Shown here piece after piece: positions 1-64,000 of a stretch of 64,000 nucleotides of DNA. The translations under genes and the position numbers were made by a program. Positions within the stretch are counted from its first letter, which is position 1. Every line of letters begins with the position of its first letter. This DNA is from Bdellovibrio sp. NC01 (lineage in GTDB: Bacteria > Bdellovibrionota > Bdellovibrionia > Bdellovibrionales > Bdellovibrionaceae): NCBI RefSeq assembly GCF_006874625.1, contig NZ_CP030034.1:310001-374000 (forward strand), written 5' to 3'. The notes beneath the pieces are model-generated. The model did no database searches and was not told the DNA's origin. It was given only the letters and a program-made list of their open reading frames with translations.

Positions 1-34
1 CCGTTACCAGCGCGGGAAGAATCATTTTCTTCAT
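1..34 (-). CDS. N-terminus of a secreted protein (partial, runs off the left edge)
   Basis: Only the first 11 codons are inside the window. On the minus strand an ATG at 34 is preceded by a GGAGAA ribosome binding site and reads MKKMILPALVT, which looks like the start of a signal peptide. It lies 19 bases downstream of the GFA-family gene on the same strand, so the two are probably co-transcribed. The product cannot be named from this fragment. Confidence 0.5.
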   Translation of the reverse strand, partial: MKKMILPALVT

Positions 35-53
35 TATGTTTTCTCCAGTTGTC

Positions 54-401
54 TTAGAAGTCTCTGCCGTTGATTTCTTGGATTTTAAGTTTTGAAAGAT
101 CAACATTGTCTAGACAGCGCAGATTGATTGCGGCCATGACTTTGCCATCCGGTGATTTGCCCTTTGCGAAGGCTTGCACTCCGCAATGTTTGCAGAATGA
201 ATGATCGATGACTTTTTTATTAAAATGATAGTGAGTAAGATCTTGTTCACCGGAAAGAAGTTTGAAGTTTTCTTCTGGCACGAAATCAAGCAAAGTGCCT
301 TTCTTCATGCAAATCGAACAATTGCAGCTAATTGCATTTGCAACGTTGATATCAACTTCATATCGAACTTTGCCGCAATGGCAGCCACCTGTGTGCTTCA
401 T
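54..401 (-). CDS. GFA/CENP-V family zinc protein
   Basis: This 115-aa protein has the cysteine pattern of the GFA (glutathione-dependent formaldehyde-activating enzyme-like) family: GGCHCG near residue 6, CNCSIC near residue 26 and CKHCG near residue 70. These bind two zinc ions in known members. The family is broad and most members have no proven formaldehyde activity, so only the fold is claimed. The length matches a single-domain GFA protein. It is followed on the same strand by the partial secreted protein at the window edge. No regulator is adjacent. Confidence 0.85.
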   Translation of the reverse strand: MKHTGGCHCGKVRYEVDINVANAISCNCSICMKKGTLLDFVPEENFKLLSGEQDLTHYHFNKKVIDHSFCKHCGVQAFAKGKSPDGKVMAAINLRCLDNVDLSKLKIQEINGRDF

Positions 402-556
402 AAGATCCTCTTTTGTTGGTTGAGGGTTTATTGTGCAGGTGGTGCATGTTAATGAGCAATATTTTTGTAGATCTAACTAGACACTCAATCATGATTGATA
501 GCAGATGACCGAATCAAAACAGGTAATAATGTATATTTTGATTATCTTTAATAGTT

Positions 557-1516
557 ATGGGCGGAGTCCTTTTTAAAGCTCGTTATTTAATGCCGTGCTT
601 CTGTTTCTTGATCGCGTTTTTACAAATGAACGCAGGTCACGCTTTGCTTCGCAGCCAAGACGACGCAAGCAAACAAGCGAACGCGGTCTTAGCGTTGATG
701 TCTTATTCCGCGATTCCGGATTTGGCTTCGAGTTCTCTTTCCATCAGCAATGCGAATACCGGAAACCCGCAGATCGCGATGTCACAGATCGGTGGGGGAG
801 CCACTATGAGCACAGACTTTCCAATTTATTTGGAAGGCGCGGTGGCGTACAGCCGATATGATCCGGTCTTTATTGCCAGCAATGGTACTGATGAAAGAAA
901 AATTCCAGTGAAATGGACATCAGGAACTTTGCAGGCCGGTATCGGTTATGACTTTATGATTGCGGAACATTGGGCGATCCGTCCGATTTTTAATATGGCA
1001 GCTGGTGTAGTGACAAGTGATATGAAAATCGCTTCTGCATTAGTTGGAGCCTATTTAGGTAGAGAAATCGAGTTTCTTGATGGTGGTTCAATGACGGTCG
1101 GTGGCTTGGGTGGATCGTTAATGCTTGATTATGAATTTCACGCACCTGATGCACATGATATCGATTTTGAAGCCCGATATTCTTATATTCATTTACAAAC
1201 GATGGGTGGAAGTACCTCGGTGAAAGGTTATTCCGATTCTAGTACCGGCAGTCTTTATTATCGTTATCGCGCACCGATTGATGAGTGGAAGGTTTTGCAG
1301 AAACCATTTCGCTACGTACTTGAAGGATCACTTTCGCATTATATGGGCGATCAAGCCGGCGTACTTGGTTTTGATTATTTGACGTCGGTGGGTTTGGGCG
1401 TCGAGTTGGATTCGAGTGCTTATAAGGTCTGGGTGACACGCACACGTTTAGTGGCTCGTTATATGTTTGGTGTTGATGTAACCGGATACTCTTTTGGTTT
1501 AGCTTGTTCATTCTAA
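557..1516 (+). CDS. Outer-membrane beta-barrel protein, possibly solitary autotransporter-barrel family
   Basis: The 319-aa product begins with a hydrophobic signal segment (about residues 8-30) ending near GHA, followed by a short region with SQDDASKQANAVLALMSY and then alternating amphipathic strands rich in Gly, Tyr and Ser. It ends in a C-terminal phenylalanine (LACSF), a usual outer-membrane insertion signal. The overall plan resembles solitary outer-membrane autotransporter beta-barrel proteins, but that family call is from memory of its general pattern. The start at 557 has no strong ribosome site; an internal ATG at residue 12 is possible. The next gene follows after 26 bases, so they may form an operon. 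Confidence 0.6.
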   Translation: MGGVLFKARYLMPCFCFLIAFLQMNAGHALLRSQDDASKQANAVLALMSYSAIPDLASSSLSISNANTGNPQIAMSQIGGGATMSTDFPIYLEGAVAYSRYDPVFIASNGTDERKIPVKWTSGTLQAGIGYDFMIAEHWAIRPIFNMAAGVVTSDMKIASALVGAYLGREIEFLDGGSMTVGGLGGSLMLDYEFHAPDAHDIDFEARYSYIHLQTMGGSTSVKGYSDSSTGSLYYRYRAPIDEWKVLQKPFRYVLEGSLSHYMGDQAGVLGFDYLTSVGLGVELDSSAYKVWVTRTRLVARYMFGVDVTGYSFGLACSF

Positions 1517-1542
1517 ATTCATAAAAATAAAAAGGATCGACT

Positions 1543-2463
1543 ATGAAAAAAATGGTTCTGACTTTGTTGGTAACATTGTTCGCGCATTCCGTTTACGCAA
1601 TCGATGTTCCTAAAGGATTTAAGCAAGAAAAGATTCAAATCAATGGATTTAAAATGAACGTCTATAAAGGCGGAACGGGCACTCCCGTCGTCTTGATTCA
1701 TGGAATGGGAGAAACCGCCTTGTGGTGGGAACCAGCGATGAAAGCTCTTTCTGCAAATTACACTGTCATTGTGCCGGATCTGCGCGGTGGTGGTTTAAGT
1801 GAAGTCACTGAATCAGGTTATACAAAAGTTGAAATGGCAGCGGATATTAAAGCGTTACTTGATCACTATGATATCGCAAAGGCTGATATCGTGGGGCACG
1901 ATATTGGTTTGATGGTCGCTTATGCTTTTGCTGCAAAATATCCTGCTGCAACTTCCAAGCTTGCAGTTCTTGATGCTTTCGTTCCTGGTGTTGGACCCGG
2001 CGATGACATTTATAACAGTCCAGATATCTGGCATTTTCGTTTTCATGGTGCCAGCGCAGAAAATCTTGTGAAGGGTCGCGAGAAAGTTTATCTAAATCAT
2101 CTATGGACCACATTTTCTGCCGATCCAAAAACTTTCCCAGAATCACATAAGAATTACTTCACCAAATTATACGCGGCTCCTGGCCACATGAAAGCGGCCA
2201 TGGCGTGGTTTGCGGCATTCCCGCAAGATGCGAAGGACAATCGAGAGCTTTCGAAAAAACAACTTCCTATGCCGGTTCTTTCAATTGGTGGGGATAAAGC
2301 ATTGGGTAATGAGTTGGCAGCGACAATGAAAGTGGTGGCACCACAATCTGAAAGTGTGGTTCTAAAAAATGTCGGTCACTGGCTTATGGAAGAAGCGCCC
2401 CAGCCAACGATTGCAGCCCTTCAAAAGTTTTTAGCGGGTAGTGATCGAATTAGTGCGCGTTAG
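1543..2463 (+). CDS. Secreted alpha/beta hydrolase, epoxide hydrolase/dehalogenase-like
   Basis: The 306-aa protein starts with a clear signal peptide (MKKMVLTLLVTLFAHSVYA). The alpha/beta hydrolase elements are in order: HGMG oxyanion motif near residue 54, DLRGGG near 80, nucleophile elbow GHDIG near 118, and a C-terminal GHW histidine near 278. An aspartate at the nucleophile position is typical of epoxide hydrolases and haloalkane or haloacetate dehalogenases rather than Ser esterases. The export signal suggests action in the periplasm or outside. A good AAGGA site precedes the ATG. Its 3' end overlaps the convergent substrate-binding protein gene by 14 bases. The natural substrate is unknown. 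Confidence 0.8.
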   Translation: MKKMVLTLLVTLFAHSVYAIDVPKGFKQEKIQINGFKMNVYKGGTGTPVVLIHGMGETALWWEPAMKALSANYTVIVPDLRGGGLSEVTESGYTKVEMAADIKALLDHYDIAKADIVGHDIGLMVAYAFAAKYPAATSKLAVLDAFVPGVGPGDDIYNSPDIWHFRFHGASAENLVKGREKVYLNHLWTTFSADPKTFPESHKNYFTKLYAAPGHMKAAMAWFAAFPQDAKDNRELSKKQLPMPVLSIGGDKALGNELAATMKVVAPQSESVVLKNVGHWLMEEAPQPTIAALQKFLAGSDRISAR

Positions 2464-3271
2464 TAAAATCTTGCGGAACGAAGCTTTGTTCTACGTACTT
2501 TTTGGGAACATAGTGCATGTAGATTCTAGCCATCGTTCCGTCTTTCACAATGTCATCAAAGACTTTTGAAAACATTTGGACTTCATCGCCGCGAAGTCTT
2601 TTAGGGTTGTAGTAAGAACCTACTGGCGTGAAGTCCGATTTATCTTGAGTAAAAGAAAAGTCTGTCAATTTCATTTGTACCATAAAATAGCTGCCTACTA
2701 CATAGGAGCTAATCATTGCCTGAATTTTCCCCTTTTTTAAAGCCGCGAACATTGACGAGTAATCGTAAAACTCTACCAGGCGCTGCTCTTTGCGTAGCTG
2801 TTCGATTTCATTCGCTTTGTAATAACCGGTAGCTCCAATGAATGATCCGAAAATAATTTTTTTGTCTTTGAGTGCTTCAGCAAGCGTTGTCTTTTTCTTC
2901 GCGTATTGCGGAGCCAATACGATCGCCCGAGTTCCTAAGTACATCGGAATAAAACTTGCGACTTGATCCATGACTGGAGTTTTAATGGAAATAAGAGTCA
3001 GATCAATCGCAGACGAGCGCAAGCTTGCTACCAACATCGGTCGTGTGGATTCCGAAGGATCGAAATTGCAGCCCGTGCGACGTTTTAGTTCATCAATAAG
3101 TTCGATAAGAACGCCGCGAACGACTCCTTTATCGTCATGAAAATAAATCGGTTCGTTATTTAGGGCCCCCACACGAAAAACTCGCCGACAAGGATTTTTA
3201 TCTGCGCTCCATCCTGTTGACGCGGAAATAAGAAAGAATAGTAATAACGTCAGAGCGAACACCTTCAGCAT
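2450..3271 (-). CDS. Periplasmic solute-binding protein, SBP_bac_3-like
   Basis: A 273-aa protein with a signal peptide (hydrophobic residues 3-22) and the layout of the amino-acid type extracellular solute-binding family: FRVGALNNEPIYF near residue 33, then GVLIELIDELKRRTG, and the DLTLISIKTP strand. No ABC permease or ATPase gene is nearby, so it is an orphan binding protein; many such orphans act in sensing. It is convergent with, and overlaps by 14 bases, the upstream hydrolase gene. The ligand cannot be inferred. Confidence 0.75.
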   Translation of the reverse strand: MLKVFALTLLLFFLISASTGWSADKNPCRRVFRVGALNNEPIYFHDDKGVVRGVLIELIDELKRRTGCNFDPSESTRPMLVASLRSSAIDLTLISIKTPVMDQVASFIPMYLGTRAIVLAPQYAKKKTTLAEALKDKKIIFGSFIGATGYYKANEIEQLRKEQRLVEFYDYSSMFAALKKGKIQAMISSYVVGSYFMVQMKLTDFSFTQDKSDFTPVGSYYNPKRLRGDEVQMFSKVFDDIVKDGTMARIYMHYVPKKYVEQSFVPQDFTNAH

Positions 3272-3375
3272 AATTCAAAGTGTAACACGCAAGTCGAAAT
3301 ACAGGGCAACCGAAGTTGCACGATTGCGTTTTAAAAATTATTGTTGAGGTACATATATCGCGGATGGAGGGCATC

Positions 3376-4110
3376 ATGGAACTAAAGGGCAATACAATTC
3401 TGATCACGGGTGGCGGAAGCGGAATCGGTTTTGCACTCGCAAGTCGTCTGGCTAAGAACGGAAACAAGGTCATCATCTGCGGGCGTAGAGCGGAACAACT
3501 TGCAGAGGCACAGAAAAGCTGTCCCGAACTTATCCCATTACAAGCCGATATCTCGACGGCTCATGGTCGCGAAGAGTTGGTGAGTGAGATTATACAGAAG
3601 TATCCTGACTTGAATGTCGTCATTAACAACGCCGGCATTCAGAATCGCCTGCCGCCATTGACCGAAAAACAGGACTGGTCAAAACATGAAATGGAAATCG
3701 CCACGAACCTTGAAGCACCTATGCACTTGGCGATGCTTTTTATTCCGCATCTATTAGGGCAAAGAAATCCGTTTATCATTAATGTCACTTCGGGGTTGGC
3801 ATTTGTACCGATCTATTTCCTCCCAACTTATTGTGCGACGAAGGCGGCATTGCATTCATTCACTCTGACTTTGCGCCATCAATTGAAAGCAACACCAATT
3901 AAAGTTGTCGAGATTGCGCCACCAGCCGTGAATACCGATCTGGGCGGTAAGAACTTGCATAACCATGGTGTGGATTTGAATTTGTTCGCGGATCACTGCA
4001 TGAAGCATCTGGAACAAGGCGATGAAGAGTTCGGTTATGAATCTTCGGAAACTCGCAGGCTTGCAGTTAAGCAGGCAACTGATACTATCTTTAAACAGAT
4101 GAATCCCTAG
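3376..4110 (+). CDS. SDR-family oxidoreductase, DltE-like
   Basis: The start is set at the ATG at 3376, which has a GGAGG site five bases upstream; the open frame extends further upstream without support. The resulting 244-aa protein has the short-chain dehydrogenase signature: TGGGSGIG cofactor loop near residue 12, NNAG near 85, and catalytic YCATK near 153. It resembles the DltE-like SDR subgroup, for which no general substrate is known. It heads a compact run with the small secreted protein (14-base gap) and the DoxX protein, likely one transcript. Confidence 0.85.
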   Translation: MELKGNTILITGGGSGIGFALASRLAKNGNKVIICGRRAEQLAEAQKSCPELIPLQADISTAHGREELVSEIIQKYPDLNVVINNAGIQNRLPPLTEKQDWSKHEMEIATNLEAPMHLAMLFIPHLLGQRNPFIINVTSGLAFVPIYFLPTYCATKAALHSFTLTLRHQLKATPIKVVEIAPPAVNTDLGGKNLHNHGVDLNLFADHCMKHLEQGDEEFGYESSETRRLAVKQATDTIFKQMNP

Positions 4111-4124
4111 TTGGTAAGGTGACC

Positions 4125-4499
4125 ATGAAGCATTTCGTAATTTCGTTACTTGGAATTCTTATTTCTTATTCTGCCAGTGCCGAGCAAGTGAGTGTTCGCT
4201 GCCGCGGCTCTGCTCCGGATATGGATATGCTTTTCAAGTACGAAATTCAGGGCGATAGTGCGACGTCAGTGTATCGCACTCGCTTGCAAGTCATGGTCGG
4301 TTATAACAATCTTCAAGATTTCGGCTGGAAAGAGGTTGTCACTACGAATGGAAAGATCTCTGTCGACAGTCCATTCCCACAATACCTTGCGGTGATCAAA
4401 CAAGTGGGTCGCCGTTTTGACTTGTTAATGCTTGATCCCAAATCAGGTGTGCCAACGCAAGCAGTGCCGTACGATAACTTCACTTGCGTTCCGCGCTAG
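4125..4499 (+). CDS. Small secreted protein of unknown function
   Basis: The ATG at 4125 is preferred over an upstream GTG because of the AAGGTG site just before it. The 124-aa product has a signal peptide (MKHFVISLLGILISYSASA) and two cysteines, one early in the mature part and one near the C-terminus, which could form a disulphide. I do not recognise a domain. It sits between an SDR and a DoxX gene on the same strand. Confidence 0.65.
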   Translation: MKHFVISLLGILISYSASAEQVSVRCRGSAPDMDMLFKYEIQGDSATSVYRTRLQVMVGYNNLQDFGWKEVVTTNGKISVDSPFPQYLAVIKQVGRRFDLLMLDPKSGVPTQAVPYDNFTCVPR

Positions 4500-4507
4500 G
4501 TCTTACT

Positions 4508-4924
4508 GTGAAAGTGAAACTGGTATTACGGATATTGCTCGGTGTATTTTTGATGTATGCGGGAGTCGGTCATTTAACCTGGCTTCGCACCGAATTTTTA
4601 GCGCAAGTTCCAAAGTGGCAACCACTCGATCCCGATTTTGTGGTGCTTGCCTCAGGCGTGGTTGAGATCATTCTGGGGCTGAGTTTTATTGTTTTAGGTA
4701 AATACAAAGCGCAAGTCGGAATTATTGGCGCGTTGTTTTTCGTCGCGGTCTTTCCTGGCAATATCAATCAATACATTTATCACATCGATGCGTTTGGATT
4801 AAATTCCGACACCGCTCGCTTGATTCGTTTATTTTTCCAGCCGGTCTTAGTTGTGTGGGCCTTGTGGTCTACGGGTGGGTGGGAATATGGAAGGAGGAGG
4901 TTGTCCTCCTTCCGAAAAGGCTAG
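4508..4924 (+). CDS. DoxX-like small integral membrane protein
   Basis: Taken from the GTG at 4508 the protein has about 138 residues; a TTG at 4484 is also in frame. It has four hydrophobic segments and the DoxX-like pattern GVFLMYAGVGHL, followed by PLDPDFVVLASGVVEIILGL and FPGNINQYI, as in DoxX-related membrane proteins linked to oxidative stress or quinone metabolism. It ends four bases into the convergent aldo/keto reductase gene. Function is unproven for this subgroup. Confidence 0.7.
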   Translation: MKVKLVLRILLGVFLMYAGVGHLTWLRTEFLAQVPKWQPLDPDFVVLASGVVEIILGLSFIVLGKYKAQVGIIGALFFVAVFPGNINQYIYHIDAFGLNSDTARLIRLFFQPVLVVWALWSTGGWEYGRRRLSSFRKG

Positions 4925-6006
4925 TAAGGCTTGTCATCTTTTCCGATAACAAACGGAGACAATTCTGCAGAAACTCCATTCACTGTTGTTCCACCATTAT
5001 GAATTGCAGGGAACATGGGTTGCATATTTTGTGGGAAACCAAAAACAGGTTTCGTCAAAGCATCCAAACGATTTAAATCATCCGCAGTCAAAGTGATATC
5101 GAGCGATTTGATGTTGTCTTCAAGTTGCGCCATACGACGTGCGCCAATAATCGTTGAAGTTACACCTGGCTGAGCGCGAACCCACGCCAAAGCCACACGT
5201 GCTGGAGTGCTGTCGTGTTTTTGTGCGATAGCCTGTAATTCGTCGATAACTGAATAAGTTTTTTCAGTCCAGATTCCATCAATGAACGCCGCGCGATCTG
5301 CAGTTTGTTGACCCGCGTTTTTACGCGTGTACTTGCCGCTTAAGACGCCGCTTTTCAAAGGGGACCACGGCGTAATGCCGATATCGAATTCAAGAGCCAG
5401 TGGAACAAGTTCTTGTTCAATACTTCTTTCAAGCAACGAGTATTCCATTTGCATGCCGATGAAAGCACTCCATCCGCGGAAATGAGAAATCATATTTGCT
5501 TGAGCAATTTTCCAGGCAGGCGTATCGGAAACACCGACGTAACGAACTTTGCCATCGCGAACCAAATCGTCAAGTGCACGCATCGTTTCTTCGATCGGTG
5601 TATGGATGTCCCAGTTATGAAGCCAGTAAAGATCGATGTAATCTGTTTGTAAGCGACGTAAAGAGTTTTCTGCTTGTTCGATAATCGCTTTACGACTAGA
5701 ACCGCCTCCGTTTGGATCGCCCGGATAAAGATTGCCACTGAACTTAGTTGCAATAACCAAACGATCGCGGCGAGATTTATTACGACCTACATGATCACCG
5801 ATAATTTTTTCGGAATGGCTTTTCGTATAGAAGTTCGCGGTATCCAAGAAGTTGCCGCCAAGTTCAAAGTAGCGGTCCATGATCTGCTTTGATTCTTCAA
5901 CGCTTGATCCCCATCCAAGGTCTTCGCCGAACGTCATCGTTCCCAAAGCCAAAGGACTTACACGCAAACCTGATTTTCCCAATGTGATATATTTATTAAG
6001 AGACAT
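4921..6006 (-). CDS. Aldo/keto reductase
   Basis: A 361-aa NADPH-dependent oxidoreductase of the aldo/keto reductase family. It shows GLRVSPLALGTMTFG at the start, DTANFY with the conserved Asp and Tyr near residues 56-61, ATKFSG with the active-site Lys, and WLHNWD with the conserved His. The TIM-barrel length is as expected. An AGGAG site precedes the ATG. It is divergent from an AraC-type regulator across 170 bases, an arrangement that usually means the regulator controls it. Likely substrates are aldehydes or ketones. Confidence 0.9.
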   Translation of the reverse strand: MSLNKYITLGKSGLRVSPLALGTMTFGEDLGWGSSVEESKQIMDRYFELGGNFLDTANFYTKSHSEKIIGDHVGRNKSRRDRLVIATKFSGNLYPGDPNGGGSSRKAIIEQAENSLRRLQTDYIDLYWLHNWDIHTPIEETMRALDDLVRDGKVRYVGVSDTPAWKIAQANMISHFRGWSAFIGMQMEYSLLERSIEQELVPLALEFDIGITPWSPLKSGVLSGKYTRKNAGQQTADRAAFIDGIWTEKTYSVIDELQAIAQKHDSTPARVALAWVRAQPGVTSTIIGARRMAQLEDNIKSLDITLTADDLNRLDALTKPVFGFPQNMQPMFPAIHNGGTTVNGVSAELSPFVIGKDDKPY

Positions 6007-6176
6007 AAAAACTCCTTCTGTGTGCCTAATCAGTGTATTTCGACCGCCTGTTTAGCGTGAGCCTGATTCTCTACACTTATTGCCTAATTCTCTCGCCAGC
6101 AATAGTTACTACCATGTCTAAGTATTCCAATCCCGAGAATTTGTGATAGTATTTAGAAAGACATAGGGATGTAAGT

Positions 6177-7124
6177 ATGGGTAAAGTTGCCAAATTATCT
6201 CAACAAGAAGAGCTTGAGGCAGTTCGCGATCGCCTTGAAGCAGTGATTGCAGATTTTGCTGAAAAAAATCAGACGTATGTCACGGCCATTCCTGGTGTCA
6301 GCATGGCGATGACAACGTCACCATTGCCACCGACCGCACATATTTATGAACCGAGTCTTTGTGTTTGTGTGCGCGGGCGCAAAAAAGTTCTTATCGGAAA
6401 AGATTATCTTACTTACGACGACAAACACTATCTCTTAACATGTATTGAAATTCCTACGATCGTTTCGATTGCTAAAGCAAGCCCACAAATTCCTTATTCG
6501 GGATTTGCCATGCGCTTAGACCTAGAAATGATCCGCTCGATCATCGCAGAGATGGAAATTTCTGGCATGCCCATCGAGCATTCCGAACCTGCCATCGCGA
6601 TTCGTCCGATGACTTTAGATTTGATGGAATCAATTCTGCGACTTGCCACTTTAGCATCGCAGAAAAAAGACATTACGATTTTTGCACCACTGATCCAACG
6701 AGAAATTCTGTATCGTCTGTTATCAGGACCGAGTGGAGATCGTCTTCGTCAATTTGCGCAATTTGGTTCACAAACAAATCGTGTCAGTAAAGCTGTGAAC
6801 TGGATTCGTGAAAACTTTCAAAAAAAGCTTTCTATCGATGATTTAGCAAAAATGGCGAATATGGGCGTATCGACGTTCCATCGTCATTTCTCTGAAATCA
6901 CGACGATGAGTCCAATTCAGTATCAAAAGCAATTGCGATTGCACGAAGCACGTCGTTTGATGATTGCAGAAGATATGGATGCAGCGAGCAGTGCCATTCA
7001 AGTTGGTTATGAAAGTGTCACGCAGTTTAATCGCGAATACCGTAGACTGTTTGGTAAGCCGCCAGCAACTGACAAAAAGAAAATTTTAAATTCAGATCTG
7101 GCGAATACAGAAACTGTGGTCTAA
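6177..7124 (+). CDS. AraC-family transcriptional regulator
   Basis: The 315-aa protein has an N-terminal AraC-type sensor domain of the PF06719 kind (HIYEPSLCVCVRGRKKVLIG near residues 57-76) and a C-terminal double helix-turn-helix (NWIRENFQKKLSIDDLAKMA through SVTQFNREYRRLFGKPP). It is divergent from the aldo/keto reductase and heads a run with the RibD-like reductase and an NTF2-like protein, so it probably controls both sides of the 6007-6176 gap. The effector is unknown. Confidence 0.9.
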   Translation: MGKVAKLSQQEELEAVRDRLEAVIADFAEKNQTYVTAIPGVSMAMTTSPLPPTAHIYEPSLCVCVRGRKKVLIGKDYLTYDDKHYLLTCIEIPTIVSIAKASPQIPYSGFAMRLDLEMIRSIIAEMEISGMPIEHSEPAIAIRPMTLDLMESILRLATLASQKKDITIFAPLIQREILYRLLSGPSGDRLRQFAQFGSQTNRVSKAVNWIRENFQKKLSIDDLAKMANMGVSTFHRHFSEITTMSPIQYQKQLRLHEARRLMIAEDMDAASSAIQVGYESVTQFNREYRRLFGKPPATDKKKILNSDLANTETVV

Positions 7125-7151
7125 TTGCGTATTACATCTTGTGGAGGTCTT

Positions 7152-7715
7152 GTGGGAAAATTGATTTTAAGAATCTCGGTTTCGATTGATGGATTTATCG
7201 AATCATCTGAAAGCAAAGTCGATTTTGGGAAAACCCGCAGTCCAGAAGGTGCAGCTTGGCTTACTGAAAAGATTAGTCAGGCCGGGGCGCATTTAATGGG
7301 TCGAAAGGCATTCAGTCAGTTATCTTCTTTTTGGCCGACAGCTCCGGGTCCGATCGCGCAGAAGATGAATGAGATTCCTAAGATTGTATTTTCACGTAAA
7401 GGTTTTGATCCTTCTTCTGTCACGAATGCTGAAGGTTGGTCGAATGCCAAGGTGATGACTGGTGATTTAGCCCTTGGACTTTCTGAACTTAAAAAGCAAA
7501 CAAGCAAAGATCTAATCGCTCACGGCGGAGTTGAGTTTGCACAGCATTTAGTAGGCACTGGGTTGGTGGATGAATTCTGGCTTGCGACTCATCCTTTGGC
7601 GGTTGGCAAAGGATTTCATCTTTTCGAAAAGCTCGATCAGCCTTTATATTTAAAGTTGTTAGAGACAAAAGCTTTCAGCACAGGTGCGATGATCAACGTC
7701 TACAAGCCAGAATAG
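7152..7715 (+). CDS. RibD/dihydrofolate reductase-fold protein
   Basis: The frame is open from 7125, but a GTG at 7152 has a GGAGG site four to five bases before it and is taken as the start, giving 187 aa. The sequence has the DHFR-like/RibD C-terminal pattern: SIDGFIE, LMGRKAF, KIVFSRKGF, and the cofactor-loop strand IAHGGVEFAQHLVGTGLVDEFWL. Such small proteins act as NADPH-dependent reductases with mostly unknown substrates. It lies directly after the AraC gene and before an NTF2-like gene. Confidence 0.8.
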   Translation: MGKLILRISVSIDGFIESSESKVDFGKTRSPEGAAWLTEKISQAGAHLMGRKAFSQLSSFWPTAPGPIAQKMNEIPKIVFSRKGFDPSSVTNAEGWSNAKVMTGDLALGLSELKKQTSKDLIAHGGVEFAQHLVGTGLVDEFWLATHPLAVGKGFHLFEKLDQPLYLKLLETKAFSTGAMINVYKPE

Positions 7716-7724
7716 GTGATTGAC

Positions 7725-8111
7725 ATGAATGAGACCGAAGTATTGCAAGAGTTCTACTCTGCACTGAACCGTAATGATATTCCTGCGATGATCAATCTTA
7801 TGGATTCAGACATTGTGCGAGTTGAGCCCGAAGGTTTTCCGGCATCAGGTACTTATCGCGGTCAAGAGGCAATATTGGCGCACTTCACAGCTGCCCGTGG
7901 TACTTGGGCAGAGGGCAGCTGTAACCCAGAACAATTCATTAACGTTGGCGATAAGTTCGTAGTTCTGGTGCATGTTCACGTTAGACTGAAAGACAAAACC
8001 GATTGGATCGATGGTCACGTCGCCGACGGATTCGCTTTTAAAAATGGCAAGATCTCACACTTTCAATCTTTTCTAGAAAAAGAAAAGGCCTTGAAGTGGG
8101 CTGAACAATAA
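7725..8111 (+). CDS. SnoaL/NTF2-like domain protein
   Basis: The ATG at 7725 has an AGGTGA site upstream and gives 128 aa. The product has the NTF2-like cone fold pattern: a first helix with EFYSALNRNDIPAMINLMD, then GTYRGQEAILAHF, and C-terminal strands VADGFAFKNGKISHFQSF. Related small proteins are isomerases, cyclases or ligand binders. It is the last gene of the AraC-led run. No catalytic assignment is possible. Confidence 0.75.
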   Translation: MNETEVLQEFYSALNRNDIPAMINLMDSDIVRVEPEGFPASGTYRGQEAILAHFTAARGTWAEGSCNPEQFINVGDKFVVLVHVHVRLKDKTDWIDGHVADGFAFKNGKISHFQSFLEKEKALKWAEQ

Positions 8112-8422
8112 GTCTCTTAGCTGCGAGTCTCGATTTGAATTTTGAGGCGAACGCTGTTCGACGTCTTGCCACAAGATCCTTCGTTTCCAGGAACACTACT
8201 TTTTTTGTCAAGCTTTCTAAAACGAGCAAGATTTCTCGTTTGAAACCTACAGCTTATTTTTAGAGGAATTAAATCGATCTAATTTGGCACTTCGCAAAGT
8301 TCTTACTCACTCTTTTGTCATTAGAGCGATTTATTTGTACGTGACATTGGAACGAGGTTCGCATTATGAGACCTCTGGAAAATTTGGTCTTTAAAACGGT
8401 ATCAAAAATACAGGAGTTTCTT
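8112..8422. other. Intergenic region, 311 bases
   Basis: I see no convincing gene, RNA gene or strong terminator here. The stretch separates the NTF2-like gene from a small secreted protein gene and probably holds the latter's promoter. In-frame codons upstream of 8423 are open from 8366 but lack a ribosome site. Confidence 0.5.
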
Positions 8423-8770
8423 ATGAAAACTTTAGCCTCTATGGTCTTTGCGGGCACGATTTTATCAGCTTTGGTTTCTCAAGCGCAGATTGGTCCCAAA
8501 GTCACTTGTACAGCTTTAGACAAAACAGAAGTGATCAGTGTGGATTTTACGAACTCAGCTAACGCAACTATGACTATCTCAGACAACAGCGGTCAAAGCC
8601 TTACTATTCCAGCGCGTGTATATGATCAGGCTTCTGGTAAGGCCAGTTTCTCGGATAGCCAAGGTGGTTTGATTGGTTTGCATGTGACAGAAGTTCAAGG
8701 TGTTTTGACAGCAACTAGCAATTCTATCGGCATGGGCCCTGAAGGCCACTATACTTGCGAAAATAAATAG
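8423..8770 (+). CDS. Small secreted protein of unknown function
   Basis: The ATG at 8423 has a GGAG site at normal spacing and starts a signal peptide (MKTLASMVFAGTILSALVSQA), so it is preferred over the longer frame from 8366. The 115-aa product has one cysteine early in the mature part and one at the C-terminus (YTCENK), possibly a disulphide clamp around a beta-rich domain. I do not recognise a family. The next gene on the same strand begins 22 bases downstream. Confidence 0.65.
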   Translation: MKTLASMVFAGTILSALVSQAQIGPKVTCTALDKTEVISVDFTNSANATMTISDNSGQSLTIPARVYDQASGKASFSDSQGGLIGLHVTEVQGVLTATSNSIGMGPEGHYTCENK

Positions 8771-8792
8771 TTCGCTCTAGCACGGAGGGGTC

Positions 8793-9440
8793 ATGAGCAA
8801 AGTCAGAGTCGCGGCGTTTTCAGTCTCTTTGGATGGATTCGGTGCGGGGCCTCATCAAAGTCTGGAAAATCCTCTGGGTGTCAGAGGCACAGAACTTCAT
8901 AATTGGTTTTTCAAAACAAAAGTTTTCCAAAGTATGTACGGCGATGGCAATGGTGTTGAAGACGTAGATAACTCTTTTGCTGAACGGTCCTTCAAAAACG
9001 TCGGCGCATGGATCTTAGGGCGAAATATGTTCGGCCCTGTTCGCGGGCCTTGGCTTAACGACGAATGGCGCGGGTGGTGGGGTGAAAATCCATCTTACCA
9101 TGCGCCTGTTTTTGTTCTTACCCATCATAAGCGCGAGCCGCTCGTCATGGAGGGTGGAACAACTTTTTATTTCATCACTGACGGTATTGAGTCTGCTCTG
9201 CAAAAAGCAAAAGAAGCTGCAAACGGTAAAGATGTTCGCATCGGCGGTGGTGTCCAAACTGTTCGTCAGTACTTACAAGCGGGCTTGATCGACGAATTGC
9301 ATTTGGTGTACAGCCCGATTTATCTTGGAACGGGTGAAAGTTTGCTTGCGGGAATTGATATGCCGAAGTTAGGATTCTCTGTCACCGAGAAGGTGAATAC
9401 AGAAAACGCCACGCATGTTATCCTTAGTAAGAAGAGTTAA
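8793..9440 (+). CDS. RibD/dihydrofolate reductase-fold protein (second)
   Basis: A 215-aa member of the DHFR-like family, with AFSVSLDGFGAGP at the start, WILGRNMFG near residue 70, HHKREPLVMEGGTTFYFI and the loop DVRIGGGVQTVRQYLQAGLIDELHL. It differs clearly from the other family member at 7152-7715, so it is not a recent duplicate. A GGAGGGG site precedes the ATG. It is followed within two bases by the MFS transporter frame and probably co-expressed with it. Confidence 0.85.
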   Translation: MSKVRVAAFSVSLDGFGAGPHQSLENPLGVRGTELHNWFFKTKVFQSMYGDGNGVEDVDNSFAERSFKNVGAWILGRNMFGPVRGPWLNDEWRGWWGENPSYHAPVFVLTHHKREPLVMEGGTTFYFITDGIESALQKAKEAANGKDVRIGGGVQTVRQYLQAGLIDELHLVYSPIYLGTGESLLAGIDMPKLGFSVTEKVNTENATHVILSKKS

Positions 9441-9442
9441 AT

Positions 9443-10990
9443 TTGAATTTCAATGCCACTTTAAATGAATCCCCGAATGCAACAAAGAAAGAATGGATTG
9501 GACTGCTAGTTCTGGCATTGCCATGCATGCTTTATTCGATGGACTTAATGGTTTTAAATCTTGCGATTCCGCAGCTGAGTTTGGAATTAAAGCCCAGCGC
9601 CTCTGAACTATTATGGATTGTTGATATTTACGGATTCTTTCTGGCTGGTGCTTTAATTACGATGGGCACTCTTGGAGACAGAATCGGGCGTAGGAAAATT
9701 CTTTTAATTGGCAGTGGTGTATTTGCCATTACATCTGCCATCGCAGCCTTTTCTAAAAGTGCCGAGATGCTAATTTTTATGCGCGCTGTACAAGGCATTG
9801 CGGGTGCGACGTTAGCACCGTCGACTTTGTCTTTGATACGTGTGCTTTTTCGTAACCCTAAACAACGAGCCCAAGCGGTTGGTTTATGGGGCACGAGTTT
9901 TTCTATCGGGGGCTTGATTGGCCCTTTAGTGGGCGGAGCATTGATTGAACATTTTTGGTGGGGATCGGTTTTTCTGATCAACGTGCCATTTATGATTGTT
10001 CTGTTGCTGATTGCACCGAAGCTGTTACCAGAGTTCAAAGATGAAAATGGCGGCGAGATAGATTTAATCAGCGCGGCCTTATCGCTGACAGCGATATTAT
10101 TGATTATCTTTTCTTTAAAAAAATTCGCAGAGACTGGCTTTCAATCCCTTTCAGTTATCAGCTTGCTCGCAGGTCTTGTTTTGGGTGCGATATTTATTCG
10201 TCGCCAGGAACATCTTGAGCATCCTTTGGTGGATGTAAATCTGTTCAAGAATTTTACCTTTAATACTTTGATTTTGACGAACGCTTTGACGATGTCGATC
10301 TTCTTCGGAACTTTTCTTTTCCAAACTCAATATATGCAGTTGGTATTGGGATTTTCGCCTTTGGTTGCTGGGCTATGGTCGCTGCCGTCAACGTTTGCGA
10401 TGATTTTAAGTTCTTCTCTATCACCTTTGCTAGCGAAGAAAATAAAACCTGCTTACATCATGTCGTTTGGGTTGTTTTTAGGAACTGTCGCGTTCTTCAT
10501 AATCTCTCGAGTGAATGGCATTCAAGATTTGGGTTTGATGATTTTTGGAACAGTACTGCAATCATTTGGAGCGCCCCCAGTCTTGTTGTTTACAACGAAC
10601 ATGCTTGTGAATAGTGCTCCACCTGAAAAAGCAGGTGCTGCTGCGGCTATTTCTGAAACGGGAAATGAAATGGGCGGTGCGCTGGGTATCGCGATCTTAG
10701 GAAGTATCGGAACGTTTATTTATCGTCGAGAGATGACGAACGCAGTTTTGGAGAATATAAATCCGGAAATTAAGAAAACTGCGGCGACTACTTTAGAAAA
10801 TGCAATTGAAGTTGCAAAATCAGCTGGGACTGCAGGTGATAATATAATCACGCAAGCGAAAGTGGCTTACACCGCATCTTTTAGCTCAGTGATGTTAATT
10901 GGTGCCGTCGTGTTGGCAGTGCTTTCATTCTTGGTCATTACTAAGCTTCGTCATGTTCAGCTTGAAGCAGAACATGGGGAGCAATCTTAG
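9443..10990 (+). CDS. MFS drug/proton antiporter, DHA2 (14-TMS) type
   Basis: A 515-aa transporter with about 14 hydrophobic segments. Family signs are DLMVLNLAIPQLSLEL in the first helix, the loop GDRIGRRK near residue 87, and the motif-C-like stretch SIGGLIGPLVGGALIEHFWW near residue 160. These mark QacA/EmrB-like multidrug antiporters of the inner membrane. Translation appears to start at a TTG at 9443 just after the preceding stop, which suggests translational coupling. It converges on the RNase D-like gene, leaving two bases between stops. Confidence 0.85.
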   Translation: MNFNATLNESPNATKKEWIGLLVLALPCMLYSMDLMVLNLAIPQLSLELKPSASELLWIVDIYGFFLAGALITMGTLGDRIGRRKILLIGSGVFAITSAIAAFSKSAEMLIFMRAVQGIAGATLAPSTLSLIRVLFRNPKQRAQAVGLWGTSFSIGGLIGPLVGGALIEHFWWGSVFLINVPFMIVLLLIAPKLLPEFKDENGGEIDLISAALSLTAILLIIFSLKKFAETGFQSLSVISLLAGLVLGAIFIRRQEHLEHPLVDVNLFKNFTFNTLILTNALTMSIFFGTFLFQTQYMQLVLGFSPLVAGLWSLPSTFAMILSSSLSPLLAKKIKPAYIMSFGLFLGTVAFFIISRVNGIQDLGLMIFGTVLQSFGAPPVLLFTTNMLVNSAPPEKAGAAAAISETGNEMGGALGIAILGSIGTFIYRREMTNAVLENINPEIKKTAATTLENAIEVAKSAGTAGDNIITQAKVAYTASFSSVMLIGAVVLAVLSFLVITKLRHVQLEAEHGEQS

Positions 10991-10992
10991 TT

Positions 10993-11538
10993 TTACAGGC
11001 TTAGTTTTTGATAAAGTTTAAGGCCGATCCAAGCGTCAGTTGCTGCGTAAAGGATTTGTCGATCAGTCAATTCGCTCGCGTCCCAATTTGTAGTCTTGGG
11101 TCCTTTGGTGATTGTGCCCTGTAGGACCTCTTCAGCCATGCCTTTTAAACCAAGATTTTCCAAGTTTTTAGCTTTTGCGACAGTTTGCAGTTCAATAAAT
11201 CCATGCGGGTTGAATTGAACTTTCTTCTGTAGTTGTTTGATGTCATCTCTGATTGCGACCCCGGCTTTAACTATATTGGGATTTTCAAAAATACTTTTGA
11301 TCAGATCGAAATGATTGATGTGACGTAAACGAACCACGAAAGCATCAGTGTCTGTCGCGAGTTGCAACAAAGACACCGGATAGACTTCACCCTTTTTGAA
11401 TGCGGGACGAGTTTCTGTATCGAAACCAAATTCTTTTGCTGATGCCAGGGCATTCGCAACGATGTGTAATTCTTGATTCGTGTTAATTAAATGAATCTTT
11501 CCAGGGAAAGATAGAAGCTGAAATGTAGAATAATCCAT
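10993..11538 (-). CDS. 3'-5' exonuclease, RNase D-like (DEDDy)
   Basis: The ATG at 11538 gives 181 aa; a TTG at 11544 is also possible. DEDDy exonuclease motifs are visible: FGFDTETRP (Exo I, D-x-E), the aspartate-containing Exo II region AGVAIRDDIKQL, and YAATDAWIG (Exo III, Tyr and Asp). There is no HRDC domain, so it is a catalytic-domain-only protein like many orphan RNase D homologues that trim structured RNA. It stands alone and converges with the MFS gene. Confidence 0.85.
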   Translation of the reverse strand: MDYSTFQLLSFPGKIHLINTNQELHIVANALASAKEFGFDTETRPAFKKGEVYPVSLLQLATDTDAFVVRLRHINHFDLIKSIFENPNIVKAGVAIRDDIKQLQKKVQFNPHGFIELQTVAKAKNLENLGLKGMAEEVLQGTITKGPKTTNWDASELTDRQILYAATDAWIGLKLYQKLSL

Positions 11539-11630
11539 AAACAATGCTGGTTCGCATTTTTAGCAGTGTCAACTAAATGAAGTGTAGAGTTGGCGATGAC
11601 GTTATTTTATATTCTTTTTAGGGGGATTCG

Positions 11631-12029
11631 ATGTGCAAAACGATCAAACAAAAAATTCATTTTAAGGCGCCTCCTGACGTTATCTATAGTTTGCTTACGG
11701 ATTCTAAAAAATATGCTTCGTTGACAGGGAAGAAAGCTTCGATTGGAAAATCTGCCGGAGCGCCATTCTCAGTTTACGGCGGACAAGCGACCGGAATCAT
11801 TGTAGAGCTGGTTCGTAATAAAAGAATAGTGCAAGCTTGGCGGGGGCATAGTTTTCCTGAAGGAATTTTCTCGATGGCGACTTTTAATCTGAAGCCGACG
11901 GGTAAGCATGGGACGGAACTTGTTTTGGTTCATCGGGGAGTGCCGAAAGAAATGATTCCGTCGATTGAACTGGGTTGGCGTAAGTACAATTGGGATAAGA
12001 TAAAGAGTTATCTGGAAAATCACGAATGA
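11631..12029 (+). CDS. SRPBCC/AHSA1-like ligand-binding protein
   Basis: A 132-aa protein with the START-like (SRPBCC) helix-grip pattern of the AHSA1 group: IKQKIHFKAPPDVIYSLLTDSKKYASLTG near the start, then GGQATGIIVELV, KRIVQAWRG and a final helix GWRKYNWDKIKSYL. Members bind hydrophobic ligands or assist Hsp90-like proteins. The gene is preceded by GGGGG at short spacing from the ATG and stands alone. Confidence 0.8.
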   Translation: MCKTIKQKIHFKAPPDVIYSLLTDSKKYASLTGKKASIGKSAGAPFSVYGGQATGIIVELVRNKRIVQAWRGHSFPEGIFSMATFNLKPTGKHGTELVLVHRGVPKEMIPSIELGWRKYNWDKIKSYLENHE

Positions 12030-12065
12030 GTTAAATTGCCAGAACTTCGTCGTCGCCTTGGCTTT

Positions 12066-12929
12066 TTAAGGTTGCTGCGGCTTCGTGACGTGAAACAAAT
12101 TATTTGAAACAAATAAGACCCGTTGCGGATCTTTAGATTTCTTACTGATTTCCATCAACTCATTAATAAATCGATAATAAGCTTCAGCAACTTCCTTGAA
12201 GTCATTTTGTGAAATGGCCAGGCCGCCGTTGAAAAATAGCGCAGGCTTGTGGGGGACTAAGTCTCCCATCAAGATGTCGATCGATTTTTGTGCGCCGGGA
12301 ATAAATCTGCGATGACTGTTGATCTCATTCGGGTCGGGACTGTAATGAGATTCTGGTTCATGATATCTTTGACCATCAAATTCGATCATTTTCGTGTCTA
12401 TGACCTTCTTTAACGCATCAGTGATTTCACTTAAGGGAACACTGTCGGATAGATGTTTTTGAATCCATTCGGCGTTGGCCTGAAACTCTGGAAGATTCGC
12501 CATTGCAACAATAGTCACGGGAAGCCAAGTTGCATAAGGGACGGGGGAGTTTACTTTTTCACGAAATGACTTTAGGCCGTGAACTTCTTCGTTAATACGA
12601 ATTCGTCCAAGTACTCCGCGAAAATGATTTTGCAGATCTGTATCTGTGACCAAGCCTTGAATAATCATGATGATAAAGAACTGTTTTTCGAAGTCGGAAA
12701 GATCAAAAAGTTTTGCAATATCAGATGCGCGATCAATTGAGATATGAATTTTCTGTTTGAAAACTTGTGAAAGATAGCTTTTCGCTGTTCCAAGTTTGTT
12801 TGCACAATATTGATGTGTGAAGTGCGGTGACTCGAACTTCTTCCATGCAAAGAAATCTGAAAGATAAAGACGATAGTCCGTGTATTCCGTGATCTGAGGT
12901 CGTGTAGGCGTGTTCAGGCTGTTGTCCAT
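12066..12929 (-). CDS. TIGR02147-family DNA-binding regulator
   Basis: A 287-aa protein matching the TIGR02147 plan: YRLYLSDFFAWKK, then a helix-turn-helix-like N-terminal part (CANKLGTAKSYLSQVFKQKIHIS), then a long helical region and a C-terminal stretch ending in LFVSNNLFHVTK. The family is abundant in Bdellovibrio and Fibrobacter and is thought to be regulatory. It is divergent from the giant S74 fibre gene across 161 bases, so it may control that gene. The assignment to TIGR02147 is by remembered motif pattern. Confidence 0.8.
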   Translation of the reverse strand: MDNSLNTPTRPQITEYTDYRLYLSDFFAWKKFESPHFTHQYCANKLGTAKSYLSQVFKQKIHISIDRASDIAKLFDLSDFEKQFFIIMIIQGLVTDTDLQNHFRGVLGRIRINEEVHGLKSFREKVNSPVPYATWLPVTIVAMANLPEFQANAEWIQKHLSDSVPLSEITDALKKVIDTKMIEFDGQRYHEPESHYSPDPNEINSHRRFIPGAQKSIDILMGDLVPHKPALFFNGGLAISQNDFKEVAEAYYRFINELMEISKKSKDPQRVLFVSNNLFHVTKPQQP

Positions 12930-13044
12930 GAAAGATATCTTGCCGGAGTGGTCGTCGTTTTCAACGAGAATTCATGGTGGTTCAGCAATACTGTACGGAT
13001 ATTTTTAAAGATGAAGGCTGTAGCCTCATACTCACTTGTTAATG

Positions 13045-13085
13045 CCCCGAAAAGCTACTTGCACACAAAAAATTTAAATTCGGGG
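13045..13085 (+). promoter_or_regulatory. Hairpin covering the fibre gene's ribosome binding site
   Basis: CCCCGAA at 13045-13051 is perfectly complementary to TTCGGGG at 13079-13085, and the latter contains the GGGG ribosome site five bases before the ATG at 13091. In the RNA this would form a 7-bp stem with a 27-base loop and hide the ribosome site. Translation control is inferred. Confidence 0.4.
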
Positions 13086-13090
13086 ACGTC

Positions 13091-15835
13091 ATGTACTTAT
13101 TTTTTGGAACGCTCATTAGGAAACTAAGAACAGCCATAGGATTGGCTGTTCTGCTGAGCTTGTGGGGAATGCGCTCTGAGGCAACTCTAGAAAGTCTTAC
13201 TTACCAAGGTCGTATTGTTCGAACTGATGGTGTGCCATTAGAGTACGCCAACGTAAATTTTTTGTTTCAGATTACAGATCCAGCAGGTCAATGCATCATT
13301 TATCAAGAACAAGTTAGTGGAATTAATATGACGAACTCGGGCGGCGTCTTCGATGTTCCTATAGGAGCCGGAGCCGTGCAGTTTCCATTAAGCTCTTCTG
13401 TTTTAGAGGCTTTCAGTAACTCGACGGTTTTTAATTGTGCGGATTGCGTTGCTTCGGGCAACTCTTATACATGTTCCAACTCGTCAAGCACTTACACGCC
13501 TAGTGCGAACGATAGCCGCAGATTACGTGTGTCTTTTGATGACGGTACAGGTTGGAAAGCTATTTCACCGGACAACATCATTCGCTCGGTACCCTATGCT
13601 TTGCATGCTCAATCAGCGCAGAAATTAGGTAATAATATAGCGAGTGATTTTTTAGCAAAAGCGGGACTTCCGGTATGTGGGACCGGAACGTTCCTAAGTT
13701 GGGACGGGACAAACTTAACATGCGCAGGAGTTTCCGGTACCAGCGGTGGGACTGTTACGAATGTGACTTCAGCGAACTCTTATCTGACGGTCGCAACGGG
13801 AACAACGACGCCTGTTTTAACAGTTAATGTTGGGACTGTGGCAAACACAGTCGCGGCAGGTAATGACTCCAGAATAGTGAATGCGATGCAGAGTGGGACT
13901 ACGGCCAGTGGGGATTTAAGCGGTGTATACCCCGGTCCTTCCGTTGTCGGCTTGCGGGGTGTTTCAATTGCAGCTGCAATACCAAATAGCGGAGAAGTTT
14001 TACGTTATAACGGAGCGAATTGGTCGCCAAGTTTCATTAGCATGTTCGATTTAAGATCAACCGTGACGGGGACTCAATCTTTTGGCGGCGTTGGATGTAC
14101 TGCGAATCAAACTTTAACATGGACAGCAGCGACTGATAATTTGGCTTGCACCAATATTGCGATTGCAAGCTCTCAGGTTAGCGGAGTTTTCTCTAACGGA
14201 GGAAACTCATTTGCGGCCGATGCTGTGTTAGGGACGAATGATGCTAACAAGCTTATTTTTAAAACTAATAATTCAAATGCGATGACGATTGCTTCCAATG
14301 GATTTATTGGTGTAGGAACGTCAACTCCACAGATGTTGATACATGCAGTGGCGACAGCGAACACGCCTCTTTTGACAGAGCGAAATGATAACAGTGATAC
14401 GCCTAAACCTGGCGTCACTTTGAAGCGTTCGCGCCTTGATGCTGCGGCTCCGAAGACTAACTTTGGTTCGCAATTAGCTTTTAATCTTGCGGGATTCGGT
14501 GCGGGTACGAATGTACTGACACATCTTATTGCTGGAGCTTGGGAAAATGATCAGACTGACGATACGACATCACGCAATTCATTCATGAGCTTTCATACTC
14601 TATTGGGAAATACTATCGGAGAAAGAGTTCGGATAACTTCAGCCGGGCGTGTGGGTATCGGCACCACAATTCCGTCATCACCGTTAACGATTTACGGCAC
14701 TTTACCTAATGCAAGCGGTACACAGACAAATTCAGCATTTTATCCAAGCACAACAACGACGGGAACAAATGATACTTACGCCGCGCAGATTTGGAATTAC
14801 GGAGTCATCTCGGGAAGTGTTTCAAACTCGGGAAGTCAAATTGCTCTTGCTGCCTCAAGCCTTCGTAATAATGTCGCTACTAATTCAAATGACAGTGGCA
14901 CGGTTGCGACGATGGTAGCTGGGAATATTTCGTATGGTCATCAAAACGTGAACACAGCTGCGGTGCCAAAAACGACGACTGCCTATGGAGTCAAAGTAAG
15001 TCCGATTTTAAATTCGGGTACGATCACGACGGCCTATGATCTTCACTTAGGGACAACGTCAGGAACTGAAGGCAGTATCACGACTCACTATGGTATCTAT
15101 CAAGAAAATCCTTCTGCGAAAAATTATCTTGCAGGAAAAACTCAAGTCGCTGGTCAGCCGTACACGGGTTTCACTGGCACTAATGTCGGCCAACTTGCGA
15201 TTGTTAATACGGGGACCTTTGCGAAAGTTTCTTCTTTAGATTTTATTGGTCGCAACAATACGCCCATTTCCAGGGTTGGGGTGCTTGAGGATATGAGCGG
15301 TAATTCTTATATGTATCTTGGTACAAGCAATTCTCCATCTTCAGGAGTGACCAATGCGGCGATAACCATCACACCGGCAGGATATGTTGCGATTGGCAGT
15401 GGAACTTCACCAACGGCACTGTTTCAAGTAAATGGTTCGGCACTAGCGACATCGTGGGATACGAGTTCTGATATTCGCTTAAAAGAAAATATCAGCGCGC
15501 TTGAAAATCCGTTAACCAAGATCATGCAACTGCGTGGTGTGGAATTTGATTGGCGTAAAGATATTCAGCAACCAACTGCGCATGAAAAAACTCACGATAT
15601 TGGTGTGATCGCACAAGAAGTGGAAAAAGTTTTTCCAGAGGCAGTGAATACAGCTTCGGATGGTTATAAAAGTGTTTCTTATGCGAAACTGGTGGCGCCG
15701 CTGATCGCAGCTGTTAAAGAGATTTTTCAGGGACAGACATTGCAGCAACGTGAAATAGAAAGTCTAAAAGCCGAAAACGCAGCGCTAAAGAAATACCTAT
15801 GTATGAAAGATCCAAGCGCAGGTTTTTGTTATTGA
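13091..15835 (+). CDS. Large secreted fibre/adhesin with C-terminal peptidase S74 chaperone domain
   Basis: A 914-aa protein: a hydrophobic export signal in the first 33 residues, a conserved N-terminal domain (ESLTYQGRIVRTDGVPLEYANV), a long Ser/Thr/Gly/Asn-rich repetitive body, and at about residue 800 the intramolecular chaperone of endosialidase type (SSDIRLKENISALENPLTK, then HDIGVIAQEVEKVFPEAV and YAKLVAPLIAAVKE) followed by a coiled coil. In phage tail fibres this domain trimerises the fibre and then cleaves itself off. Bdellovibrio uses families of chimeric trimeric fibres in prey recognition, so this is a candidate prey-contact fibre. It is divergent from a TIGR02147 gene. Ligand specificity cannot be read from sequence. 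Confidence 0.85.
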   Translation: MYLFFGTLIRKLRTAIGLAVLLSLWGMRSEATLESLTYQGRIVRTDGVPLEYANVNFLFQITDPAGQCIIYQEQVSGINMTNSGGVFDVPIGAGAVQFPLSSSVLEAFSNSTVFNCADCVASGNSYTCSNSSSTYTPSANDSRRLRVSFDDGTGWKAISPDNIIRSVPYALHAQSAQKLGNNIASDFLAKAGLPVCGTGTFLSWDGTNLTCAGVSGTSGGTVTNVTSANSYLTVATGTTTPVLTVNVGTVANTVAAGNDSRIVNAMQSGTTASGDLSGVYPGPSVVGLRGVSIAAAIPNSGEVLRYNGANWSPSFISMFDLRSTVTGTQSFGGVGCTANQTLTWTAATDNLACTNIAIASSQVSGVFSNGGNSFAADAVLGTNDANKLIFKTNNSNAMTIASNGFIGVGTSTPQMLIHAVATANTPLLTERNDNSDTPKPGVTLKRSRLDAAAPKTNFGSQLAFNLAGFGAGTNVLTHLIAGAWENDQTDDTTSRNSFMSFHTLLGNTIGERVRITSAGRVGIGTTIPSSPLTIYGTLPNASGTQTNSAFYPSTTTTGTNDTYAAQIWNYGVISGSVSNSGSQIALAASSLRNNVATNSNDSGTVATMVAGNISYGHQNVNTAAVPKTTTAYGVKVSPILNSGTITTAYDLHLGTTSGTEGSITTHYGIYQENPSAKNYLAGKTQVAGQPYTGFTGTNVGQLAIVNTGTFAKVSSLDFIGRNNTPISRVGVLEDMSGNSYMYLGTSNSPSSGVTNAAITITPAGYVAIGSGTSPTALFQVNGSALATSWDTSSDIRLKENISALENPLTKIMQLRGVEFDWRKDIQQPTAHEKTHDIGVIAQEVEKVFPEAVNTASDGYKSVSYAKLVAPLIAAVKEIFQGQTLQQREIESLKAENAALKKYLCMKDPSAGFCY

Positions 15836-15882
15836 GTTCTATTAAAGGAACACGGGGCCAAAAATGGCGAAATAGCAGCGTC

Positions 15883-15894
15883 AACTGACACCGC
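15883..15894 (+). repeat. Left copy of 12-base inverted repeat at island ends
   Basis: AACTGACACCGC occurs here and, as its reverse complement, at 37890-37901, next to the tRNA-Ser. The two copies lie just inside the presumed ends of the island. Twelve matching bases between two short boundary regions is unlikely by chance, but the match does not extend further. Confidence 0.4.
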
Positions 15895-15969
15895 GAGACC
15901 CGAGTTTAAGGCTCGCGATGGCGCCAAAATTCAGTCGAACTTTTCGACAATTTCAAAAAGTTATACACG

Positions 15970-16004
15970 GATGTTATCAACCCTTATCAAGGCTTGATAA
16001 CATC
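15970..16004 (+). repeat. 35-base interrupted palindrome upstream of the serine recombinase
   Basis: GATGTTATCAA at 15970-15980 is the exact reverse complement of TTGATAACATC at 15994-16004. Between them CCTT (15982-15985) pairs with AAGG (15989-15992) around the centre ATC. Apart from one C/C mismatch and the three-base centre it is a complete palindrome of recombinase-site size. It could be an attachment-site half, an operator, or a cruciform. Confidence 0.65.
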
Positions 16005-16061
16005 TCCTCCGACAAAAAAATTGTGGCTCAGGTGAAATATAAGACACCTCCGCCTGATGCA

Positions 16062-16241
16062 ATGCTGAAGACGCAAAGCACGAACCACAAGATAGAGGAT
16101 GAGCAAAAAAAATCATCCGAATCCGCAGTACAATCTTCGCGTCAAAGTAGCAACCGACGCGACAAATCCCTTCACTCAAGAAGACTTTCGAAAGCTTTGG
16201 AAGGTTTTGTGTGCCCTAAAAGAAAAGGGGGCCGCAAGTGA
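16062..16241 (+). CDS. Possible small basic protein coupled to the recombinase
   Basis: A 59-aa frame rich in Ser, Lys and Arg ends with the TGA of a GTGA overlap with the recombinase start at 16238. Such overlaps usually mean translational coupling, the main reason to accept it. The frame is open further upstream to 15918, but no start has a good ribosome site. It resembles no family I recognise. The high Lys/Arg content would suit nucleic-acid binding, but composition alone is weak evidence. Confidence 0.35.
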   Translation: MLKTQSTNHKIEDEQKKSSESAVQSSRQSSNRRDKSLHSRRLSKALEGFVCPKRKGGRK

Positions 16242-17896
16242 AACCTAAAATGGCTCCATACTTCCGAGTATCTACCCTGGGACAGAAAGAAGACGACACA
16301 GTTCAACGTCAAATCATGACGTTTGAATTACAATGGACGGTACTTTCAAAGTCCTTCGATTTGTACGAGCGTATTCCTGGTGGCAAGCAGGAGGATCAGT
16401 ACTTTAAGGACGAGGGTTATAATCTTGAAGAGTGGAAGTCGGATACCGATTTTCATCGTTTAATGACTTTGATTCAAACCGAAGGAGTAGATGCGATCTA
16501 TGTCGATGAGGAGAATCGTCTGTTCCGTGCTCGTTCCCGTGAGTTTCGCGGACGTGTTCTTGATCTTATCGAACAGAATGGTGTGCGTGTTATCACAAAG
16601 AACGGTGAAGTATCCACTGGTTCGTTAGCGATGGAGATTGTATCTGCCGTGGGTGCTGATGATAAGCGCGCTATGCTTCGAAAATGTCATGAAGCCAAAA
16701 TCACGCGTTTGACGTCGGAAGGAAGGCCGCCAACAGGCAGGGCTCCCTTTGGCTTGAACTGGAATAAGAAAGAAAAGAAATGGGAGCTTGTGCCCGAAGA
16801 GGCCCGAATCATTCGCTGCGCGGTAGGTCTTTCGATTGGTAAGATTTACGATGATATGCCCGATAGCATGAAAGGTTTGATTGAATTGAGTCCTGGTGGA
16901 GTGCCAGATAAAGAAGTCGCTAGCGCTCTTACGAGTGCGGGCTTTACAAAAAGAATTACCAAGCGATCAATTAGCCACGGTATCGATTACAGTGGTGTTA
17001 AAGCCATTTTTGCTTCAGATACGTGCCGTGGAAAAATCATTTTTAAATTAAAGAAAGCTGATCAGGTAGGAAATCCGAAGTTTAAAAATGGCAACGAACA
17101 GAGAGTAACATACGAAGTTGGCGTGCCCAGAATCTTGTCCGATGAGGACTGGGAAAATCTTTGCTTCAAGCGAAATCAAAGAAGAAAATGGGCGAGGCGA
17201 AATGTTCAACATGAATATCTTTGTAAAGATCTTCTTGTCTGCTCAGCATGTGGCATACCTTTAGCTGCTCGCCCAAAGGACACAGAAAGGTTTTTAAAAC
17301 GCGAAAAACGCTTGGTCCATTATCCGCCGACTCTCTACTACACTTGTGCACGAAAACAGAAAACGAGCGGATTTAGATGTTCTGCGAACAAGTGTCACAG
17401 CTCTAAGGTTATTGATGCACTTGTTTGGAATGAAATCGTCCGCCTCCTGACTGAACCTGAATTTTTACCTTCAAGAGCAAACAACTTGGAGCAAGAAGAC
17501 CAAATTCAAAAAAGGAAAGAAAGTTTATCTTCTGCGAAAACAGGCTTGTCTAATGATCTAACCCGATTGAAGGAGATTTCTAAGAATCTCGCCAGGCGTT
17601 TAGGCAAGGGGCTGTTGAGTGAGGAGCAATTTTTAATTGCAAACTCAGAGAATTTGCAAGAGCAGAAGAGAATTACGGAGTATCTTCACTCTGCAGAGGA
17701 AGAGCTCAAGAGCTTCAATGATAGCAACGAAAAGATTGATTTTAATGTCCTCATCGAATCTATTAAAAATCAATTGCCGCTATCGAACTTTGAAGATCGT
17801 CGCAACGTGCTAAAATCGCTAGTTTCATGTATAAGAATTGAACCTTGCGGGCAGATCACTTTATTACTTAAGCATGGACTTCAATTTGATATCTAA
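16238..17896 (+). CDS. Large serine recombinase
   Basis: A 552-aa site-specific recombinase starting at a GTG. The N-terminal resolvase domain shows YFRVSTLGQ with the nucleophilic serine near residue 10 and EENRLFRARSREFRGRVLDLI. It is followed by the recombinase domain (GRPPTGRAPFGLNW near 163) and a zinc ribbon with CSACG near 334 and paired cysteines around CARKQKTSGFRCSANKC. A coiled coil (about 420-505) follows. This is the layout of large serine integrases, which cut and join attachment sites. It stands at the left end of the island beside a long palindrome and is the best candidate for moving the left module. Confidence 0.9.
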   Translation: MKPKMAPYFRVSTLGQKEDDTVQRQIMTFELQWTVLSKSFDLYERIPGGKQEDQYFKDEGYNLEEWKSDTDFHRLMTLIQTEGVDAIYVDEENRLFRARSREFRGRVLDLIEQNGVRVITKNGEVSTGSLAMEIVSAVGADDKRAMLRKCHEAKITRLTSEGRPPTGRAPFGLNWNKKEKKWELVPEEARIIRCAVGLSIGKIYDDMPDSMKGLIELSPGGVPDKEVASALTSAGFTKRITKRSISHGIDYSGVKAIFASDTCRGKIIFKLKKADQVGNPKFKNGNEQRVTYEVGVPRILSDEDWENLCFKRNQRRKWARRNVQHEYLCKDLLVCSACGIPLAARPKDTERFLKREKRLVHYPPTLYYTCARKQKTSGFRCSANKCHSSKVIDALVWNEIVRLLTEPEFLPSRANNLEQEDQIQKRKESLSSAKTGLSNDLTRLKEISKNLARRLGKGLLSEEQFLIANSENLQEQKRITEYLHSAEEELKSFNDSNEKIDFNVLIESIKNQLPLSNFEDRRNVLKSLVSCIRIEPCGQITLLLKHGLQFDI

Positions 17897-17929
17897 AGGC
17901 AGAAGCTTGGAAAAAAGGAAAAGCTGCAG

Positions 17930-18874
17930 ATGAATGCTCATAAAAACTTCTTGCAAAAGCTAGGGTTGAAAAGCGATTACTGCGCTCTTTGTCAGGAATC
18001 CAACGTCCTTGAGGTTAGTCATATTATTCCTGCGTTTGTTGTTAAATGGAAGAAGGATACATCTGCAACTGGATTTTTGCGCAGCGGAGAAAGTCCAAAT
18101 CGAAGAGTGCAAGATGGTGCGAAAATTCCGCTGTTATGTAGACAATGCGAACAGCTTTTTTCTCGTTGGGAAAGTGAATTTGCCGCTAAGGTATTCCATC
18201 CCTATGTTAAGGAAGAACTTTCTGAAAATGCTGTCGCTCAGCTGATTGTGAATGAAATCGAATATGATTCGTGGCTTTTAAAGTTTTGTCTGTCATTGCA
18301 ATGGAGAGGACTTATTTCCACCTATGAAAGTGAAGAGCTGCCTGCAAATCAATTCGAGGAAATCAAAAAAGCCATTTCGGTTTGGAGAGATTTTCTTCTT
18401 GGACGCCGTGAAACAACTGGAGAGTGGCGCTCTTATATATTCTTCTTGCAAAATGTAGCGGAGGGAGAAGGGCGCCTCCCTGCTCATGCTCCAGTAAATA
18501 TTAATCATTATGTTTTAAGAGCCTCGGAAATTACGATTCTGGATAACCCTAAAAAGTTAATTGGTTACGCAAAAATCGGCCCAATTTTAATATATACAGC
18601 AATGATTCCGAACGAATTCAAATATCACAAGGAATATCAAGTTCGCCTAAAAGGAAAACTTAAAACAGGAACTTCCATTCATGACCCTGAGTTTGGGAAA
18701 TATCTTCTTATTGATCGGCCTAAAGAATTATTAAAAGAAATGGAAATGTCAGACCGCCAATGGCAGCTCATTCAAGCTGATTATGCTAAGAATCCTGATC
18801 GAGTTGCAAAATCGCTTACAAAAATTGCCTCAGATGCCGACTTCAAAGTTCAGCAGGATAAGCTAAAGAAATAG
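17930..18874 (+). CDS. HNH-like zinc protein of unknown function
   Basis: A 314-aa protein with CALC near residue 18, SHIIP near residue 30 and CRQC near residue 70. This Cys-Cys/His/Cys-Cys spacing is seen in a common group of uncharacterised HNH-like proteins often found near defence or mobile genes. The remaining 230 residues have no motif I recognise. It begins 33 bases after the recombinase with an AAGGAAAA site, and the Gabija-type operon follows after 112 bases. It may be a nuclease; the catalytic residues of a classical HNH are not all visible. Confidence 0.6.
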   Translation: MNAHKNFLQKLGLKSDYCALCQESNVLEVSHIIPAFVVKWKKDTSATGFLRSGESPNRRVQDGAKIPLLCRQCEQLFSRWESEFAAKVFHPYVKEELSENAVAQLIVNEIEYDSWLLKFCLSLQWRGLISTYESEELPANQFEEIKKAISVWRDFLLGRRETTGEWRSYIFFLQNVAEGEGRLPAHAPVNINHYVLRASEITILDNPKKLIGYAKIGPILIYTAMIPNEFKYHKEYQVRLKGKLKTGTSIHDPEFGKYLLIDRPKELLKEMEMSDRQWQLIQADYAKNPDRVAKSLTKIASDADFKVQQDKLKK

Positions 18875-18986
18875 CATCAGGACCTATGGATAGTCCATGA
18901 TTTACCAAAAACACTCTGTCTGGACTAAACATAATTGCGTTGTAGATGTAAATTAAATCCCGATTATTATCGATTGGGAGATTACT

Positions 18987-20741
18987 TTGCTTCTTCATAA
19001 AGTGCATATAAAAGGGTTTAGGAATTTTAAAGATTGTGAAATTAACTTAAACGAGAAGTCATTAGTCATCGGGCCGAACGACATTGGGAAATCAAATTTT
19101 TTATACGCACTCAGATTACTTTTGGATAAAGGGTTGTCAGAGCTCGCTTTGGAGCTTGATGACTCAGATTTTTATGTCTTCGAAGACACTGCTACAGCAT
19201 CAATTACACTATACTTCAAAGATGTCGATGAGGAAGTTCTGTTATCTAAATTAAGAGGTAATGTTGCGGAGGGAAAGTTTGTCATTCGATACGAAGGATA
19301 TCGAGATGTGCCAGAAACTCCATATCGTATATTTATCGGGGCAGATGAAGAAAAATTTGAGGAGATTGAGACTAGGAATTATTTGCGATTTCTCAATCTT
19401 AAATTCATTAATAGCTATAGAGACCTGCAAACATATATTTCTAGAGAGCGCAAAAAACTTCTTCAAAGAGCAAAAGAAGGACGTAACGCTACCGAAATAA
19501 AAAGTGATGATGCTTCAATAGATAAAATTCAAAAATCATTGATACAGGTCAATGATGCAATTAGCAGTTTGAGCTACATTTCATCAGCTACGAAAGATCT
19601 GAACAAAGAGCTCTCGTCTCTATCAGAGCATCATAGTACTAATGAAGTAGTTTTCGATCCTAAAACGGCTGACACAAAGAAATTTGTTGAGAACCTAAGT
19701 CTTGCCGCAAAAGTTGATGGAAAAGTGGTTAACCTCGGTGGCGACGGAAGAAACAATCAGGTTTTCTTAGCTCTGTGGGCAAACTCTCTTACGCAAGAAT
19801 CTGTTGATTCTGTTCAGGTTTCCATCTTCTGTATAGAGGAGCCAGAAGCCCATCTGCACCCTCATCAGCAACGAAAGCTCGCCAGATACCTGGTTGAAAA
19901 ACTAGATGGTCAAGTTTTGATAACGTCACACTCTCCGCAAATTGTATCTGAGTTTAAAGCAGACTCCATAGTCAGTCTGTTTAACGCAGGACCAGCAACG
20001 GAAGCTGCAGATGATGGATGCTCTAGAAAGTTTAAAAATGCAGTTATGGAACTGGGGTATCGCTTAAATACGATCAACTGTGAATCTTTCTTTTCCTCTG
20101 CCGTATTACTGGTGGAGGGGATGTCTGAAGTATCTTTCTATAGAGCTCTTGCCAAGGAAAAGAAAATTGATCTTGATCGTCTGAACATGGCAATAGTTTC
20201 TGTCGAGGGACTCAGTTTCAGTCAGTATATTAAAATTTATGAACACCTAAATATTCCTTGGGTTCTTAGAACGGATTTTGATTTTTTTAAGAACAAAGGA
20301 AAGAAGACTTATCGATGCGCTGGATTGCAAAGGGCTTACTCGCTTTATACTAATGTTTATGTAGAAAATAAAGAATTGAACGAATTGTTCGATAAAGTTT
20401 CTAACACTATAAAGAATCTCCCCACTCCAGAAGTGCCAGACAATATGTTGGATCAAATCGCAGAAATTCGTCAGTCTCTAAGGAAAGGAAATATATTTTT
20501 GAGCTCTGAAAACTTGGAGCTGGATCTAATAAACAGTGAGATTAATGAAGACCTGCTTGAATATCACGAAGTCGATAACGACGAGGATCTTTTGATAAGT
20601 ATGCAGGAAAGAAAAGCTTCAGAAATGTTCAATTTTCTATCCGAGAAAAGCGAGAGCCTTAAGAAGATCAAAGCGGAAGTCTTACTAGCCCCACTTCTGA
20701 CATGCAAAAAAATTATTGAGGATAAAAATGGTGGTGATTAA
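18987..20741 (+). CDS. gajA: Gabija GajA-like OLD-family ATPase/TOPRIM nuclease
   Basis: A 584-aa protein from a TTG start with a GGGAG site. The N-terminal ABC-type ATPase has the P-loop GPNDIGKS at residues 29-36 and a Walker B IEEPEAHLHP near 283-292, followed by ITSHSPQ. The C-terminal TOPRIM domain has LLVEGMSEVSFY with the catalytic Glu near 377 and a DFD motif in RTDFDFF near 430. Length and domain order match GajA of the Gabija anti-phage system, where it is a sequence-sensitive DNA nicking enzyme held in check by nucleotides. It overlaps the UvrD-like helicase by 14 bases. Other OLD-type nucleases are possible, but the helicase partner favours Gabija. Confidence 0.8.
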   Translation: MLLHKVHIKGFRNFKDCEINLNEKSLVIGPNDIGKSNFLYALRLLLDKGLSELALELDDSDFYVFEDTATASITLYFKDVDEEVLLSKLRGNVAEGKFVIRYEGYRDVPETPYRIFIGADEEKFEEIETRNYLRFLNLKFINSYRDLQTYISRERKKLLQRAKEGRNATEIKSDDASIDKIQKSLIQVNDAISSLSYISSATKDLNKELSSLSEHHSTNEVVFDPKTADTKKFVENLSLAAKVDGKVVNLGGDGRNNQVFLALWANSLTQESVDSVQVSIFCIEEPEAHLHPHQQRKLARYLVEKLDGQVLITSHSPQIVSEFKADSIVSLFNAGPATEAADDGCSRKFKNAVMELGYRLNTINCESFFSSAVLLVEGMSEVSFYRALAKEKKIDLDRLNMAIVSVEGLSFSQYIKIYEHLNIPWVLRTDFDFFKNKGKKTYRCAGLQRAYSLYTNVYVENKELNELFDKVSNTIKNLPTPEVPDNMLDQIAEIRQSLRKGNIFLSSENLELDLINSEINEDLLEYHEVDNDEDLLISMQERKASEMFNFLSEKSESLKKIKAEVLLAPLLTCKKIIEDKNGGD

Positions 20742-22374
20742 GAAAGATCCCACACCACAGCAAATCAAAATTCTTGAAGAAAACGGAAACTGTGCGGTAA
20801 TTGCATCTCCCGGGAGCGGAAAGACTTTTACTATCTCTAGGAAGATTGGAGATATCGTCAGCACCCTACCGTGGTACAAGGGAATCATTGCGATATCATA
20901 CACAAATAAGGCCAGCGATGAACTTAAACATAGAGCTCTTAAAATGTCATCCGACGTTAAGAATAGCTTCTTCGGAACGATAGACTCATTTTTTGTCGGT
21001 GAGATCATTATGCCGTTCATGCGGCAAATGTTTGGAAATGCTACAACTGAAATCAAATTTGTTAAAATAGCGGAATCAGCTTTTTTCGAAGAGTTCGGTA
21101 CTGCGCTTGAGGTGATGGAGCAATCAAAATCCCTTACTCAAGATGACTTTAATACCCTTAGGACCTTATATTTAACCGGAGAGATAATTTTAGAACTTTT
21201 CGGAAAGTTAGCTTTATATTTGTTGAAGATAAATCCGTCCGTTTCTTTATACCTACGGTCTCGATTTACTCACATTTTTATAGACGAATATCAAGACTGC
21301 GGATGGGATCAACATCGGTTCTTCATTGAGTGTGTTGAACTTGGCATCATTGGAGTTGCTGTAGGCGATTTGAATCAATCTATATACGCCTTTTCAAAAA
21401 AAGATCCGGCATACTTAAACAGCTTAACTACGAATGGTTCGTTTAAAACTTATCCGCTTGATGTTAACCATAGATGTCACAAAAGCATTGCAAACTATGC
21501 AACTAAGTTTCTTAATCCAACCGTTATTGGATTGCCAACAGTGGATGAAATTCGTGTATTTTTGCGTGAGCTTGATGGCGATGAAAAACAAATTGGAGAA
21601 TGGATCTCTGATGCTATTCCAAGAATTCAGAAGAAATTCGGAATCGAAAACAATTCTGATTTCGCGATTTTATCTAGAAACAACGCAAGTCTTGCAAGAG
21701 TTCGACAACATATCACACAAGATACATTTCTTCCTGAAGAAACTCCGTTGGATAAATACAATATAAAATGGTGTTTATTTTTTAAAAGGTTGATTACTTA
21801 TCTCCTAAATGGAGATATTTCCGCTTTAGATCTTTTGGAGGATTATCTTTCTAATGATGACAATGGAGTTTTCTTCTCTCGTCTGTGTTCGGAACTCCTC
21901 TTGTTAAAGAACCAGATAGCCCTAGATCCGCAAAATTTGGTTACTTATCTCGATCAACTTGTTTCATTCGCCGTACAAATTCTGCCCAATGATAAAAGCA
22001 AAAAGGCAGTGGAACAACTTCAGCAGACAGTATCGACAGAAATTTACCTAAGCTCATTTATTCCTCCAAATAAAGATCAGGTTCAATTAATGACCTTGCA
22101 TAAATCAAAAGGTCTCGAGTTTAGAGTCGTTTTCCATTTGGATTTATACGATTGGGTAATGCCTGGTTTCAAATGGATGAAGGAACAGGACCAAAAGGAA
22201 CTAGTGCAAGATAAAAACTTGCACTATGTGGGAATTACGAGGGCTAAGGACATTGTAATTTTCTGTGTAGGTAACAAAAGATATAACGCCAAAAATCAAC
22301 AGCAAGATGGCAAGAGATCGCAATTTTTAGGACAAAATCACTTATTAGGCTATTTTAAATCAATCAAATCATAG
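20728..22374 (+). CDS. gajB: Gabija GajB-like UvrD/Rep helicase
   Basis: The ATG at 20728 has GAGG seven bases upstream and gives 548 aa. Superfamily 1A motifs are in order: PTPQQIKIL (Q motif), ASPGSGKTF (Walker A), SYTNKASDELKHR (Ia), DEYQD (II), GDLNQSIYAF (III), NHRC (IV), LMTLHKSKGLEF (V) and YVGITRAKD (VI). Gabija GajB senses DNA ends or nucleotide depletion and activates GajA. It overlaps gajA and is followed after 12 bases by the hydrolase gene, so all three are likely one operon. It is slightly longer than typical GajB. Confidence 0.85.
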   Translation: MVVIKKDPTPQQIKILEENGNCAVIASPGSGKTFTISRKIGDIVSTLPWYKGIIAISYTNKASDELKHRALKMSSDVKNSFFGTIDSFFVGEIIMPFMRQMFGNATTEIKFVKIAESAFFEEFGTALEVMEQSKSLTQDDFNTLRTLYLTGEIILELFGKLALYLLKINPSVSLYLRSRFTHIFIDEYQDCGWDQHRFFIECVELGIIGVAVGDLNQSIYAFSKKDPAYLNSLTTNGSFKTYPLDVNHRCHKSIANYATKFLNPTVIGLPTVDEIRVFLRELDGDEKQIGEWISDAIPRIQKKFGIENNSDFAILSRNNASLARVRQHITQDTFLPEETPLDKYNIKWCLFFKRLITYLLNGDISALDLLEDYLSNDDNGVFFSRLCSELLLLKNQIALDPQNLVTYLDQLVSFAVQILPNDKSKKAVEQLQQTVSTEIYLSSFIPPNKDQVQLMTLHKSKGLEFRVVFHLDLYDWVMPGFKWMKEQDQKELVQDKNLHYVGITRAKDIVIFCVGNKRYNAKNQQQDGKRSQFLGQNHLLGYFKSIKS

Positions 22375-22386
22375 TTTCGGATAAAT

Positions 22387-23598
22387 ATGAAATCAGGAAA
22401 GATTTTACCGCATGAACGGATTCAGTTTGCCACTGGTCAAGGCGCATTCCACGGAGGAACAATATTCTTTCCTAACGAACCAATGAGATGGATATATGAC
22501 ATTGGAAGTAGATCTTTGGGAGGTCAGAGTAAACTTGCCTCAGCTATTGACCGATTCATGCGTCCTCGTATGTTCCCAGCGATAACTAATAATACCGTGG
22601 ATGTGGTCTTTATTTCTCACTTTGATCAAGATCACGTTAATGGAATCCCACTTCTCAAGAAAAAAGGTATTTCCGTCAAAGAATTTGTTATTCCAGCTCT
22701 AAATGATCAAGAGCGCATAATTTCTTTGGTGGACTTTACAATCGGCAGTAGAGCCGCTGAAAATCTACTTCCGTTCTTTTTAGACCCTCAAACGTGGTTA
22801 AAAGAAACTTTTGGCGCTGACACCGTAGTTCGACAAGTGGAACCTATGAACTCAGAGAGAACGCCTTTATTTGAAGAGCCGCTATTAGAGAATACGGAGG
22901 ATACCTTTTCCACCGATCGTCCTCATCTAGAATGGCCGGAATCTGGAATAAATCCCACAATGCATTCAGGAAGCGAAGGAGTTTTATCTTTGGGGCCAGC
23001 TGGAGGCAGAATTTCCTTTAGGCCTTTTTATTTCAAACAAGATCTTTTTCATCCGCAAGATTTCATGAAAGCATGTCAGCTGCATTTTGGAACTACAAAC
23101 TGCGAGGATATTTTAAACGATTTGAAGAATGGCAACTCCTTTGAGAAGGTACGTAAAGATCTTCGCGGCTTACAAAAGGTGATTGCTGGAAATGTGAATC
23201 GCAGCTCATTATGCCTGTTGATTAACTACCATGTGAAAAGTAGATATTCTTATCTCAGTTGTTTGGGCGGAAATTTCTCTTTTAGCAAAGTGGATCATGT
23301 TGACTGGATAGGCACGGGAGACGTTGATCTTAAACATGGTCTCACAAAAACAAATTTCTATAACACAATCAGGCCAACTGTTGATCGAATCATTACTTTT
23401 CAAATACCCCATCATGGGTCAGGTAAGAATTTTGATATTCAAGATCTTAAAGTTCTTCAGAATGTCAAAAATTTCGTAGTGCCATACGGGACAACAAATG
23501 GCTACGGACACCCATCTTCAGCAATCAAGGGAATTCCAAACTTACAGGAAGTAACCGAGCTTTCTCGTGACTTTATCGAGGCATTCCTTCTGACCTAA
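22387..23598 (+). CDS. ComEC-type metallo-beta-lactamase-fold hydrolase linked to Gabija
   Basis: A 403-aa protein with metal-binding motif SHFDQDHVNG near residues 77-86 (the H-x-D-x-D-H form seen in ComEC), then IPHHGSG near 338 and GYGHPSS near 377. These are the signature motifs of ComEC-like metallo-beta-lactamase domains that degrade DNA or cleave phosphodiesters. It has no membrane part. It starts 12 bases after the helicase stop and shares its strand, which suggests a third operon member. Standard Gabija has two genes, so the role is open: accessory nuclease, nucleotide hydrolase or regulator. Confidence 0.75.
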   Translation: MKSGKILPHERIQFATGQGAFHGGTIFFPNEPMRWIYDIGSRSLGGQSKLASAIDRFMRPRMFPAITNNTVDVVFISHFDQDHVNGIPLLKKKGISVKEFVIPALNDQERIISLVDFTIGSRAAENLLPFFLDPQTWLKETFGADTVVRQVEPMNSERTPLFEEPLLENTEDTFSTDRPHLEWPESGINPTMHSGSEGVLSLGPAGGRISFRPFYFKQDLFHPQDFMKACQLHFGTTNCEDILNDLKNGNSFEKVRKDLRGLQKVIAGNVNRSSLCLLINYHVKSRYSYLSCLGGNFSFSKVDHVDWIGTGDVDLKHGLTKTNFYNTIRPTVDRIITFQIPHHGSGKNFDIQDLKVLQNVKNFVVPYGTTNGYGHPSSAIKGIPNLQEVTELSRDFIEAFLLT

Positions 23599-23643
23599 AT
23601 AAAAAATCATTATCCAAAGAGATCACTAAGATGCCTTCGCATC

Positions 23644-23716
23644 TTTAAATCCAAATGAAAGCGGAACCAATGATAGTCAGTCGTACGTCTATCAGGACCG
23701 CTGTATTGGATTTAAA
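23644..23716 (+). repeat. Long imperfect inverted repeat between the two island modules
   Basis: TTTAAATCCAA at 23644-23654 is the exact reverse complement of TTGGATTTAAA at 23706-23716. Inside, AGCGG (23660-23664) pairs with CCGCT (23698-23702) and GATAG (23672-23676) with CTATC (23689-23693). The result is a three-step 73-base hairpin just after the hydrolase gene and before the excisionase-like gene. There is no T-run on the plus strand. It could be a recombination site, a structured RNA or an unusual terminator. Confidence 0.6.
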
Positions 23717-23810
23717 AAAATAGTTTCCTGAGCAATGCAGCATGCGGAGGTGCTGACGACTAAAACCTATAGGGGAAAGATTTTTTTCCCTCCACATCAA
23801 GGAGGACGAC

Positions 23811-24029
23811 ATGTCTCAAGATCTTAGTGTCAAAGAAGCCGCCGCAGAAATTAACGTTTCCGCAGCAAAAGTTAGAGCGCTTATCCGCACCGGAGAAATC
23901 GCCGCTTATCGCCCAGGCAAGCGCAGTTATCGCGTTACGCGTGAAGCCTTGGAGACTTACAAAGCGCTCAAGCACAGCGCTCTCAAGCTTGAGATCAGGG
24001 CAAGTAAGGATGATCAAGCGTCAGCGTAG
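23811..24029 (+). CDS. Excisionase-like helix-turn-helix protein
   Basis: A 72-aa protein with the MerR-like winged-helix pattern of the excisionase family: LSVKEAAAEINVSAAKVRALIRTGEIAAYRPGKRSYRV (shown here only as the region at residues 4-42), then a helix ETYKAL. Such proteins bend DNA and steer recombinases toward excision. A strong AAGGAGG site precedes the ATG; CCTCC just upstream could pair with it. It lies 227 bases before a tyrosine recombinase-like gene, a common integrase/excisionase pairing. Confidence 0.8.
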   Translation: MSQDLSVKEAAAEINVSAAKVRALIRTGEIAAYRPGKRSYRVTREALETYKALKHSALKLEIRASKDDQASA

Positions 24030-24059
24030 ATCAGCTTTATAAGCAATATCAGGCGCTCC

Positions 24060-24089
24060 CCCCTCCGTGCGATCTCTCACATGGAGGGG
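24060..24089 (+). repeat. Hairpin after the excisionase gene
   Basis: CCCCTCC at 24060-24066 is complementary to GGAGGGG at 24083-24089. It is a GC-rich 7-bp stem with a 16-base loop, 30 bases after the excisionase stop. It lacks a T-run, so it is at best a weak terminator or an RNA processing signal. The rest of 24090-24256 shows nothing further that I can support. Confidence 0.4.
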
Positions 24090-24256
24090 TGTCGCCATAT
24101 CGTCGCAAAATCACTCAAAAAGGCCGGACCAAAAAAAATTGTGTGAGGGTCTCGAGGTGTAACTGGGGTCCAAGTTTCATTATACCGACAGTCACATTTT
24201 TTGTTTTTTCGGCCATAACGGTGTGAACGTGCGCATACATGCGCATCGGAGGCATT

Positions 24257-25963
24257 ATGACAAAATCAAACTATACGGCGGACTGGCGCGGGGGCGTAAG
24301 CGCGCTACAAGAAAAAACAGACAATCGAGAACTACTGCGATACTTGCGTATCTGTGAAAAGTGGCTTGATGCGTGCTTTGATCTTGATGACTACTCTATC
24401 GTCAACATGGAACTTGAGTTCCGTTCTTTTCTGGCAAAGCAACGCCGCGATAACGGCCAAGCTTTGAGCGCTTCCTACATCAATAACCTGATGTGGTGCT
24501 TTCGAAAAATCATTGACGAGAGCCCTAAGAAGCAATTTTTTCACGAATCCTCCGAGGCTTGGAGGCAGGTCTTCATTCAGAATAATGAAAGTGCATCCGT
24601 ATTACCGTCACCACGGGCTAAAGAGCTGTTCTTGGCTTTTATCATGACTGTCGGATGGGAAGTGAAGCCGCTGTCTTTTGATGAGCTGGCGCAGTTTAAA
24701 GCCTACCTTGTAACAAAGGACTTTGATCCCTTTGAGGGAGCACATAACTTTACCAAGCAGATCCGTTGCCACTTGAGAAAAAGAGAACTTTATGTGGAAC
24801 CAGAGGCTCAAACGTTTTCAGTACCGACAGAACTGACCTCCGTCTTTGACGACATGAAGGCCTTGGCGCTCAAAGGGCACAAAAGCACGACTAAGAAGAA
24901 AACTTTGCGGCAAGCCATGCAGGAAGACGACTTGCAGCCCATTTTAGAAAAAACATGGAAGAAAGTTTCCCGCGACTTTATCCGCTATGTGCATTTTCTT
25001 GTGGATAACAAATTTATCAAGCTGACAAACGTGGATTGGAGTAAGGCCTTCGCTACAGATGTCGTGACCGACTATCTCGATCATCGCAATCAACTCGGCG
25101 ACGGCATTACAAAAAATACGGCTGAGACATTACTTGCCTCCATTTCAAAGTGCATGGTCCTTCTCGAAAAAACTGAGCATCTTACACTCAACAGCCAAGA
25201 TATGAGCACGATGAAGCGCAATCTCTGGTCATTGAATCCAAAGCTTGTGGAGGTTTTCGACAAGAAAGGTGTTTTAGACAAACTTAGTGAAGGCCCAGGA
25301 TTGCCCTTGTATGAAGGGCTCTATCCGCAGTTTATGGAATACTTCAAGCGAGAATCTGCAAAAATCCTAAAGCTTAAAGCACAAGGTGTTGATACCTTTC
25401 GCAAACAGCGTGACCTTTTGACTTTCATCCTTGAGGTCGAATACGGATGGAGACCAAACGACCTTGTGCAGACACTGACTGTAGACTGCATCTCTGCCCA
25501 TCAAAGCAGAGATGGAAGGGATTTTTTCTTTATCAGTTACATTCCAAGCAAAACTGCTTGGCGCACTAAGGCCCCAAAGGCGTCTGCACCTTTGGCACCT
25601 TGGTATTATTCATTTTTCAAAACCTATCTTGAAGAATTGGAGAAGCGCGGGTTGAAACATCTCATTCCGACCACATCGTCCCCCAGTGCCAACAGAAGGA
25701 TGTCCACAAGAATTACGAAACTTTCTTACAAGCTCTTTAAGCAAAAGCTTGGTTCGACTTCTTATCGCAGGATTCACGCTTCGTTTTTTCAGCGTCACTC
25801 GCTGCCCGGGCTTTACCTGTTCACGGGAAGAACAGCCAAAGACAACCTGAGCCTGCAAACAGAGATCGAGTTGAAGGTTTATGCGCCCGGTGCGACCACT
25901 CCCGAAGCACTGCTTGAAGCAAGGTATGGAAGGCGTGTGAAAGACATCTTGGGCATCGAGTAA
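24257..25963 (+). CDS. Divergent tyrosine recombinase/phage integrase-like protein
   Basis: The ATG at 24257 has GGAGG five bases before it, giving 568 aa; an ATG at 24239 is in frame but unsupported. The N-terminal part looks like a SAM-like core-binding domain (LRYLRICEKWLDACFDL). The C-terminal part has WRPNDLVQTLTVDCI with the box I arginine, SYIPSKTAW with the beta-hairpin lysine, and LKVYAP with the likely nucleophilic tyrosine. The box II HxxR motif is not clear (RIHASFFQRH), so it is divergent or degenerate. It is longer than most phage integrases. With the excisionase-like gene it probably mobilises the right-hand part of the island. Confidence 0.65.
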   Translation: MTKSNYTADWRGGVSALQEKTDNRELLRYLRICEKWLDACFDLDDYSIVNMELEFRSFLAKQRRDNGQALSASYINNLMWCFRKIIDESPKKQFFHESSEAWRQVFIQNNESASVLPSPRAKELFLAFIMTVGWEVKPLSFDELAQFKAYLVTKDFDPFEGAHNFTKQIRCHLRKRELYVEPEAQTFSVPTELTSVFDDMKALALKGHKSTTKKKTLRQAMQEDDLQPILEKTWKKVSRDFIRYVHFLVDNKFIKLTNVDWSKAFATDVVTDYLDHRNQLGDGITKNTAETLLASISKCMVLLEKTEHLTLNSQDMSTMKRNLWSLNPKLVEVFDKKGVLDKLSEGPGLPLYEGLYPQFMEYFKRESAKILKLKAQGVDTFRKQRDLLTFILEVEYGWRPNDLVQTLTVDCISAHQSRDGRDFFFISYIPSKTAWRTKAPKASAPLAPWYYSFFKTYLEELEKRGLKHLIPTTSSPSANRRMSTRITKLSYKLFKQKLGSTSYRRIHASFFQRHSLPGLYLFTGRTAKDNLSLQTEIELKVYAPGATTPEALLEARYGRRVKDILGIE

Positions 25964-25970
25964 GTCTTTA

Positions 25971-26480
25971 CTAAAAAAGTTTACCGACTCCAATTTGTAG
26001 AATGTATGACGGCGTCTTCCCCGAGGAGTTCCCGGGGAAGCTCACGCCACCAAAGACCTCATTCAGATTCCAAAACCGCACAGGCACGGAGACTCGGACT
26101 GTACCTCCAACCGTGCTAGGCATAGCGTCCCCCCACCAGTGATAGTCTATGCCATATTCAAGCCTCATAATGTTATCAACATTCAATCCCAAGTATGCGG
26201 CGGTGGCGACACCCACAATACTTTCACTCCCATCTGCGGAGAAGGGATATACACCACCTGAAAAGGCACCATAGATTTTTGAATTGAACCAATGACGATA
26301 ACCAACCTCTAGCACGCCTGTTGAAAGATCCCCGCCATTGCCTTGATGAACATTCATGTAGCTACCGCGCACGACGATGAAGCTCATCTGCGGATTTTTT
26401 TTGATAGGGGCTTCTTGCGAAAACCCGTTAGCGCCATAGAGGAAAATCAATGCTGCAAACAAAGCGCTCTGCCAGCTCAT
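25971..26480 (-). CDS. Small outer-membrane beta-barrel-like protein
   Basis: A 169-aa protein with a signal peptide (hydrophobic residues 6-22) and alternating strands ending in IGVGKLF with a C-terminal phenylalanine, as in outer-membrane barrels. Motifs such as GVLEVGYRHWF and LRLEYGIDYHWWG fit barrel strands. Its ATG directly abuts the TAG of the upstream lipoprotein gene (no gap), so the two are translationally coupled. It is convergent with the recombinase. I do not recognise a family. Confidence 0.65.
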   Translation of the reverse strand: MSWQSALFAALIFLYGANGFSQEAPIKKNPQMSFIVVRGSYMNVHQGNGGDLSTGVLEVGYRHWFNSKIYGAFSGGVYPFSADGSESIVGVATAAYLGLNVDNIMRLEYGIDYHWWGDAMPSTVGGTVRVSVPVRFWNLNEVFGGVSFPGNSSGKTPSYILQIGVGKLF

Positions 26481-27113
26481 CTAATTGCTCGAACGAAAGC
26501 TAAAGCCCTGTATGGGGAAGGCGAGTCCATTTGGAAGAGTCAATGCTCTGGAAGGCTTTACGACTGTAGTGTTAGTGTTGAATGTGCTGCATGAACCAGC
26601 CGTGGGGACACCTGTCGTTGAGTCGGGAACAAATGATCTAGATGAACCACTTGCCAAAGTAAAAGTAGATTCAGTACCTGAGTACACGAGATACTGGCTT
26701 CCATTGTATGTAACACTACCTTGCATAAGACCATAGATCCTTGGCGTCTCTATGCGCACAAGACAGTCCCCAGAGCAGTCACTTGACGAATAAGTACATT
26801 TTAGTCCTGCATTGGCAGTATCAAGATTTCCCGGAATACCCAGCAACGGCATATTGCTTCCATAATTCACAGTATCTATTATGCCGACCGCACCATCTGG
26901 AAATTGAACAAGAAGTGAATTTGCCCCCAACAATCCAAGATAGTTCCCAATCAACGCACTCGTATTAGTATAAACTTGTGTTGCCGAAACTGGCGTTGGT
27001 GATGGCGTCGTACTATCCAGACTGGCTTGGTCCGCTGTTTTCAACTTTCCACAAGACGCCAAAAGGAGTGCGAGATAAGGAATCATCATGCCTATTTTAA
27101 ATTTGATACTCAT
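26481..27113 (-). CDS. Lipoprotein of unknown function
   Basis: A 210-aa protein whose signal segment ends in a lipobox (LLASC with Cys near residue 21), so it is a predicted lipoprotein. After a Ser/Thr/Pro-rich linker it has a beta-rich domain with paired cysteines (CTYSSSDCSGDC). Its stop codon touches the start of the outer-membrane protein gene downstream, so the pair likely acts together at the outer membrane. The promoter region carries copy A of the island repeat element. No function is known. Confidence 0.65.
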   Translation of the reverse strand: MSIKFKIGMMIPYLALLLASCGKLKTADQASLDSTTPSPTPVSATQVYTNTSALIGNYLGLLGANSLLVQFPDGAVGIIDTVNYGSNMPLLGIPGNLDTANAGLKCTYSSSDCSGDCLVRIETPRIYGLMQGSVTYNGSQYLVYSGTESTFTLASGSSRSFVPDSTTGVPTAGSCSTFNTNTTVVKPSRALTLPNGLAFPIQGFSFRSSN

Positions 27114-27184
27114 GCTGTTCCCTCTCAGAAGAAAGCTCTCCTTGTATATATCGGCCCTAAACGCGAATTAAATTAAGAAAGTCA

Positions 27185-27214
27185 TTTAAAGGCTTTCATA
27201 ACGTTTAAACGAAT
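27185..27214 (+). promoter_or_regulatory. Island repeat element, copy A
   Basis: TTTAAAGG starts at 27185, CGTT starts 17 bases later at 27202, and AAACGAAT starts 22 bases in at 27207. The core CGTTTAAACG (27202-27211) is a perfect palindrome. The copy lies between the divergent lipoprotein gene and the gene at 27286, as expected for an operator serving both. Confidence 0.6.
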
Positions 27215-27285
27215 ACGGTGTGGGGTAAATGAATCTCTACTGCAATTGTTACGACATTCCCATAAGAGGTGTGCAAGGAGATGTC

Positions 27286-27633
27286 ATGCCTGGACAATCA
27301 ATGCTCACCAAACAACTTTTCGATGCCTATTATTCAGAACTATCCATTGCCGACCACGCTGTTCTTCTTTCTATAGAAGGACGCTTGGACCTTATCGCCA
27401 AACGGTTTCCCTTGAAGGCCATCGCAGACGGAGAAACTTTTTGTCATCATGTGGGTGAAGACCGCTTAGAGGCAAAAATAATCATCACGGAAGGCATATC
27501 CTCTGATGACTACGATAGACTTGTGCGAGAGATTCGTGAGATTTTCGATGATGCGAATTTTCGTCTTATCGCAAAAAAGCTCCATAACGATTTTCTGTCC
27601 ATGAGCTTTCTATTGAAGCGAGAAAACCATTAG
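27286..27633 (+). CDS. Small protein of unknown function
   Basis: The ATG at 27286 has AAGGAG five bases upstream and is preferred to the longer frame from 27229; the product has 115 aa. It is rich in acidic and basic residues with no signal or membrane segment, so it is cytoplasmic. I do not recognise the family. It converges with the XRE repressor gene, sharing four bases at their 3' ends. Copy A of the repeat element lies upstream, so it may belong to the same regulon as the repressor. Confidence 0.55.
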   Translation: MPGQSMLTKQLFDAYYSELSIADHAVLLSIEGRLDLIAKRFPLKAIADGETFCHHVGEDRLEAKIIITEGISSDDYDRLVREIREIFDDANFRLIAKKLHNDFLSMSFLLKRENH

Positions 27634-27980
27634 AGCTTTTTGAACTTTCCAGCGGGAATCAGCTTCGTGATTTTAATTTTCGCATAACCCTCAAAGAAAT
27701 CATCCTCGATATAGTTTTTTAAAGGATCATCGCCTTGAATATCGTCAGCCGCCCCTGTGAGGGCGTAAGACAAGCTGTAACCGAAGTGATTGCACAGTTT
27801 CTTGAGGCTAGCGACGTTCTCCGAAGGCATTGCGCCATCCTTCCACCCCTGAACAACCGATGGAGCGACACCTGCTATGGCTCCAAGCTCTTTCGTAGTT
27901 AGATCCCTTTCCCTCAGTAATTTACTAAGGAATTGGGAGAGGGGCGTTTTCGATGAGGAGTCGCGTTTCTTTCTAGGCAC
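27630..27980 (-). CDS. XRE-family repressor (first of two paralogues)
   Basis: A 116-aa protein with a basic N-terminus and a helix-turn-helix (LTTKELGAIAGVAPSVVQGW, residues 31-50). It shares the stretch KLCNHFGYSLSYALTG and the C-terminal FEGYAKIKITKL pattern with the 118-aa repressor at 37382-37738, so the two are paralogues at distant ends of the island's right part. Copy B of the repeat element lies in its own promoter region, which suggests autoregulation. The C-terminal tail may sense an inducer or mediate dimerisation. Confidence 0.8.
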   Translation of the reverse strand: MPRKKRDSSSKTPLSQFLSKLLRERDLTTKELGAIAGVAPSVVQGWKDGAMPSENVASLKKLCNHFGYSLSYALTGAADDIQGDDPLKNYIEDDFFEGYAKIKITKLIPAGKFKKL

Positions 27981-28026
27981 GGAAAAAGAATACCAAAACG
28001 ATTTAACGTTTTTCTATTCATATTCG

Positions 28027-28047
28027 TTTAAAGGTTTTTTATACGTT
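28027..28047 (+). promoter_or_regulatory. Island repeat element, copy B (partial)
   Basis: TTTAAAGG starts at 28027 and CGTT starts exactly 17 bases later at 28044, as in copies A and C. The right-hand AAACGAAT part is missing, but ATTCG directly before the left part creates a second CGTTTAAA half-palindrome. It lies just upstream of the XRE gene that starts at 27980. Confidence 0.5.
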
Positions 28048-28051
28048 TTAT

Positions 28052-28573
28052 CTATTGCTTTCTTCTCGCCGCTGCGACCCGGACCAATGCCAACAGAGCG
28101 ATAACTACAATGCCACCTATGAGAAATCCCTGACTTCCAATCATTGACGATAGAGATTTTTCTGCTGGCGTTGCAGATATTGAGCTAACTTGGATATATT
28201 GATTATTCCTGCTTTGATATTTTCTGTCGTATTCTTTGAAAAAACCCACCACTTGCATTTTGTCTTTGTAGTGCAATGGTGAAGTGACGGCATACTTATC
28301 AAAATCTGGCGAATCCTGGGTCAGGATAACATCTATATAACGATTGTAGCAGTCGTCTATAGAGTTTGCCGCTCGTATGTTGAGTATGCGTTGGTTAGTG
28401 TCATAGTTTTGCAGACAGAAGACTGCATTAAATGAAATCTCCTTTGAGAGGTAGTTTTCCGGGTGAACCAGCGCTAGGTTAAAGTCCTCAACCTTGATCG
28501 GCTGGCCCTGAGCAAATGCTACAGAGAAACACATGGAAATAAGAATTGCAGCGATCGAAAAAACTCTCTTCAT
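28052..28573 (-). CDS. Exported protein with C-terminal membrane anchor
   Basis: A 173-aa protein with a signal peptide (residues 1-21), a soluble periplasmic domain of about 110 residues containing two cysteines, and a C-terminal membrane segment (FLIGGIVVIALLALVRVA) with a basic tail (ARRKQ). The fold resembles no family I can name. It precedes the XRE gene on the same strand, and copy C of the repeat element lies upstream of its start. Confidence 0.6.
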   Translation of the reverse strand: MKRVFSIAAILISMCFSVAFAQGQPIKVEDFNLALVHPENYLSKEISFNAVFCLQNYDTNQRILNIRAANSIDDCYNRYIDVILTQDSPDFDKYAVTSPLHYKDKMQVVGFFKEYDRKYQSRNNQYIQVSSISATPAEKSLSSMIGSQGFLIGGIVVIALLALVRVAAARRKQ

Positions 28574-28695
28574 GGCGGCTTACCTCGGAAGCTAATTTGT
28601 ATTTGTCACTCAGGCGTGCTTTCTCTTCGCAACGACAAGATGTGAAGTTTACGAAAAACTATCGGAATAAACTGAAAATCAATAAGCGAAAGTCT

Positions 28696-28725
28696 TTTAA
28701 AGGATTTTTGTTCGTTAAAACGAAT
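28696..28725 (+). promoter_or_regulatory. Island repeat element, copy C
   Basis: TTTAAAGG starts at 28696, CGTT at 28713 and AAACGAAT at 28718, the same 17- and 22-base offsets as copy A. Overlapping this, TTCGTTAAAACGAA (28711-28724) is an inverted repeat with a two-base spacer. It lies between the divergent genes starting at 28573 (minus) and 28828 (plus). Confidence 0.6.
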
Positions 28726-28827
28726 GTCCTTTTATCGAATAGACCATCAGCCTAATGAATCTGCGTTGCTTAGGCTCTCTATTCTAAGAGAACGTGCCTA
28801 TGAGTTTGAATTGCAAAAGGTACGATA

Positions 28828-29523
28828 GTGAAAAAGAATACGTCCAACTACGGACCATATATAGACGACTACTGCAAGATTCGCATAAATACTCTTAGAA
28901 AGCTTAAGCGATATGTTGAAAACAACAGCGGCAAGTCTCTTAAGCCATTTGACTACACTCGACTTGAGATATTTCAGTTTATTCAAAAACACCTTGAGTA
29001 TTCTGTTATGGTCTTCGACGGTACCAAGCGAGACTGGCGGTTCGATAATTTGATTTTGATAATGGCAGCGGGCCTTCCTTCGATAGAGTGGCTTTCTCCG
29101 CTCATAGCCTACTTAGATAAGTACAAATCCATAGCGCTCTATGAGTTTCTGGTCTTGCTCGATAGGAAATTCTCTGGGGACTGGATTGCAGGGGAAAATC
29201 CACGAGCAAGAGTTGAGAATATGTCTGCCATCTTATCAGCCATCGAGGCTTCGAGTTCTATCGACAGTCTTCTTTCAAACGATCTATTCGACTTCGATCG
29301 AGAAAATTTCCTATTAAGCATTCGAGAGGGTATTTGCGACAAAGAGTTCACACTATACCTCTTTCTTAAGATCGATTTTATCTACAAAAGCAAGACTGAG
29401 CCCCTTGAAGGGCCAACTACCGTGAGTATCGAGAACCTTTCAAAGAAAGACCTTGCAAAACTTCACAAAGAATATGGTATCCGGCCCATCCATTTGATTA
29501 AGACTTTCGGTTCAACTCCATAA
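28828..29523 (+). CDS. Shortened paralogue of the GmrSD-like protein, lacking both catalytic regions
   Basis: A 231-aa protein from a GTG start. Residues 69-203 (DW-FDNLILIMA through FSGDW-AGE to TVSIEN) are clearly homologous to residues about 340-474 of the DUF262/DUF1524 protein at 30338-32059. It lacks the whole DUF262 domain with DGQQR. Where the full-length protein has the HNH histidine in SIEHI, this one has asparagine (SIENL), and the remaining HNH region is absent. It is therefore not a nuclease of that type. A 30-base hairpin (28771-28800) precedes the start. It may act as a decoy, regulator or partner of the full-length protein. A decayed duplicate is possible, but the frame is intact. 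Confidence 0.75.
   Translation: MKKNTSNYGPYIDDYCKIRINTLRKLKRYVENNSGKSLKPFDYTRLEIFQFIQKHLEYSVMVFDGTKRDWRFDNLILIMAAGLPSIEWLSPLIAYLDKYKSIALYEFLVLLDRKFSGDWIAGENPRARVENMSAILSAIEASSSIDSLLSNDLFDFDRENFLLSIREGICDKEFTLYLFLKIDFIYKSKTEPLEGPTTVSIENLSKKDLAKLHKEYGIRPIHLIKTFGSTP
29032..29436 (+). repeat. Diverged duplication, upstream copy
   Basis: This segment encodes the region shared with 31355-31759. Long stretches can be aligned by eye at both DNA and protein level, for example the codons for FDNLILIMA and YEFLV-LDRKFSGDW. The duplication is old because synonymous positions differ widely. Confidence 0.7.
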
Positions 29524-29535
29524 GCAAAAGCAGCT

Positions 29536-30213
29536 ATGAATAAAACAAATCAAGTAATAGATTTTATAAAAGATAGAAGCTACCAGTTCGGAACAGTTCC
29601 CTTTCTCAAGATAGCGGATAATGAACGAGCGCTCTTTGCTGTAGAAAACTACCTTCAATCATCTGACGTAGAACCTCTTATTGTTCTTGGTCCCGTAGGC
29701 TCTGGAAAAACTCACCTGGTTGGATCAGTCTTGTTTGCCCAAAAAGATGAGGGTCCACAAATCAGTCTTGATTGTCTGATTAGTTTCTGCCTTCGGCTAG
29801 GGATAATGCCCTTAGAACTCGACTGTGCAGCTATAGTAGATGCGTTTAAAACCATTTTTATCGATTGCATCGACTTCGCCTTAAGAAAAAGGGTCTCTCA
29901 GGACTGGCTAATTTTCCTTGAAGACGTTTCTAGGATGGGTTGCAAAGTTATATCTACGGTTACGGATCTTTGGGGATGGTCTCACAAAAATTTTCGAATA
30001 GTGGAAATAAGTATGTCTGTTTCCGGTAAGCAGCAATTGGCACAGTTCTTCTTCACTCAGACTTTTAGAAGAGATCCAATAACCGACGACGAACTCACTC
30101 TATGCTCAGAAGCTTCTAAGGAACGCAGCTTTCGAGCAACTCAAGGCTACATAAAGAAAGGATTCATGCTCCATGAGCTCGGAGAGAGCATAGAAATCCT
30201 CTGGAAAAAATAG
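29536..30213 (+). CDS. DnaA/Hda-like AAA+ ATPase
   Basis: A 225-aa protein with a P-loop GPVGSGKTH at residues 52-60, a Walker B-like strand TIFIDCIDF at 106-114, and a sensor-1-like strand KVISTVTDLWGW. The order and spacing resemble the DnaA/Hda/DnaC AAA+ clade, in which the P-loop reads GGVGLGKTH and Walker B reads IDDIQF; here the second acidic residue of Walker B is Cys. There is no DnaA DNA-binding domain. It starts 12 bases after the shortened paralogue and precedes the GmrSD-like gene, so the three genes look like one system. The Hda-like call is inference from motifs. Confidence 0.6.
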   Translation: MNKTNQVIDFIKDRSYQFGTVPFLKIADNERALFAVENYLQSSDVEPLIVLGPVGSGKTHLVGSVLFAQKDEGPQISLDCLISFCLRLGIMPLELDCAAIVDAFKTIFIDCIDFALRKRVSQDWLIFLEDVSRMGCKVISTVTDLWGWSHKNFRIVEISMSVSGKQQLAQFFFTQTFRRDPITDDELTLCSEASKERSFRATQGYIKKGFMLHELGESIEILWKK

Positions 30214-30277
30214 CCCCTACAGAACAACATTCATCTGGTTAAAGGTCTTAATGGAAGCTTTGTATATCCCCGAGCCG

Positions 30278-30306
30278 TTGAAAGGTCGTAACTGTTAAAA
30301 TATAAT
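30278..30306 (+). promoter_or_regulatory. Strong sigma-70-type promoter for the GmrSD-like gene
   Basis: TTGAAA at 30278-30283 and TATAAT at 30301-30306 are separated by exactly 17 bases. The -10 box is consensus and the -35 box differs in two positions. The expected start of transcription is near 30313, about 25 bases before the ATG at 30338, so the full-length protein can be made independently of the two upstream genes. Confidence 0.7.
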
Positions 30307-30337
30307 GTAAAACGAGTTTATACACCCAGAGGTACAA

Positions 30338-32059
30338 ATGATAAAAAAGGGCTCCATAGATAGCGACAAAATCAGCGTAAAAAGTATCTTTGAATTGTGG
30401 TTTCGCATTCCCGAGTATCAGAGACCTTACAGATGGGGACGTGAGCAAATAGAAACATTTCTTGAGGACGTATCTCAAGCTGCGACGCTAAATCCCGCAG
30501 GAGAATATTTCTTAGGGTCTTTCGTTTATCAAAAGAAAGCTGGCACTAGATCTCCGGTAAGTTTTGATGAAAATGACCTGTTAGACGGTCAACAACGTCT
30601 AACTACGCTGATGCTTCTTTTTGCAGTCATAAGAGACTTAACAGACAATCAGACGCGGAAAGATACCTGTCAGAAGTTTATCTATCAGCAAGCCAACCCC
30701 GATTTGCGTATTCCAGAAAGATTTCGCATTTTCTTTGAAACTAGAGACGGCGCCAGAGACTTCTTAGAAACCTTCGTTAAGAAACAAGATGCAACTTGTA
30801 ATGCTGAAGCCATTAAAGCGGAGGCAGCTAGGTCGGATGATGTAACTGTAAAGAGTATGGCTGAGGCGATTCAGACAATGACCTCCTTTTTCTCATCACC
30901 TGAGGCGCCTTCTATTGACACTTTCTTTCCATTCCTTTTGAACAACGTTTTGATGGTGTATGTCGCTACCGAGGACTTTGAAGATGCTTTCCAGCTTTTT
31001 ACTATCCTAAATAATCGGGGTTTGCCGTTAAGTCAGAGCGATATTCTTAAGGCCTGGAATCTGGGTGTTCTTCAGAACGATTTAGATAGAAAGAGATATA
31101 GCCAGTTTTGGGAAGACACTGAAAGCGAATTCGGCGAACACTTTGACAGGTTTCTATCTTACATCAGAATGTTGCTTCTTAAGGATAAAGCGCGCTTAAG
31201 TCTTCTTAAAGAATTTGAAGATCGGATTTATGGAAATGACAATAGGTCAAAAAGACCGCTCCTAAGCAAGGGGCTCGAAACCTTAAAGCTGATTGAAAAA
31301 CATCGGGAGAATTACGGCACCTTATTCTCGGGTAAGAATCAAAGTTTAGAAATGGACTGGAAGTTCGATAATTTAATTTTGATTATGGCGAACTCGCTTC
31401 CATCGACTGATTGGATTCCGCCGTTACTTGCATATTTCGATAAATATGAATTTAAGAGCATCTATGAGTTTCTGGTTATGCTTGATAGAAAATTCTCAGG
31501 CGACTGGGTGGCGGGAGAAACTCCAACCACGAGAATCGAAAATATGGCCGCTATTATTACGGCAATTGAAAAGTCCGCGTCTATAGATAGTTTGCTCTCA
31601 AGCAATATCTTTGCATTCGATCACGAAAGCTTTCTATCGAATGTTCAAGGCGACGTTTATGGTAGAAAATTTGCACGATACTTATTATTTAAACTCGATT
31701 TTTATTATAGCAGCTCGGAGGGGCCTTATCATCTGCCCGAGACAATAAGTATCGAACATATAGCACCACAAAACCCTTCAACCGACAGTCAGTGGCATAA
31801 AAACTTCTCGGAGCAAGACCGCGAGGAGTGGACCCATAAGATAGGGAACCTGATTCTGATGGGAAGAGGCAAAAACTCTTCTCTTGGAAGGCTGGATTTT
31901 GAAGATAAGATGAAAAAGTATTTCGTTAAAAATATTCAAACAAATCCAAACTCTCTGCGGATCTGGGCCAACTTCGACCAGTGGACACTTAATGATTTAA
32001 GAAAGAATCATTCAATGGTTATCGAAAGGATTCGTAAAGAATACGATATTAATGTCTAA
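30338..32059 (+). CDS. GmrSD/BrxU-like DUF262-DUF1524 protein
   Basis: A 573-aa protein. The N-terminal DUF262 domain shows IPEYQRPYRWG near residues 24-34, YFLGSFV near 57 and LLDGQQRLTTL near 81-91. The C-terminal DUF1524 HNH-like domain shows SIEHIAPQN with His near 474 and IGNLIL followed by NSSLG. In GmrSD and BrxU, DUF262 binds and hydrolyses nucleotides and DUF1524 cuts DNA with modified cytosines, giving type IV restriction. It has its own promoter and an AGAGG site. Its middle and C-terminal part is duplicated in the gene at 28828. A role against phages with modified DNA is likely but unproven. Confidence 0.8.
   Translation: MIKKGSIDSDKISVKSIFELWFRIPEYQRPYRWGREQIETFLEDVSQAATLNPAGEYFLGSFVYQKKAGTRSPVSFDENDLLDGQQRLTTLMLLFAVIRDLTDNQTRKDTCQKFIYQQANPDLRIPERFRIFFETRDGARDFLETFVKKQDATCNAEAIKAEAARSDDVTVKSMAEAIQTMTSFFSSPEAPSIDTFFPFLLNNVLMVYVATEDFEDAFQLFTILNNRGLPLSQSDILKAWNLGVLQNDLDRKRYSQFWEDTESEFGEHFDRFLSYIRMLLLKDKARLSLLKEFEDRIYGNDNRSKRPLLSKGLETLKLIEKHRENYGTLFSGKNQSLEMDWKFDNLILIMANSLPSTDWIPPLLAYFDKYEFKSIYEFLVMLDRKFSGDWVAGETPTTRIENMAAIITAIEKSASIDSLLSSNIFAFDHESFLSNVQGDVYGRKFARYLLFKLDFYYSSSEGPYHLPETISIEHIAPQNPSTDSQWHKNFSEQDREEWTHKIGNLILMGRGKNSSLGRLDFEDKMKKYFVKNIQTNPNSLRIWANFDQWTLNDLRKNHSMVIERIRKEYDINV
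31355..31759 (+). repeat. Diverged duplication, downstream copy
   Basis: This segment of the GmrSD-like gene matches 29032-29436 in the shortened paralogue. It ends at the codon for His 474, which is the point where the two proteins stop resembling each other. Confidence 0.7.
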
Positions 32060-32061
32060 CG

Positions 32062-32080
32062 AGGGGCCTAAGAGGCCCTT
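32062..32080. terminator. Hairpin at the convergent 3' ends
   Basis: AGGGGCC (32062-32068) and GGCCCTT (32074-32080) form a stem with loop TAAGA between the stop of the GmrSD-like gene and the last codons of the DUF429 gene. The T-run on the plus strand is short, so termination may be modest. Confidence 0.45.
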
Positions 32081-32841
32081 TGAACTTCAATTTTTGAAAT
32101 TGCATCGGGCCATTCTGTTATTAGGGAATATCCCTTCGGCCATTCGATGTAACCTTTATCTGCTGTCAGTTCTCGGTAGCATTCGTTCATCAACGCGGAT
32201 TCGTGATTCGTGGAAACGCATTTTTCTATATGTAGTCCTGCAAATGCGCACCAAATGGCATCATATTCGTCGATGGTTAAATCTTTTACGTTAGAACAGA
32301 TTGAGACGCCACGCTCATTGAAGAACGTTGATAGCGCTGCCAGCGGATTTGTGGGCCGATGATCAAAGCATCCAAGTAGCGTACGGCTTCCCTTTGGATA
32401 TGTTTCGGTCGCAAAAATCTTGGCAGTGGCTATCTGAGCTCTTTGCGAAACAGCCCCTAAAAAGGAAGTCGTCGGTCTCAGTGCCTTGAAGACATGATCG
32501 ATAGGACGCATCTGTAGCTCCCAGAGATTCTTCAGTTCGGTGGCTTGCTCCTCCTTCATATATAGCTGCGAGAGATCAAGAGGAGCATCGATAACAACCG
32601 TGCTTTGATTCATGGAGCTAATTTTATTCAGATACTCGATTTCCCGACTTATCTGAGAGCCAATTATCTCGTTATCGGAGAATTTATTGAATGGATGATC
32701 ATCTAAGATGGTAATAGTAATTGCAGAAGGCTCATTTCTTTCAAGTCGAACTACGGCTGTTCTTTTTGATCTATAGCCACTCAAGTCTATGCCATAAATC
32801 TTTGCCATATCAATTTTTGAAGTGTGTTCGTCTTTGATCAC
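32068..32841 (-). CDS. DUF429 protein, predicted RNase H-like
   Basis: A 257-aa protein of the DUF429 type, a predicted RNase H-fold nuclease group. Visible are YGIDLSGYRSKRTAVV near residue 15 with the first acidic residue, VVIDAPLDLS near 82, RPIDHVF, ATETYPKGS and DEYDAIWCAFAGL near 207, which supply the further conserved acidic positions. No activity is established for the family. It converges with the GmrSD-like gene, leaving eight bases between stops. Copy D of the repeat element lies about 90 bases upstream of its start. Confidence 0.75.
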   Translation of the reverse strand: MIKDEHTSKIDMAKIYGIDLSGYRSKRTAVVRLERNEPSAITITILDDHPFNKFSDNEIIGSQISREIEYLNKISSMNQSTVVIDAPLDLSQLYMKEEQATELKNLWELQMRPIDHVFKALRPTTSFLGAVSQRAQIATAKIFATETYPKGSRTLLGCFDHRPTNPLAALSTFFNERGVSICSNVKDLTIDEYDAIWCAFAGLHIEKCVSTNHESALMNECYRELTADKGYIEWPKGYSLITEWPDAISKIEVQRAS

Positions 32842-33226
32842 AACGTCTCCTGCCGATCAGAAAAGATAAATGATCTTTGCAGGGGCATCTCTTGGCAACG
32901 CTTGGCACTCTGTTCTCAACGCACGAATCATTTAAACGTAAAAGTATTGTTTAAACGACCAAGACAGGGGATATCCTTCGAGGATTTCCGAGGTCTCACT
33001 TTGCTACAATACGGCCAGAAAATCCGCGTTCCGAGTCGTGCAGATCTTGCTTATAATATTCTGAATTCGTCTGGAAGCTATCGGACAATCGTCTTGTGTC
33101 CAAAAAGAATGCAAATATTTTTCTGCAATCACAAAATAGTTTAGTTATATCCGTATTACGCCGAAATCAAATCCGTAGGATTAGACGCGTGAGTTGGATG
33201 TGATCCTTTCGAATAAGGGAGTTTAT
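32842..33226. other. Regulatory intergenic region between DUF429 and the TerY-P triad
   Basis: The 385-base gap separates two divergent units. It holds copy D of the repeat element (32931-32960) and a likely plus-strand promoter with TTCCGA at 33029-33034 and TATAAT at 33052-33057, spaced by 17 bases. A reading frame at 32824-33144 crosses the region, but it has no ribosome site or recognisable protein and is not accepted. Confidence 0.5.
32931..32960 (+). promoter_or_regulatory. Island repeat element, copy D (variant)
   Basis: TTTAAACG starts at 32931 (copy A has TTTAAAGG), TGTT starts 17 bases later at 32948 and AAACGA starts 22 bases in at 32953. The palindrome GTTTAAAC is retained. The copy lies between DUF429 and the TerY-P triad. 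Confidence 0.5.
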
Positions 33227-33901
33227 ATGAATGACGATTTTTCTCAGAGGCCATTTGAACTAGTTGAGTTTGCAGAAAACTCAGAACAACGTTGTCCATG
33301 TCTGCTTTTACTGGATGTTTCTGCTTCAATGTCTGGAAGTAAAATAAATGAGCTAAATGACGGACTTATTGCATTTAAAAATGAACTGCTAGCGGACTCT
33401 CTGGCGTCTAAGCGGGTCGAAATTGGAGTTGTGACCTTTGGACCTGTTGAAGTGAAACAAGAGTTTGTTACTGTAGATCAATTTTACCCTGAGCATCTTT
33501 CACCCCAGGGCAATACCCCCATGGGAGAAGCCATAGTTCGCGGAATTAATCTTTTGCAAGAGCGAAAAGATAAATATAAAAACGCGGGAGTTAAGTATTA
33601 TCGTCCGTGGATTTTTTTGATTACGGATGGTGAACCGACGGATGCTTATCACGAAGCTGCAAGCAGAGTTCGTTCTGGCGAAGATCGCAAAGAGTTTTCA
33701 TTTTTTGCGGTTGGCGTCGAAGGAGCGAACCTTGGCACTTTATCACAAATCACTTCTCCTAATAGACCACCAGTTAAGCTTAGAGGTCTGGCGTTTAGAG
33801 AGCTATTCCAATGGCTTTCAAGCTCTTTAAAAGCCGTTTCACAGTCAAAGCCGGGCGATGTAGTGGTACTTCCTCCTAATGGATGGAGTGCGATTGACTA
33901 A
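33227..33901 (+). CDS. TerY/YegL-like vWA-domain protein
   Basis: The ATG at 33227 has a GGGAG site and gives 224 aa. The vWA fold has a full metal-ion site: D30-x-S32-x-S34 in LLDVSASMSG, the threonine in GNTPMGEA near 101, and ITDGEPTD near 140. Two cysteines (RCPC, 23 and 25) precede the first strand, as in E. coli YegL, which the whole sequence resembles closely. TerY-type vWA proteins form a phosphorylation triad with a PP2C phosphatase and a kinase. It overlaps the phosphatase gene and is the first gene of that operon. Confidence 0.85.
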   Translation: MNDDFSQRPFELVEFAENSEQRCPCLLLLDVSASMSGSKINELNDGLIAFKNELLADSLASKRVEIGVVTFGPVEVKQEFVTVDQFYPEHLSPQGNTPMGEAIVRGINLLQERKDKYKNAGVKYYRPWIFLITDGEPTDAYHEAASRVRSGEDRKEFSFFAVGVEGANLGTLSQITSPNRPPVKLRGLAFRELFQWLSSSLKAVSQSKPGDVVVLPPNGWSAID

Positions 33902-34658
33902 AGTTTTGCGCTGGGCTCTTGCCTCAAAAATAGGAACTTCTCATATTAAATTGGGAACTGAGAAGCAAGATTGGGCAAGGTGTGTCCAATTGGAAACCCA
34001 AATTGGTAAGGTTACTCTTTCGATTATTTCAGATGGCGCTGGAAGTGCCTCAATGGGTAAGCAAGGGGCAGCAATCGTTTGTTATAGCATTATTCAGAGA
34101 TTTCGAGAGTACTATAGATCTAATTCGGCAAATCCTAGTGATGAAGAATTATGGTCTTGGGTTGATAGTGCCCGAGAACTCATTAGTGCTTGCGCGATAA
34201 AAAGAAAAGCTGCTCGGCGGGATTTTTCCGCGACTCTGGTCGCTCTTATAATTACTCCTAAAGACCTCATTGTTCTTCATATCGGAGATGGAAGTGTTGT
34301 TGCTAGAAAGACAGATCAACAATGGACGGCACTTTCATGGCCAGAAACTGGTGAGTATGCGTCTACAACATACTTTCTAATAGATGATCCGTCACCAAAA
34401 TTGAAAATATCACGTTTTACAAATGAATATGATGGGTATGCCTTATTTAGTGATGGAATAGAAAATCTTGCACTTGATTTTAAAAATCAAACTCCACACC
34501 CGCCCTTTTTCAATGGTCTTTTAAGAGCTGTGGATGGAATGGCAAAAAGTGGAAAGATTGAAGGTCTATCCAAAGAACTTACCAACTTTCTAGGCAGCGA
34601 AAAAGTCAACGAGCGCACCGATGACGACAAAAGCCTAATAATTATTTCTTCAAAATGA
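33894..34658 (+). CDS. YegK-like PP2C-family protein phosphatase
   Basis: A TTG at 33894 has GGAG at good spacing and gives 254 aa, the size of E. coli YegK; an ATG at 33879 in the same frame lacks a ribosome site. PP2C motifs are visible: GTSHIKLGTEKQD near the N-terminus, ISDGAGSASMG near 49 with a metal-binding Asp, and LHIGDGSVV near 140. It would remove phosphate from Ser/Thr residues placed by the neighbouring kinase. It overlaps the vWA gene by 8 bases and the kinase by 4 (ATGA), so the three are translationally coupled. Confidence 0.8.
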   Translation: MTKVLRWALASKIGTSHIKLGTEKQDWARCVQLETQIGKVTLSIISDGAGSASMGKQGAAIVCYSIIQRFREYYRSNSANPSDEELWSWVDSARELISACAIKRKAARRDFSATLVALIITPKDLIVLHIGDGSVVARKTDQQWTALSWPETGEYASTTYFLIDDPSPKLKISRFTNEYDGYALFSDGIENLALDFKNQTPHPPFFNGLLRAVDGMAKSGKIEGLSKELTNFLGSEKVNERTDDDKSLIIISSK

Positions 34659-36793
34659 GTCGTTATTATATCTCAGGACGGCAAATCCAACTTGGCAAGC
34701 TCATCGGCTCGGGTGGCGAGGGAAAGGTTTATCTTTCTGCTGAGGCACCATCCAAGGCGATAAAAATATATGGTGATTCTGGTAACTCAACTAGATCTGA
34801 AAAAATCCAAAAAATGGTCTCTTTGGGCCTATCAAAGAAGACGGAATTGATTTCATTTCCGGATGAGATAGTTACGTCTGATTCAGGTAAGATAATTGGT
34901 TTTTCGATGAACTTTGTGCGTGATCACCAACCAGTACATAATTTGTATGGCGTCAAATCTAGAAAGCATCTTTTTCCTGACGTTGATTATCGATTTCTCG
35001 TTCGGGTCGCTACAAACATCGCGAGAGCGATGGCCCAAGTTCATGCATCTCCTTGCGTAATAGGAGATGTTAATCATTCGGGCGTATTAATATCAAAAAA
35101 TGCTACAGTGGCCCTAATTGATGCCGACAGCTTTCAGTTGAAGGAAGGTGGGCTTACTTATCCATGCGTAGTAGGAGTTCCAGATTTTACTCCTCCCGAA
35201 CTACAAGGTAAGTCTTTAAGAAGTGTCGAGAGAACACAAATTCATGATCAGTTCGGTTTAGCCGTACTGATATTTCAAGTTCTTATGATGGGCCGCCATC
35301 CGTTCTTTGGTAAAGGTCGTGACTTAAGCTTAGAGGAGTGTATTGCGCAAAACCTGTTTGCCTACACCAAGATAAGCTCACATGGTATTACGCCCCCTCC
35401 GGGTGTGCCGACACTGGATTGTTTTCCGGAGGCTATTTCAAATGCGTTTGAATATTCCTTTGCAAGCTCAGGAATCAATGGAAGAACAACAGCTAATCAG
35501 TGGGTTTCACTTTTACAGGAGATGGAAAATTCACTGGTAAAATGCTCCGTAAATACTAAGCATTACTACGTAGGTCAAAAAAATGGATGTCCTTGGTGTA
35601 AGATGGAAAATGCTACCGGAGCAATACTATTCAATAGCGGTGTCTCCGTTCTTTCTTCGTCTTTTACAATAGGAGATATAGAAAAAGTTTTGTCTGAAAT
35701 TTTAAGCTTCAAAATTGACGACGAACGACTTTTTCCGAAACTTCCTGATCTTTTAGATCCCTCGGCGACATGGCTTGCAAAGTCTGCAAAAACCAAGCGA
35801 TTTGTAAAGAAATGTATTTCGATTTTCCTCTGGTGTGTTTCGTTATTGTCTCTGTTAGCTCTTTTTGCGAACCAGGGAATTGCTATGTTAATTTGCGCCG
35901 GATTTTTTGGATGGTTGGCATATCAGTTAGGAAACAATGAAAGTAAGCACTGGGTTACGAAGTACCGTGATCTCGAAAATAAATGGAATGAATCTCTCAT
36001 CTCGTGGAGAGAGAAAGTTGCATTAGGAATTTTTCAAACGAAGTACAATTTGGAAAAAGCCATTTTTGAATTGAAGGAATTAGATAAAGAGAAAGATTAT
36101 CGATTAAAGAAATTGAAAGAAGGGCATCGAGAAAGACAACTGCAAGAATTTTTAGATAGGCATTTGATCAAGAATGTTAAGATCAAAAGTATCTCACCTT
36201 CCCTAGTAACTTCGTTGGCTTCGTATGGTATCGAGTCTGCAGCAGATATCGACTATAATAGAATTAGGAATCTCCCTCAGTTCGGGGATGTTCGTACTGG
36301 AAATCTCGTGGCTTGGCGAAGAGGGATCGAGCAGTCTTTTCAGTATAATCCCTCAACTCAGTCTCGTGATATATCTGCACAGAATCAGATAGCCAATGAG
36401 TTTGAGTTAAAAATGCGGGACAAAAAGAACTACATAGAACAACAAAAGAGAATATTTGATCAGGCTCGAGCATCAATTAGTAAAATTTCTCAATTCGAAG
36501 ATGCGAATCTGAGCGAACAGCATTTAGTCCTAGAACAGTTGAAAGTTGATTTAAAATTTTTAAAATTGCCGATTCCTGCGCCAACCCCAGTTGCGCCTAT
36601 TAAAAAGCCTCTTTTTGCGCAGAGACCTCAATCGTATAGTGGCGCATCTGTTTCACAAACCTCGCAGAGCCCAAGTGTAACTGCACCAATTTGCCCACAG
36701 TGCAGTAGTCAAATGGTTCGTCGCTCTGGAAGGCGTGGTGCTTTTTGGGGGTGTTCACGCTATCCGAGATGTAAAGGCACAAGAAATATTTAG
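34655..36793 (+). CDS. YegI-like Ser/Thr kinase with membrane segments, HhH and zinc finger
   Basis: A 712-aa protein. The kinase domain has the glycine loop GSGGEG (18-23), Lys37, a catalytic loop IGDVNHSGVLI with Asp138, and DAD (156-158) in place of DFG; Gly143 stands where the usual metal-binding Asn would be. Two hydrophobic helices follow (about residues 385-427), then a coiled coil, a helix-hairpin-helix-like region (ITSLASYGI to RNLPQFGDVRTGNL, about 512-545) and a C-terminal topoisomerase-type zinc finger (CPQC to CSRYPRC). The layout matches the YegI-type kinase of TerY-P triads. DNA binding through the HhH and zinc finger is inferred. Confidence 0.8.
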   Translation: MSRYYISGRQIQLGKLIGSGGEGKVYLSAEAPSKAIKIYGDSGNSTRSEKIQKMVSLGLSKKTELISFPDEIVTSDSGKIIGFSMNFVRDHQPVHNLYGVKSRKHLFPDVDYRFLVRVATNIARAMAQVHASPCVIGDVNHSGVLISKNATVALIDADSFQLKEGGLTYPCVVGVPDFTPPELQGKSLRSVERTQIHDQFGLAVLIFQVLMMGRHPFFGKGRDLSLEECIAQNLFAYTKISSHGITPPPGVPTLDCFPEAISNAFEYSFASSGINGRTTANQWVSLLQEMENSLVKCSVNTKHYYVGQKNGCPWCKMENATGAILFNSGVSVLSSSFTIGDIEKVLSEILSFKIDDERLFPKLPDLLDPSATWLAKSAKTKRFVKKCISIFLWCVSLLSLLALFANQGIAMLICAGFFGWLAYQLGNNESKHWVTKYRDLENKWNESLISWREKVALGIFQTKYNLEKAIFELKELDKEKDYRLKKLKEGHRERQLQEFLDRHLIKNVKIKSISPSLVTSLASYGIESAADIDYNRIRNLPQFGDVRTGNLVAWRRGIEQSFQYNPSTQSRDISAQNQIANEFELKMRDKKNYIEQQKRIFDQARASISKISQFEDANLSEQHLVLEQLKVDLKFLKLPIPAPTPVAPIKKPLFAQRPQSYSGASVSQTSQSPSVTAPICPQCSSQMVRRSGRRGAFWGCSRYPRCKGTRNI

Positions 36794-36810
36794 AAGATAA
36801 GAGGTATCCT

Positions 36811-37092
36811 ATGGGTTGGAGAGTCACAAAAAGCATCAATTTCGGTCCTTTGCGGATTACATTTTCTAGATCCGGTGTTGGATGGAGCGTTGGTGCTAGA
36901 GGCTTTAGAACTGGTGTAGATTCCAAAGGAAGGAAATACTCTCATACCTCCATTCCGGGCACAGGTATTTCCAAGCGCACTTATGAACAAAAGAATCCAA
37001 ATCAGAACGTGAATAACAGGAAGGAAATCGGTTGGCCGATAATAGTTATTATTCTGATAGTACTTTCACTAATGAGATTTTCCATGAAATAG
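36811..37092 (+). CDS. DUF4236 protein
   Basis: A 93-aa protein with the DUF4236 pattern in its first 55 residues: MGWRVTKSINFGPLRI, SRSGVGWSVGARGFRTG and SHTSIPGTGISKR. A C-terminal hydrophobic helix (WPIIVIILIVLSLMRF) would anchor it in the membrane. It follows the kinase by 17 bases with a TAAGAGG site and is likely in the same operon. DUF4236 has no known function but is often found next to kinase or stress modules. Confidence 0.8.
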   Translation: MGWRVTKSINFGPLRITFSRSGVGWSVGARGFRTGVDSKGRKYSHTSIPGTGISKRTYEQKNPNQNVNNRKEIGWPIIVIILIVLSLMRFSMK

Positions 37093-37146
37093 AATTTTGG
37101 TCAGCGAGGTATGGGAGAGTGTGATGCCATCGCCAACCTCTCACAA

Positions 37147-37392
37147 TTACTTTTCGAAATAATGACCAAGAGGACACTTCTCCGAGTCCTCTCGAGAAAT
37201 ATGTTCCACATGATCTTTAGGACCGTGGACGACTCTTTGCTTGTGGCGTCGAACTTTGCCTTGGCATTGATAACATCGGATCTCCTCTCCGTCGCTTACT
37301 TCCGACACTGGGCTTTTCTTCCATCTCCAAACTCTTTGCCCATCGATCAGATATTGGCGCTTCACTTCGCATTCATAGATTTTATCTTTCAT
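37147..37392 (-). CDS. Small cysteine-containing protein after the second repressor
   Basis: An 81-aa protein with CYQC near residue 40 and further Cys and His residues (GPKDHVEHISREDSEKCPLGHYF), suggesting a small zinc-binding fold. It overlaps the XRE gene by 11 bases on the same strand, which supports translation. I recognise no family. It may cooperate with the repressor, for example as an antirepressor or inducer sensor, but this is speculative. Confidence 0.5.
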   Translation of the reverse strand: MKDKIYECEVKRQYLIDGQRVWRWKKSPVSEVSDGEEIRCYQCQGKVRRHKQRVVHGPKDHVEHISREDSEKCPLGHYFEK

Positions 37393-37738
37393 CGGAGCCT
37401 CCTCTTCTCAGAGGTTCGAGTTTTTTAATTTGAATTTGTGCGAGACCTTCAAAGACCGTGGTCTGTGTATAGTATTCATTGAGATTAAAGTTATTTGCGA
37501 TTTTATCGGGCTCTCCACTCAATGCGACGGCAAGAGAGTATCCGAAGTGATTGCAAAGCTTTTTAAGCTTATCGATCGTCTCGGAAGGATATGAGCCTTG
37601 TATCCAACCATGAAGAACAGAGGGGGCGCATCCCGCGATTCTCGCGGCCTCAAGCATTGAGATATTCTGTTCTTGCAAAATCCTCTGCAAGAAAGTCGCG
37701 AGTGGTGTTTTGTGTGAGCTTCTTTTCTGTCTCGGCAT
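37382..37738 (-). CDS. XRE-family repressor (second of two paralogues)
   Basis: A 118-aa protein with a helix-turn-helix (ISMLEAARIAGCAPSVLHGW, residues 31-50) and the stretch LKKLCNHFGYSLAVALSG shared with the repressor at 27630-27980. The C-terminal FEGLAQIQIKKLEP pattern also matches. It is followed by the small Cys protein in an 11-base overlap. Upstream of its start, CGTTTT (37756-37761) and AAAACG (37771-37776) form an inverted repeat like the island element, consistent with autoregulation. It lies at the right end of the island, just inside the tRNA gene. Confidence 0.8.
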   Translation of the reverse strand: MPRQKRSSHKTPLATFLQRILQEQNISMLEAARIAGCAPSVLHGWIQGSYPSETIDKLKKLCNHFGYSLAVALSGEPDKIANNFNLNEYYTQTTVFEGLAQIQIKKLEPLRRGGSDER

Positions 37739-37833
37739 AATGAATTTCCGCCTTTCGTTTTAGCTTTCGAAAAACGTTGTATTGAAAATCTCATGCCAAA
37801 AGTTGCGGAAATCAGGACGAATAGGGTAAAAAT

Positions 37834-37857
37834 AACGGCAACTGTGGTTTCGCCGTT
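37834..37857. terminator. Bidirectional terminator between island and tRNA-Ser
   Basis: AACGGC (37834-37839) and GCCGTT (37852-37857) form a 6-bp stem, flanked by T-rich sequence on the right and, on the other strand, by ATTTTT. It would end transcription of the tRNA gene coming from the right. Confidence 0.55.
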
Positions 37858-37889
37858 TTTATTAACTATTTAATTTTTCAGGGGAACTT

Positions 37890-37901
37890 GCGGTGTCAGT
37901 T
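37890..37901 (-). repeat. Right copy of the 12-base inverted repeat at island ends
   Basis: GCGGTGTCAGTT here is the reverse complement of the sequence at 15883-15894. It lies 11 bases from the CCA end of the tRNA-Ser gene, the usual place for an island junction. Confidence 0.4.
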
Positions 37902-37912
37902 AGAAATGAAAT

Positions 37913-38003
37913 TGGCGGACAGAAAGAGATTCGAACTCTTGATACGCTTTTGGCGTATACTCGCGTTCCAGGCGAGCGCCTTCAACCACTCGGCCATCTG
38001 TCC
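37913..38003 (-). tRNA. tRNA-Ser (anticodon GGA)
   Basis: Read on the minus strand, the 91-base gene has acceptor stem GGACAGA paired with TCTGTCC, discriminator G and an encoded CCA. The D-arm is followed by an anticodon arm CTCGC-CTGGAAC-GCGAG, giving anticodon GGA. The long variable arm (ATACGC/GCGTAT) typical of tRNA-Ser and a T-arm with TTCGAAT follow. Its 3' end faces the island, a typical insertion site for mobile elements. I found no second copy of its 3' end at the left boundary. Confidence 0.95.
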
Positions 38004-38069
38004 GCAACTGGAACTGTATTGGAGAGCCAAGATAACATTGCGCCAGGCGGCAATGCAAGTCTTCGCGGG

Positions 38070-38570
38070 CTACTCGCCGAAATATTCGTAGAGTTCTTCT
38101 TTGGTAAAATGGCGATGACGGGATTCTTGAACGTGATGGCGAAGTTTTGCTTCGATAAAATTCCAATAGATCACTTGATAGACAAAGAAAACACCCACGC
38201 CTGAAGCCACCACCAAAAACATCGGCTTTGAAGTTTGCCATTCGTTCATTGCCGTAAATAGAACGAAGGGGTGGAGCATAAACAACACTGCATGCAACCA
38301 CATCTCAGCCGCCGTGCACACTTTGATATGCACCCATTCGTCTTTGGTCACACAAAGACATGAAGCAATCGCCATCGCGTAATAGATTCCAGTGTTCAGT
38401 GGTGTTGGTTCAGTGAAATACAAAAATAATAAACACGCGATCACTGTCGCAGTATCCACCGGATGTCCAATGCGTTCCCAGCGAGGCAAACCCCGGCGCA
38501 TGTGAAAGAAGAATTCGTCGACTAAAATGAAAAATCCCTGCAACACGGAAACGATCACGAATGCGCTCAT
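38070..38570 (-). CDS. Multi-pass membrane protein downstream of the type III PKS
   Basis: The ATG at 38570 has a GGAGAA site eight bases before it and gives 166 aa; the frame opens at 38597. There are about five hydrophobic segments with RRGLPRWERIGHPVD after the first, and a charged C-terminal tail (HHVQESRHRH). It is directly downstream of the polyketide synthase gene and likely co-transcribed. In other bacteria a membrane-bound methyltransferase often takes this place, but no methyltransferase motif is visible here. I do not recognise the family. Confidence 0.65.
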   Translation of the reverse strand: MSAFVIVSVLQGFFILVDEFFFHMRRGLPRWERIGHPVDTATVIACLLFLYFTEPTPLNTGIYYAMAIASCLCVTKDEWVHIKVCTAAEMWLHAVLFMLHPFVLFTAMNEWQTSKPMFLVVASGVGVFFVYQVIYWNFIEAKLRHHVQESRHRHFTKEELYEYFGE

Positions 38571-38571
38571 T

Positions 38572-39681
38572 TTAGATTTTCTCCATATAGCTTGCACAAA
38601 TAGTTAAACCAGGGCCGAAGGCGTAACTGATGATCGGTGTACCAGAAGGAATTTTGTCGTCATTCAAAATCTTTTGCCATAGATGTGGAAGAGTCGCCGA
38701 AGACATGTTGCCGCGTTCGCGTAATAACTCTCGCGATGCGGATACTTGATCTTCGCGCAATTCCATTTTTTCTTTCACTTGATCGATGATTTTTGGACCG
38801 CCAGGGTGGACTGCGAATAAAGCTTTGTCGCGAATGGCGCGTATATCAAAGCCACGTTTGTGCAACCAGCGCAAAGTGAAATCGACGACTTTATTGCCAA
38901 CCATGTTGGGCACGTCCTTAGATAAAGTCATCTTCATGCCCCAGTCAGAAACCATCCACTCCATCGCATCTGAAGTTCCGGGAATAAGTTCTTCATACAA
39001 AGAATGTAGCTTAAAACCTTGAGTGGGCTGATCTTCACTCATCGAATAAGCGATGCAGCCATCGGCGAACAGACTTTGAATCACAAGTTGTTCAAGGCTT
39101 GGATCTTGTGGATTCAAATGCAAACTGCAAAGTTCGGTGTGAACTAAGTCGACAGCCTTTTTATTACCTAGGACCTCTTTATTCGCTAAAAAGCCCGAGG
39201 CCATACGCAAAGCCGGAAAGGCGCCATAACAACCCATGTGATAAGAATGTGTGACCGTAACGTTCTGTGGAGCTTTCAATGCTTCCATCTGCGCGGCACT
39301 TGGAGAAATATATCCCGTACAACTGACATGAATAATGTCGTCAGGAAATTTTCGCTCACTATATATTTGTTCAAAAAGTTTGCGCACAGTTTTGTGATAG
39401 AACTCGTGACGTTCTTGCATGCTAACACCACGAGCGGAAATACGGACTGGATAAATGGCTTTATGTTCCCAGTCGCCTTCTTTCAAATCCGGTGTAAAGA
39501 AAAAACGCTGGTTTATTTGTTGTTCGCTGCAACCAACACGGTGAAACAATTTAAGATACTCTTCTTGAGTATTGTTTCTTCCCTGTTGTGCAATCTCGTG
39601 GGCTTCTGACAGCCAACGAAAGCACTGTTCCTGAGTACTTGAGTAGGGCGGCTGAATAGAGAGAAAGTTTTGTAAGTACAT
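38572..39681 (-). CDS. Type III polyketide synthase
   Basis: A 369-aa protein of the chalcone/stilbene synthase superfamily. The catalytic triad is visible: Cys in YHMGCYGAFPALR (about residue 150), His in FAVHPGGPKI (about 294) and Asn in ERGNMSSATLP (about 327). Such enzymes extend acyl-CoA starters with malonyl-CoA to make alkylpyrones, alkylresorcinols or quinone-like lipids. The starter cannot be predicted. The start codon lies inside a perfect RNA hairpin (39677-39705). The membrane protein at 38070-38570 follows directly and may act on or transport the product. Confidence 0.9.
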   Translation of the reverse strand: MYLQNFLSIQPPYSSTQEQCFRWLSEAHEIAQQGRNNTQEEYLKLFHRVGCSEQQINQRFFFTPDLKEGDWEHKAIYPVRISARGVSMQERHEFYHKTVRKLFEQIYSERKFPDDIIHVSCTGYISPSAAQMEALKAPQNVTVTHSYHMGCYGAFPALRMASGFLANKEVLGNKKAVDLVHTELCSLHLNPQDPSLEQLVIQSLFADGCIAYSMSEDQPTQGFKLHSLYEELIPGTSDAMEWMVSDWGMKMTLSKDVPNMVGNKVVDFTLRWLHKRGFDIRAIRDKALFAVHPGGPKIIDQVKEKMELREDQVSASRELLRERGNMSSATLPHLWQKILNDDKIPSGTPIISYAFGPGLTICASYMEKI

Positions 39682-39705
39682 ACCCTCATGTTAAGAGGGC
39701 ATGTA
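39677..39705 (-). promoter_or_regulatory. RNA hairpin containing the type III PKS start codon
   Basis: In the transcript the 11-base arm TACATGCCCTC pairs along its whole length with GAGGGTATGTA (ten Watson-Crick pairs and one G-U), with a seven-base loop. The second arm contains the AUG of the synthase and the only G-rich stretch before it. Folding would block translation, so this is a candidate translational switch. Confidence 0.6.
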
Positions 39706-39733
39706 TGGCGTAAGAAGATCCAGTGTTAAAACA

Positions 39734-40989
39734 CTAAGACGATTTCAACATGTCATCAGTGTGATATTTGCGCATTCCAACTAACATGAGTAATCCTGGA
39801 ATTGCGACTAAGGCACAAACATAAAAGAAGTTCGCCCATCCTAGATGCTTCACCATATCCCCAGTAAAGCCCGAGAAAAACGTTCTTCCCAGAGTGGCAA
39901 TACTAGAAAGAATCGCATACTGAGTCGCCGTATATTTTTTATTGCTCAAAGCGGCCATGAACGCCACAAACGCTGATGTCGCCATGCCAGTACTGACATC
40001 TTCGAAGACCACGACTAGTGCAAATGGCACAAGTTTGGCGCCGGTGTATGTTAGCACAGCAAAAGAAGCTGTCGAAATAGCTTGTAGAATACCGAATGTC
40101 CAAAGGGAGCGATAAATTCCCAAGTAGTAAATGACAACGCCACCTAAGAAGAAACCGACGAGTGATGAAATCAAACCGAATGTTTTTGCAATCAATCCGA
40201 TGTCAGCATTGCTGAATCCGGTTTCAACATAAAACGGATTTAACAAAGAAATCGCAAGTGCATCACCTAATTTGAATAACAACACGAAAGCCAGGATGTA
40301 CCAAGCACCGGGACGTTTCAAAAATTCTGCAAACGGTTCCACGATCGCTTGCAACAAAGTTTTTGGCGGAGGTGAATCCAACTTCGGTTCGGGAGCAAGT
40401 AAAGTCGTGATCAAACCAACCAGCATACAACCAGCCATTAAATAATAAAGCTGACCCCAAGAAATCGGCCAGAAGCTTGAACCCACCAAACCGATACCGG
40501 CACCACCCGCGATCAGCATCGCGATACGGTAACCGTAAATATTTAAAGAGGAACCAAGACCTAACTCTTCATTCGACAAAAGTTCGCGGCGATAAGCATC
40601 GATCGCAATATCTTGAGTCGCACTGAAAAACGCAATCAACACGGCCATGATCGCCATCAATGACAAATTCAATGTCGGCTCCAGCGTCCCCATGTAAGCA
40701 AGGGCGCCAATCAATGCGATTTGCATTGTGATCATCCACGATCTTCTGCGACCTGCTTTAAACAACGTGAAACGATCTAAAAGGGGAGACCACAAGAACT
40801 TCAAAGAGTAAGCGATACCAACCCAGCTAAAATAACCGATCGTGCTGATGTCAACGTGTTCACGTGACAACCAAGTTTTTAAAGTGCCACCTGTCAGTGC
40901 TAGGGGAAGACCGCTTGAAAAACCAAGCAAGAAAATCACAAGCATGTTCTTGCTAAGCAGTTCTTTCAGGATATTTTTCTTTTCGCTCA

Positions 40990-40990
<1 letters not shown>
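39734..40990 (-). CDS. ampG: AmpG-like muropeptide permease (MFS)
   Basis: A 418-aa inner-membrane protein with about 12 hydrophobic segments. It has the AmpG-type signature: GFSSGLPLALTGGTLKTWL near residue 20, KFLWSPLLDRF near 65, and SATQDIAIDAYRRELL near 123. AmpG imports anhydro-muropeptides for peptidoglycan recycling. The gene overlaps the upstream deaminase gene by one base (TAATG), implying coupled translation. In a predator, such permeases may also take up fragments of prey wall; that is inference. Several AmpG-like paralogues exist in many genomes, so substrate range is uncertain. Confidence 0.8.
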
Positions 40991-42630
<1,640 letters not shown>

Positions 42631-42650
42631 CAGTTCCTCCTCTGAAGAGG

Positions 42651-43106
42651 TTACTTGTGATCAAGGACCTTGTACATGACTTTATGTGGGCCGATGTTCT
42701 TCATCTCGAAGAGTGGACCATAGTATGAAAAGCCTAATTTTTCGTAGAAGGAAAATGCTTTGATGCGCGCGTTGAACCACAAAAAATCACAACCTTTTCC
42801 TCGTAAAAAATCCTCGCCATGTTTTAACAAAATAGAACCGACGCCTTTCCCGCGGAAAGTCTCGTCAGTGGCCATGCCACGCAAGCGATACGGAAATTGC
42901 GCAGGGAAATCGGGATGTGCCTCTTGAATAAAAGTTGAAATGGAAACAAGTTCGCCGTTAGAAAAAAGGCCTAAGTGATATGTCGTGGGAAGATCGTCGC
43001 CGGGGTTTACGCATTCTTCCTCTGATAAAAAAGGTTTCAATACTTTTTTGCGCAGAGGAAGAGTTTCGCGTGTTGTTACTAATTTAATTTCGTAAAGATT
43101 CGTCAT
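42651..43106 (-). CDS. GNAT-family N-acetyltransferase
   Basis: The ATG at 43106 overlaps the stop of the HNH gene (ATGA) and gives 151 aa; the open frame extends to 43271 without support. GNAT motif A is clear (RLRGMATDETFRGKGVGSILLKHGEDFL, here residues about 78-105), with the acetyl-CoA loop R-G-K-G-V-G, and the C-terminal FYEKLGFSYYGPLFEM. It is coupled to the HNH endonuclease gene. The acceptor is unknown. Confidence 0.85.
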   Translation of the reverse strand: MTNLYEIKLVTTRETLPLRKKVLKPFLSEEECVNPGDDLPTTYHLGLFSNGELVSISTFIQEAHPDFPAQFPYRLRGMATDETFRGKGVGSILLKHGEDFLRGKGCDFLWFNARIKAFSFYEKLGFSYYGPLFEMKNIGPHKVMYKVLDHK

Positions 43107-43636
43107 CCTGTTTTCAGTCGTAAATATGGCGCCCAATCTGGCGGAACGTGGTCTTCGCTGATTTCTAATTGCAGCGTTGGCAACCACGATGGCGTATGCG
43201 GCTCGGTCAGTAAAGGCATATTTGCGGTGCGTGGAGTACGATTTGCTTTGCGTTGATTGCAGTCGCGACAAGCGGAAACGACATTTGTCCAGTTTTTAGG
43301 ACCATTCTGAGAAGCGGGGACGACGTGATCGAGAGTGAGCTGCTTCGCGGAGAATTTTTCTCCACAATATTGGCAGGTGTAATTATCGCGGATATAAACG
43401 TTTTCTCGGCAGAACCGCACGGCGTGATTTGCCCGGGGCCTGACGTAGGACTTCAACCGGAGTACACTCGGCAATTTAAACCTGAGACTGACTGAGCGAG
43501 CGAAGGCTGAATGATATTCGAGAATCTCAACCTTATCCTGAAACCACAAAACTAGAGCCTTTTGCCATGTTACAATCCGCATGGGTTCGTAACTTGCGTT
43601 GAGCAACAAGGACCTTGCTGAGGCCATGTGCTGCAT
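43103..43636 (-). CDS. HNH endonuclease
   Basis: A 177-aa protein with a complete HNH zinc-finger domain in the second half: CQYCG (about 92), LTLDHVVPASQNG with the catalytic His (about 105-117), and CRDCNQRKANRTP. The N-terminal 70 residues carry LLLNASYEPMRIVTWQKAL, the conserved start of the widespread chromosomal HNH family found across many phyla. A GGGGG site precedes the ATG. It is coupled to the GNAT gene. Its housekeeping role is not known; it is not an evident mobile element. Confidence 0.85.
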   Translation of the reverse strand: MQHMASARSLLLNASYEPMRIVTWQKALVLWFQDKVEILEYHSAFARSVSLRFKLPSVLRLKSYVRPRANHAVRFCRENVYIRDNYTCQYCGEKFSAKQLTLDHVVPASQNGPKNWTNVVSACRDCNQRKANRTPRTANMPLLTEPHTPSWLPTLQLEISEDHVPPDWAPYLRLKTG

Positions 43637-43791
43637 GAATCCCCCTTCTGGTGCGTTCCTATACTAATTATATCTAAGTTGAGGAGTCTAATACAAGCCC
43701 CTGTACATAATTATTGGGAAATGCAGGGCATTCCCATTGCCAAAGGTCTAGTTCAATGGGATACGTCTGCTATTAAAAAAGGAGCCTCAAA

Positions 43792-44271
43792 ATGAGAAGA
43801 GTATTGGCATTTAATTACGTTTTAAAGGGAGCAGATGGTCAAATCCTGGATGCATCTGAGAAAAATCAACCGCTTCCATTCCTTGAAGGCGCTGGTCAAA
43901 TTATTCCTAAATTGGAAGAAGAAATTAAAGACCTTAAAGAAGGCGACAAAAAAATCGTTAAGCTTTCTGCAGCAGATGCTTACGGCGAAGTTCGCGACAA
44001 CATGTTCATGGAAGTTCCAAAAGCAGAACTTGCACACTTGCCACAACTTGAAATCGGCGCACACCTTCGCCTTGAGTTGAGCGGTGGTGCACACATCGTT
44101 CGTGTTAGCAAAATCACTGACGACCAAGTTACTTTGGATGGCAACCACCCGTTGGCAGGTCAACCTCTAGAATTCGACATCGAAATGGTTTTGGTAAGAC
44201 CAGCAACTGAAGAAGAACTTCAGCACGGTCACCCGCACGGCCTTCACGGCGACGCCGGTCACCACCATTAA
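43792..44271 (+). CDS. slyD: FKBP-type peptidyl-prolyl isomerase SlyD
   Basis: A 159-aa protein with FKBP strands (FNYVLKGADGQILDASEKNQPLPFLEGAGQIIPKLEE, about residues 5-41), an inserted flap domain (ADAYGEVRDNMFMEVPKAEL onwards) and a His-rich tail (HGHPHGLHGDAGHHH). This is the SlyD plan: a cytoplasmic proline isomerase and chaperone that binds nickel through its tail. An AAGGAG site precedes the ATG. It is followed by a long hairpin at 44282-44309, so it is probably monocistronic. Confidence 0.9.
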   Translation: MRRVLAFNYVLKGADGQILDASEKNQPLPFLEGAGQIIPKLEEEIKDLKEGDKKIVKLSAADAYGEVRDNMFMEVPKAELAHLPQLEIGAHLRLELSGGAHIVRVSKITDDQVTLDGNHPLAGQPLEFDIEMVLVRPATEEELQHGHPHGLHGDAGHHH

Positions 44272-44281
44272 AAACTTGTGA

Positions 44282-44309
44282 AGAGCGATCTTTGTTAAAA
44301 GGTCGCTCT
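44282..44309 (+). terminator. Hairpin after slyD
   Basis: A 12-bp stem (44282-44293 with 44298-44309, one G-U pair) and a four-base loop lies 10 bases after the slyD stop. It is not followed by a full T-run, so it may be a weak terminator or an RNA stabiliser. Confidence 0.5.
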
Positions 44310-44355
44310 CATTTGTGGAAACTTTGTTGAAGATTTTTTTTCGGAGAATTTGCCC

Positions 44356-44847
44356 ATGCCTTCATTTGATATTGTTTCAGAACTTGATATTCAGGAAGTT
44401 GATAACGCTGTAAACCAAGCTCGTAAAGAGGTTGATGGCCGTTATGATTTCAAGGGTAGCAACTGTGAAATTGAATGGGACAAAGATAAAAAAGAAATCA
44501 CTCTTTCAGCGGAAGATGAATACAAGGTTGAGCAAATGGGGAGCATCTTGCAAACCAAGCTCCACCGTCGCGGTATCGATATTAAAGCCGTGAAATTCGA
44601 TAAGATTTTACCAGCTGGTGGCAAAATGCTCCGCCAGAAGGTCACTTTGCAGCAAGGGATTGACCGCGATGCTGCGAAGGAAATTATTCAAGCTATCAAA
44701 GACTCGAAATTAAAAGTTCAGCCGCAAATCGCTGACGATAAAATCAAAGTGACGTCAAAAAGTATCGACGAACTTCAGGCCTGTATCCAAACAATACGTT
44801 CGGGTAGCTTCGCCGTTCCCTTACAATTTAATAATATGAGATCGTAA
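44356..44847 (+). CDS. yajQ: YajQ-family nucleotide-binding protein
   Basis: The ATG at 44356 gives 163 aa; a TTG at 44350 is in frame. The sequence is a full YajQ protein: MPSFDIVSELDIQEVDNAV, RYDFKGS near residue 31, ILQTKLHRRGID near 67, KILPAGGKMLRQKVTL and SKSIDELQACI near the end. Some members bind cyclic-di-GMP; others bind RNA or nucleotides. A GGAGAA site precedes the start. It stands alone between slyD and an RNA-binding protein. Confidence 0.9.
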   Translation: MPSFDIVSELDIQEVDNAVNQARKEVDGRYDFKGSNCEIEWDKDKKEITLSAEDEYKVEQMGSILQTKLHRRGIDIKAVKFDKILPAGGKMLRQKVTLQQGIDRDAAKEIIQAIKDSKLKVQPQIADDKIKVTSKSIDELQACIQTIRSGSFAVPLQFNNMRS

Positions 44848-44976
44848 AAATGCTCTTGCACGCTAAATAGGCTATGCTAGCCTTGAAGCAGGTATTTAAG
44901 TTCCCCGTGTGAGTGACTCGATTTCAAGTTGTTCGAAGGCTTCCTCGGGTTTTTATAATGACCACAGGAGGTCTTT

Positions 44977-45333
44977 GTGGCTAAGAAGTTATACGTAGGC
45001 AATTTGCCTTATTCAGTTGACGATGAGACTCTACACTCTCATTTCGCACAATACGGTGCAGTTGATTCAGCAAAAGTTATCATGGACAGAGAAAGCGGCC
45101 GTTCAAAAGGTTTCGGCTTCGTTGAAATGTCTGATGACTCAGCAGCTGATGCAGCAATCGAAAAAGCAAACGGCGCAGAAATGAATGGTCGCGCGATCAA
45201 CGTTTCTGAAGCTCGTCCTCAAGCTCCTCGCGAGGGCGGTGGCCCACGTCGTGGTGGTTTCGGTGGCGGTCGTGGCGGCGGTGGCCGTGACGGTGGCGGA
45301 CGTGGTGGTTTCGGTGGTGGCGGTCGTCGCTAA
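44977..45333 (+). CDS. Glycine-rich RRM RNA-binding protein
   Basis: A 118-aa protein from a GTG start with a strong CAGGAGG site. Residues 3-80 form one RNA-recognition motif with RNP2 (LYVGNLPY) and RNP1 (KGFGFVEM). The tail is Gly/Arg-rich (RGGGGRDGG), like cold-inducible RNA-binding proteins. It probably acts as an RNA chaperone. A TATAAT box lies at 44954-44959 with TTCGAA 16 bases before the extended box, and a small bulged hairpin followed by TTTTT lies just upstream, so transcription may be controlled close to the start. Confidence 0.9.
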   Translation: MAKKLYVGNLPYSVDDETLHSHFAQYGAVDSAKVIMDRESGRSKGFGFVEMSDDSAADAAIEKANGAEMNGRAINVSEARPQAPREGGGPRRGGFGGGRGGGGRDGGGRGGFGGGGRR

Positions 45334-45417
45334 TCGAACTTACTAGTTCACTGTTGTTAGTTGTTCGGAGTGCAAATTTTCGAATGACGAATCAAGCCTT
45401 GAATTAAAAATTCGAAG

Positions 45418-45449
45418 AAGGTCTCATAGACATCTATGAGACCTTTTTT
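45418..45449 (+). terminator. Perfect 12-bp terminator hairpin overlapping the tesA start codon
   Basis: AAGGTCTCATAG (45418-45429) pairs perfectly with CTATGAGACCTT (45434-45445) around loop ACAT and is followed by TTTT, a textbook intrinsic terminator for the RRM gene. The ATG of the next gene (45436-45438) lies inside the second arm, so the same bases end one transcript and begin the next protein. Confidence 0.85.
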
Positions 45450-46038
45450 ATTTTTCGCTCTTCTATTTATTTCCTCTCTGTCTTTTGCAAACCCTAAAAA
45501 ATTAGTCGTCCTTGGTGACTCGTTGTCGGAAGGCTATGGCGTCGCGAAGGAAGCCGCTTATCCCGCCGTGCTTGAAAAGAAATTGCACGAAGCAGGTAAG
45601 AAGGAATGGACTGTCATCAATGCTGGCGTCAGCGGTTCTACGACGGCTTCTGCCATCAGCCGCATGAAGTGGATCTTCAAATCAAAACCTGATGTGGTGT
45701 TGTTAGCTCTTGGAGCAAACGACGGCTTGCGCGGTTTGAAAGTAGAAGAAAGTGAAAAGCATTTAGGGGAAGCTATCGAATACGCGCAATCACAAAAAGT
45801 GCGCGTGATCTTAGGTGGTCTGTACATGCCGCCCAATTATGGCAAAGACTATTCTGACAAATTCAAAAAAATGTACGAGTCACTTGCGAAGAAGTACAAA
45901 GTCACTTTCATTCCATTCATCTTGGATAAAGTCGCAGGCAATCCTAAATATAATTTAGCCGACGGCATTCATCCGAATGAAGAAGGTCATAAAATCGTGG
46001 CAGAGAATATTTTTGCAGTTCTGAAGGGTGAGCTATGA
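45436..46038 (+). CDS. tesA: SGNH-hydrolase arylesterase/lysophospholipase TesA-like
   Basis: A 200-aa secreted protein: signal peptide MRPFLFFALLFISSLSFA, block I GDSLSEGYGV with the nucleophilic Ser near residue 29, block III LGANDGLRG near 93, and block V DGIHPNEEGH with catalytic Asp and His near 174-177. This is the periplasmic TesA-type thioesterase/esterase. It overlaps the next gene by four bases. The tesA-ybbA-ybbP order is conserved in many Proteobacteria. Its start codon lies within the terminator hairpin of the preceding gene. Confidence 0.9.
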   Translation: MRPFLFFALLFISSLSFANPKKLVVLGDSLSEGYGVAKEAAYPAVLEKKLHEAGKKEWTVINAGVSGSTTASAISRMKWIFKSKPDVVLLALGANDGLRGLKVEESEKHLGEAIEYAQSQKVRVILGGLYMPPNYGKDYSDKFKKMYESLAKKYKVTFIPFILDKVAGNPKYNLADGIHPNEEGHKIVAENIFAVLKGEL

Positions 46039-46700
46039 GTTTGGTTTTAAACAACGTTCGTAAAAGTTTTCATCAAGGCGAAACCGAAATTCAAGTTCTT
46101 AAAGGTTTGAACGCGAAAATTGAACCCGGCCAAGTGGTTTCCATCGTGGGTCAGTCAGGCAGTGGTAAGTCGACAATGTTGTCGATCTTAGCGGGCCTGG
46201 AACGCGCTGACAGTGGGGAAATCATGGTGGATAACGCCAATCTGGTTCCTATGACGGAACACGATTTAACGTCTTTCCGAGCGCAAAATATTTCTATCGT
46301 GTTTCAACAATATCATTTGATCGCACATTTAACGGCTTTAGAAAACGTGATGTTGGCGTTGGAAATTTTAAAAATGGAAAACGTCCGTGAACGCGCTGAA
46401 GCGGCTTTGAAAGAGCTGGGTCTTGGGCATCGTTTGAATCATTTCCCAAGTCAGTTGAGTGGTGGTGAAAGTCAGCGTGTCGCCATTGCGCGAGCGTTGG
46501 TTGTGCAGCCGAAAATTTTATTGGCCGATGAACCAAGTGGAAACTTGGATACGCATACGGGCGATAAAGTGATGGACGTCTTTTTTGAAGTTGTGCGCAA
46601 GCATAAGATCACAACGATCTTAGTGACCCACAGTGAATCTTTAGCGAAAAAGTGCGAACGTACTTTGCGTCTTGAAGAAGGTCAGTTGGTGGAAAGATGA
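46035..46700 (+). CDS. ybbA: ABC transporter ATPase YbbA/LolD-like
   Basis: A 221-aa ABC ATPase with Walker A GQSGSGKST near residue 38, Q-loop FQQYHLI, signature LSGGESQRVAIARAL near 141, Walker B ILLADEPSGNLD near 161 and the H-loop VTHS. It belongs to the MacB/LolD/YbbA clade, which drives mechanotransmission rather than import. Overlaps of four bases join it to tesA and to the FtsX-like permease, so the three act together, probably in envelope lipid or protein handling. Confidence 0.9.
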   Translation: MSLVLNNVRKSFHQGETEIQVLKGLNAKIEPGQVVSIVGQSGSGKSTMLSILAGLERADSGEIMVDNANLVPMTEHDLTSFRAQNISIVFQQYHLIAHLTALENVMLALEILKMENVRERAEAALKELGLGHRLNHFPSQLSGGESQRVAIARALVVQPKILLADEPSGNLDTHTGDKVMDVFFEVVRKHKITTILVTHSESLAKKCERTLRLEEGQLVER

Positions 46701-49243
46701 TTTTATTTCGACTGGCTTGGCGTGAGCTGAAACGCTCGTGGCGCTTTGGTTTGTTCTTTATATTTAATTTAAGTCTGGGCTTAACGGGCTTTGTTTCTTT
46801 AAAGGCGTTTAATAGCTCTTTAGAAAATCAGATCAAAAATAACGCGAAAAATATTTTATCGGCTGACATCGCGGTTTCGTCTCGTCGTGAATTAACAGAG
46901 ACCGAGATGAATGACATGCGCAGTGTTTTACCCGCGGGAACGCAAGAAGGTAAAAACTACGAATTCTTTGCAATGTTGAATTCAGATAAGGGTTCGCGCT
47001 TAGTTTTGGTGAAGGCCGTTGATGATGCTTATCCATTTTATGGAGATTTACAGCTTCATTCGGGCAAGCACATCGAAAGTGGTGCTGCCAAGGATATCAT
47101 TCAGGAAAAGAAAGCGTGGATCTATCCAGAGCTGCAATCGCAAATGGGCTTGCAGATGGGCGATAAGATCAAGCTGGGGCAATTGCAGTTAGAGATCTCT
47201 GACATCGTTGATAAGGATGAAACTCAAACATTTCGAGCGGCCAGCATGGCGCCCAGAGTATTCATCAATCGTGCGTATCTTCCTGAATCAGGTCTGATCC
47301 AATTTGGCAGTACGTACTCGATCGCGTATTTATTTAAACTTCCACCGACAGCCAAAGAAGATGTTTTAAAAAACGATCTTTATGCGAAATTAACGGACCC
47401 ACAAGTTTCCGTCGATACTCCGGGGACTGCCGGGGAAGATTCGGGTCGTCAGCTTGGTTACCTATCTGATTATCTGGGGCTTGTCGCCTTGGTAGCACTT
47501 TTTATGTCAGCCTTGGGTGCGGCCTACATTTACAGATTATTTCTGTCCAGTCGTATGAAAGAAGTCGCGATCTTGCGTACGTTGGGCTTACAGAGTGAAC
47601 AAGCTGTTGGCGTGTACGTGATTCAAGCGTCGCTTCTTGGTTTGCTTGCGACAATTCCAACTGCGATCTTCAGCGAAATCCTTTTGCCGTTGTTGACGAA
47701 GCTGTTAGGCAGTTTTACGCCGTTTTCGTTAACTCCACGAGTAACGATGGAAGCGTGGGCTTTATGTTTGTTGATGGCCGTGGTTGGTAGCTTCGTCGTC
47801 AGCCTTCCATTCCTGGTCAAAATCTTCGATCTGAAAGCCGCAAAACTGTTTAGCGAAGAAAAGTTTTCGGCTGGCGAAGGCAAACGTCGTTTGTGGCCGT
47901 TTTTGCCGACGTTGGTTTTGTTTTATGGTCTTTCAGTCTATCAAGCGCACTCGTGGAAGATTGGTTCGATCTTTGTTGCGACCTTATTAGTTGTCGTTCT
48001 ATTGCTGGTTGCTTTGGGATACCTGACCGTGAAAGCAGCGGGCCTGCTTAAAAATTTCCGCCTGTGGTTCGTTCGTTTTAGTTTCTTAAGTGTCGCACGC
48101 AGATCCGGTGCAAGCCTTGCGGTGTTCGTGGCCTTGGGGATGGGTGCCTTGTTGATTAATATCCTGCCGCAATTAAAGAATTCCTTGCAGGCTGATTTTA
48201 AAGTCGATGCGACAAGTAAGCTGCCGTCGTTATTCATGTTCGACATTCAAGACGACCAAATCGGTGGTGTGAAGTCGTTACTCGCTGAAAAGAAAATTAA
48301 AACAATCATGGATTCACCGATGGTGCGCGCACGTATCATTAAAGTGAACGGGCAAAACTACGAACGCATGATTGAGGCTGGCGGATTTAAAACTCGCGAA
48401 GAAGAACGCGATGCTCGATTCAGAAATCGTGGCGTGAATCTTTCTTACCGTGAACATCTGTCTGATTCCGAAGAAATCACAGAGGGTCGTCCTATCAGCG
48501 GGGATTTTGATTCGACGAAACAAAAATATGCGGAATTGTCAGTCGAGCAAAAATTTGCGGAACGCATGGGCTTTAAACTTAACGATCTTGTGATCTTTGA
48601 CGTTCAGGGTGTTGAAGTTGAAGGACAAATCGTCAACTTCCGTAAAGTGAAATGGACAAGCTTCCAGCCGAATTTCTTTATCTTGGTACAAAACGGCGTT
48701 TTAAATGAAGCACCAAAGACATTCATCACAGCAGTCCCGTCGCTTCCACCAGAAACGCGTAACCAATTGCAGACCGAGATTGCGACGAAGTTTTCTAACG
48801 TCTCGATCATCGATGTTGTACGCCTGGTTGATGAAATTCTTAAGACCGCAGAAAAGATGAGCTGGTCGTTAGAGTTGATGGCATATCTTGCGTTATTAAC
48901 GGGATACATCGTTCTGTTTTCAATCGTGCGCAGCCAGATCAAGCTGCGTCGTTGGGAGTTGAACATGCTTAAAATCTTAGGCGCAGGCTTCCGCGAAGTT
49001 TCAGGATTTATTCTGACTGAATTCGCCTTCCTGGCTTTTATCAGTTCATTCTTTGGAGCGTTCTTAAGTATTGGCGTAAGTTTCGCCCTGAATCGCTTCT
49101 TATTCGAAGGATCCTTCGAGTTTTCACTGATGCAGCCAATGATCTCGGTTGTGATCATCACGGTGTTAAGTTTGATCGTCTCGTACTTAGCAAGTCTCGA
49201 TATCGTCAAAGAAAGCGCGCTGAGTATTCTGCGCGAATCATAA
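46697..49243 (+). CDS. ybbP: FtsX-like ABC permease YbbP
   Basis: An 848-aa inner-membrane permease with an N-terminal helix, a periplasmic domain, three helices (with MKEVAILRTLGLQSEQAVG, an FtsX-type motif, near residue 288), two further central helices, a second periplasmic domain, and three C-terminal helices with a matching cytoplasmic motif (RRWELNMLKILGAGFREVSG). This duplicated FtsX layout is that of YbbP. It is coupled to the ybbA ATPase. A terminator follows. The transported or extracted substrate is unknown. Confidence 0.9.
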   Translation: MILFRLAWRELKRSWRFGLFFIFNLSLGLTGFVSLKAFNSSLENQIKNNAKNILSADIAVSSRRELTETEMNDMRSVLPAGTQEGKNYEFFAMLNSDKGSRLVLVKAVDDAYPFYGDLQLHSGKHIESGAAKDIIQEKKAWIYPELQSQMGLQMGDKIKLGQLQLEISDIVDKDETQTFRAASMAPRVFINRAYLPESGLIQFGSTYSIAYLFKLPPTAKEDVLKNDLYAKLTDPQVSVDTPGTAGEDSGRQLGYLSDYLGLVALVALFMSALGAAYIYRLFLSSRMKEVAILRTLGLQSEQAVGVYVIQASLLGLLATIPTAIFSEILLPLLTKLLGSFTPFSLTPRVTMEAWALCLLMAVVGSFVVSLPFLVKIFDLKAAKLFSEEKFSAGEGKRRLWPFLPTLVLFYGLSVYQAHSWKIGSIFVATLLVVVLLLVALGYLTVKAAGLLKNFRLWFVRFSFLSVARRSGASLAVFVALGMGALLINILPQLKNSLQADFKVDATSKLPSLFMFDIQDDQIGGVKSLLAEKKIKTIMDSPMVRARIIKVNGQNYERMIEAGGFKTREEERDARFRNRGVNLSYREHLSDSEEITEGRPISGDFDSTKQKYAELSVEQKFAERMGFKLNDLVIFDVQGVEVEGQIVNFRKVKWTSFQPNFFILVQNGVLNEAPKTFITAVPSLPPETRNQLQTEIATKFSNVSIIDVVRLVDEILKTAEKMSWSLELMAYLALLTGYIVLFSIVRSQIKLRRWELNMLKILGAGFREVSGFILTEFAFLAFISSFFGAFLSIGVSFALNRFLFEGSFEFSLMQPMISVVIITVLSLIVSYLASLDIVKESALSILRES

Positions 49244-49249
49244 AGACTC

Positions 49250-49280
49250 AAAGGCTCGCATTAGCGGGCCTTTTTTATTT
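49250..49280 (+). terminator. Intrinsic terminator of the tesA-ybbA-ybbP operon
   Basis: A 10-bp stem (49250-49259 with 49264-49273, one G-U pair) with loop ATTA is followed by a T-run, seven bases after the ybbP stop. Confidence 0.85.
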
Positions 49281-49351
49281 AAGACCCATAGAAATGTGCA
49301 GTTGTATTGGTAGAACTAGAATTCTGCACAAACTTAGGGTAAGTTGTCCCC

Positions 49352-50368
49352 ATGAAGTCAGTGAATGAAAGTCTTGCGAAAGCCAAAAAAATCCTAGAAG
49401 AGGGCGGAGTCATCGGTTTACCGACGGAAACCGTTTATGGCCTAGCAGCGCGCATCGATATTCCGGGCGCGATTGAAAAGATCTTCACGACGAAAGAACG
49501 CCCGTTCTTTGATCCACTGATCGTGCATGTTTCATCGATTGAAATGGCAAAAAAAGTAACAGCCTATTGGGGGCCTGCATCCCAGGCATTGGGGGAAGCA
49601 TTCTGGCCAGGACCACTGACGATGATTCTGCCAAAAGATCCTTCTATTAACGGCATGATCACTTCGGGTTTGGAATCCGTGGGCATCCGCATGCCTAATC
49701 ATCCTATCGCTTTAGAGTTGATTCAAGATGTGGGCGTACCTTTAGCAGCACCCAGCGCGAATAAATTTGGCAGAACTTCGCCAACTTCGGCAACGCACGT
49801 GCGGGTTGAGTTTAAAAACGAAAATGTTTTTGTCTTAGACGGTGGTGAATGTCCAATCGGGATTGAATCGACAGTTTTGTTGATTCGTCATCGTCCAGGA
49901 AAAGTTGAACTTTCCATTCTTCGTCGCGGTCACGTTTTAAAATCCGATATCGCGCACATTCTTGAAGAAAAAGGTTTTACTTTCGAATTCATCGAACAAG
50001 TTGATAAGCGTGAATCACCAGGCCACATGAAACATCACTACATGCCGCCGGTCCCGTTTTTTGTTGTGACAGATCCAAATCGTTCGGTTGAAAGCATTCT
50101 GCAAGAAGTGAACGAAAAGATCACACAGCTTCCCGATGAAATTGAAAGCATCAAGATCATCAAGCCTGAACAAGGTATTCATTCGGCAGAAGTTTTGAAG
50201 CTTTCTAAAGATCCCGTTCTGGCGACTCGCCAGTTTTATGGCAAATTGCGTGACGTGGCTGCCAAGGGTAAAGACAGTATCATCTTTTACCGCGAGCCCC
50301 ACCAAGTCGGGGAGCGCTGGGAATCTTTATTTGATCGCTTGAATAAAGCGGCAAGTCTTATTCTTTAG
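49352..50368 (+). CDS. sua5: Threonylcarbamoyl-AMP synthase Sua5
   Basis: A 338-aa two-domain enzyme. The YrdC domain (about residues 10-195) shows GGVIGLPTETVYGLA, KERPFFDPLIVH, PGPLTMIL and APSANKFGRTSPTSA. The C-terminal Sua5 domain (about 235-338) starts after ESPGMKHHYMPP-like sequence (SPGHMKHHYMPP). It makes L-threonylcarbamoyl-AMP from Thr, bicarbonate and ATP for the t6A modification of ANN-decoding tRNAs. Its 3' end overlaps the convergent CofE-like gene by 11 bases. Confidence 0.9.
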   Translation: MKSVNESLAKAKKILEEGGVIGLPTETVYGLAARIDIPGAIEKIFTTKERPFFDPLIVHVSSIEMAKKVTAYWGPASQALGEAFWPGPLTMILPKDPSINGMITSGLESVGIRMPNHPIALELIQDVGVPLAAPSANKFGRTSPTSATHVRVEFKNENVFVLDGGECPIGIESTVLLIRHRPGKVELSILRRGHVLKSDIAHILEEKGFTFEFIEQVDKRESPGHMKHHYMPPVPFFVVTDPNRSVESILQEVNEKITQLPDEIESIKIIKPEQGIHSAEVLKLSKDPVLATRQFYGKLRDVAAKGKDSIIFYREPHQVGERWESLFDRLNKAASLIL

Positions 50369-51197
50369 TCGGCTCGATAAATTTTTGCAGCAAAGGATAA
50401 TACAGATCCTTCTGCGGCGACAAAATCAATTCATTCGCATCAGTCACTTCACTAAATGTAACCTTCGCACCTTGAACAACAGCAAGCGGGCAAGATTCGT
50501 TGGCTTCACCCATCACCAGAACTGCCATGGCCGCCAAAGAATCCACGACATCAAGGTGAGTGAACTTTAACTTCGTTCCGAAAAGATCAGGCGTATCCAC
50601 TAACGATTCAACACCGTTGAAACCCCAATAAGCTAAAGCAATTCCGGTAACTCCACGACGCAAAGGCATCGAGTGCGAATCCGTTAGAATCACGCCGAAG
50701 TTTTTCAAACCAAACGCGCGACGCAAACCTTGCCATATCAAATGCGCACTAGCGAACGGATCTTCTGGATACAAAATATAACACTGATTGGCCGAGTTCG
50801 ATTCATCAATCCCGGCCGACGGAATCAACAAACCTTTCGTGATCGTCAGTTCAATATCGTACTGTCCAGGGGTCAGATAAATATCCGCTTCTTTTTTAAT
50901 AAGATCTTTTTTGCTGATCGTACATTTCGCGACCGTTCTGTTTTCTGCAAGCGAAACTATCTTCGAAGTGATCGCAAGGACCTGGCCTTCAAGATCAACG
51001 CCATGAAGAGACTGGACCAAGAAGTCTAAAAGGCTTTCACCAGAGTGAAAGATAGAAGTTTTAATAGGTGTCGCCGAGATCGTGCGGTGTTGCTGTTGCT
51101 TGCTCATGGAACATTGTTGCTCGCGCATCAACAAGTTGCCAACAATATCCTCACTCAGTCCTAACAATCTTTCTTGCGCGACTTTGTTAACCTTCAA
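50358..51197 (-). CDS. CofE-like (F420-0:glutamate ligase family) protein
   Basis: A 279-aa frame from a TTG start; internal ATGs at residues 24 and 31 are equally possible and no start has a clear ribosome site. It has family PF01996-type features: GQVLAITSKIVSLAENR, GLLIPSAGIDESN, VILTDSHSMPLRRGVTGIAL and the late VLVMGEANESCPLAVVQG. CofE adds glutamate to coenzyme F420. No other F420 biosynthesis gene is visible here, and relatives without F420 exist, so a related amide ligase role is possible. Confidence 0.7.
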   Translation of the reverse strand: MKVNKVAQERLLGLSEDIVGNLLMREQQCSMSKQQQHRTISATPIKTSIFHSGESLLDFLVQSLHGVDLEGQVLAITSKIVSLAENRTVAKCTISKKDLIKKEADIYLTPGQYDIELTITKGLLIPSAGIDESNSANQCYILYPEDPFASAHLIWQGLRRAFGLKNFGVILTDSHSMPLRRGVTGIALAYWGFNGVESLVDTPDLFGTKLKFTHLDVVDSLAAMAVLVMGEANESCPLAVVQGAKVTFSEVTDANELILSPQKDLYYPLLQKFIEPTKE

Positions 51198-51214
51198 TTA
51201 ACCACGGAGGGCAA

Positions 51215-52066
51215 ATGGTGCAAAGACTGACTCAGAATATTCAATCGTTCTATCAGTTGCGTTCGAATAACATCCATAAGTTCAGACCGAAGATCGAAAT
51301 CGAATCCGACGTGGGTCCTTTCACACTAAAAACGGCGACCAGTCTTGAAGAGTTGAAAGAAGCCTTTGCTTTGCGCTTCGAAGTTTTTCACAAAGAAATG
51401 ATCGGCAAAAAAAATGTCTGGGGTCTTGATGTCGATGAATTTGATTTCGACTGCGACCACTTGATTATCAAAGAAAAACGCTCGGGCAAAATCGTCGGTA
51501 CTTACCGAGTGCGCTGTTCTGAATTCACAAATAAATTTTATTCTGCGAACGAGTTCATGATGAACTCCATCCTTCAACAACCTGGAGTGAAGCTTGAACT
51601 CGGACGCGCTTGTATTCATAAAGACTATCGCCGCGGCATCGTGATCTCGCTTTTATGGAGAGGTATCGCAGACTATATGGTTGCGACTGATTCGAAATTT
51701 TTGTTTGGTTGTGCGACAGTGAAAACCGACGATCCCCGCGAGGCTGCGCTCTTAACGCAGTACTTTGAAGAAGAGGGACGAATCAATCCCGGCTTCAGAG
51801 CACGCCCGACCTTGGCATATACAATGCCACTGTTTAGTTTGTTCAAAGATGAACTTCGCAACCCTCTCACGGAGACTCAGAGAGCGGAAGCGGAGGCACT
51901 GTTACCGCCGTTATGTCGAGCTTATCTCAAAATTGGCTCTTACATAGGTGGGGAACCAGCATGGGACAAGGAGTTCCAATGCATTGATTTCTTGACGATT
52001 CTGCATAGAGAAGACTTAAATAGAACTCTGTGGAAGAGATTCAAGCTGGACTCCGTGGAGTCCTAA
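51215..52066 (+). CDS. olsB: OlsB-like N-acyltransferase (GNAT fold)
   Basis: A 283-aa protein of the acyl-homoserine-lactone-synthase-like GNAT group (Acetyltransf_5): LKTATSLEELKEAFALRFEVFHKEM near residues 35-58, CDHLIIKE, TYRVRCSEF and LELGRACIHKDYRRG with the acyl-carrier binding loop. OlsB transfers a 3-hydroxyacyl group from ACP to ornithine, the first step of ornithine lipid synthesis. The next gene encodes a PlsC-like acyltransferase that would complete the lipid. A CGGAGG site precedes the ATG. A relation to the hemolysin-annotated acyltransferases is an alternative name for the same family. Confidence 0.7.
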   Translation: MVQRLTQNIQSFYQLRSNNIHKFRPKIEIESDVGPFTLKTATSLEELKEAFALRFEVFHKEMIGKKNVWGLDVDEFDFDCDHLIIKEKRSGKIVGTYRVRCSEFTNKFYSANEFMMNSILQQPGVKLELGRACIHKDYRRGIVISLLWRGIADYMVATDSKFLFGCATVKTDDPREAALLTQYFEEEGRINPGFRARPTLAYTMPLFSLFKDELRNPLTETQRAEAEALLPPLCRAYLKIGSYIGGEPAWDKEFQCIDFLTILHREDLNRTLWKRFKLDSVES

Positions 52067-52860
52067 GACTTATTTTATTCGTATTGATTATTCTGACTTT
52101 CTTGGCTTGGTCATTCCTATGCCATCTTGTGATTCGCGATCAAGATAAACGCCGCGCAAGATTTTCTAAGAACGCCAGCCTTTTTTGCGGTTTCATCATC
52201 AGATCTTTCAATATTCGTCTGACGGTTAAAAATAAACCCAAAGACGGCGACAAGTTTCTTTTGGTCAGCAATCACATGGGATTCATCGACATTCTTTTGA
52301 TGTGCTCGATCTTCCCGATGTTGTTCATCACTTCAAACGAGATGCGCGAAACTCCGTTCTTGGGTTTGCTGACTGAAATGGGTGGTTGCATGTACGTTGA
52401 ACGTCGCAGCCGCACACGCATCATCGAAGAAATGAAATCAATGACGGACGCTTTACAAAAAGGTTTCCGTATCGTGCTTTATCCTGAAGCGACTTCGCAC
52501 AACGGTGAATGCGTGCTTCCGTTTAAGCGCACGTTGATGATGGCCGCTTCACATGCGGGTGTGCCGATTCAGCCAGCGGTTGTGAACTTCCGCAAAGTAA
52601 ATGGCGAAGAGTGGACGATGAAGTATCGCGACTCTTTGTGCTGGTATGGTGATATTCCTTTTGCGACATCCCTGTGGAAATCTCTGACACTTAGATCTGT
52701 GGATGCTGAAATTGAATTCCTTGAGCAAATCCACACGTCACCTGAAGATGATCGTGGCTTGGTTGCTGACAAAGCTCACAAAATGATCTCGGAAAAATTC
52801 GTCCCAGTTAAAGGCGCACCAGTCCCAGAACCCGCGCCAGCAGAGATGGAAACGACATAA
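52030..52860 (+). CDS. olsA: PlsC/OlsA-like O-acyltransferase
   Basis: A 276-aa membrane-anchored acyltransferase: N-terminal hydrophobic helix (LRLILFVLIILTFLAWSFL), then NHMGFID (H-x4-D catalytic motif near residue 77), GGCMYVERRSR near 117, and YPEATSHNG near 156. The overlap of 37 bases with the upstream gene from the GTG at 52030 suggests coupling, although a later start cannot be excluded. With the OlsB-like protein it forms a likely ornithine-lipid pair; a phosphatidic acid role is the alternative. Confidence 0.75.
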   Translation: MEEIQAGLRGVLRLILFVLIILTFLAWSFLCHLVIRDQDKRRARFSKNASLFCGFIIRSFNIRLTVKNKPKDGDKFLLVSNHMGFIDILLMCSIFPMLFITSNEMRETPFLGLLTEMGGCMYVERRSRTRIIEEMKSMTDALQKGFRIVLYPEATSHNGECVLPFKRTLMMAASHAGVPIQPAVVNFRKVNGEEWTMKYRDSLCWYGDIPFATSLWKSLTLRSVDAEIEFLEQIHTSPEDDRGLVADKAHKMISEKFVPVKGAPVPEPAPAEMETT

Positions 52861-52930
52861 GGCCTGGCCGAAGTCCTAGTTTCAAAAAGCCCCTTGACGT
52901 CCTGTGAAGGGGTATGTAAATAATGTGTAA

Positions 52931-54019
52931 ATGAGGAAGATTATCCACGTCGACATGGACTGCTTCTATGCAGCCGTTGAGGTAAAGTACAATCCGAAGC
53001 TGAAAGGGAAACCTTTGGGCATCGGAGGACCGCCGAATACTCGTAGTGTGCTGTGTACAGCCAGCTATGAAGCGCGTAAGTTCGGTGTGCGCTCTGCCAT
53101 GCCTTCCTCGCAAGCGGTGCGCTTGTGCCCACAATTGATTTTAATTCCGCCCCATTTCGATTTGTATAAAGCAGAAAGCGCGAAGGTTCGCGAAATCTTT
53201 GAACGCTTCACAAAGAAAATCGAACCGTTGTCATTAGACGAAGCTTATCTTGATGTTACCGAGTGCACGCAGTTTGGTGGTAGCGCCACGTTGATCGCTC
53301 AAGAAATTCGTCGTCTGATTTTCACCGAATTAAATCTGACAGCTTCCGCGGGCATTGCGCCCAACAAGTTCTTAGCGAAAATTGCAAGCGACTGGAAAAA
53401 ACCAAACGGGCAGTTTGTGGTACGTCCACAAGATGTTGAAGGTTTCGTAAAAGAGTTGAAGATCGAAAAGATTTTTGGTGTCGGCAAAGTCACTGCGCAA
53501 AAGATGCACGAGCTTGGTTTGCACACATGCCTTGATATTCAAAAACATTCTGTCGATCAACTGTATCGCTGGTTTGGTTCACGCGCACAAGAACTGCACG
53601 ATTTCGCTCACGGTATTGATGACCGGGAAGTCGTGACGGAGTGGGAACGCAAGTCCTTAACCGTTGAAGAGACCTATAATAAGGATCTACAGACATTAGA
53701 AGAATGTTTGAAGCAGGTGCCGGGTCTTTATGAAGACTTCCATAATCGTCTTGTTAAAGGGGAGTATGAAGATCGTATCAAAGGCATGGTTGTGAAATTA
53801 AAGTTCTTTGATTTCAAAGGCACAACTCACGAAGAAGTCTGTCACGGAATTCCTACGCAGAAAGATTTCGAACGTTTAATAGAAAACGCATGGCTACGTC
53901 GCTCAGTCCCAGTGCGCCTTGTAGGGTTGGGAGTGCGTTTAGGGTCACAAAATAAATCAGGCTCGCGCACGCAGCAGAGTCACGAAGTCACCAGCAATCA
54001 ATTGAAGTTCGCGATATAA
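52931..54019 (+). CDS. dinB: DNA polymerase IV
   Basis: A 362-aa Y-family polymerase with HVDMDCFYAAVE (first metal-binding Asp near residue 8), SYEARKFGVRSAMP near 45, PLSLDEAYLDVT with catalytic Asp and Glu near 102, and a helix-hairpin-helix (IFGVGKVTAQKMHELGL) near 180, followed by a little-finger domain. It performs error-prone translesion synthesis. The extreme C-terminus lacks a clear beta-clamp motif by eye, apart from QLKF near the end. No LexA box was identified upstream. Confidence 0.9.
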   Translation: MRKIIHVDMDCFYAAVEVKYNPKLKGKPLGIGGPPNTRSVLCTASYEARKFGVRSAMPSSQAVRLCPQLILIPPHFDLYKAESAKVREIFERFTKKIEPLSLDEAYLDVTECTQFGGSATLIAQEIRRLIFTELNLTASAGIAPNKFLAKIASDWKKPNGQFVVRPQDVEGFVKELKIEKIFGVGKVTAQKMHELGLHTCLDIQKHSVDQLYRWFGSRAQELHDFAHGIDDREVVTEWERKSLTVEETYNKDLQTLEECLKQVPGLYEDFHNRLVKGEYEDRIKGMVVKLKFFDFKGTTHEEVCHGIPTQKDFERLIENAWLRRSVPVRLVGLGVRLGSQNKSGSRTQQSHEVTSNQLKFAI

Positions 54020-54098
54020 AATAGTTCACGCATCGTCATTGCGCTCGCGTACATCCATTTAATGTAAGTTTACAAATTTTCAAGTGGTGCGCAGATTT

Positions 54099-54114
54099 TG
54101 GCACTGCTGTTGCT
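54099..54114 (+). promoter_or_regulatory. Sigma-54 (-24/-12) promoter
   Basis: TGGCACTGCTGTTGC matches the sigma-54 consensus TGGCACG-N4-TTGC at every defined position but the seventh, with the required GG and GC spacing. Transcription would start near 54125, about 57 bases before the GTG of the lipoprotein gene at 54182. Confidence 0.7.
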
Positions 54115-54181
54115 TTATCCTTCCTCGCTTACAAGGCGGTGGCATTTCGACATCGCTTTAAAAACCGAAAGGAACCATCCC

Positions 54182-54823
54182 GTGAAAAAAATTATTCTTG
54201 CAAGTGTTCTTGTGTGCGCGACTGTCTTCAATGCTGGTTGTACTGATGGCGAAGTGGCCGCAGGAGCAATCGGTGTTATCATTGGTATCGGTCTTGGCAG
54301 CGATAATGGCCACGATCACCACCGTCCTCCTCCATATCATCCACGTCGTCCACGCCACTATGATGCTGTGGCAGCGGGTTCTACGGCAGGTACGACTGAA
54401 GTTGCGACTGTGACAACTGATGAAAATCCAGCGCTTCTTGATTTCGCATTGAAGTACAACATTTCTTTGGAAGCGGCAGAAAAAGTAAACTCTGCATTCC
54501 AAGGCGTACAAACTGAAGGCACATCTTCATTCGCAAAAATTGGTTTGGATCAATCAGATATCAAAACAATGATGAAACACCAATTGCCATCAAGCTCTGC
54601 GATCAAATCATTGGCTGGCAAATTGGATATGTCTGAAGCGCAAGCTCGCGATTTCTTGGTTTCATTGAACAAAGAATTCCAAGCACAAGCTGAAGACGTA
54701 ACAAGCCCTTACTGGCAGTCATGCATGGCTAAAGGTAAATGGAAAACTCCACAAAACCTTTACTGCAAATCGACTTCTTGGAATGGTTGCGCACCTGAAT
54801 CTGGCGCGACACTTTGCTACTAA
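54182..54823 (+). CDS. Lipoprotein of unknown function under a sigma-54 promoter
   Basis: The GTG at 54182 has an AAGGAA site and starts a lipoprotein signal (KKIILASVLVCATVFNAGC), so it is preferred to the open frame from 54098; the product has 213 aa. After a glycine-rich stretch (GAIGVIIGIGLG) comes a His/Pro/Arg-rich segment (HDHHRPPPYHPRRPRHYD) that might bind metal, then a helical domain and a C-terminal part with three cysteines. I recognise no family. A sigma-54 promoter upstream implies tight regulation through an enhancer-binding protein. Confidence 0.7.
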   Translation: MKKIILASVLVCATVFNAGCTDGEVAAGAIGVIIGIGLGSDNGHDHHRPPPYHPRRPRHYDAVAAGSTAGTTEVATVTTDENPALLDFALKYNISLEAAEKVNSAFQGVQTEGTSSFAKIGLDQSDIKTMMKHQLPSSSAIKSLAGKLDMSEAQARDFLVSLNKEFQAQAEDVTSPYWQSCMAKGKWKTPQNLYCKSTSWNGCAPESGATLCY

Positions 54824-54837
54824 GTCAGAAGACAATA

Positions 54838-54869
54838 AAAAAAGGGAGAGTTAAGCTCTCCCTTTTTTA
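54838..54869. terminator. Bidirectional terminator
   Basis: GGGAGAG (54844-54850) pairs with CTCTCCC (54856-54862) around loop TTAAG, flanked by A-run on the left and T-run on the right, so it works in both directions. The loop contains the stop codon of the small minus-strand membrane protein. Confidence 0.85.
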
Positions 54870-55003
54870 TCATGGGCGTGATGTGCCGGTGTTCGTTTAT
54901 AGGGTTGCTTCCTTAACTCGCCACCAGCGGAAAATCTAAATACAAACCAGAGGCCTGTAAAAATAAGAGCAAAAGTTAGAATCACAACGGTGAGGCTTAC
55001 CAT
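54851..55003 (-). CDS. Small single-pass membrane protein (50 aa)
   Basis: On the minus strand an ATG at 55003 follows a full AAGGAGGTCTT ribosome site. It encodes 50 residues: a hydrophobic helix (TVVILTFALIFTGLWFVF) and a basic, His-containing tail (RKQPYKRTPAHHAHD). The strong ribosome site, correct topology and position directly before a terminator support a real gene, although it is too short for usual gene callers. Its size is that of respiratory accessory subunits, but I recognise no family. Confidence 0.65.
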   Translation of the reverse strand: MVSLTVVILTFALIFTGLWFVFRFSAGGELRKQPYKRTPAHHAHDKKGRA

Positions 55004-55087
55004 AAGACCTCCTTGTTACCGATTCTATTTTACCTGGGACACGCACAATACCTATTCGCATTCGCGCGAAAATGTCGGAAAGCAGTT

Positions 55088-55447
55088 CTAGAAAACTTTT
55101 TTCCACTCATCTTCTTTAAAACCAACAAGAGCCACATCGTCACCCAAGACGAAAGGCCTCTTAATCAGTTTGCCGTGTTCAGATAAAAGTTTAATCGCTT
55201 CTGCTTCCGTCATCTTCGGAAGTTTTTCGCTGATTTTAAATTCTTTGTACAAAAGCCCCGACGTATTAAAAAGATTTTTGATGCTGCCGCCGCGCTCTTT
55301 CAGCGCAGCTAGCATCTCTTTTAATTCTTTTTGTGTCGGCACTTCATCAACGATCGGAAGTTTTTTGTAAGCTACTTTTTTCGCGTCTAAAAACTTCAGT
55401 GCTTTTACGCAAGTTGAACACTTGGCGTATTCGTAAACCTTAAGCAT
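55088..55447 (-). CDS. ArsC/Spx-family thioredoxin-fold protein
   Basis: A 119-aa protein of the arsenate reductase-like YffB/Spx group: YAKCSTCVKALKFLDAKK near residue 5 (C-x-x-C motif CSTC), a helical insert with FNTSGLLYKE near 60, and LIKRPFVLGDDVALVGFKEDEW near 92. The residues for glutathione-linked arsenate reduction are not fully diagnostic, so a redox or Spx-like regulatory function is possible. It overlaps the agmatinase gene by eight bases and is probably co-expressed with it. Confidence 0.85.
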   Translation of the reverse strand: MLKVYEYAKCSTCVKALKFLDAKKVAYKKLPIVDEVPTQKELKEMLAALKERGGSIKNLFNTSGLLYKEFKISEKLPKMTEAEAIKLLSEHGKLIKRPFVLGDDVALVGFKEDEWKKVF

Positions 55448-56507
55448 TTGATTTTACCAACCAGCCGCACATTTTATAAAGAATGCGGGCGCCTACGTTG
55501 CCGTCCCATTCAACTTCAGCTTCAGACAAGCCACCTGTTGAAACTTCATTCAAGTCAAATGCGATGATCTTACGACCTGAAGCATGAACTTCACGGAACA
55601 AGAAGAACACTTGGTCAACACTCAAGCCACCTGGAACTGGAGTTCCCGTGTGCGGGCAGAATGCTGGATCCAAACCGTCGATATCGAAAGAGATATAAAC
55701 GTTTTGTGGAAGTTCTTTGATGATGTCTTGGCAAACTTTTTCCCAAGTTTCGCCTTTCAACAAACGACGTTTCAATTCCAAGTCATAGAACGTTTTGATG
55801 TCTTCACGTGATTCGCTGAAATCGTATTCTTCTTCACAGAAGTCACGGATACCAACTTGCACAAGCTTTTTAGGTTTTTTCGCGTCCGTCATCACGTTGT
55901 ACATGATCGAAGCGTGCGATTGCGTGAAACCTTGGTAGGCTTTGCGAAGATCCGCGTGGGCGTCGATGTGCAAAACGCCGAAGTCGCCTTTGAATTTTTC
56001 GCTAACAGCACGGATCGCACCCAGTGGAGTGGAATGGTCACCACCGACAAGGCCCAAGAGCTTGCCCTTTTTAAGAACATCAGAGCACTGATCGTAAACC
56101 CATTGCGACATTTCTTCACAAGCCAGGTTTACTTGAGAAACCAAGGACGCCATTTTAGCCGTGTCTTCGCTCAAGTTCGTTTTCATCTCGATCAGTTCTT
56201 GGGCGACACCCTTGAAACGATCGTTCATGTTACATAACTCTTCAGAGATATCGCGCATGTGGTAGCCCACTTCATAAGCTTTGCCCACTTCAATATCGAA
56301 CAGGTCGATTTGTTCGCTGGCAGCGCGGATGATTTTAGGGCCACGAGAGGCACCTTCGCCATAAGACGTCGTTACTTCCCACGGAACTGGAACAAGAACG
56401 ACTTTTGACTCTTCTTCTGACATGGGAATCCCGAAGATTCCGAACTCAGCTGAGATGGTTGTTGTCGGGTCAAACTTTGGTGCATTTTTCTCTGTCTTTT
56501 CAGACAT
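55440..56507 (-). CDS. speB: Agmatinase/arginase-family ureohydrolase
   Basis: The ATG at 56507 has a GGAG site and gives 355 aa; the frame opens at 56543. Manganese-binding motifs of the family are present: GGDHSTPLG near residue 160, HIDAHADLR near 185, and SFDIDGLDPAFCPHTGTPVPGGL near 270. The family hydrolyses guanidino compounds to urea. With the arginine decarboxylase gene at the right end, agmatine to putrescine is the likely reaction. The N-terminal 40 residues are extra. Gene symbol is given on context. Confidence 0.75.
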   Translation of the reverse strand: MSEKTEKNAPKFDPTTTISAEFGIFGIPMSEEESKVVLVPVPWEVTTSYGEGASRGPKIIRAASEQIDLFDIEVGKAYEVGYHMRDISEELCNMNDRFKGVAQELIEMKTNLSEDTAKMASLVSQVNLACEEMSQWVYDQCSDVLKKGKLLGLVGGDHSTPLGAIRAVSEKFKGDFGVLHIDAHADLRKAYQGFTQSHASIMYNVMTDAKKPKKLVQVGIRDFCEEEYDFSESREDIKTFYDLELKRRLLKGETWEKVCQDIIKELPQNVYISFDIDGLDPAFCPHTGTPVPGGLSVDQVFFLFREVHASGRKIIAFDLNEVSTGGLSEAEVEWDGNVGARILYKMCGWLVKSNA

Positions 56508-56655
56508 TTTTTTCTCCTTGAAAATTCGCCTGAACATTAGCATTTAAGCATAGCGTTAATCGAGCAATAACTTGATTATTTTTCCGGCATAACCCATTTT
56601 AACCCAACTTTGGGAACTATTGAGATTCCCAGCGAAATTCTTTGGAGGAATGACA

Positions 56656-58278
56656 ATGAAAATGAAGGGACTCCTTGCGCTCGCTTTGAGCTCAGCTTTG
56701 ACCGTTCCCGCTCTGGCTGCCAAACCAAATGACAAGGCACCAATCGGCGGAAATTTCGTATATAACCTTGGCGGTGAGCCACCAACAGTGCACCCAATCA
56801 CAGCGACTGATCAATACGCTCGTTATGTTCAGAACTATGTGTGTGACACTCTTGCGACTCATGACTATGAAACTTATGAGTGGACTCCTCGCTTGGCTGA
56901 AAAGTGGGAAATCTCTAAGGACAATAAAGTTTTCACATTCCACCTTCGCAAAAACGCAGTTTTCCATGATGGTAAACCTGTCACTGCTGAAGACGTGAAA
57001 TTCTCTTTCGACGCTATCTTTGAACCAAAGTATGAAGCTGCTCACTTGCGCCCATACTACGAAGGTTTGGCGAAAGTTGAAGTTATCGATCCATTGACTG
57101 TGAAAATCACAGCAAAAGATCTTTACTTCCAAAACTTCGAATCTGCTGCAACGATGACGATCATTCCTAAGCACGTTTACTCTGACGTAGCTAAGTCTAA
57201 AAAAATGAATCGTGAATTGATCTGCGCGGGTCCATACACATTGAACAAATTCGATCGTGGTCAATTGATCCAATTGAAAAAATTCGACAAATGGTATGGC
57301 AACAACGATCCAGCTTTCAAAGGCATGTACAACTTTGAAAACATCACTATGCGTTTCTACAAAGACGACAACGTTGTTCTTGAGCGCGCTAAAAAAGGTG
57401 AGTTGGATTACATCGATCTTCGTATCGAATCTTTCATGAAGAAAACTGATGGTGCTCCTTGGGGCAAAACAATCATCAAGCACAAAGTTGCTAACGATGC
57501 TCCGAAATCTTTCGGTTTCATCGGTTGGAACTTCCGTAAAGACATCTTCAAAGATAAAGACACTCGTATCGCTCTTGCGCACTTGTTGAACCGTGAAGAG
57601 ATGAACAAAAAGTTCCGTTACGGTATGTCTGATCTTGCGAACGGTGCAGTTTACTTGAAATCTGAATACAACCCAGGCAACAAAGCGATTGAGTTTAATC
57701 CGAAAAAAGCTCAAGAACTTTTGGCTAAAGCTGGTTGGACAGATTCAGACAAGAACGGTGTTCTTGAGAAAACTATCAACGGTAAGAAAACTGAATTCCG
57801 CTTCACTTTGATCTACCCAAATAAAGACGTAGAGAAATACTACACTCTTTACCGTGAAGATCTTAAAAAAGCCGGCATCGAAATGGACCTTAAGTATCTT
57901 GAATGGAACTCATTCTTGAAACTAGTTGATGAAGGTAACTTCGACGCTGTGACAATGGCTTGGGGTGGCGGTTCTGTAGATCCAGATCCAAAACAAATCT
58001 GGCACTCATCTGGCGCAGTTCCAGGTGGTTCGAACTTCATCGCTTACAAAAATCCAGAAGTGGACAAGCTTATTGATGAAGCTCGCGTTGAGCCAAACAA
58101 ACCTAAACGTGTGAAACTACTAAAAGAAGTTTACAAAAAGATCGCTGACGACGCTCCATACGCGTTCTTGTTCAACGATAAGTACGATTTCTATGCAAAT
58201 TCTTCAAAAGTAGGTATGCCAGCAGAGACTTTCAAGTTCGATATTGGTAAAGACTACTGGTGGATGAAACAACCGTAA
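56656..58278 (+). CDS. Peptide ABC transporter substrate-binding protein
   Basis: The ATG at 56656 is seven bases from GGAGG and is preferred over the ATG at 56650 and the frame from 56620; the product has 540 aa. It has a signal peptide (KGLLALALSSALTVPALAA) and the SBP_bac_5 (DppA/OppA) plan: LAEKWEISKDNKVFTFHLRKNAVFHDGKPVTAEDV and WHSSGAVPGGSNFIAYKNPEVDKLI. It binds oligopeptides in the periplasm. Two permease genes follow, but no ATPase gene is adjacent. Confidence 0.9.
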   Translation: MKMKGLLALALSSALTVPALAAKPNDKAPIGGNFVYNLGGEPPTVHPITATDQYARYVQNYVCDTLATHDYETYEWTPRLAEKWEISKDNKVFTFHLRKNAVFHDGKPVTAEDVKFSFDAIFEPKYEAAHLRPYYEGLAKVEVIDPLTVKITAKDLYFQNFESAATMTIIPKHVYSDVAKSKKMNRELICAGPYTLNKFDRGQLIQLKKFDKWYGNNDPAFKGMYNFENITMRFYKDDNVVLERAKKGELDYIDLRIESFMKKTDGAPWGKTIIKHKVANDAPKSFGFIGWNFRKDIFKDKDTRIALAHLLNREEMNKKFRYGMSDLANGAVYLKSEYNPGNKAIEFNPKKAQELLAKAGWTDSDKNGVLEKTINGKKTEFRFTLIYPNKDVEKYYTLYREDLKKAGIEMDLKYLEWNSFLKLVDEGNFDAVTMAWGGGSVDPDPKQIWHSSGAVPGGSNFIAYKNPEVDKLIDEARVEPNKPKRVKLLKEVYKKIADDAPYAFLFNDKYDFYANSSKVGMPAETFKFDIGKDYWWMKQP

Positions 58279-58299
58279 GAAGAAATTTGGAGTAGGGCC

Positions 58300-59328
58300 T
58301 TGTTCGTATACCTGATCCGTCGACTATTGCTGATGATCCCGACATTCTTCGGGATCACACTTGTTACTTTTATATTTATCAATTTGGCTCCAGGCAGTCC
58401 TATTGAACAAAAGCTGCAGGCGATCCGTTTCGGTTCGGCTGCGGGTGGCGGCGGATCTAGTGGCGCTAACCAGCGTGGCGACACGGCCGTGAACCAAGAG
58501 GTTATCGAAGCCTTAAAAAAACAATATGGCTTCGATAAACCAATTCATGAGCGTTACATTATCTGGTTGAAGAATCTTTCTCGCCTCGATTTCGGCGAAA
58601 GCTTCACTTACCAAGAGCCTGTGATCGACGTGATCAAATCGAAACTTCCTGTTTCGATCAGCTTTGGTATCGCTTCTTTATTCCTGACATATCTTGTGTG
58701 TATCCCATTGGGCGTGCGCAAGGCGATGACTGCGGGTAAAGGCTTTGACCGTATCTCTTCTATTATTTTGAATTTCACGTACGCGATTCCGCCATTGATC
58801 CTTGGTATCTTCCTGATCGTGGTTTTTGCCGGGAAATTAAATCTCTTCCCAATTGGTGGATTCCAATCTGATGACTACGAGTCGATGTCGACTGGCGCGC
58901 AGATCTGGGACCGTGTACATCACTTTATTCTACCTTTAATCTGTTACATGATTGGTGGCTTCACGGAGCTTTCAATCCTTATGCGTAACTCGATGTTGGA
59001 CGTTATTAAGTCTGACTTCATCCGTACGGCTCGCGCCAAAGGTTTGGCAGAGCGTGTGGTTGTGTTCAAGCATGCTCTAAGAAATGCGTTGATCCCAATC
59101 GCTACGGGCCTTGGTGGTTTCCTGGGTGCTTTCCTTGCCGGTTCATTGATCATCGAACAGATGTTCAACTTGGATGGTCTTGGATTGTTGGGTTACCAAT
59201 CAGTTCTTTCGCGCGACTATAACGTGATCATGGGTATTACGTTTATTTCGTCTGTTCTTCTAATGGTCGGTCGTATCTTGAGCGACGTGATCTACGTTCT
59301 TATTGACCCAAGGATTGACTTCAAATGA
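58300..59328 (+). CDS. Peptide ABC transporter permease, DppB-like
   Basis: A 342-aa inner-membrane permease from a TTG start with a GGAG site. It begins with YLIRRLLLMIPTFFGITLVTF, the conserved N-terminus of DppB/OppB proteins, and carries the EAA-like loop KSDFIRTARAKGLAERVVVFKHALRNAL near residue 228, which docks the ATPase. A Gly/Ser-rich insert lies near residue 50. It overlaps the second permease by four bases. Confidence 0.9.
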   Translation: MFVYLIRRLLLMIPTFFGITLVTFIFINLAPGSPIEQKLQAIRFGSAAGGGGSSGANQRGDTAVNQEVIEALKKQYGFDKPIHERYIIWLKNLSRLDFGESFTYQEPVIDVIKSKLPVSISFGIASLFLTYLVCIPLGVRKAMTAGKGFDRISSIILNFTYAIPPLILGIFLIVVFAGKLNLFPIGGFQSDDYESMSTGAQIWDRVHHFILPLICYMIGGFTELSILMRNSMLDVIKSDFIRTARAKGLAERVVVFKHALRNALIPIATGLGGFLGAFLAGSLIIEQMFNLDGLGLLGYQSVLSRDYNVIMGITFISSVLLMVGRILSDVIYVLIDPRIDFK

Positions 59329-60350
59329 TCGAAAACAAACTTATTACGAACGAGCTTACTCTCAAGAGATACAAGCGTTTCAAACGCGATCGTGTTGCCG
59401 TTGTTTCGGTTTGGATTCTTTTGGCAATGTTCTTCTTCAGCTTCACGGCTGAATGGTGGGCAAACAATCGTCCGCACATCATGCACTACCACGGGAAAAC
59501 TTATTTCCCATTGTTCGTGGATTACCATCCAACGAAGTTCGGTCGTGATGATATCTATGTGATGGACTACCGCGCTCTTGAATTGGATGCCGCACAAGGT
59601 GACTGGGCTGTATGGCCAATCATCCAATGGGACCCTTACGAGAGCAATAAAACTGTAGACACGTATCCATCTCCGCCAACTAAAACAAACTGGTTGGGTA
59701 CAGATGAATCGGGTCGTGATGTTATCACACGTCTTCTTTACGGTTTCCGTTACACGATGATCTTCGCCTTTGGCGCGTGGATCGTGACTTACTTGATCGG
59801 TGTGACGATCGGTGCCTTGATGGGTTACATGGGCGGCAAAACTGACCTTGTTGGTCAACGTATCGTAGAGATCGTTGAATCAGTTCCGTACTTGTTCGTA
59901 TTGATCACGATGATTTCGATCTTTACGCCAAGCTTGCCATTGCTAGTGGTGTTCTCGTCACTTCTTGGTTGGACTGGTATTTCTGCTTACATGCGTGCGT
60001 TGTTCTTGTCGTTGCGTAAACGTGAATACGTTGAAGCGGCTCGTGCGATTGGTGCGGATCATAAACGTATTATCGGTAAACACATCTTGCCGAATGCTTT
60101 GACTCCGATCATTACGTTCGCTCCGTTTGCGATTTCTGCAAACGTTTACGCGTTGTCGATCTTGGATTACTTGGGTTTGGGTCTTCGTCCACCGACTCCG
60201 TCATGGGGTGAGTTGATGGCGCAAGCTCAGAAGTGGTTCACGATTGCTGAGTGGTTGGTATGGGGTCCGTTGGTTGCGATCGTTGTGACTTTGATCCTAT
60301 TGAACAACATCGGTACTGCGGTTCGTGACGCTTTCGACTCGAAAATGTAG
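59325..60350 (+). CDS. Peptide ABC transporter permease, DppC-like
   Basis: A 341-aa permease with the DppC/OppC N-terminal motif KRYKRFKRDRVAVVSVWIL, a periplasmic insert of about 80 residues (WWANNRPH onwards), NWLGTDESGRDVITRLLYGFR near 123, and the EAA loop REYVEAARAIGADHKRIIGKHILPNAL near 225. The insert resembles that of YejE-type permeases. It is followed by a terminator without ATPase genes, so the ATPase must be encoded elsewhere. Confidence 0.9.
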   Translation: MIENKLITNELTLKRYKRFKRDRVAVVSVWILLAMFFFSFTAEWWANNRPHIMHYHGKTYFPLFVDYHPTKFGRDDIYVMDYRALELDAAQGDWAVWPIIQWDPYESNKTVDTYPSPPTKTNWLGTDESGRDVITRLLYGFRYTMIFAFGAWIVTYLIGVTIGALMGYMGGKTDLVGQRIVEIVESVPYLFVLITMISIFTPSLPLLVVFSSLLGWTGISAYMRALFLSLRKREYVEAARAIGADHKRIIGKHILPNALTPIITFAPFAISANVYALSILDYLGLGLRPPTPSWGELMAQAQKWFTIAEWLVWGPLVAIVVTLILLNNIGTAVRDAFDSKM

Positions 60351-60372
60351 TTCGAAAATTGAAAATGAAAAT

Positions 60373-60408
60373 AAAAAAGGGCGAAGAGATGATCTTCGCC
60401 CTTTTTCT
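60373..60408. terminator. Bidirectional terminator
   Basis: GGGCGAAGA (60379-60387) pairs with TCTTCGCCC (60393-60401), with an A-run before and a T-run after. It serves the permease operon and, on the other strand, the chemoreceptor gene. Confidence 0.9.
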
Positions 60409-60425
60409 TTTTGTGCTTTTTAAGT

Positions 60426-61853
60426 TTAACCGTTCACAAGTTTCTTCAGTGATTCCACGTTTTGTTCGACCACTTTAATGCGATCTGCGATTTCAGTGAC
60501 GTTCGCTGAAATCTCTTCTGTCGAAGCGGCATTCGATTGAATGACTGAATCCAACTGGTTCATCGCTTTGCCGATTTGTTGGACCCCTTGAGTTTGTTCG
60601 CCACTGGCAGTTGCGATTTCCGTATTTAGATCCGCCACTTTTTTAACAGAGCTTACGATGTTGTTCAGAACTTCGCCGGACTTATCAGCGACTTTTTGTC
60701 CTTCTTCAACCTTCGCAACACTGTCTTTGATCATGCCATTGATTTCCTTCGCAGCATCGGCACTTTTTTGCGCCAAAGTACGAACGGCATCGGCCACCAC
60801 CGCAAAGCCTTTACCTTGTTCGCCAGCGCGCGCGGCTTCAACGGCAGCGTTCAACGCTAGTAAATTAGTTTGAAAGGCGATGTCGTCGATAACGTTAACG
60901 ATCTCTTCAATTTTTTTAGATTGAGAAGAGATTTCGTCCATGGATTTAACCAACGATTTGATTTGATCTTCACCAAGCTCAGCCGTTGTGCGCGAAGTCT
61001 GTGATAGGGAAGACGCCTGTTGCGCATTTCCTGAATTCATATTCACAACAGATGTGACCTCTTCAAGCGATGCAACGGTCTCTTCTAGTGAAGCAGCCGC
61101 CGACGTTGAAGACTGGGCCAATGTTTTACCGGCCTCTGATACTGCGGAAATAGAATGGCTGACTTCTGTGCTGCTTGAAGACAGTGAAGCCACGATAGCA
61201 TTGATGCGTTTTGAAATACTGAACGAAAATCCTAAAGCTAATGCTAATACGATTAAGCTGATGAACGTCACTGACAACAAGAACTTCATTTCAAATTCTT
61301 TGATCTGTGCTTCGATCACATCTTTATAAACGCCCGAGCCGACGAACCAGTTCCAGTCATTCATACAGCGAACGTATGAAATTTTAGGAATTGCTGGGCC
61401 ATCTTTTTGTTTTGGAAATGCGTATTCAGTGAAACCTTCGTTTTCAGAGCTATTGCAGATTGCGATCATGTTCTTAACGTAAGGCACACCGTTCAGGTCA
61501 GCAGCAGCACTGCTGTCAGTGCCTTGCAGTTCTGGTTTCAGCGGATGCATGACGTTGAAACCTTTGTAGTCATAGATAAAGAAATAATCGGTCTTATTGT
61601 AGCGAAGCGAACGCAAAGTTTCTTTTGCAAGCTTCTTGGCTTCGTCTTCCGAGATCTCTTTTTTCTTTGCGAGTTCCGCATAGTGCACAATCGTTGAAGC
61701 GGCAAGATCGACCGAAGCTTTCACTTCGTGCTTCAGGCTTTCGCGGACTGATTGACGGTACAAAGGAAGTAGATACACCAGATTGGTAATCAACAGTGCC
61801 ACGATACCCAATAAACTTATTGTAATGATCTTGAACTTCAGTGATTTAAACAT
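60426..61853 (-). CDS. Methyl-accepting chemotaxis protein with single Cache domain
   Basis: The ATG at 61853 has a GAGG site and gives 475 aa; the frame opens at 61880. Layout: membrane helix ([21 protein letters not shown]), a periplasmic single Cache sensor ([23 protein letters not shown] and [14 protein letters not shown] motifs), a second helix ([21 protein letters not shown]), then the cytoplasmic signalling domain with hairpin tip [29 protein letters not shown] (about 335-364). It reports small-molecule binding to the CheA kinase. No HAMP domain is clear. Confidence 0.9.
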
Positions 61854-62009
61854 GCGACCTCGCGGTAAAAGAACGGACAAGTAAACCCTCGGGGGATTAA
61901 ACGGTTTATTTTATGGGCTACTTAATAAGGCTAATCAGTATGCGAGGTTTGCTCTATACAAGAAGGTCTGGATTTGTTACGAAGTGATTCAAATTGAGAA
62001 AAAGGGGAC

Positions 62010-62609
62010 ATGACAATGAAGACGTTATCCGTTCTATTCGTTTTATTTTCGCTTTCTGCAAACGCGCAAGTTTTGGGCGAGCTGAAAGGCCAAGGCCAAA
62101 TTAACGCGAGCTACGCAAACTTCGACGGTTCTTCAACGAAAAGAAGCAGCCCGTGCAATGTCGCGATGAACATTCATGCAGACGCAAAGTCTGTTGCTGT
62201 TGAGTTCTCAGTGTTCGAATGCTCGAAACTGACTTCATGGAATGATTGGCCGGTCGCTTATTCTATCGTGGGCGATAAATTGGTTGATGCGAACGGCGTG
62301 CAAAAAGGTTCTGTGCTTGCAGATGGCAGCTATCAATTCACTGAAGTTCTAGAGTCTTCGCAAACATACATGGACTACCACTATGATTTCGATTGCCGTA
62401 TGTCTTACATCGGTAAAAAAACTCTGACTTTGCAAAATAAAATCACTTACAACCTAAAAGAGATCAATGGCTCTTGGATTTTGCACCGTACAGCTTCTGA
62501 AGATCGCCAAGCTTGGAAGTCTCGTCGTGACTACGACAGATGCCCTGCCGTGACGATTCCAACGAAGTTGGGTTCTTCAACTGATCTGACTGTGACTTTA
62601 TCTAAGTAA
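62010..62609 (+). CDS. Secreted protein of unknown function
   Basis: A 199-aa protein with a signal peptide (MKTLSVLFVLFSLSANA from the second Met) and a mature domain with four cysteines (near 48, 75, 129 and 180), probably two disulphides. Beta-rich sequence with many Tyr and Trp suggests a small lipocalin-like or barrel domain, but I recognise no family. AAGGGG precedes both possible ATGs (62010 and 62016). A terminator follows directly, so it is expressed alone. Confidence 0.65.
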   Translation: MTMKTLSVLFVLFSLSANAQVLGELKGQGQINASYANFDGSSTKRSSPCNVAMNIHADAKSVAVEFSVFECSKLTSWNDWPVAYSIVGDKLVDANGVQKGSVLADGSYQFTEVLESSQTYMDYHYDFDCRMSYIGKKTLTLQNKITYNLKEINGSWILHRTASEDRQAWKSRRDYDRCPAVTIPTKLGSSTDLTVTLSK

Positions 62610-62635
62610 TTTAGTCTGGACGAATTTTAGACAAT

Positions 62636-62670
62636 AAAAAAGGGAACCGTGTGGTTCCCTTTTTTATTTT
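62636..62670. terminator. Bidirectional terminator
   Basis: AGGGAACC (62641-62648) pairs with GGTTCCCT (62653-62660) around GTGT, with A-run and T-run flanks. It separates the secreted protein gene from the convergent speA. Confidence 0.9.
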
Positions 62671-62684
62671 TAAAGAATGAATTC

Positions 62685-64000
62685 TTATTCTGCTTCTTCC
62701 AAGTATGTGTAACCTGAAAGACCTTCTTCGTAGTGCTTGATCAGAAGTTTTGCTTCTTGTTTTGTGATCGTACCACGTTGGATAGATTCCTCTGTCGCTT
62801 GACGAACGTTATCAACCATTTCTGAACGGCCGTACTGAACGTAAGAAAGAACCTCAGTCACAGTGTCGCCTGGAACGTAGTGGTCAATTGTGTAGCCCAC
62901 GCCATTCAAAGAGATATGAACTGCATCCGTATCACCGAATAGATTGTGCAAGTCGCCCAAGATCTCTTGGTACGCGCCCGTTAGGAACACACCCAAGTAG
63001 TATTGTTGGCCGTCTTCGTATTTGTGCAAACGAACTGTATCTTTGGGCTCGCCTGATTCTGTGTCGATGAATTTTTCAATCACACCATCAGAGTCACAAG
63101 TCAAATCCGCCAAAGTTGCTTCACGAGTCGGCTCTTCGCCTAGACGGTGAATTGGCAACACTGGGAACAACTGACCAACAGCCCAAGAGTCAGGAAGCGA
63201 TTGGAACAAAGAGAAGTTCGAGTAATAAGTGTCGCACAACTCTTTAGACAAGACCGCGATGATGTCTTCAGTGTCCGGAACTGTCTTCGCTAATTTCACC
63301 ATCTTAGTTGCGATAGTGAAGTACATTGATTCACACCACGCGCGTTGTTCTAGTGAAAGAACGCCATATGTGAACAACTGCAAAGTTTCGTTTTTCGATT
63401 GTTCAAGGTCATTGAAACATTCGTTGATATTGTCTTTGTTCACTTTTTCGAAAATGTACTGCATGTCTTGCATGATCGAAGGATCAGCTTTTGTTGCAGG
63501 ACGAGGCGGTTCGTTACGGTGAAGGTCATTCATACCCAAAACGTTGAAAACCAAAACCGAGTGATGGGCCACCAAGAAGCGGCCTGACTCAGTTACGATG
63601 TTTGGATGTGGAATGCCTTTTTCATCGCAAAGAGTTTGCACGACCGACACGATGTCGTTCGCGTATTCTTGCTCAGAATAGTTCACAGAGCTGTCAGAGT
63701 GACCTGAACCGTCGTAGTCGATACCAAGACCGCCACCAACGTCCAAATACTTCAAGCCTGTTGCGCCCATTTTGTAAAGCTCAGTGAAGAAGCGCGCGCC
63801 TTCTTTCAAAGATGATTTGATAGATTGAATAGCAGGAACTTGCGAACCGATGTGGTAATGCATTAGTTCCAAGCACTCAAGCATGCCTTCAGCTTTCAAG
63901 TACTCAACGCCGTCTACGATTTCAGAAGCCGTTAGACCGAACTTAGAACGAGCACCCGAAGAATCAACCCATTTACCAGCGCCTTGAGTGTTCAATTTTG
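62685..64000 (-). CDS. speA: Biosynthetic arginine decarboxylase SpeA (C-terminal part, 5' end beyond window)
   Basis: About 438 residues of a PLP-dependent, alanine-racemase-fold decarboxylase run off the right edge; the frame is open to base 64000. SpeA motifs are present: GKWVDSSGARSKFGLTASEI at the start, HYHIGSQVPAI, YLDVGGGLGIDYDGS, VTESGRFLVAHHSVL, CDSDGVIEKF and HISLNGVGYTIDHYVPGDT. It makes agmatine from arginine; with the ureohydrolase at 55440-56507 this gives putrescine. Roughly the first third of the protein is outside the window. Confidence 0.95.
   Translation of the reverse strand, partial: KLNTQGAGKWVDSSGARSKFGLTASEIVDGVEYLKAEGMLECLELMHYHIGSQVPAIQSIKSSLKEGARFFTELYKMGATGLKYLDVGGGLGIDYDGSGHSDSSVNYSEQEYANDIVSVVQTLCDEKGIPHPNIVTESGRFLVAHHSVLVFNVLGMNDLHRNEPPRPATKADPSIMQDMQYIFEKVNKDNINECFNDLEQSKNETLQLFTYGVLSLEQRAWCESMYFTIATKMVKLAKTVPDTEDIIAVLSKELCDTYYSNFSLFQSLPDSWAVGQLFPVLPIHRLGEEPTREATLADLTCDSDGVIEKFIDTESGEPKDTVRLHKYEDGQQYYLGVFLTGAYQEILGDLHNLFGDTDAVHISLNGVGYTIDHYVPGDTVTEVLSYVQYGRSEMVDNVRQATEESIQRGTITKQEAKLLIKHYEEGLSGYTYLEEAE

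Follow-up and report, generated by a model that had tools for sequence, protein, structure and literature searches.

Is a metallo-β-lactamase (MBL)-fold hydrolase encoded directly behind a Gabija gene pair a third component of that defence system, or a separate gene that shares its operon? The question is raised by the window analysed here, 64,000 nucleotides of Bdellovibrio sp. NC01 (G000:C1:310001-374000, on a single 3.98 Mb contig; coordinates below are those of the window and lie on its plus strand unless stated). In it, gajA (18987-20741; 584 aa) encodes a class 2 OLD nuclease with ABC ATPase and Toprim domains, gajB (20728-22374; 548 aa) a UvrD/Rep-like SF1 helicase, and the third gene (22387-23598; 403 aa) a ComEC-type MBL-fold hydrolase. 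The open reading frames agree with the first-pass annotation, which had described a 14-nt overlap of gajA and gajB, a 12-nt gap between the gajB stop codon and the ATG of the MBL gene, a common strand and a third protein of 403 aa. gajA starts with a TTG at 18987, with GGGAG a few bases 5′ of it, and the better start of gajB is the ATG at 20728, which is preceded by GAGG and gives the 14-nt overlap.

The PADLOC profiles for GajA (PDLC00066, E = 1.8e-203) and GajB (PDLC00123, E = 7.8e-175) both match, as do the PDB sequences of Endonuclease GajA (E = 3.5e-32) and GajB (E = 6.5e-33), and the two proteins align over nearly their full length with the solved Bacillus cereus counterparts. GajA keeps the Walker A residue K35 and the Toprim residues E377, G408, D430 and D432; the Toprim residues of BcGajA are E379, G409, D432 and D434 (PMC10781630). 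In GajB the GSGKT (Walker A) and DEYQD helicase motifs are retained. The pair therefore has the sequence features of Gabija, namely a GajA with ABC ATPase and Toprim domains carrying E, G and DxD, and an adjacent SF1 UvrD/Rep-like helicase. Gabija is further defined by a 4:4 GajA-GajB complex and by protection against phage. By homology, GajA and GajB would form a complex in which GajB would process phage DNA ends that are exposed or aberrant, and the DNA would be nicked by GajA. Domain make-up, gene order, overlap and the Toprim and helicase motifs are all those of other Gabija pairs, and the difference lies in the additional co-directional MBL gene 12 nt downstream, which is absent from the other loci examined. 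Judged by sequence, 18987-22374 is a canonical two-gene Gabija with no sign of an altered role in either protein, and the earlier assignment of an OLD-type ATPase/Toprim nuclease and a UvrD-like helicase to this system is confirmed.

The MBL gene is an intact 403-aa reading frame in which all active-site residues are kept (H78, D80, D82, H83, D312, H342 and H343). An alignment of its relatives displays the ComEC-type set SHFDxDH, GD and PHHGS, and the window protein carries the motif HFDQDH. Pfam MBL models match it below their cut-offs only, while a profile of the family matches ComEC chains in the PDB. An AlphaFold model (pLDDT 70, pTM 0.80) predicts one MBL fold that spans the whole length, and its best structural match is the ComEC MBL domain 9ic4 (Foldseek E = 2.3e-11; VIA Z = 21.1, with 245 of 266 residues aligned), followed by phosphorylcholine esterase as second-best fold; a viral fold library gave no significant match. 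Thus the SHxDxDH, GD and HHGS motifs that mark a ComEC-type MBL nuclease are located on a predicted MBL fold. Relative to the 266-residue domain of 9ic4 the protein has extra segments, among them a low-confidence loop at 157-195, and additional helices at approximately 223-266. Family-profile searches found no membrane-protein family or competence domain, and the MBL fold takes up the 403 residues; on these grounds we rejected a ComEC channel protein. The original description as a ComEC-type protein was borne out, its lack of a membrane part agrees with these family searches and the model, and the model and motifs suggest that the protein is most likely a soluble ComEC-type nuclease. The best PADLOC profile is the candidate PDC-M48B (E = 2.7e-7), a match that consists of short motif stretches and does not define membership.

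How often, then, does such a gene follow gajB elsewhere? We compared 18 related Gabija loci that could be read beyond gajB: 10 from plasmids (Legionella, Erwinia, Staphylococcus, two from Pantoea, Cupriavidus, Kosakonia, Paraburkholderia, Enterococcus and Acinetobacter), six from viral contigs (IMG/VR), G034 from the same phylum, and G490, which was drawn from the phylum of G369, taken as Bacteroidota. An MBL gene follows gajB in none of them, and two MBL profiles find none there either. The result places an upper limit of about 16% (95%) on MBL-bearing Gabija, for a set that is not fully independent because the Erwinia (L013) and one of the Pantoea (L167) loci are near-identical. The closest sampled GajA/GajB lineages, those of Legionella and of G067, likewise have no MBL gene; G067, from the same phylum and beyond the 18, is readable for only about 0.4 kb after gajB, where the locus ends. 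In a set of 72,556 plasmids, no record is shared between the 44 that encode this type of GajB and the seven that encode the MBL. Matches to the MBL family occur in three of 369 genomes of the phylum, and only the one in the window adjoins Gabija. A search of genome contigs for close relatives of the MBL or GajA returned four distant MBLs, none near Gabija, and viral contigs searched with the single sequences gave no match to either. We found no report of Gabija with an MBL, ComEC or third gene in the papers searched. On the other hand, the window GajA forms a long terminal branch and its nearest sampled relative is 46% identical, and a GajA sublineage that carries the MBL may for this reason be unsampled.

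The first-pass annotation had proposed a new three-gene Gabija architecture and suggested counting ComEC-like genes within 50 bases of gajB in other genomes. That count is zero in the 18 readable loci, all of which lack the MBL, and the relatives of the MBL are solitary; the proposal is not supported by this sample and rests on a single case. As far as sequence comparison goes, the MBL is not a conserved Gabija subunit.

Other genes were seen beside gajB in two loci. The Gabija pair of G135, a genome of the same genus, is divergent, and about 8 nt beyond it lies a 307-aa gene (L021:5964-6884, minus strand); this is a co-directional third gene after gajB, unrelated to the MBL and lacking a Pfam or PADLOC match. 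On the Acinetobacter plasmid pDETAB13, a gene for a trypsin-like peptidase (L166:5669-6820, minus strand) is convergent to gajB, and its product resembles the protease part of RT-Protease XI.

Where the MBL family does occur elsewhere, its members are single genes. The closest relative (G040, 35-38% identity) stands alone between convergent and divergent neighbours, and other full-length relatives are single genes in prophages and on plasmids. One of the family lies between a type IIG restriction-modification gene and SIR2-HerA, and in one of the prophages (cargo pair L036:3400-7260) the family member begins 124 nt after a gene for a PDC-S06 ATPase (PADLOC E = 6e-287). None was found in phages. 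The solitary ComEC-like cargo genes (L028-L038, L022, L175 and L176) resemble the window MBL in being full-length, in carrying the same motifs and in their similar length; they differ in that even the closest is only 35-38% identical and none adjoins Gabija. Such single-gene settings fit a stand-alone defence gene stacked beside other systems, but they do not prove that the window MBL acts independently.

The family belongs to the group of ComEC-like nucleases known from Lamassu, Hachiman, AVAST and DRT. Unrelated systems based on a helicase or an ATPase have repeatedly recruited such nucleases, and those of Hachiman and AVAST are gated by disordered insertions over the active site that are cut by a partner protease (PMC12799240, in which Gabija is not mentioned). 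With HamM, Avs1a, the LmuA hydrolase and RTasMBL (PMC12799240) the window MBL has in common the ComEC-type active site, the predicted fold, segments that the ComEC domain lacks and a defence neighbourhood, and the PADLOC profiles LmuA, RTasMBL and Avs1a give weak matches to its family. Overall similarity is low, however, and the MBL gene is situated downstream of a helicase rather than upstream of a protease fusion. Nor has it a recognised trypsin-like or caspase partner: no protease match was obtained in GajA, GajB or the other neighbouring proteins scanned. By analogy with the HamM and Avs1a nucleases, the low-confidence loop at 157-195 may gate the active site.

The operon is located in a variable region of about 26 kb (12039-37908) adjoining tRNA-Ser(gga) (37913-38003, minus strand). 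The region was delimited by synteny with G145 and G155, and genus relatives have unrelated DNA in its place: in G145 the counterpart of gene 11631-12029 directly adjoins the tRNA, and in G155 approximately 13.7 kb of other DNA occupies the site. The tRNA is an integration hotspot in the genus, and G145 and G147 have extra DNA on its other side. Pfam and PADLOC further identify a GmrSD-type restriction gene and a VWA/PP2C/kinase triad within the variable region. The full GmrSD gene is preceded, within 28828-32059, by an AAA-type protein and by a GmrSD/Orf5-like fragment that is truncated (28828-29523), and a 35-nt stretch that recurs with an 89% match (29032 and 31355) suggests partial duplication. 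The triad (33194-36793) comprises a VWA protein, a PP2C phosphatase and a Ser/Thr kinase with a C-terminal topoisomerase zinc ribbon. Nearer to the operon, the large serine recombinase predicted upstream is supported (16238-17896; 552 aa; PHROG phrog_95 integrase, E = 3.9e-37, with NCBIfam matches to CcrB and XisF both below cut-off). The HNH-like label of the next protein (17930-18874; 314 aa; phrog_26326, E = 3.4e-48) fared less well; it has a CxxC...SHIIP...CxxC motif, its HNH_2 match (E = 0.057) is below cut-off, and it represents a family without known function that is weakly HNH-like. Its identification with the SHTIP protein beside the Legionella Gabija was rejected, as the two are not homologous. 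Downstream of the operon lie a 72-aa excisionase-like helix-turn-helix protein (23812-24030; phrog_2907 excisionase, E = 1.4e-7) and a 574-aa protein (24239-25963) that matches no family and lacks a homologue in 23 other genomes of the genus.

Could the recombinase, the HNH-like gene, Gabija and the MBL form a dedicated defence transposon or cassette and move as a unit? The large serine recombinase and the excisionase-like gene are in keeping with this, and in G147 and G152, of the same genus, recombinase relatives occupy one end of islands that carry defence genes. These relatives are just 32% identical, however, and are followed by other cargo; moreover, no convincing att-like direct repeats were found around the recombinase-to-MBL block or the tRNA, and no empty site for the block was seen. 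Of the self-contained mobile unit claimed earlier, the recombinase stands and the unit is unproven, the larger region of about 26 kb being what varies; we regard such a cassette as improbable. The G147 and G152 islands (L129 and L130) adjoin gcvH, and their defence-like cargo includes SIR2-like and TIR-like genes.

We consider it fairly probable that the locus consists of a canonical Gabija and a separate, solitary defence-associated ComEC-like nuclease, co-transcribed as a result of stacking in the variable region. Established are the gene identities, the intact catalytic residues, the spacing, the predicted ComEC fold and the lack of an MBL in sampled Gabija loci. The genes gajA, gajB and that of the MBL are very probably on a common transcript, for which a structured segment at 23642-23720 (RNA fold z = −3.97; a short TTCG hairpin and a long imperfect stem; no second copy in the genome) is a possible end; promoter and terminator scans returned no more sites than shuffled sequence. 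An insertion would have put the MBL gene directly after gajB and so on the Gabija transcript, and its product would most likely act as a separate DNA nuclease. A true three-gene Gabija, with the MBL as an added effector nuclease under the control of GajAB, is unlikely by comparison. Contact with GajA or GajB upon sensing of phage DNA ends might, for example, activate it, cf. recruitment in Hachiman and AVAST. The 12-nt gap on the same strand is typical of functionally linked operons, and both the repeated recruitment of related nucleases and the weak PADLOC matches favour this reading, as does the long GajA branch, beyond which a sublineage that always has the MBL could lie. It is opposed by the lack of a second example in 18 loci and 44 plasmid records, by the missing protease domain and by MBL relatives that occur without Gabija. 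Slightly less likely still is that a rare Gabija lineage captured the nuclease as a third, Gabija-triggered and protease-free effector. Very improbable is a role for the MBL as a counter-measure or housekeeping gene linked to Gabija rather than as a weapon, e.g. as a hydrolase acting on a nucleotide or signal by which the self-toxicity of Gabija would be limited: MBL-fold enzymes include non-nucleases and phosphorylcholine esterase is the second-best fold, but ComEC is the best match by both sequence profile and fold, and the relatives occur in defence settings without Gabija.

The separate-nuclease reading, which we prefer, guards against taking one tight operon for a new Gabija architecture. 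If a third effector was indeed captured, the list of systems that have recruited ComEC-like nucleases (Hachiman, AVAST, Lamassu and DRT) would grow, and an MBL wired to Gabija would be the first ComEC-like effector for this system in the literature searched. Beyond Gabija, the analysis draws attention to solitary ComEC-like hydrolases that are related to the gated nucleases and occur in prophages and defence islands, a rare family of which little has been described.
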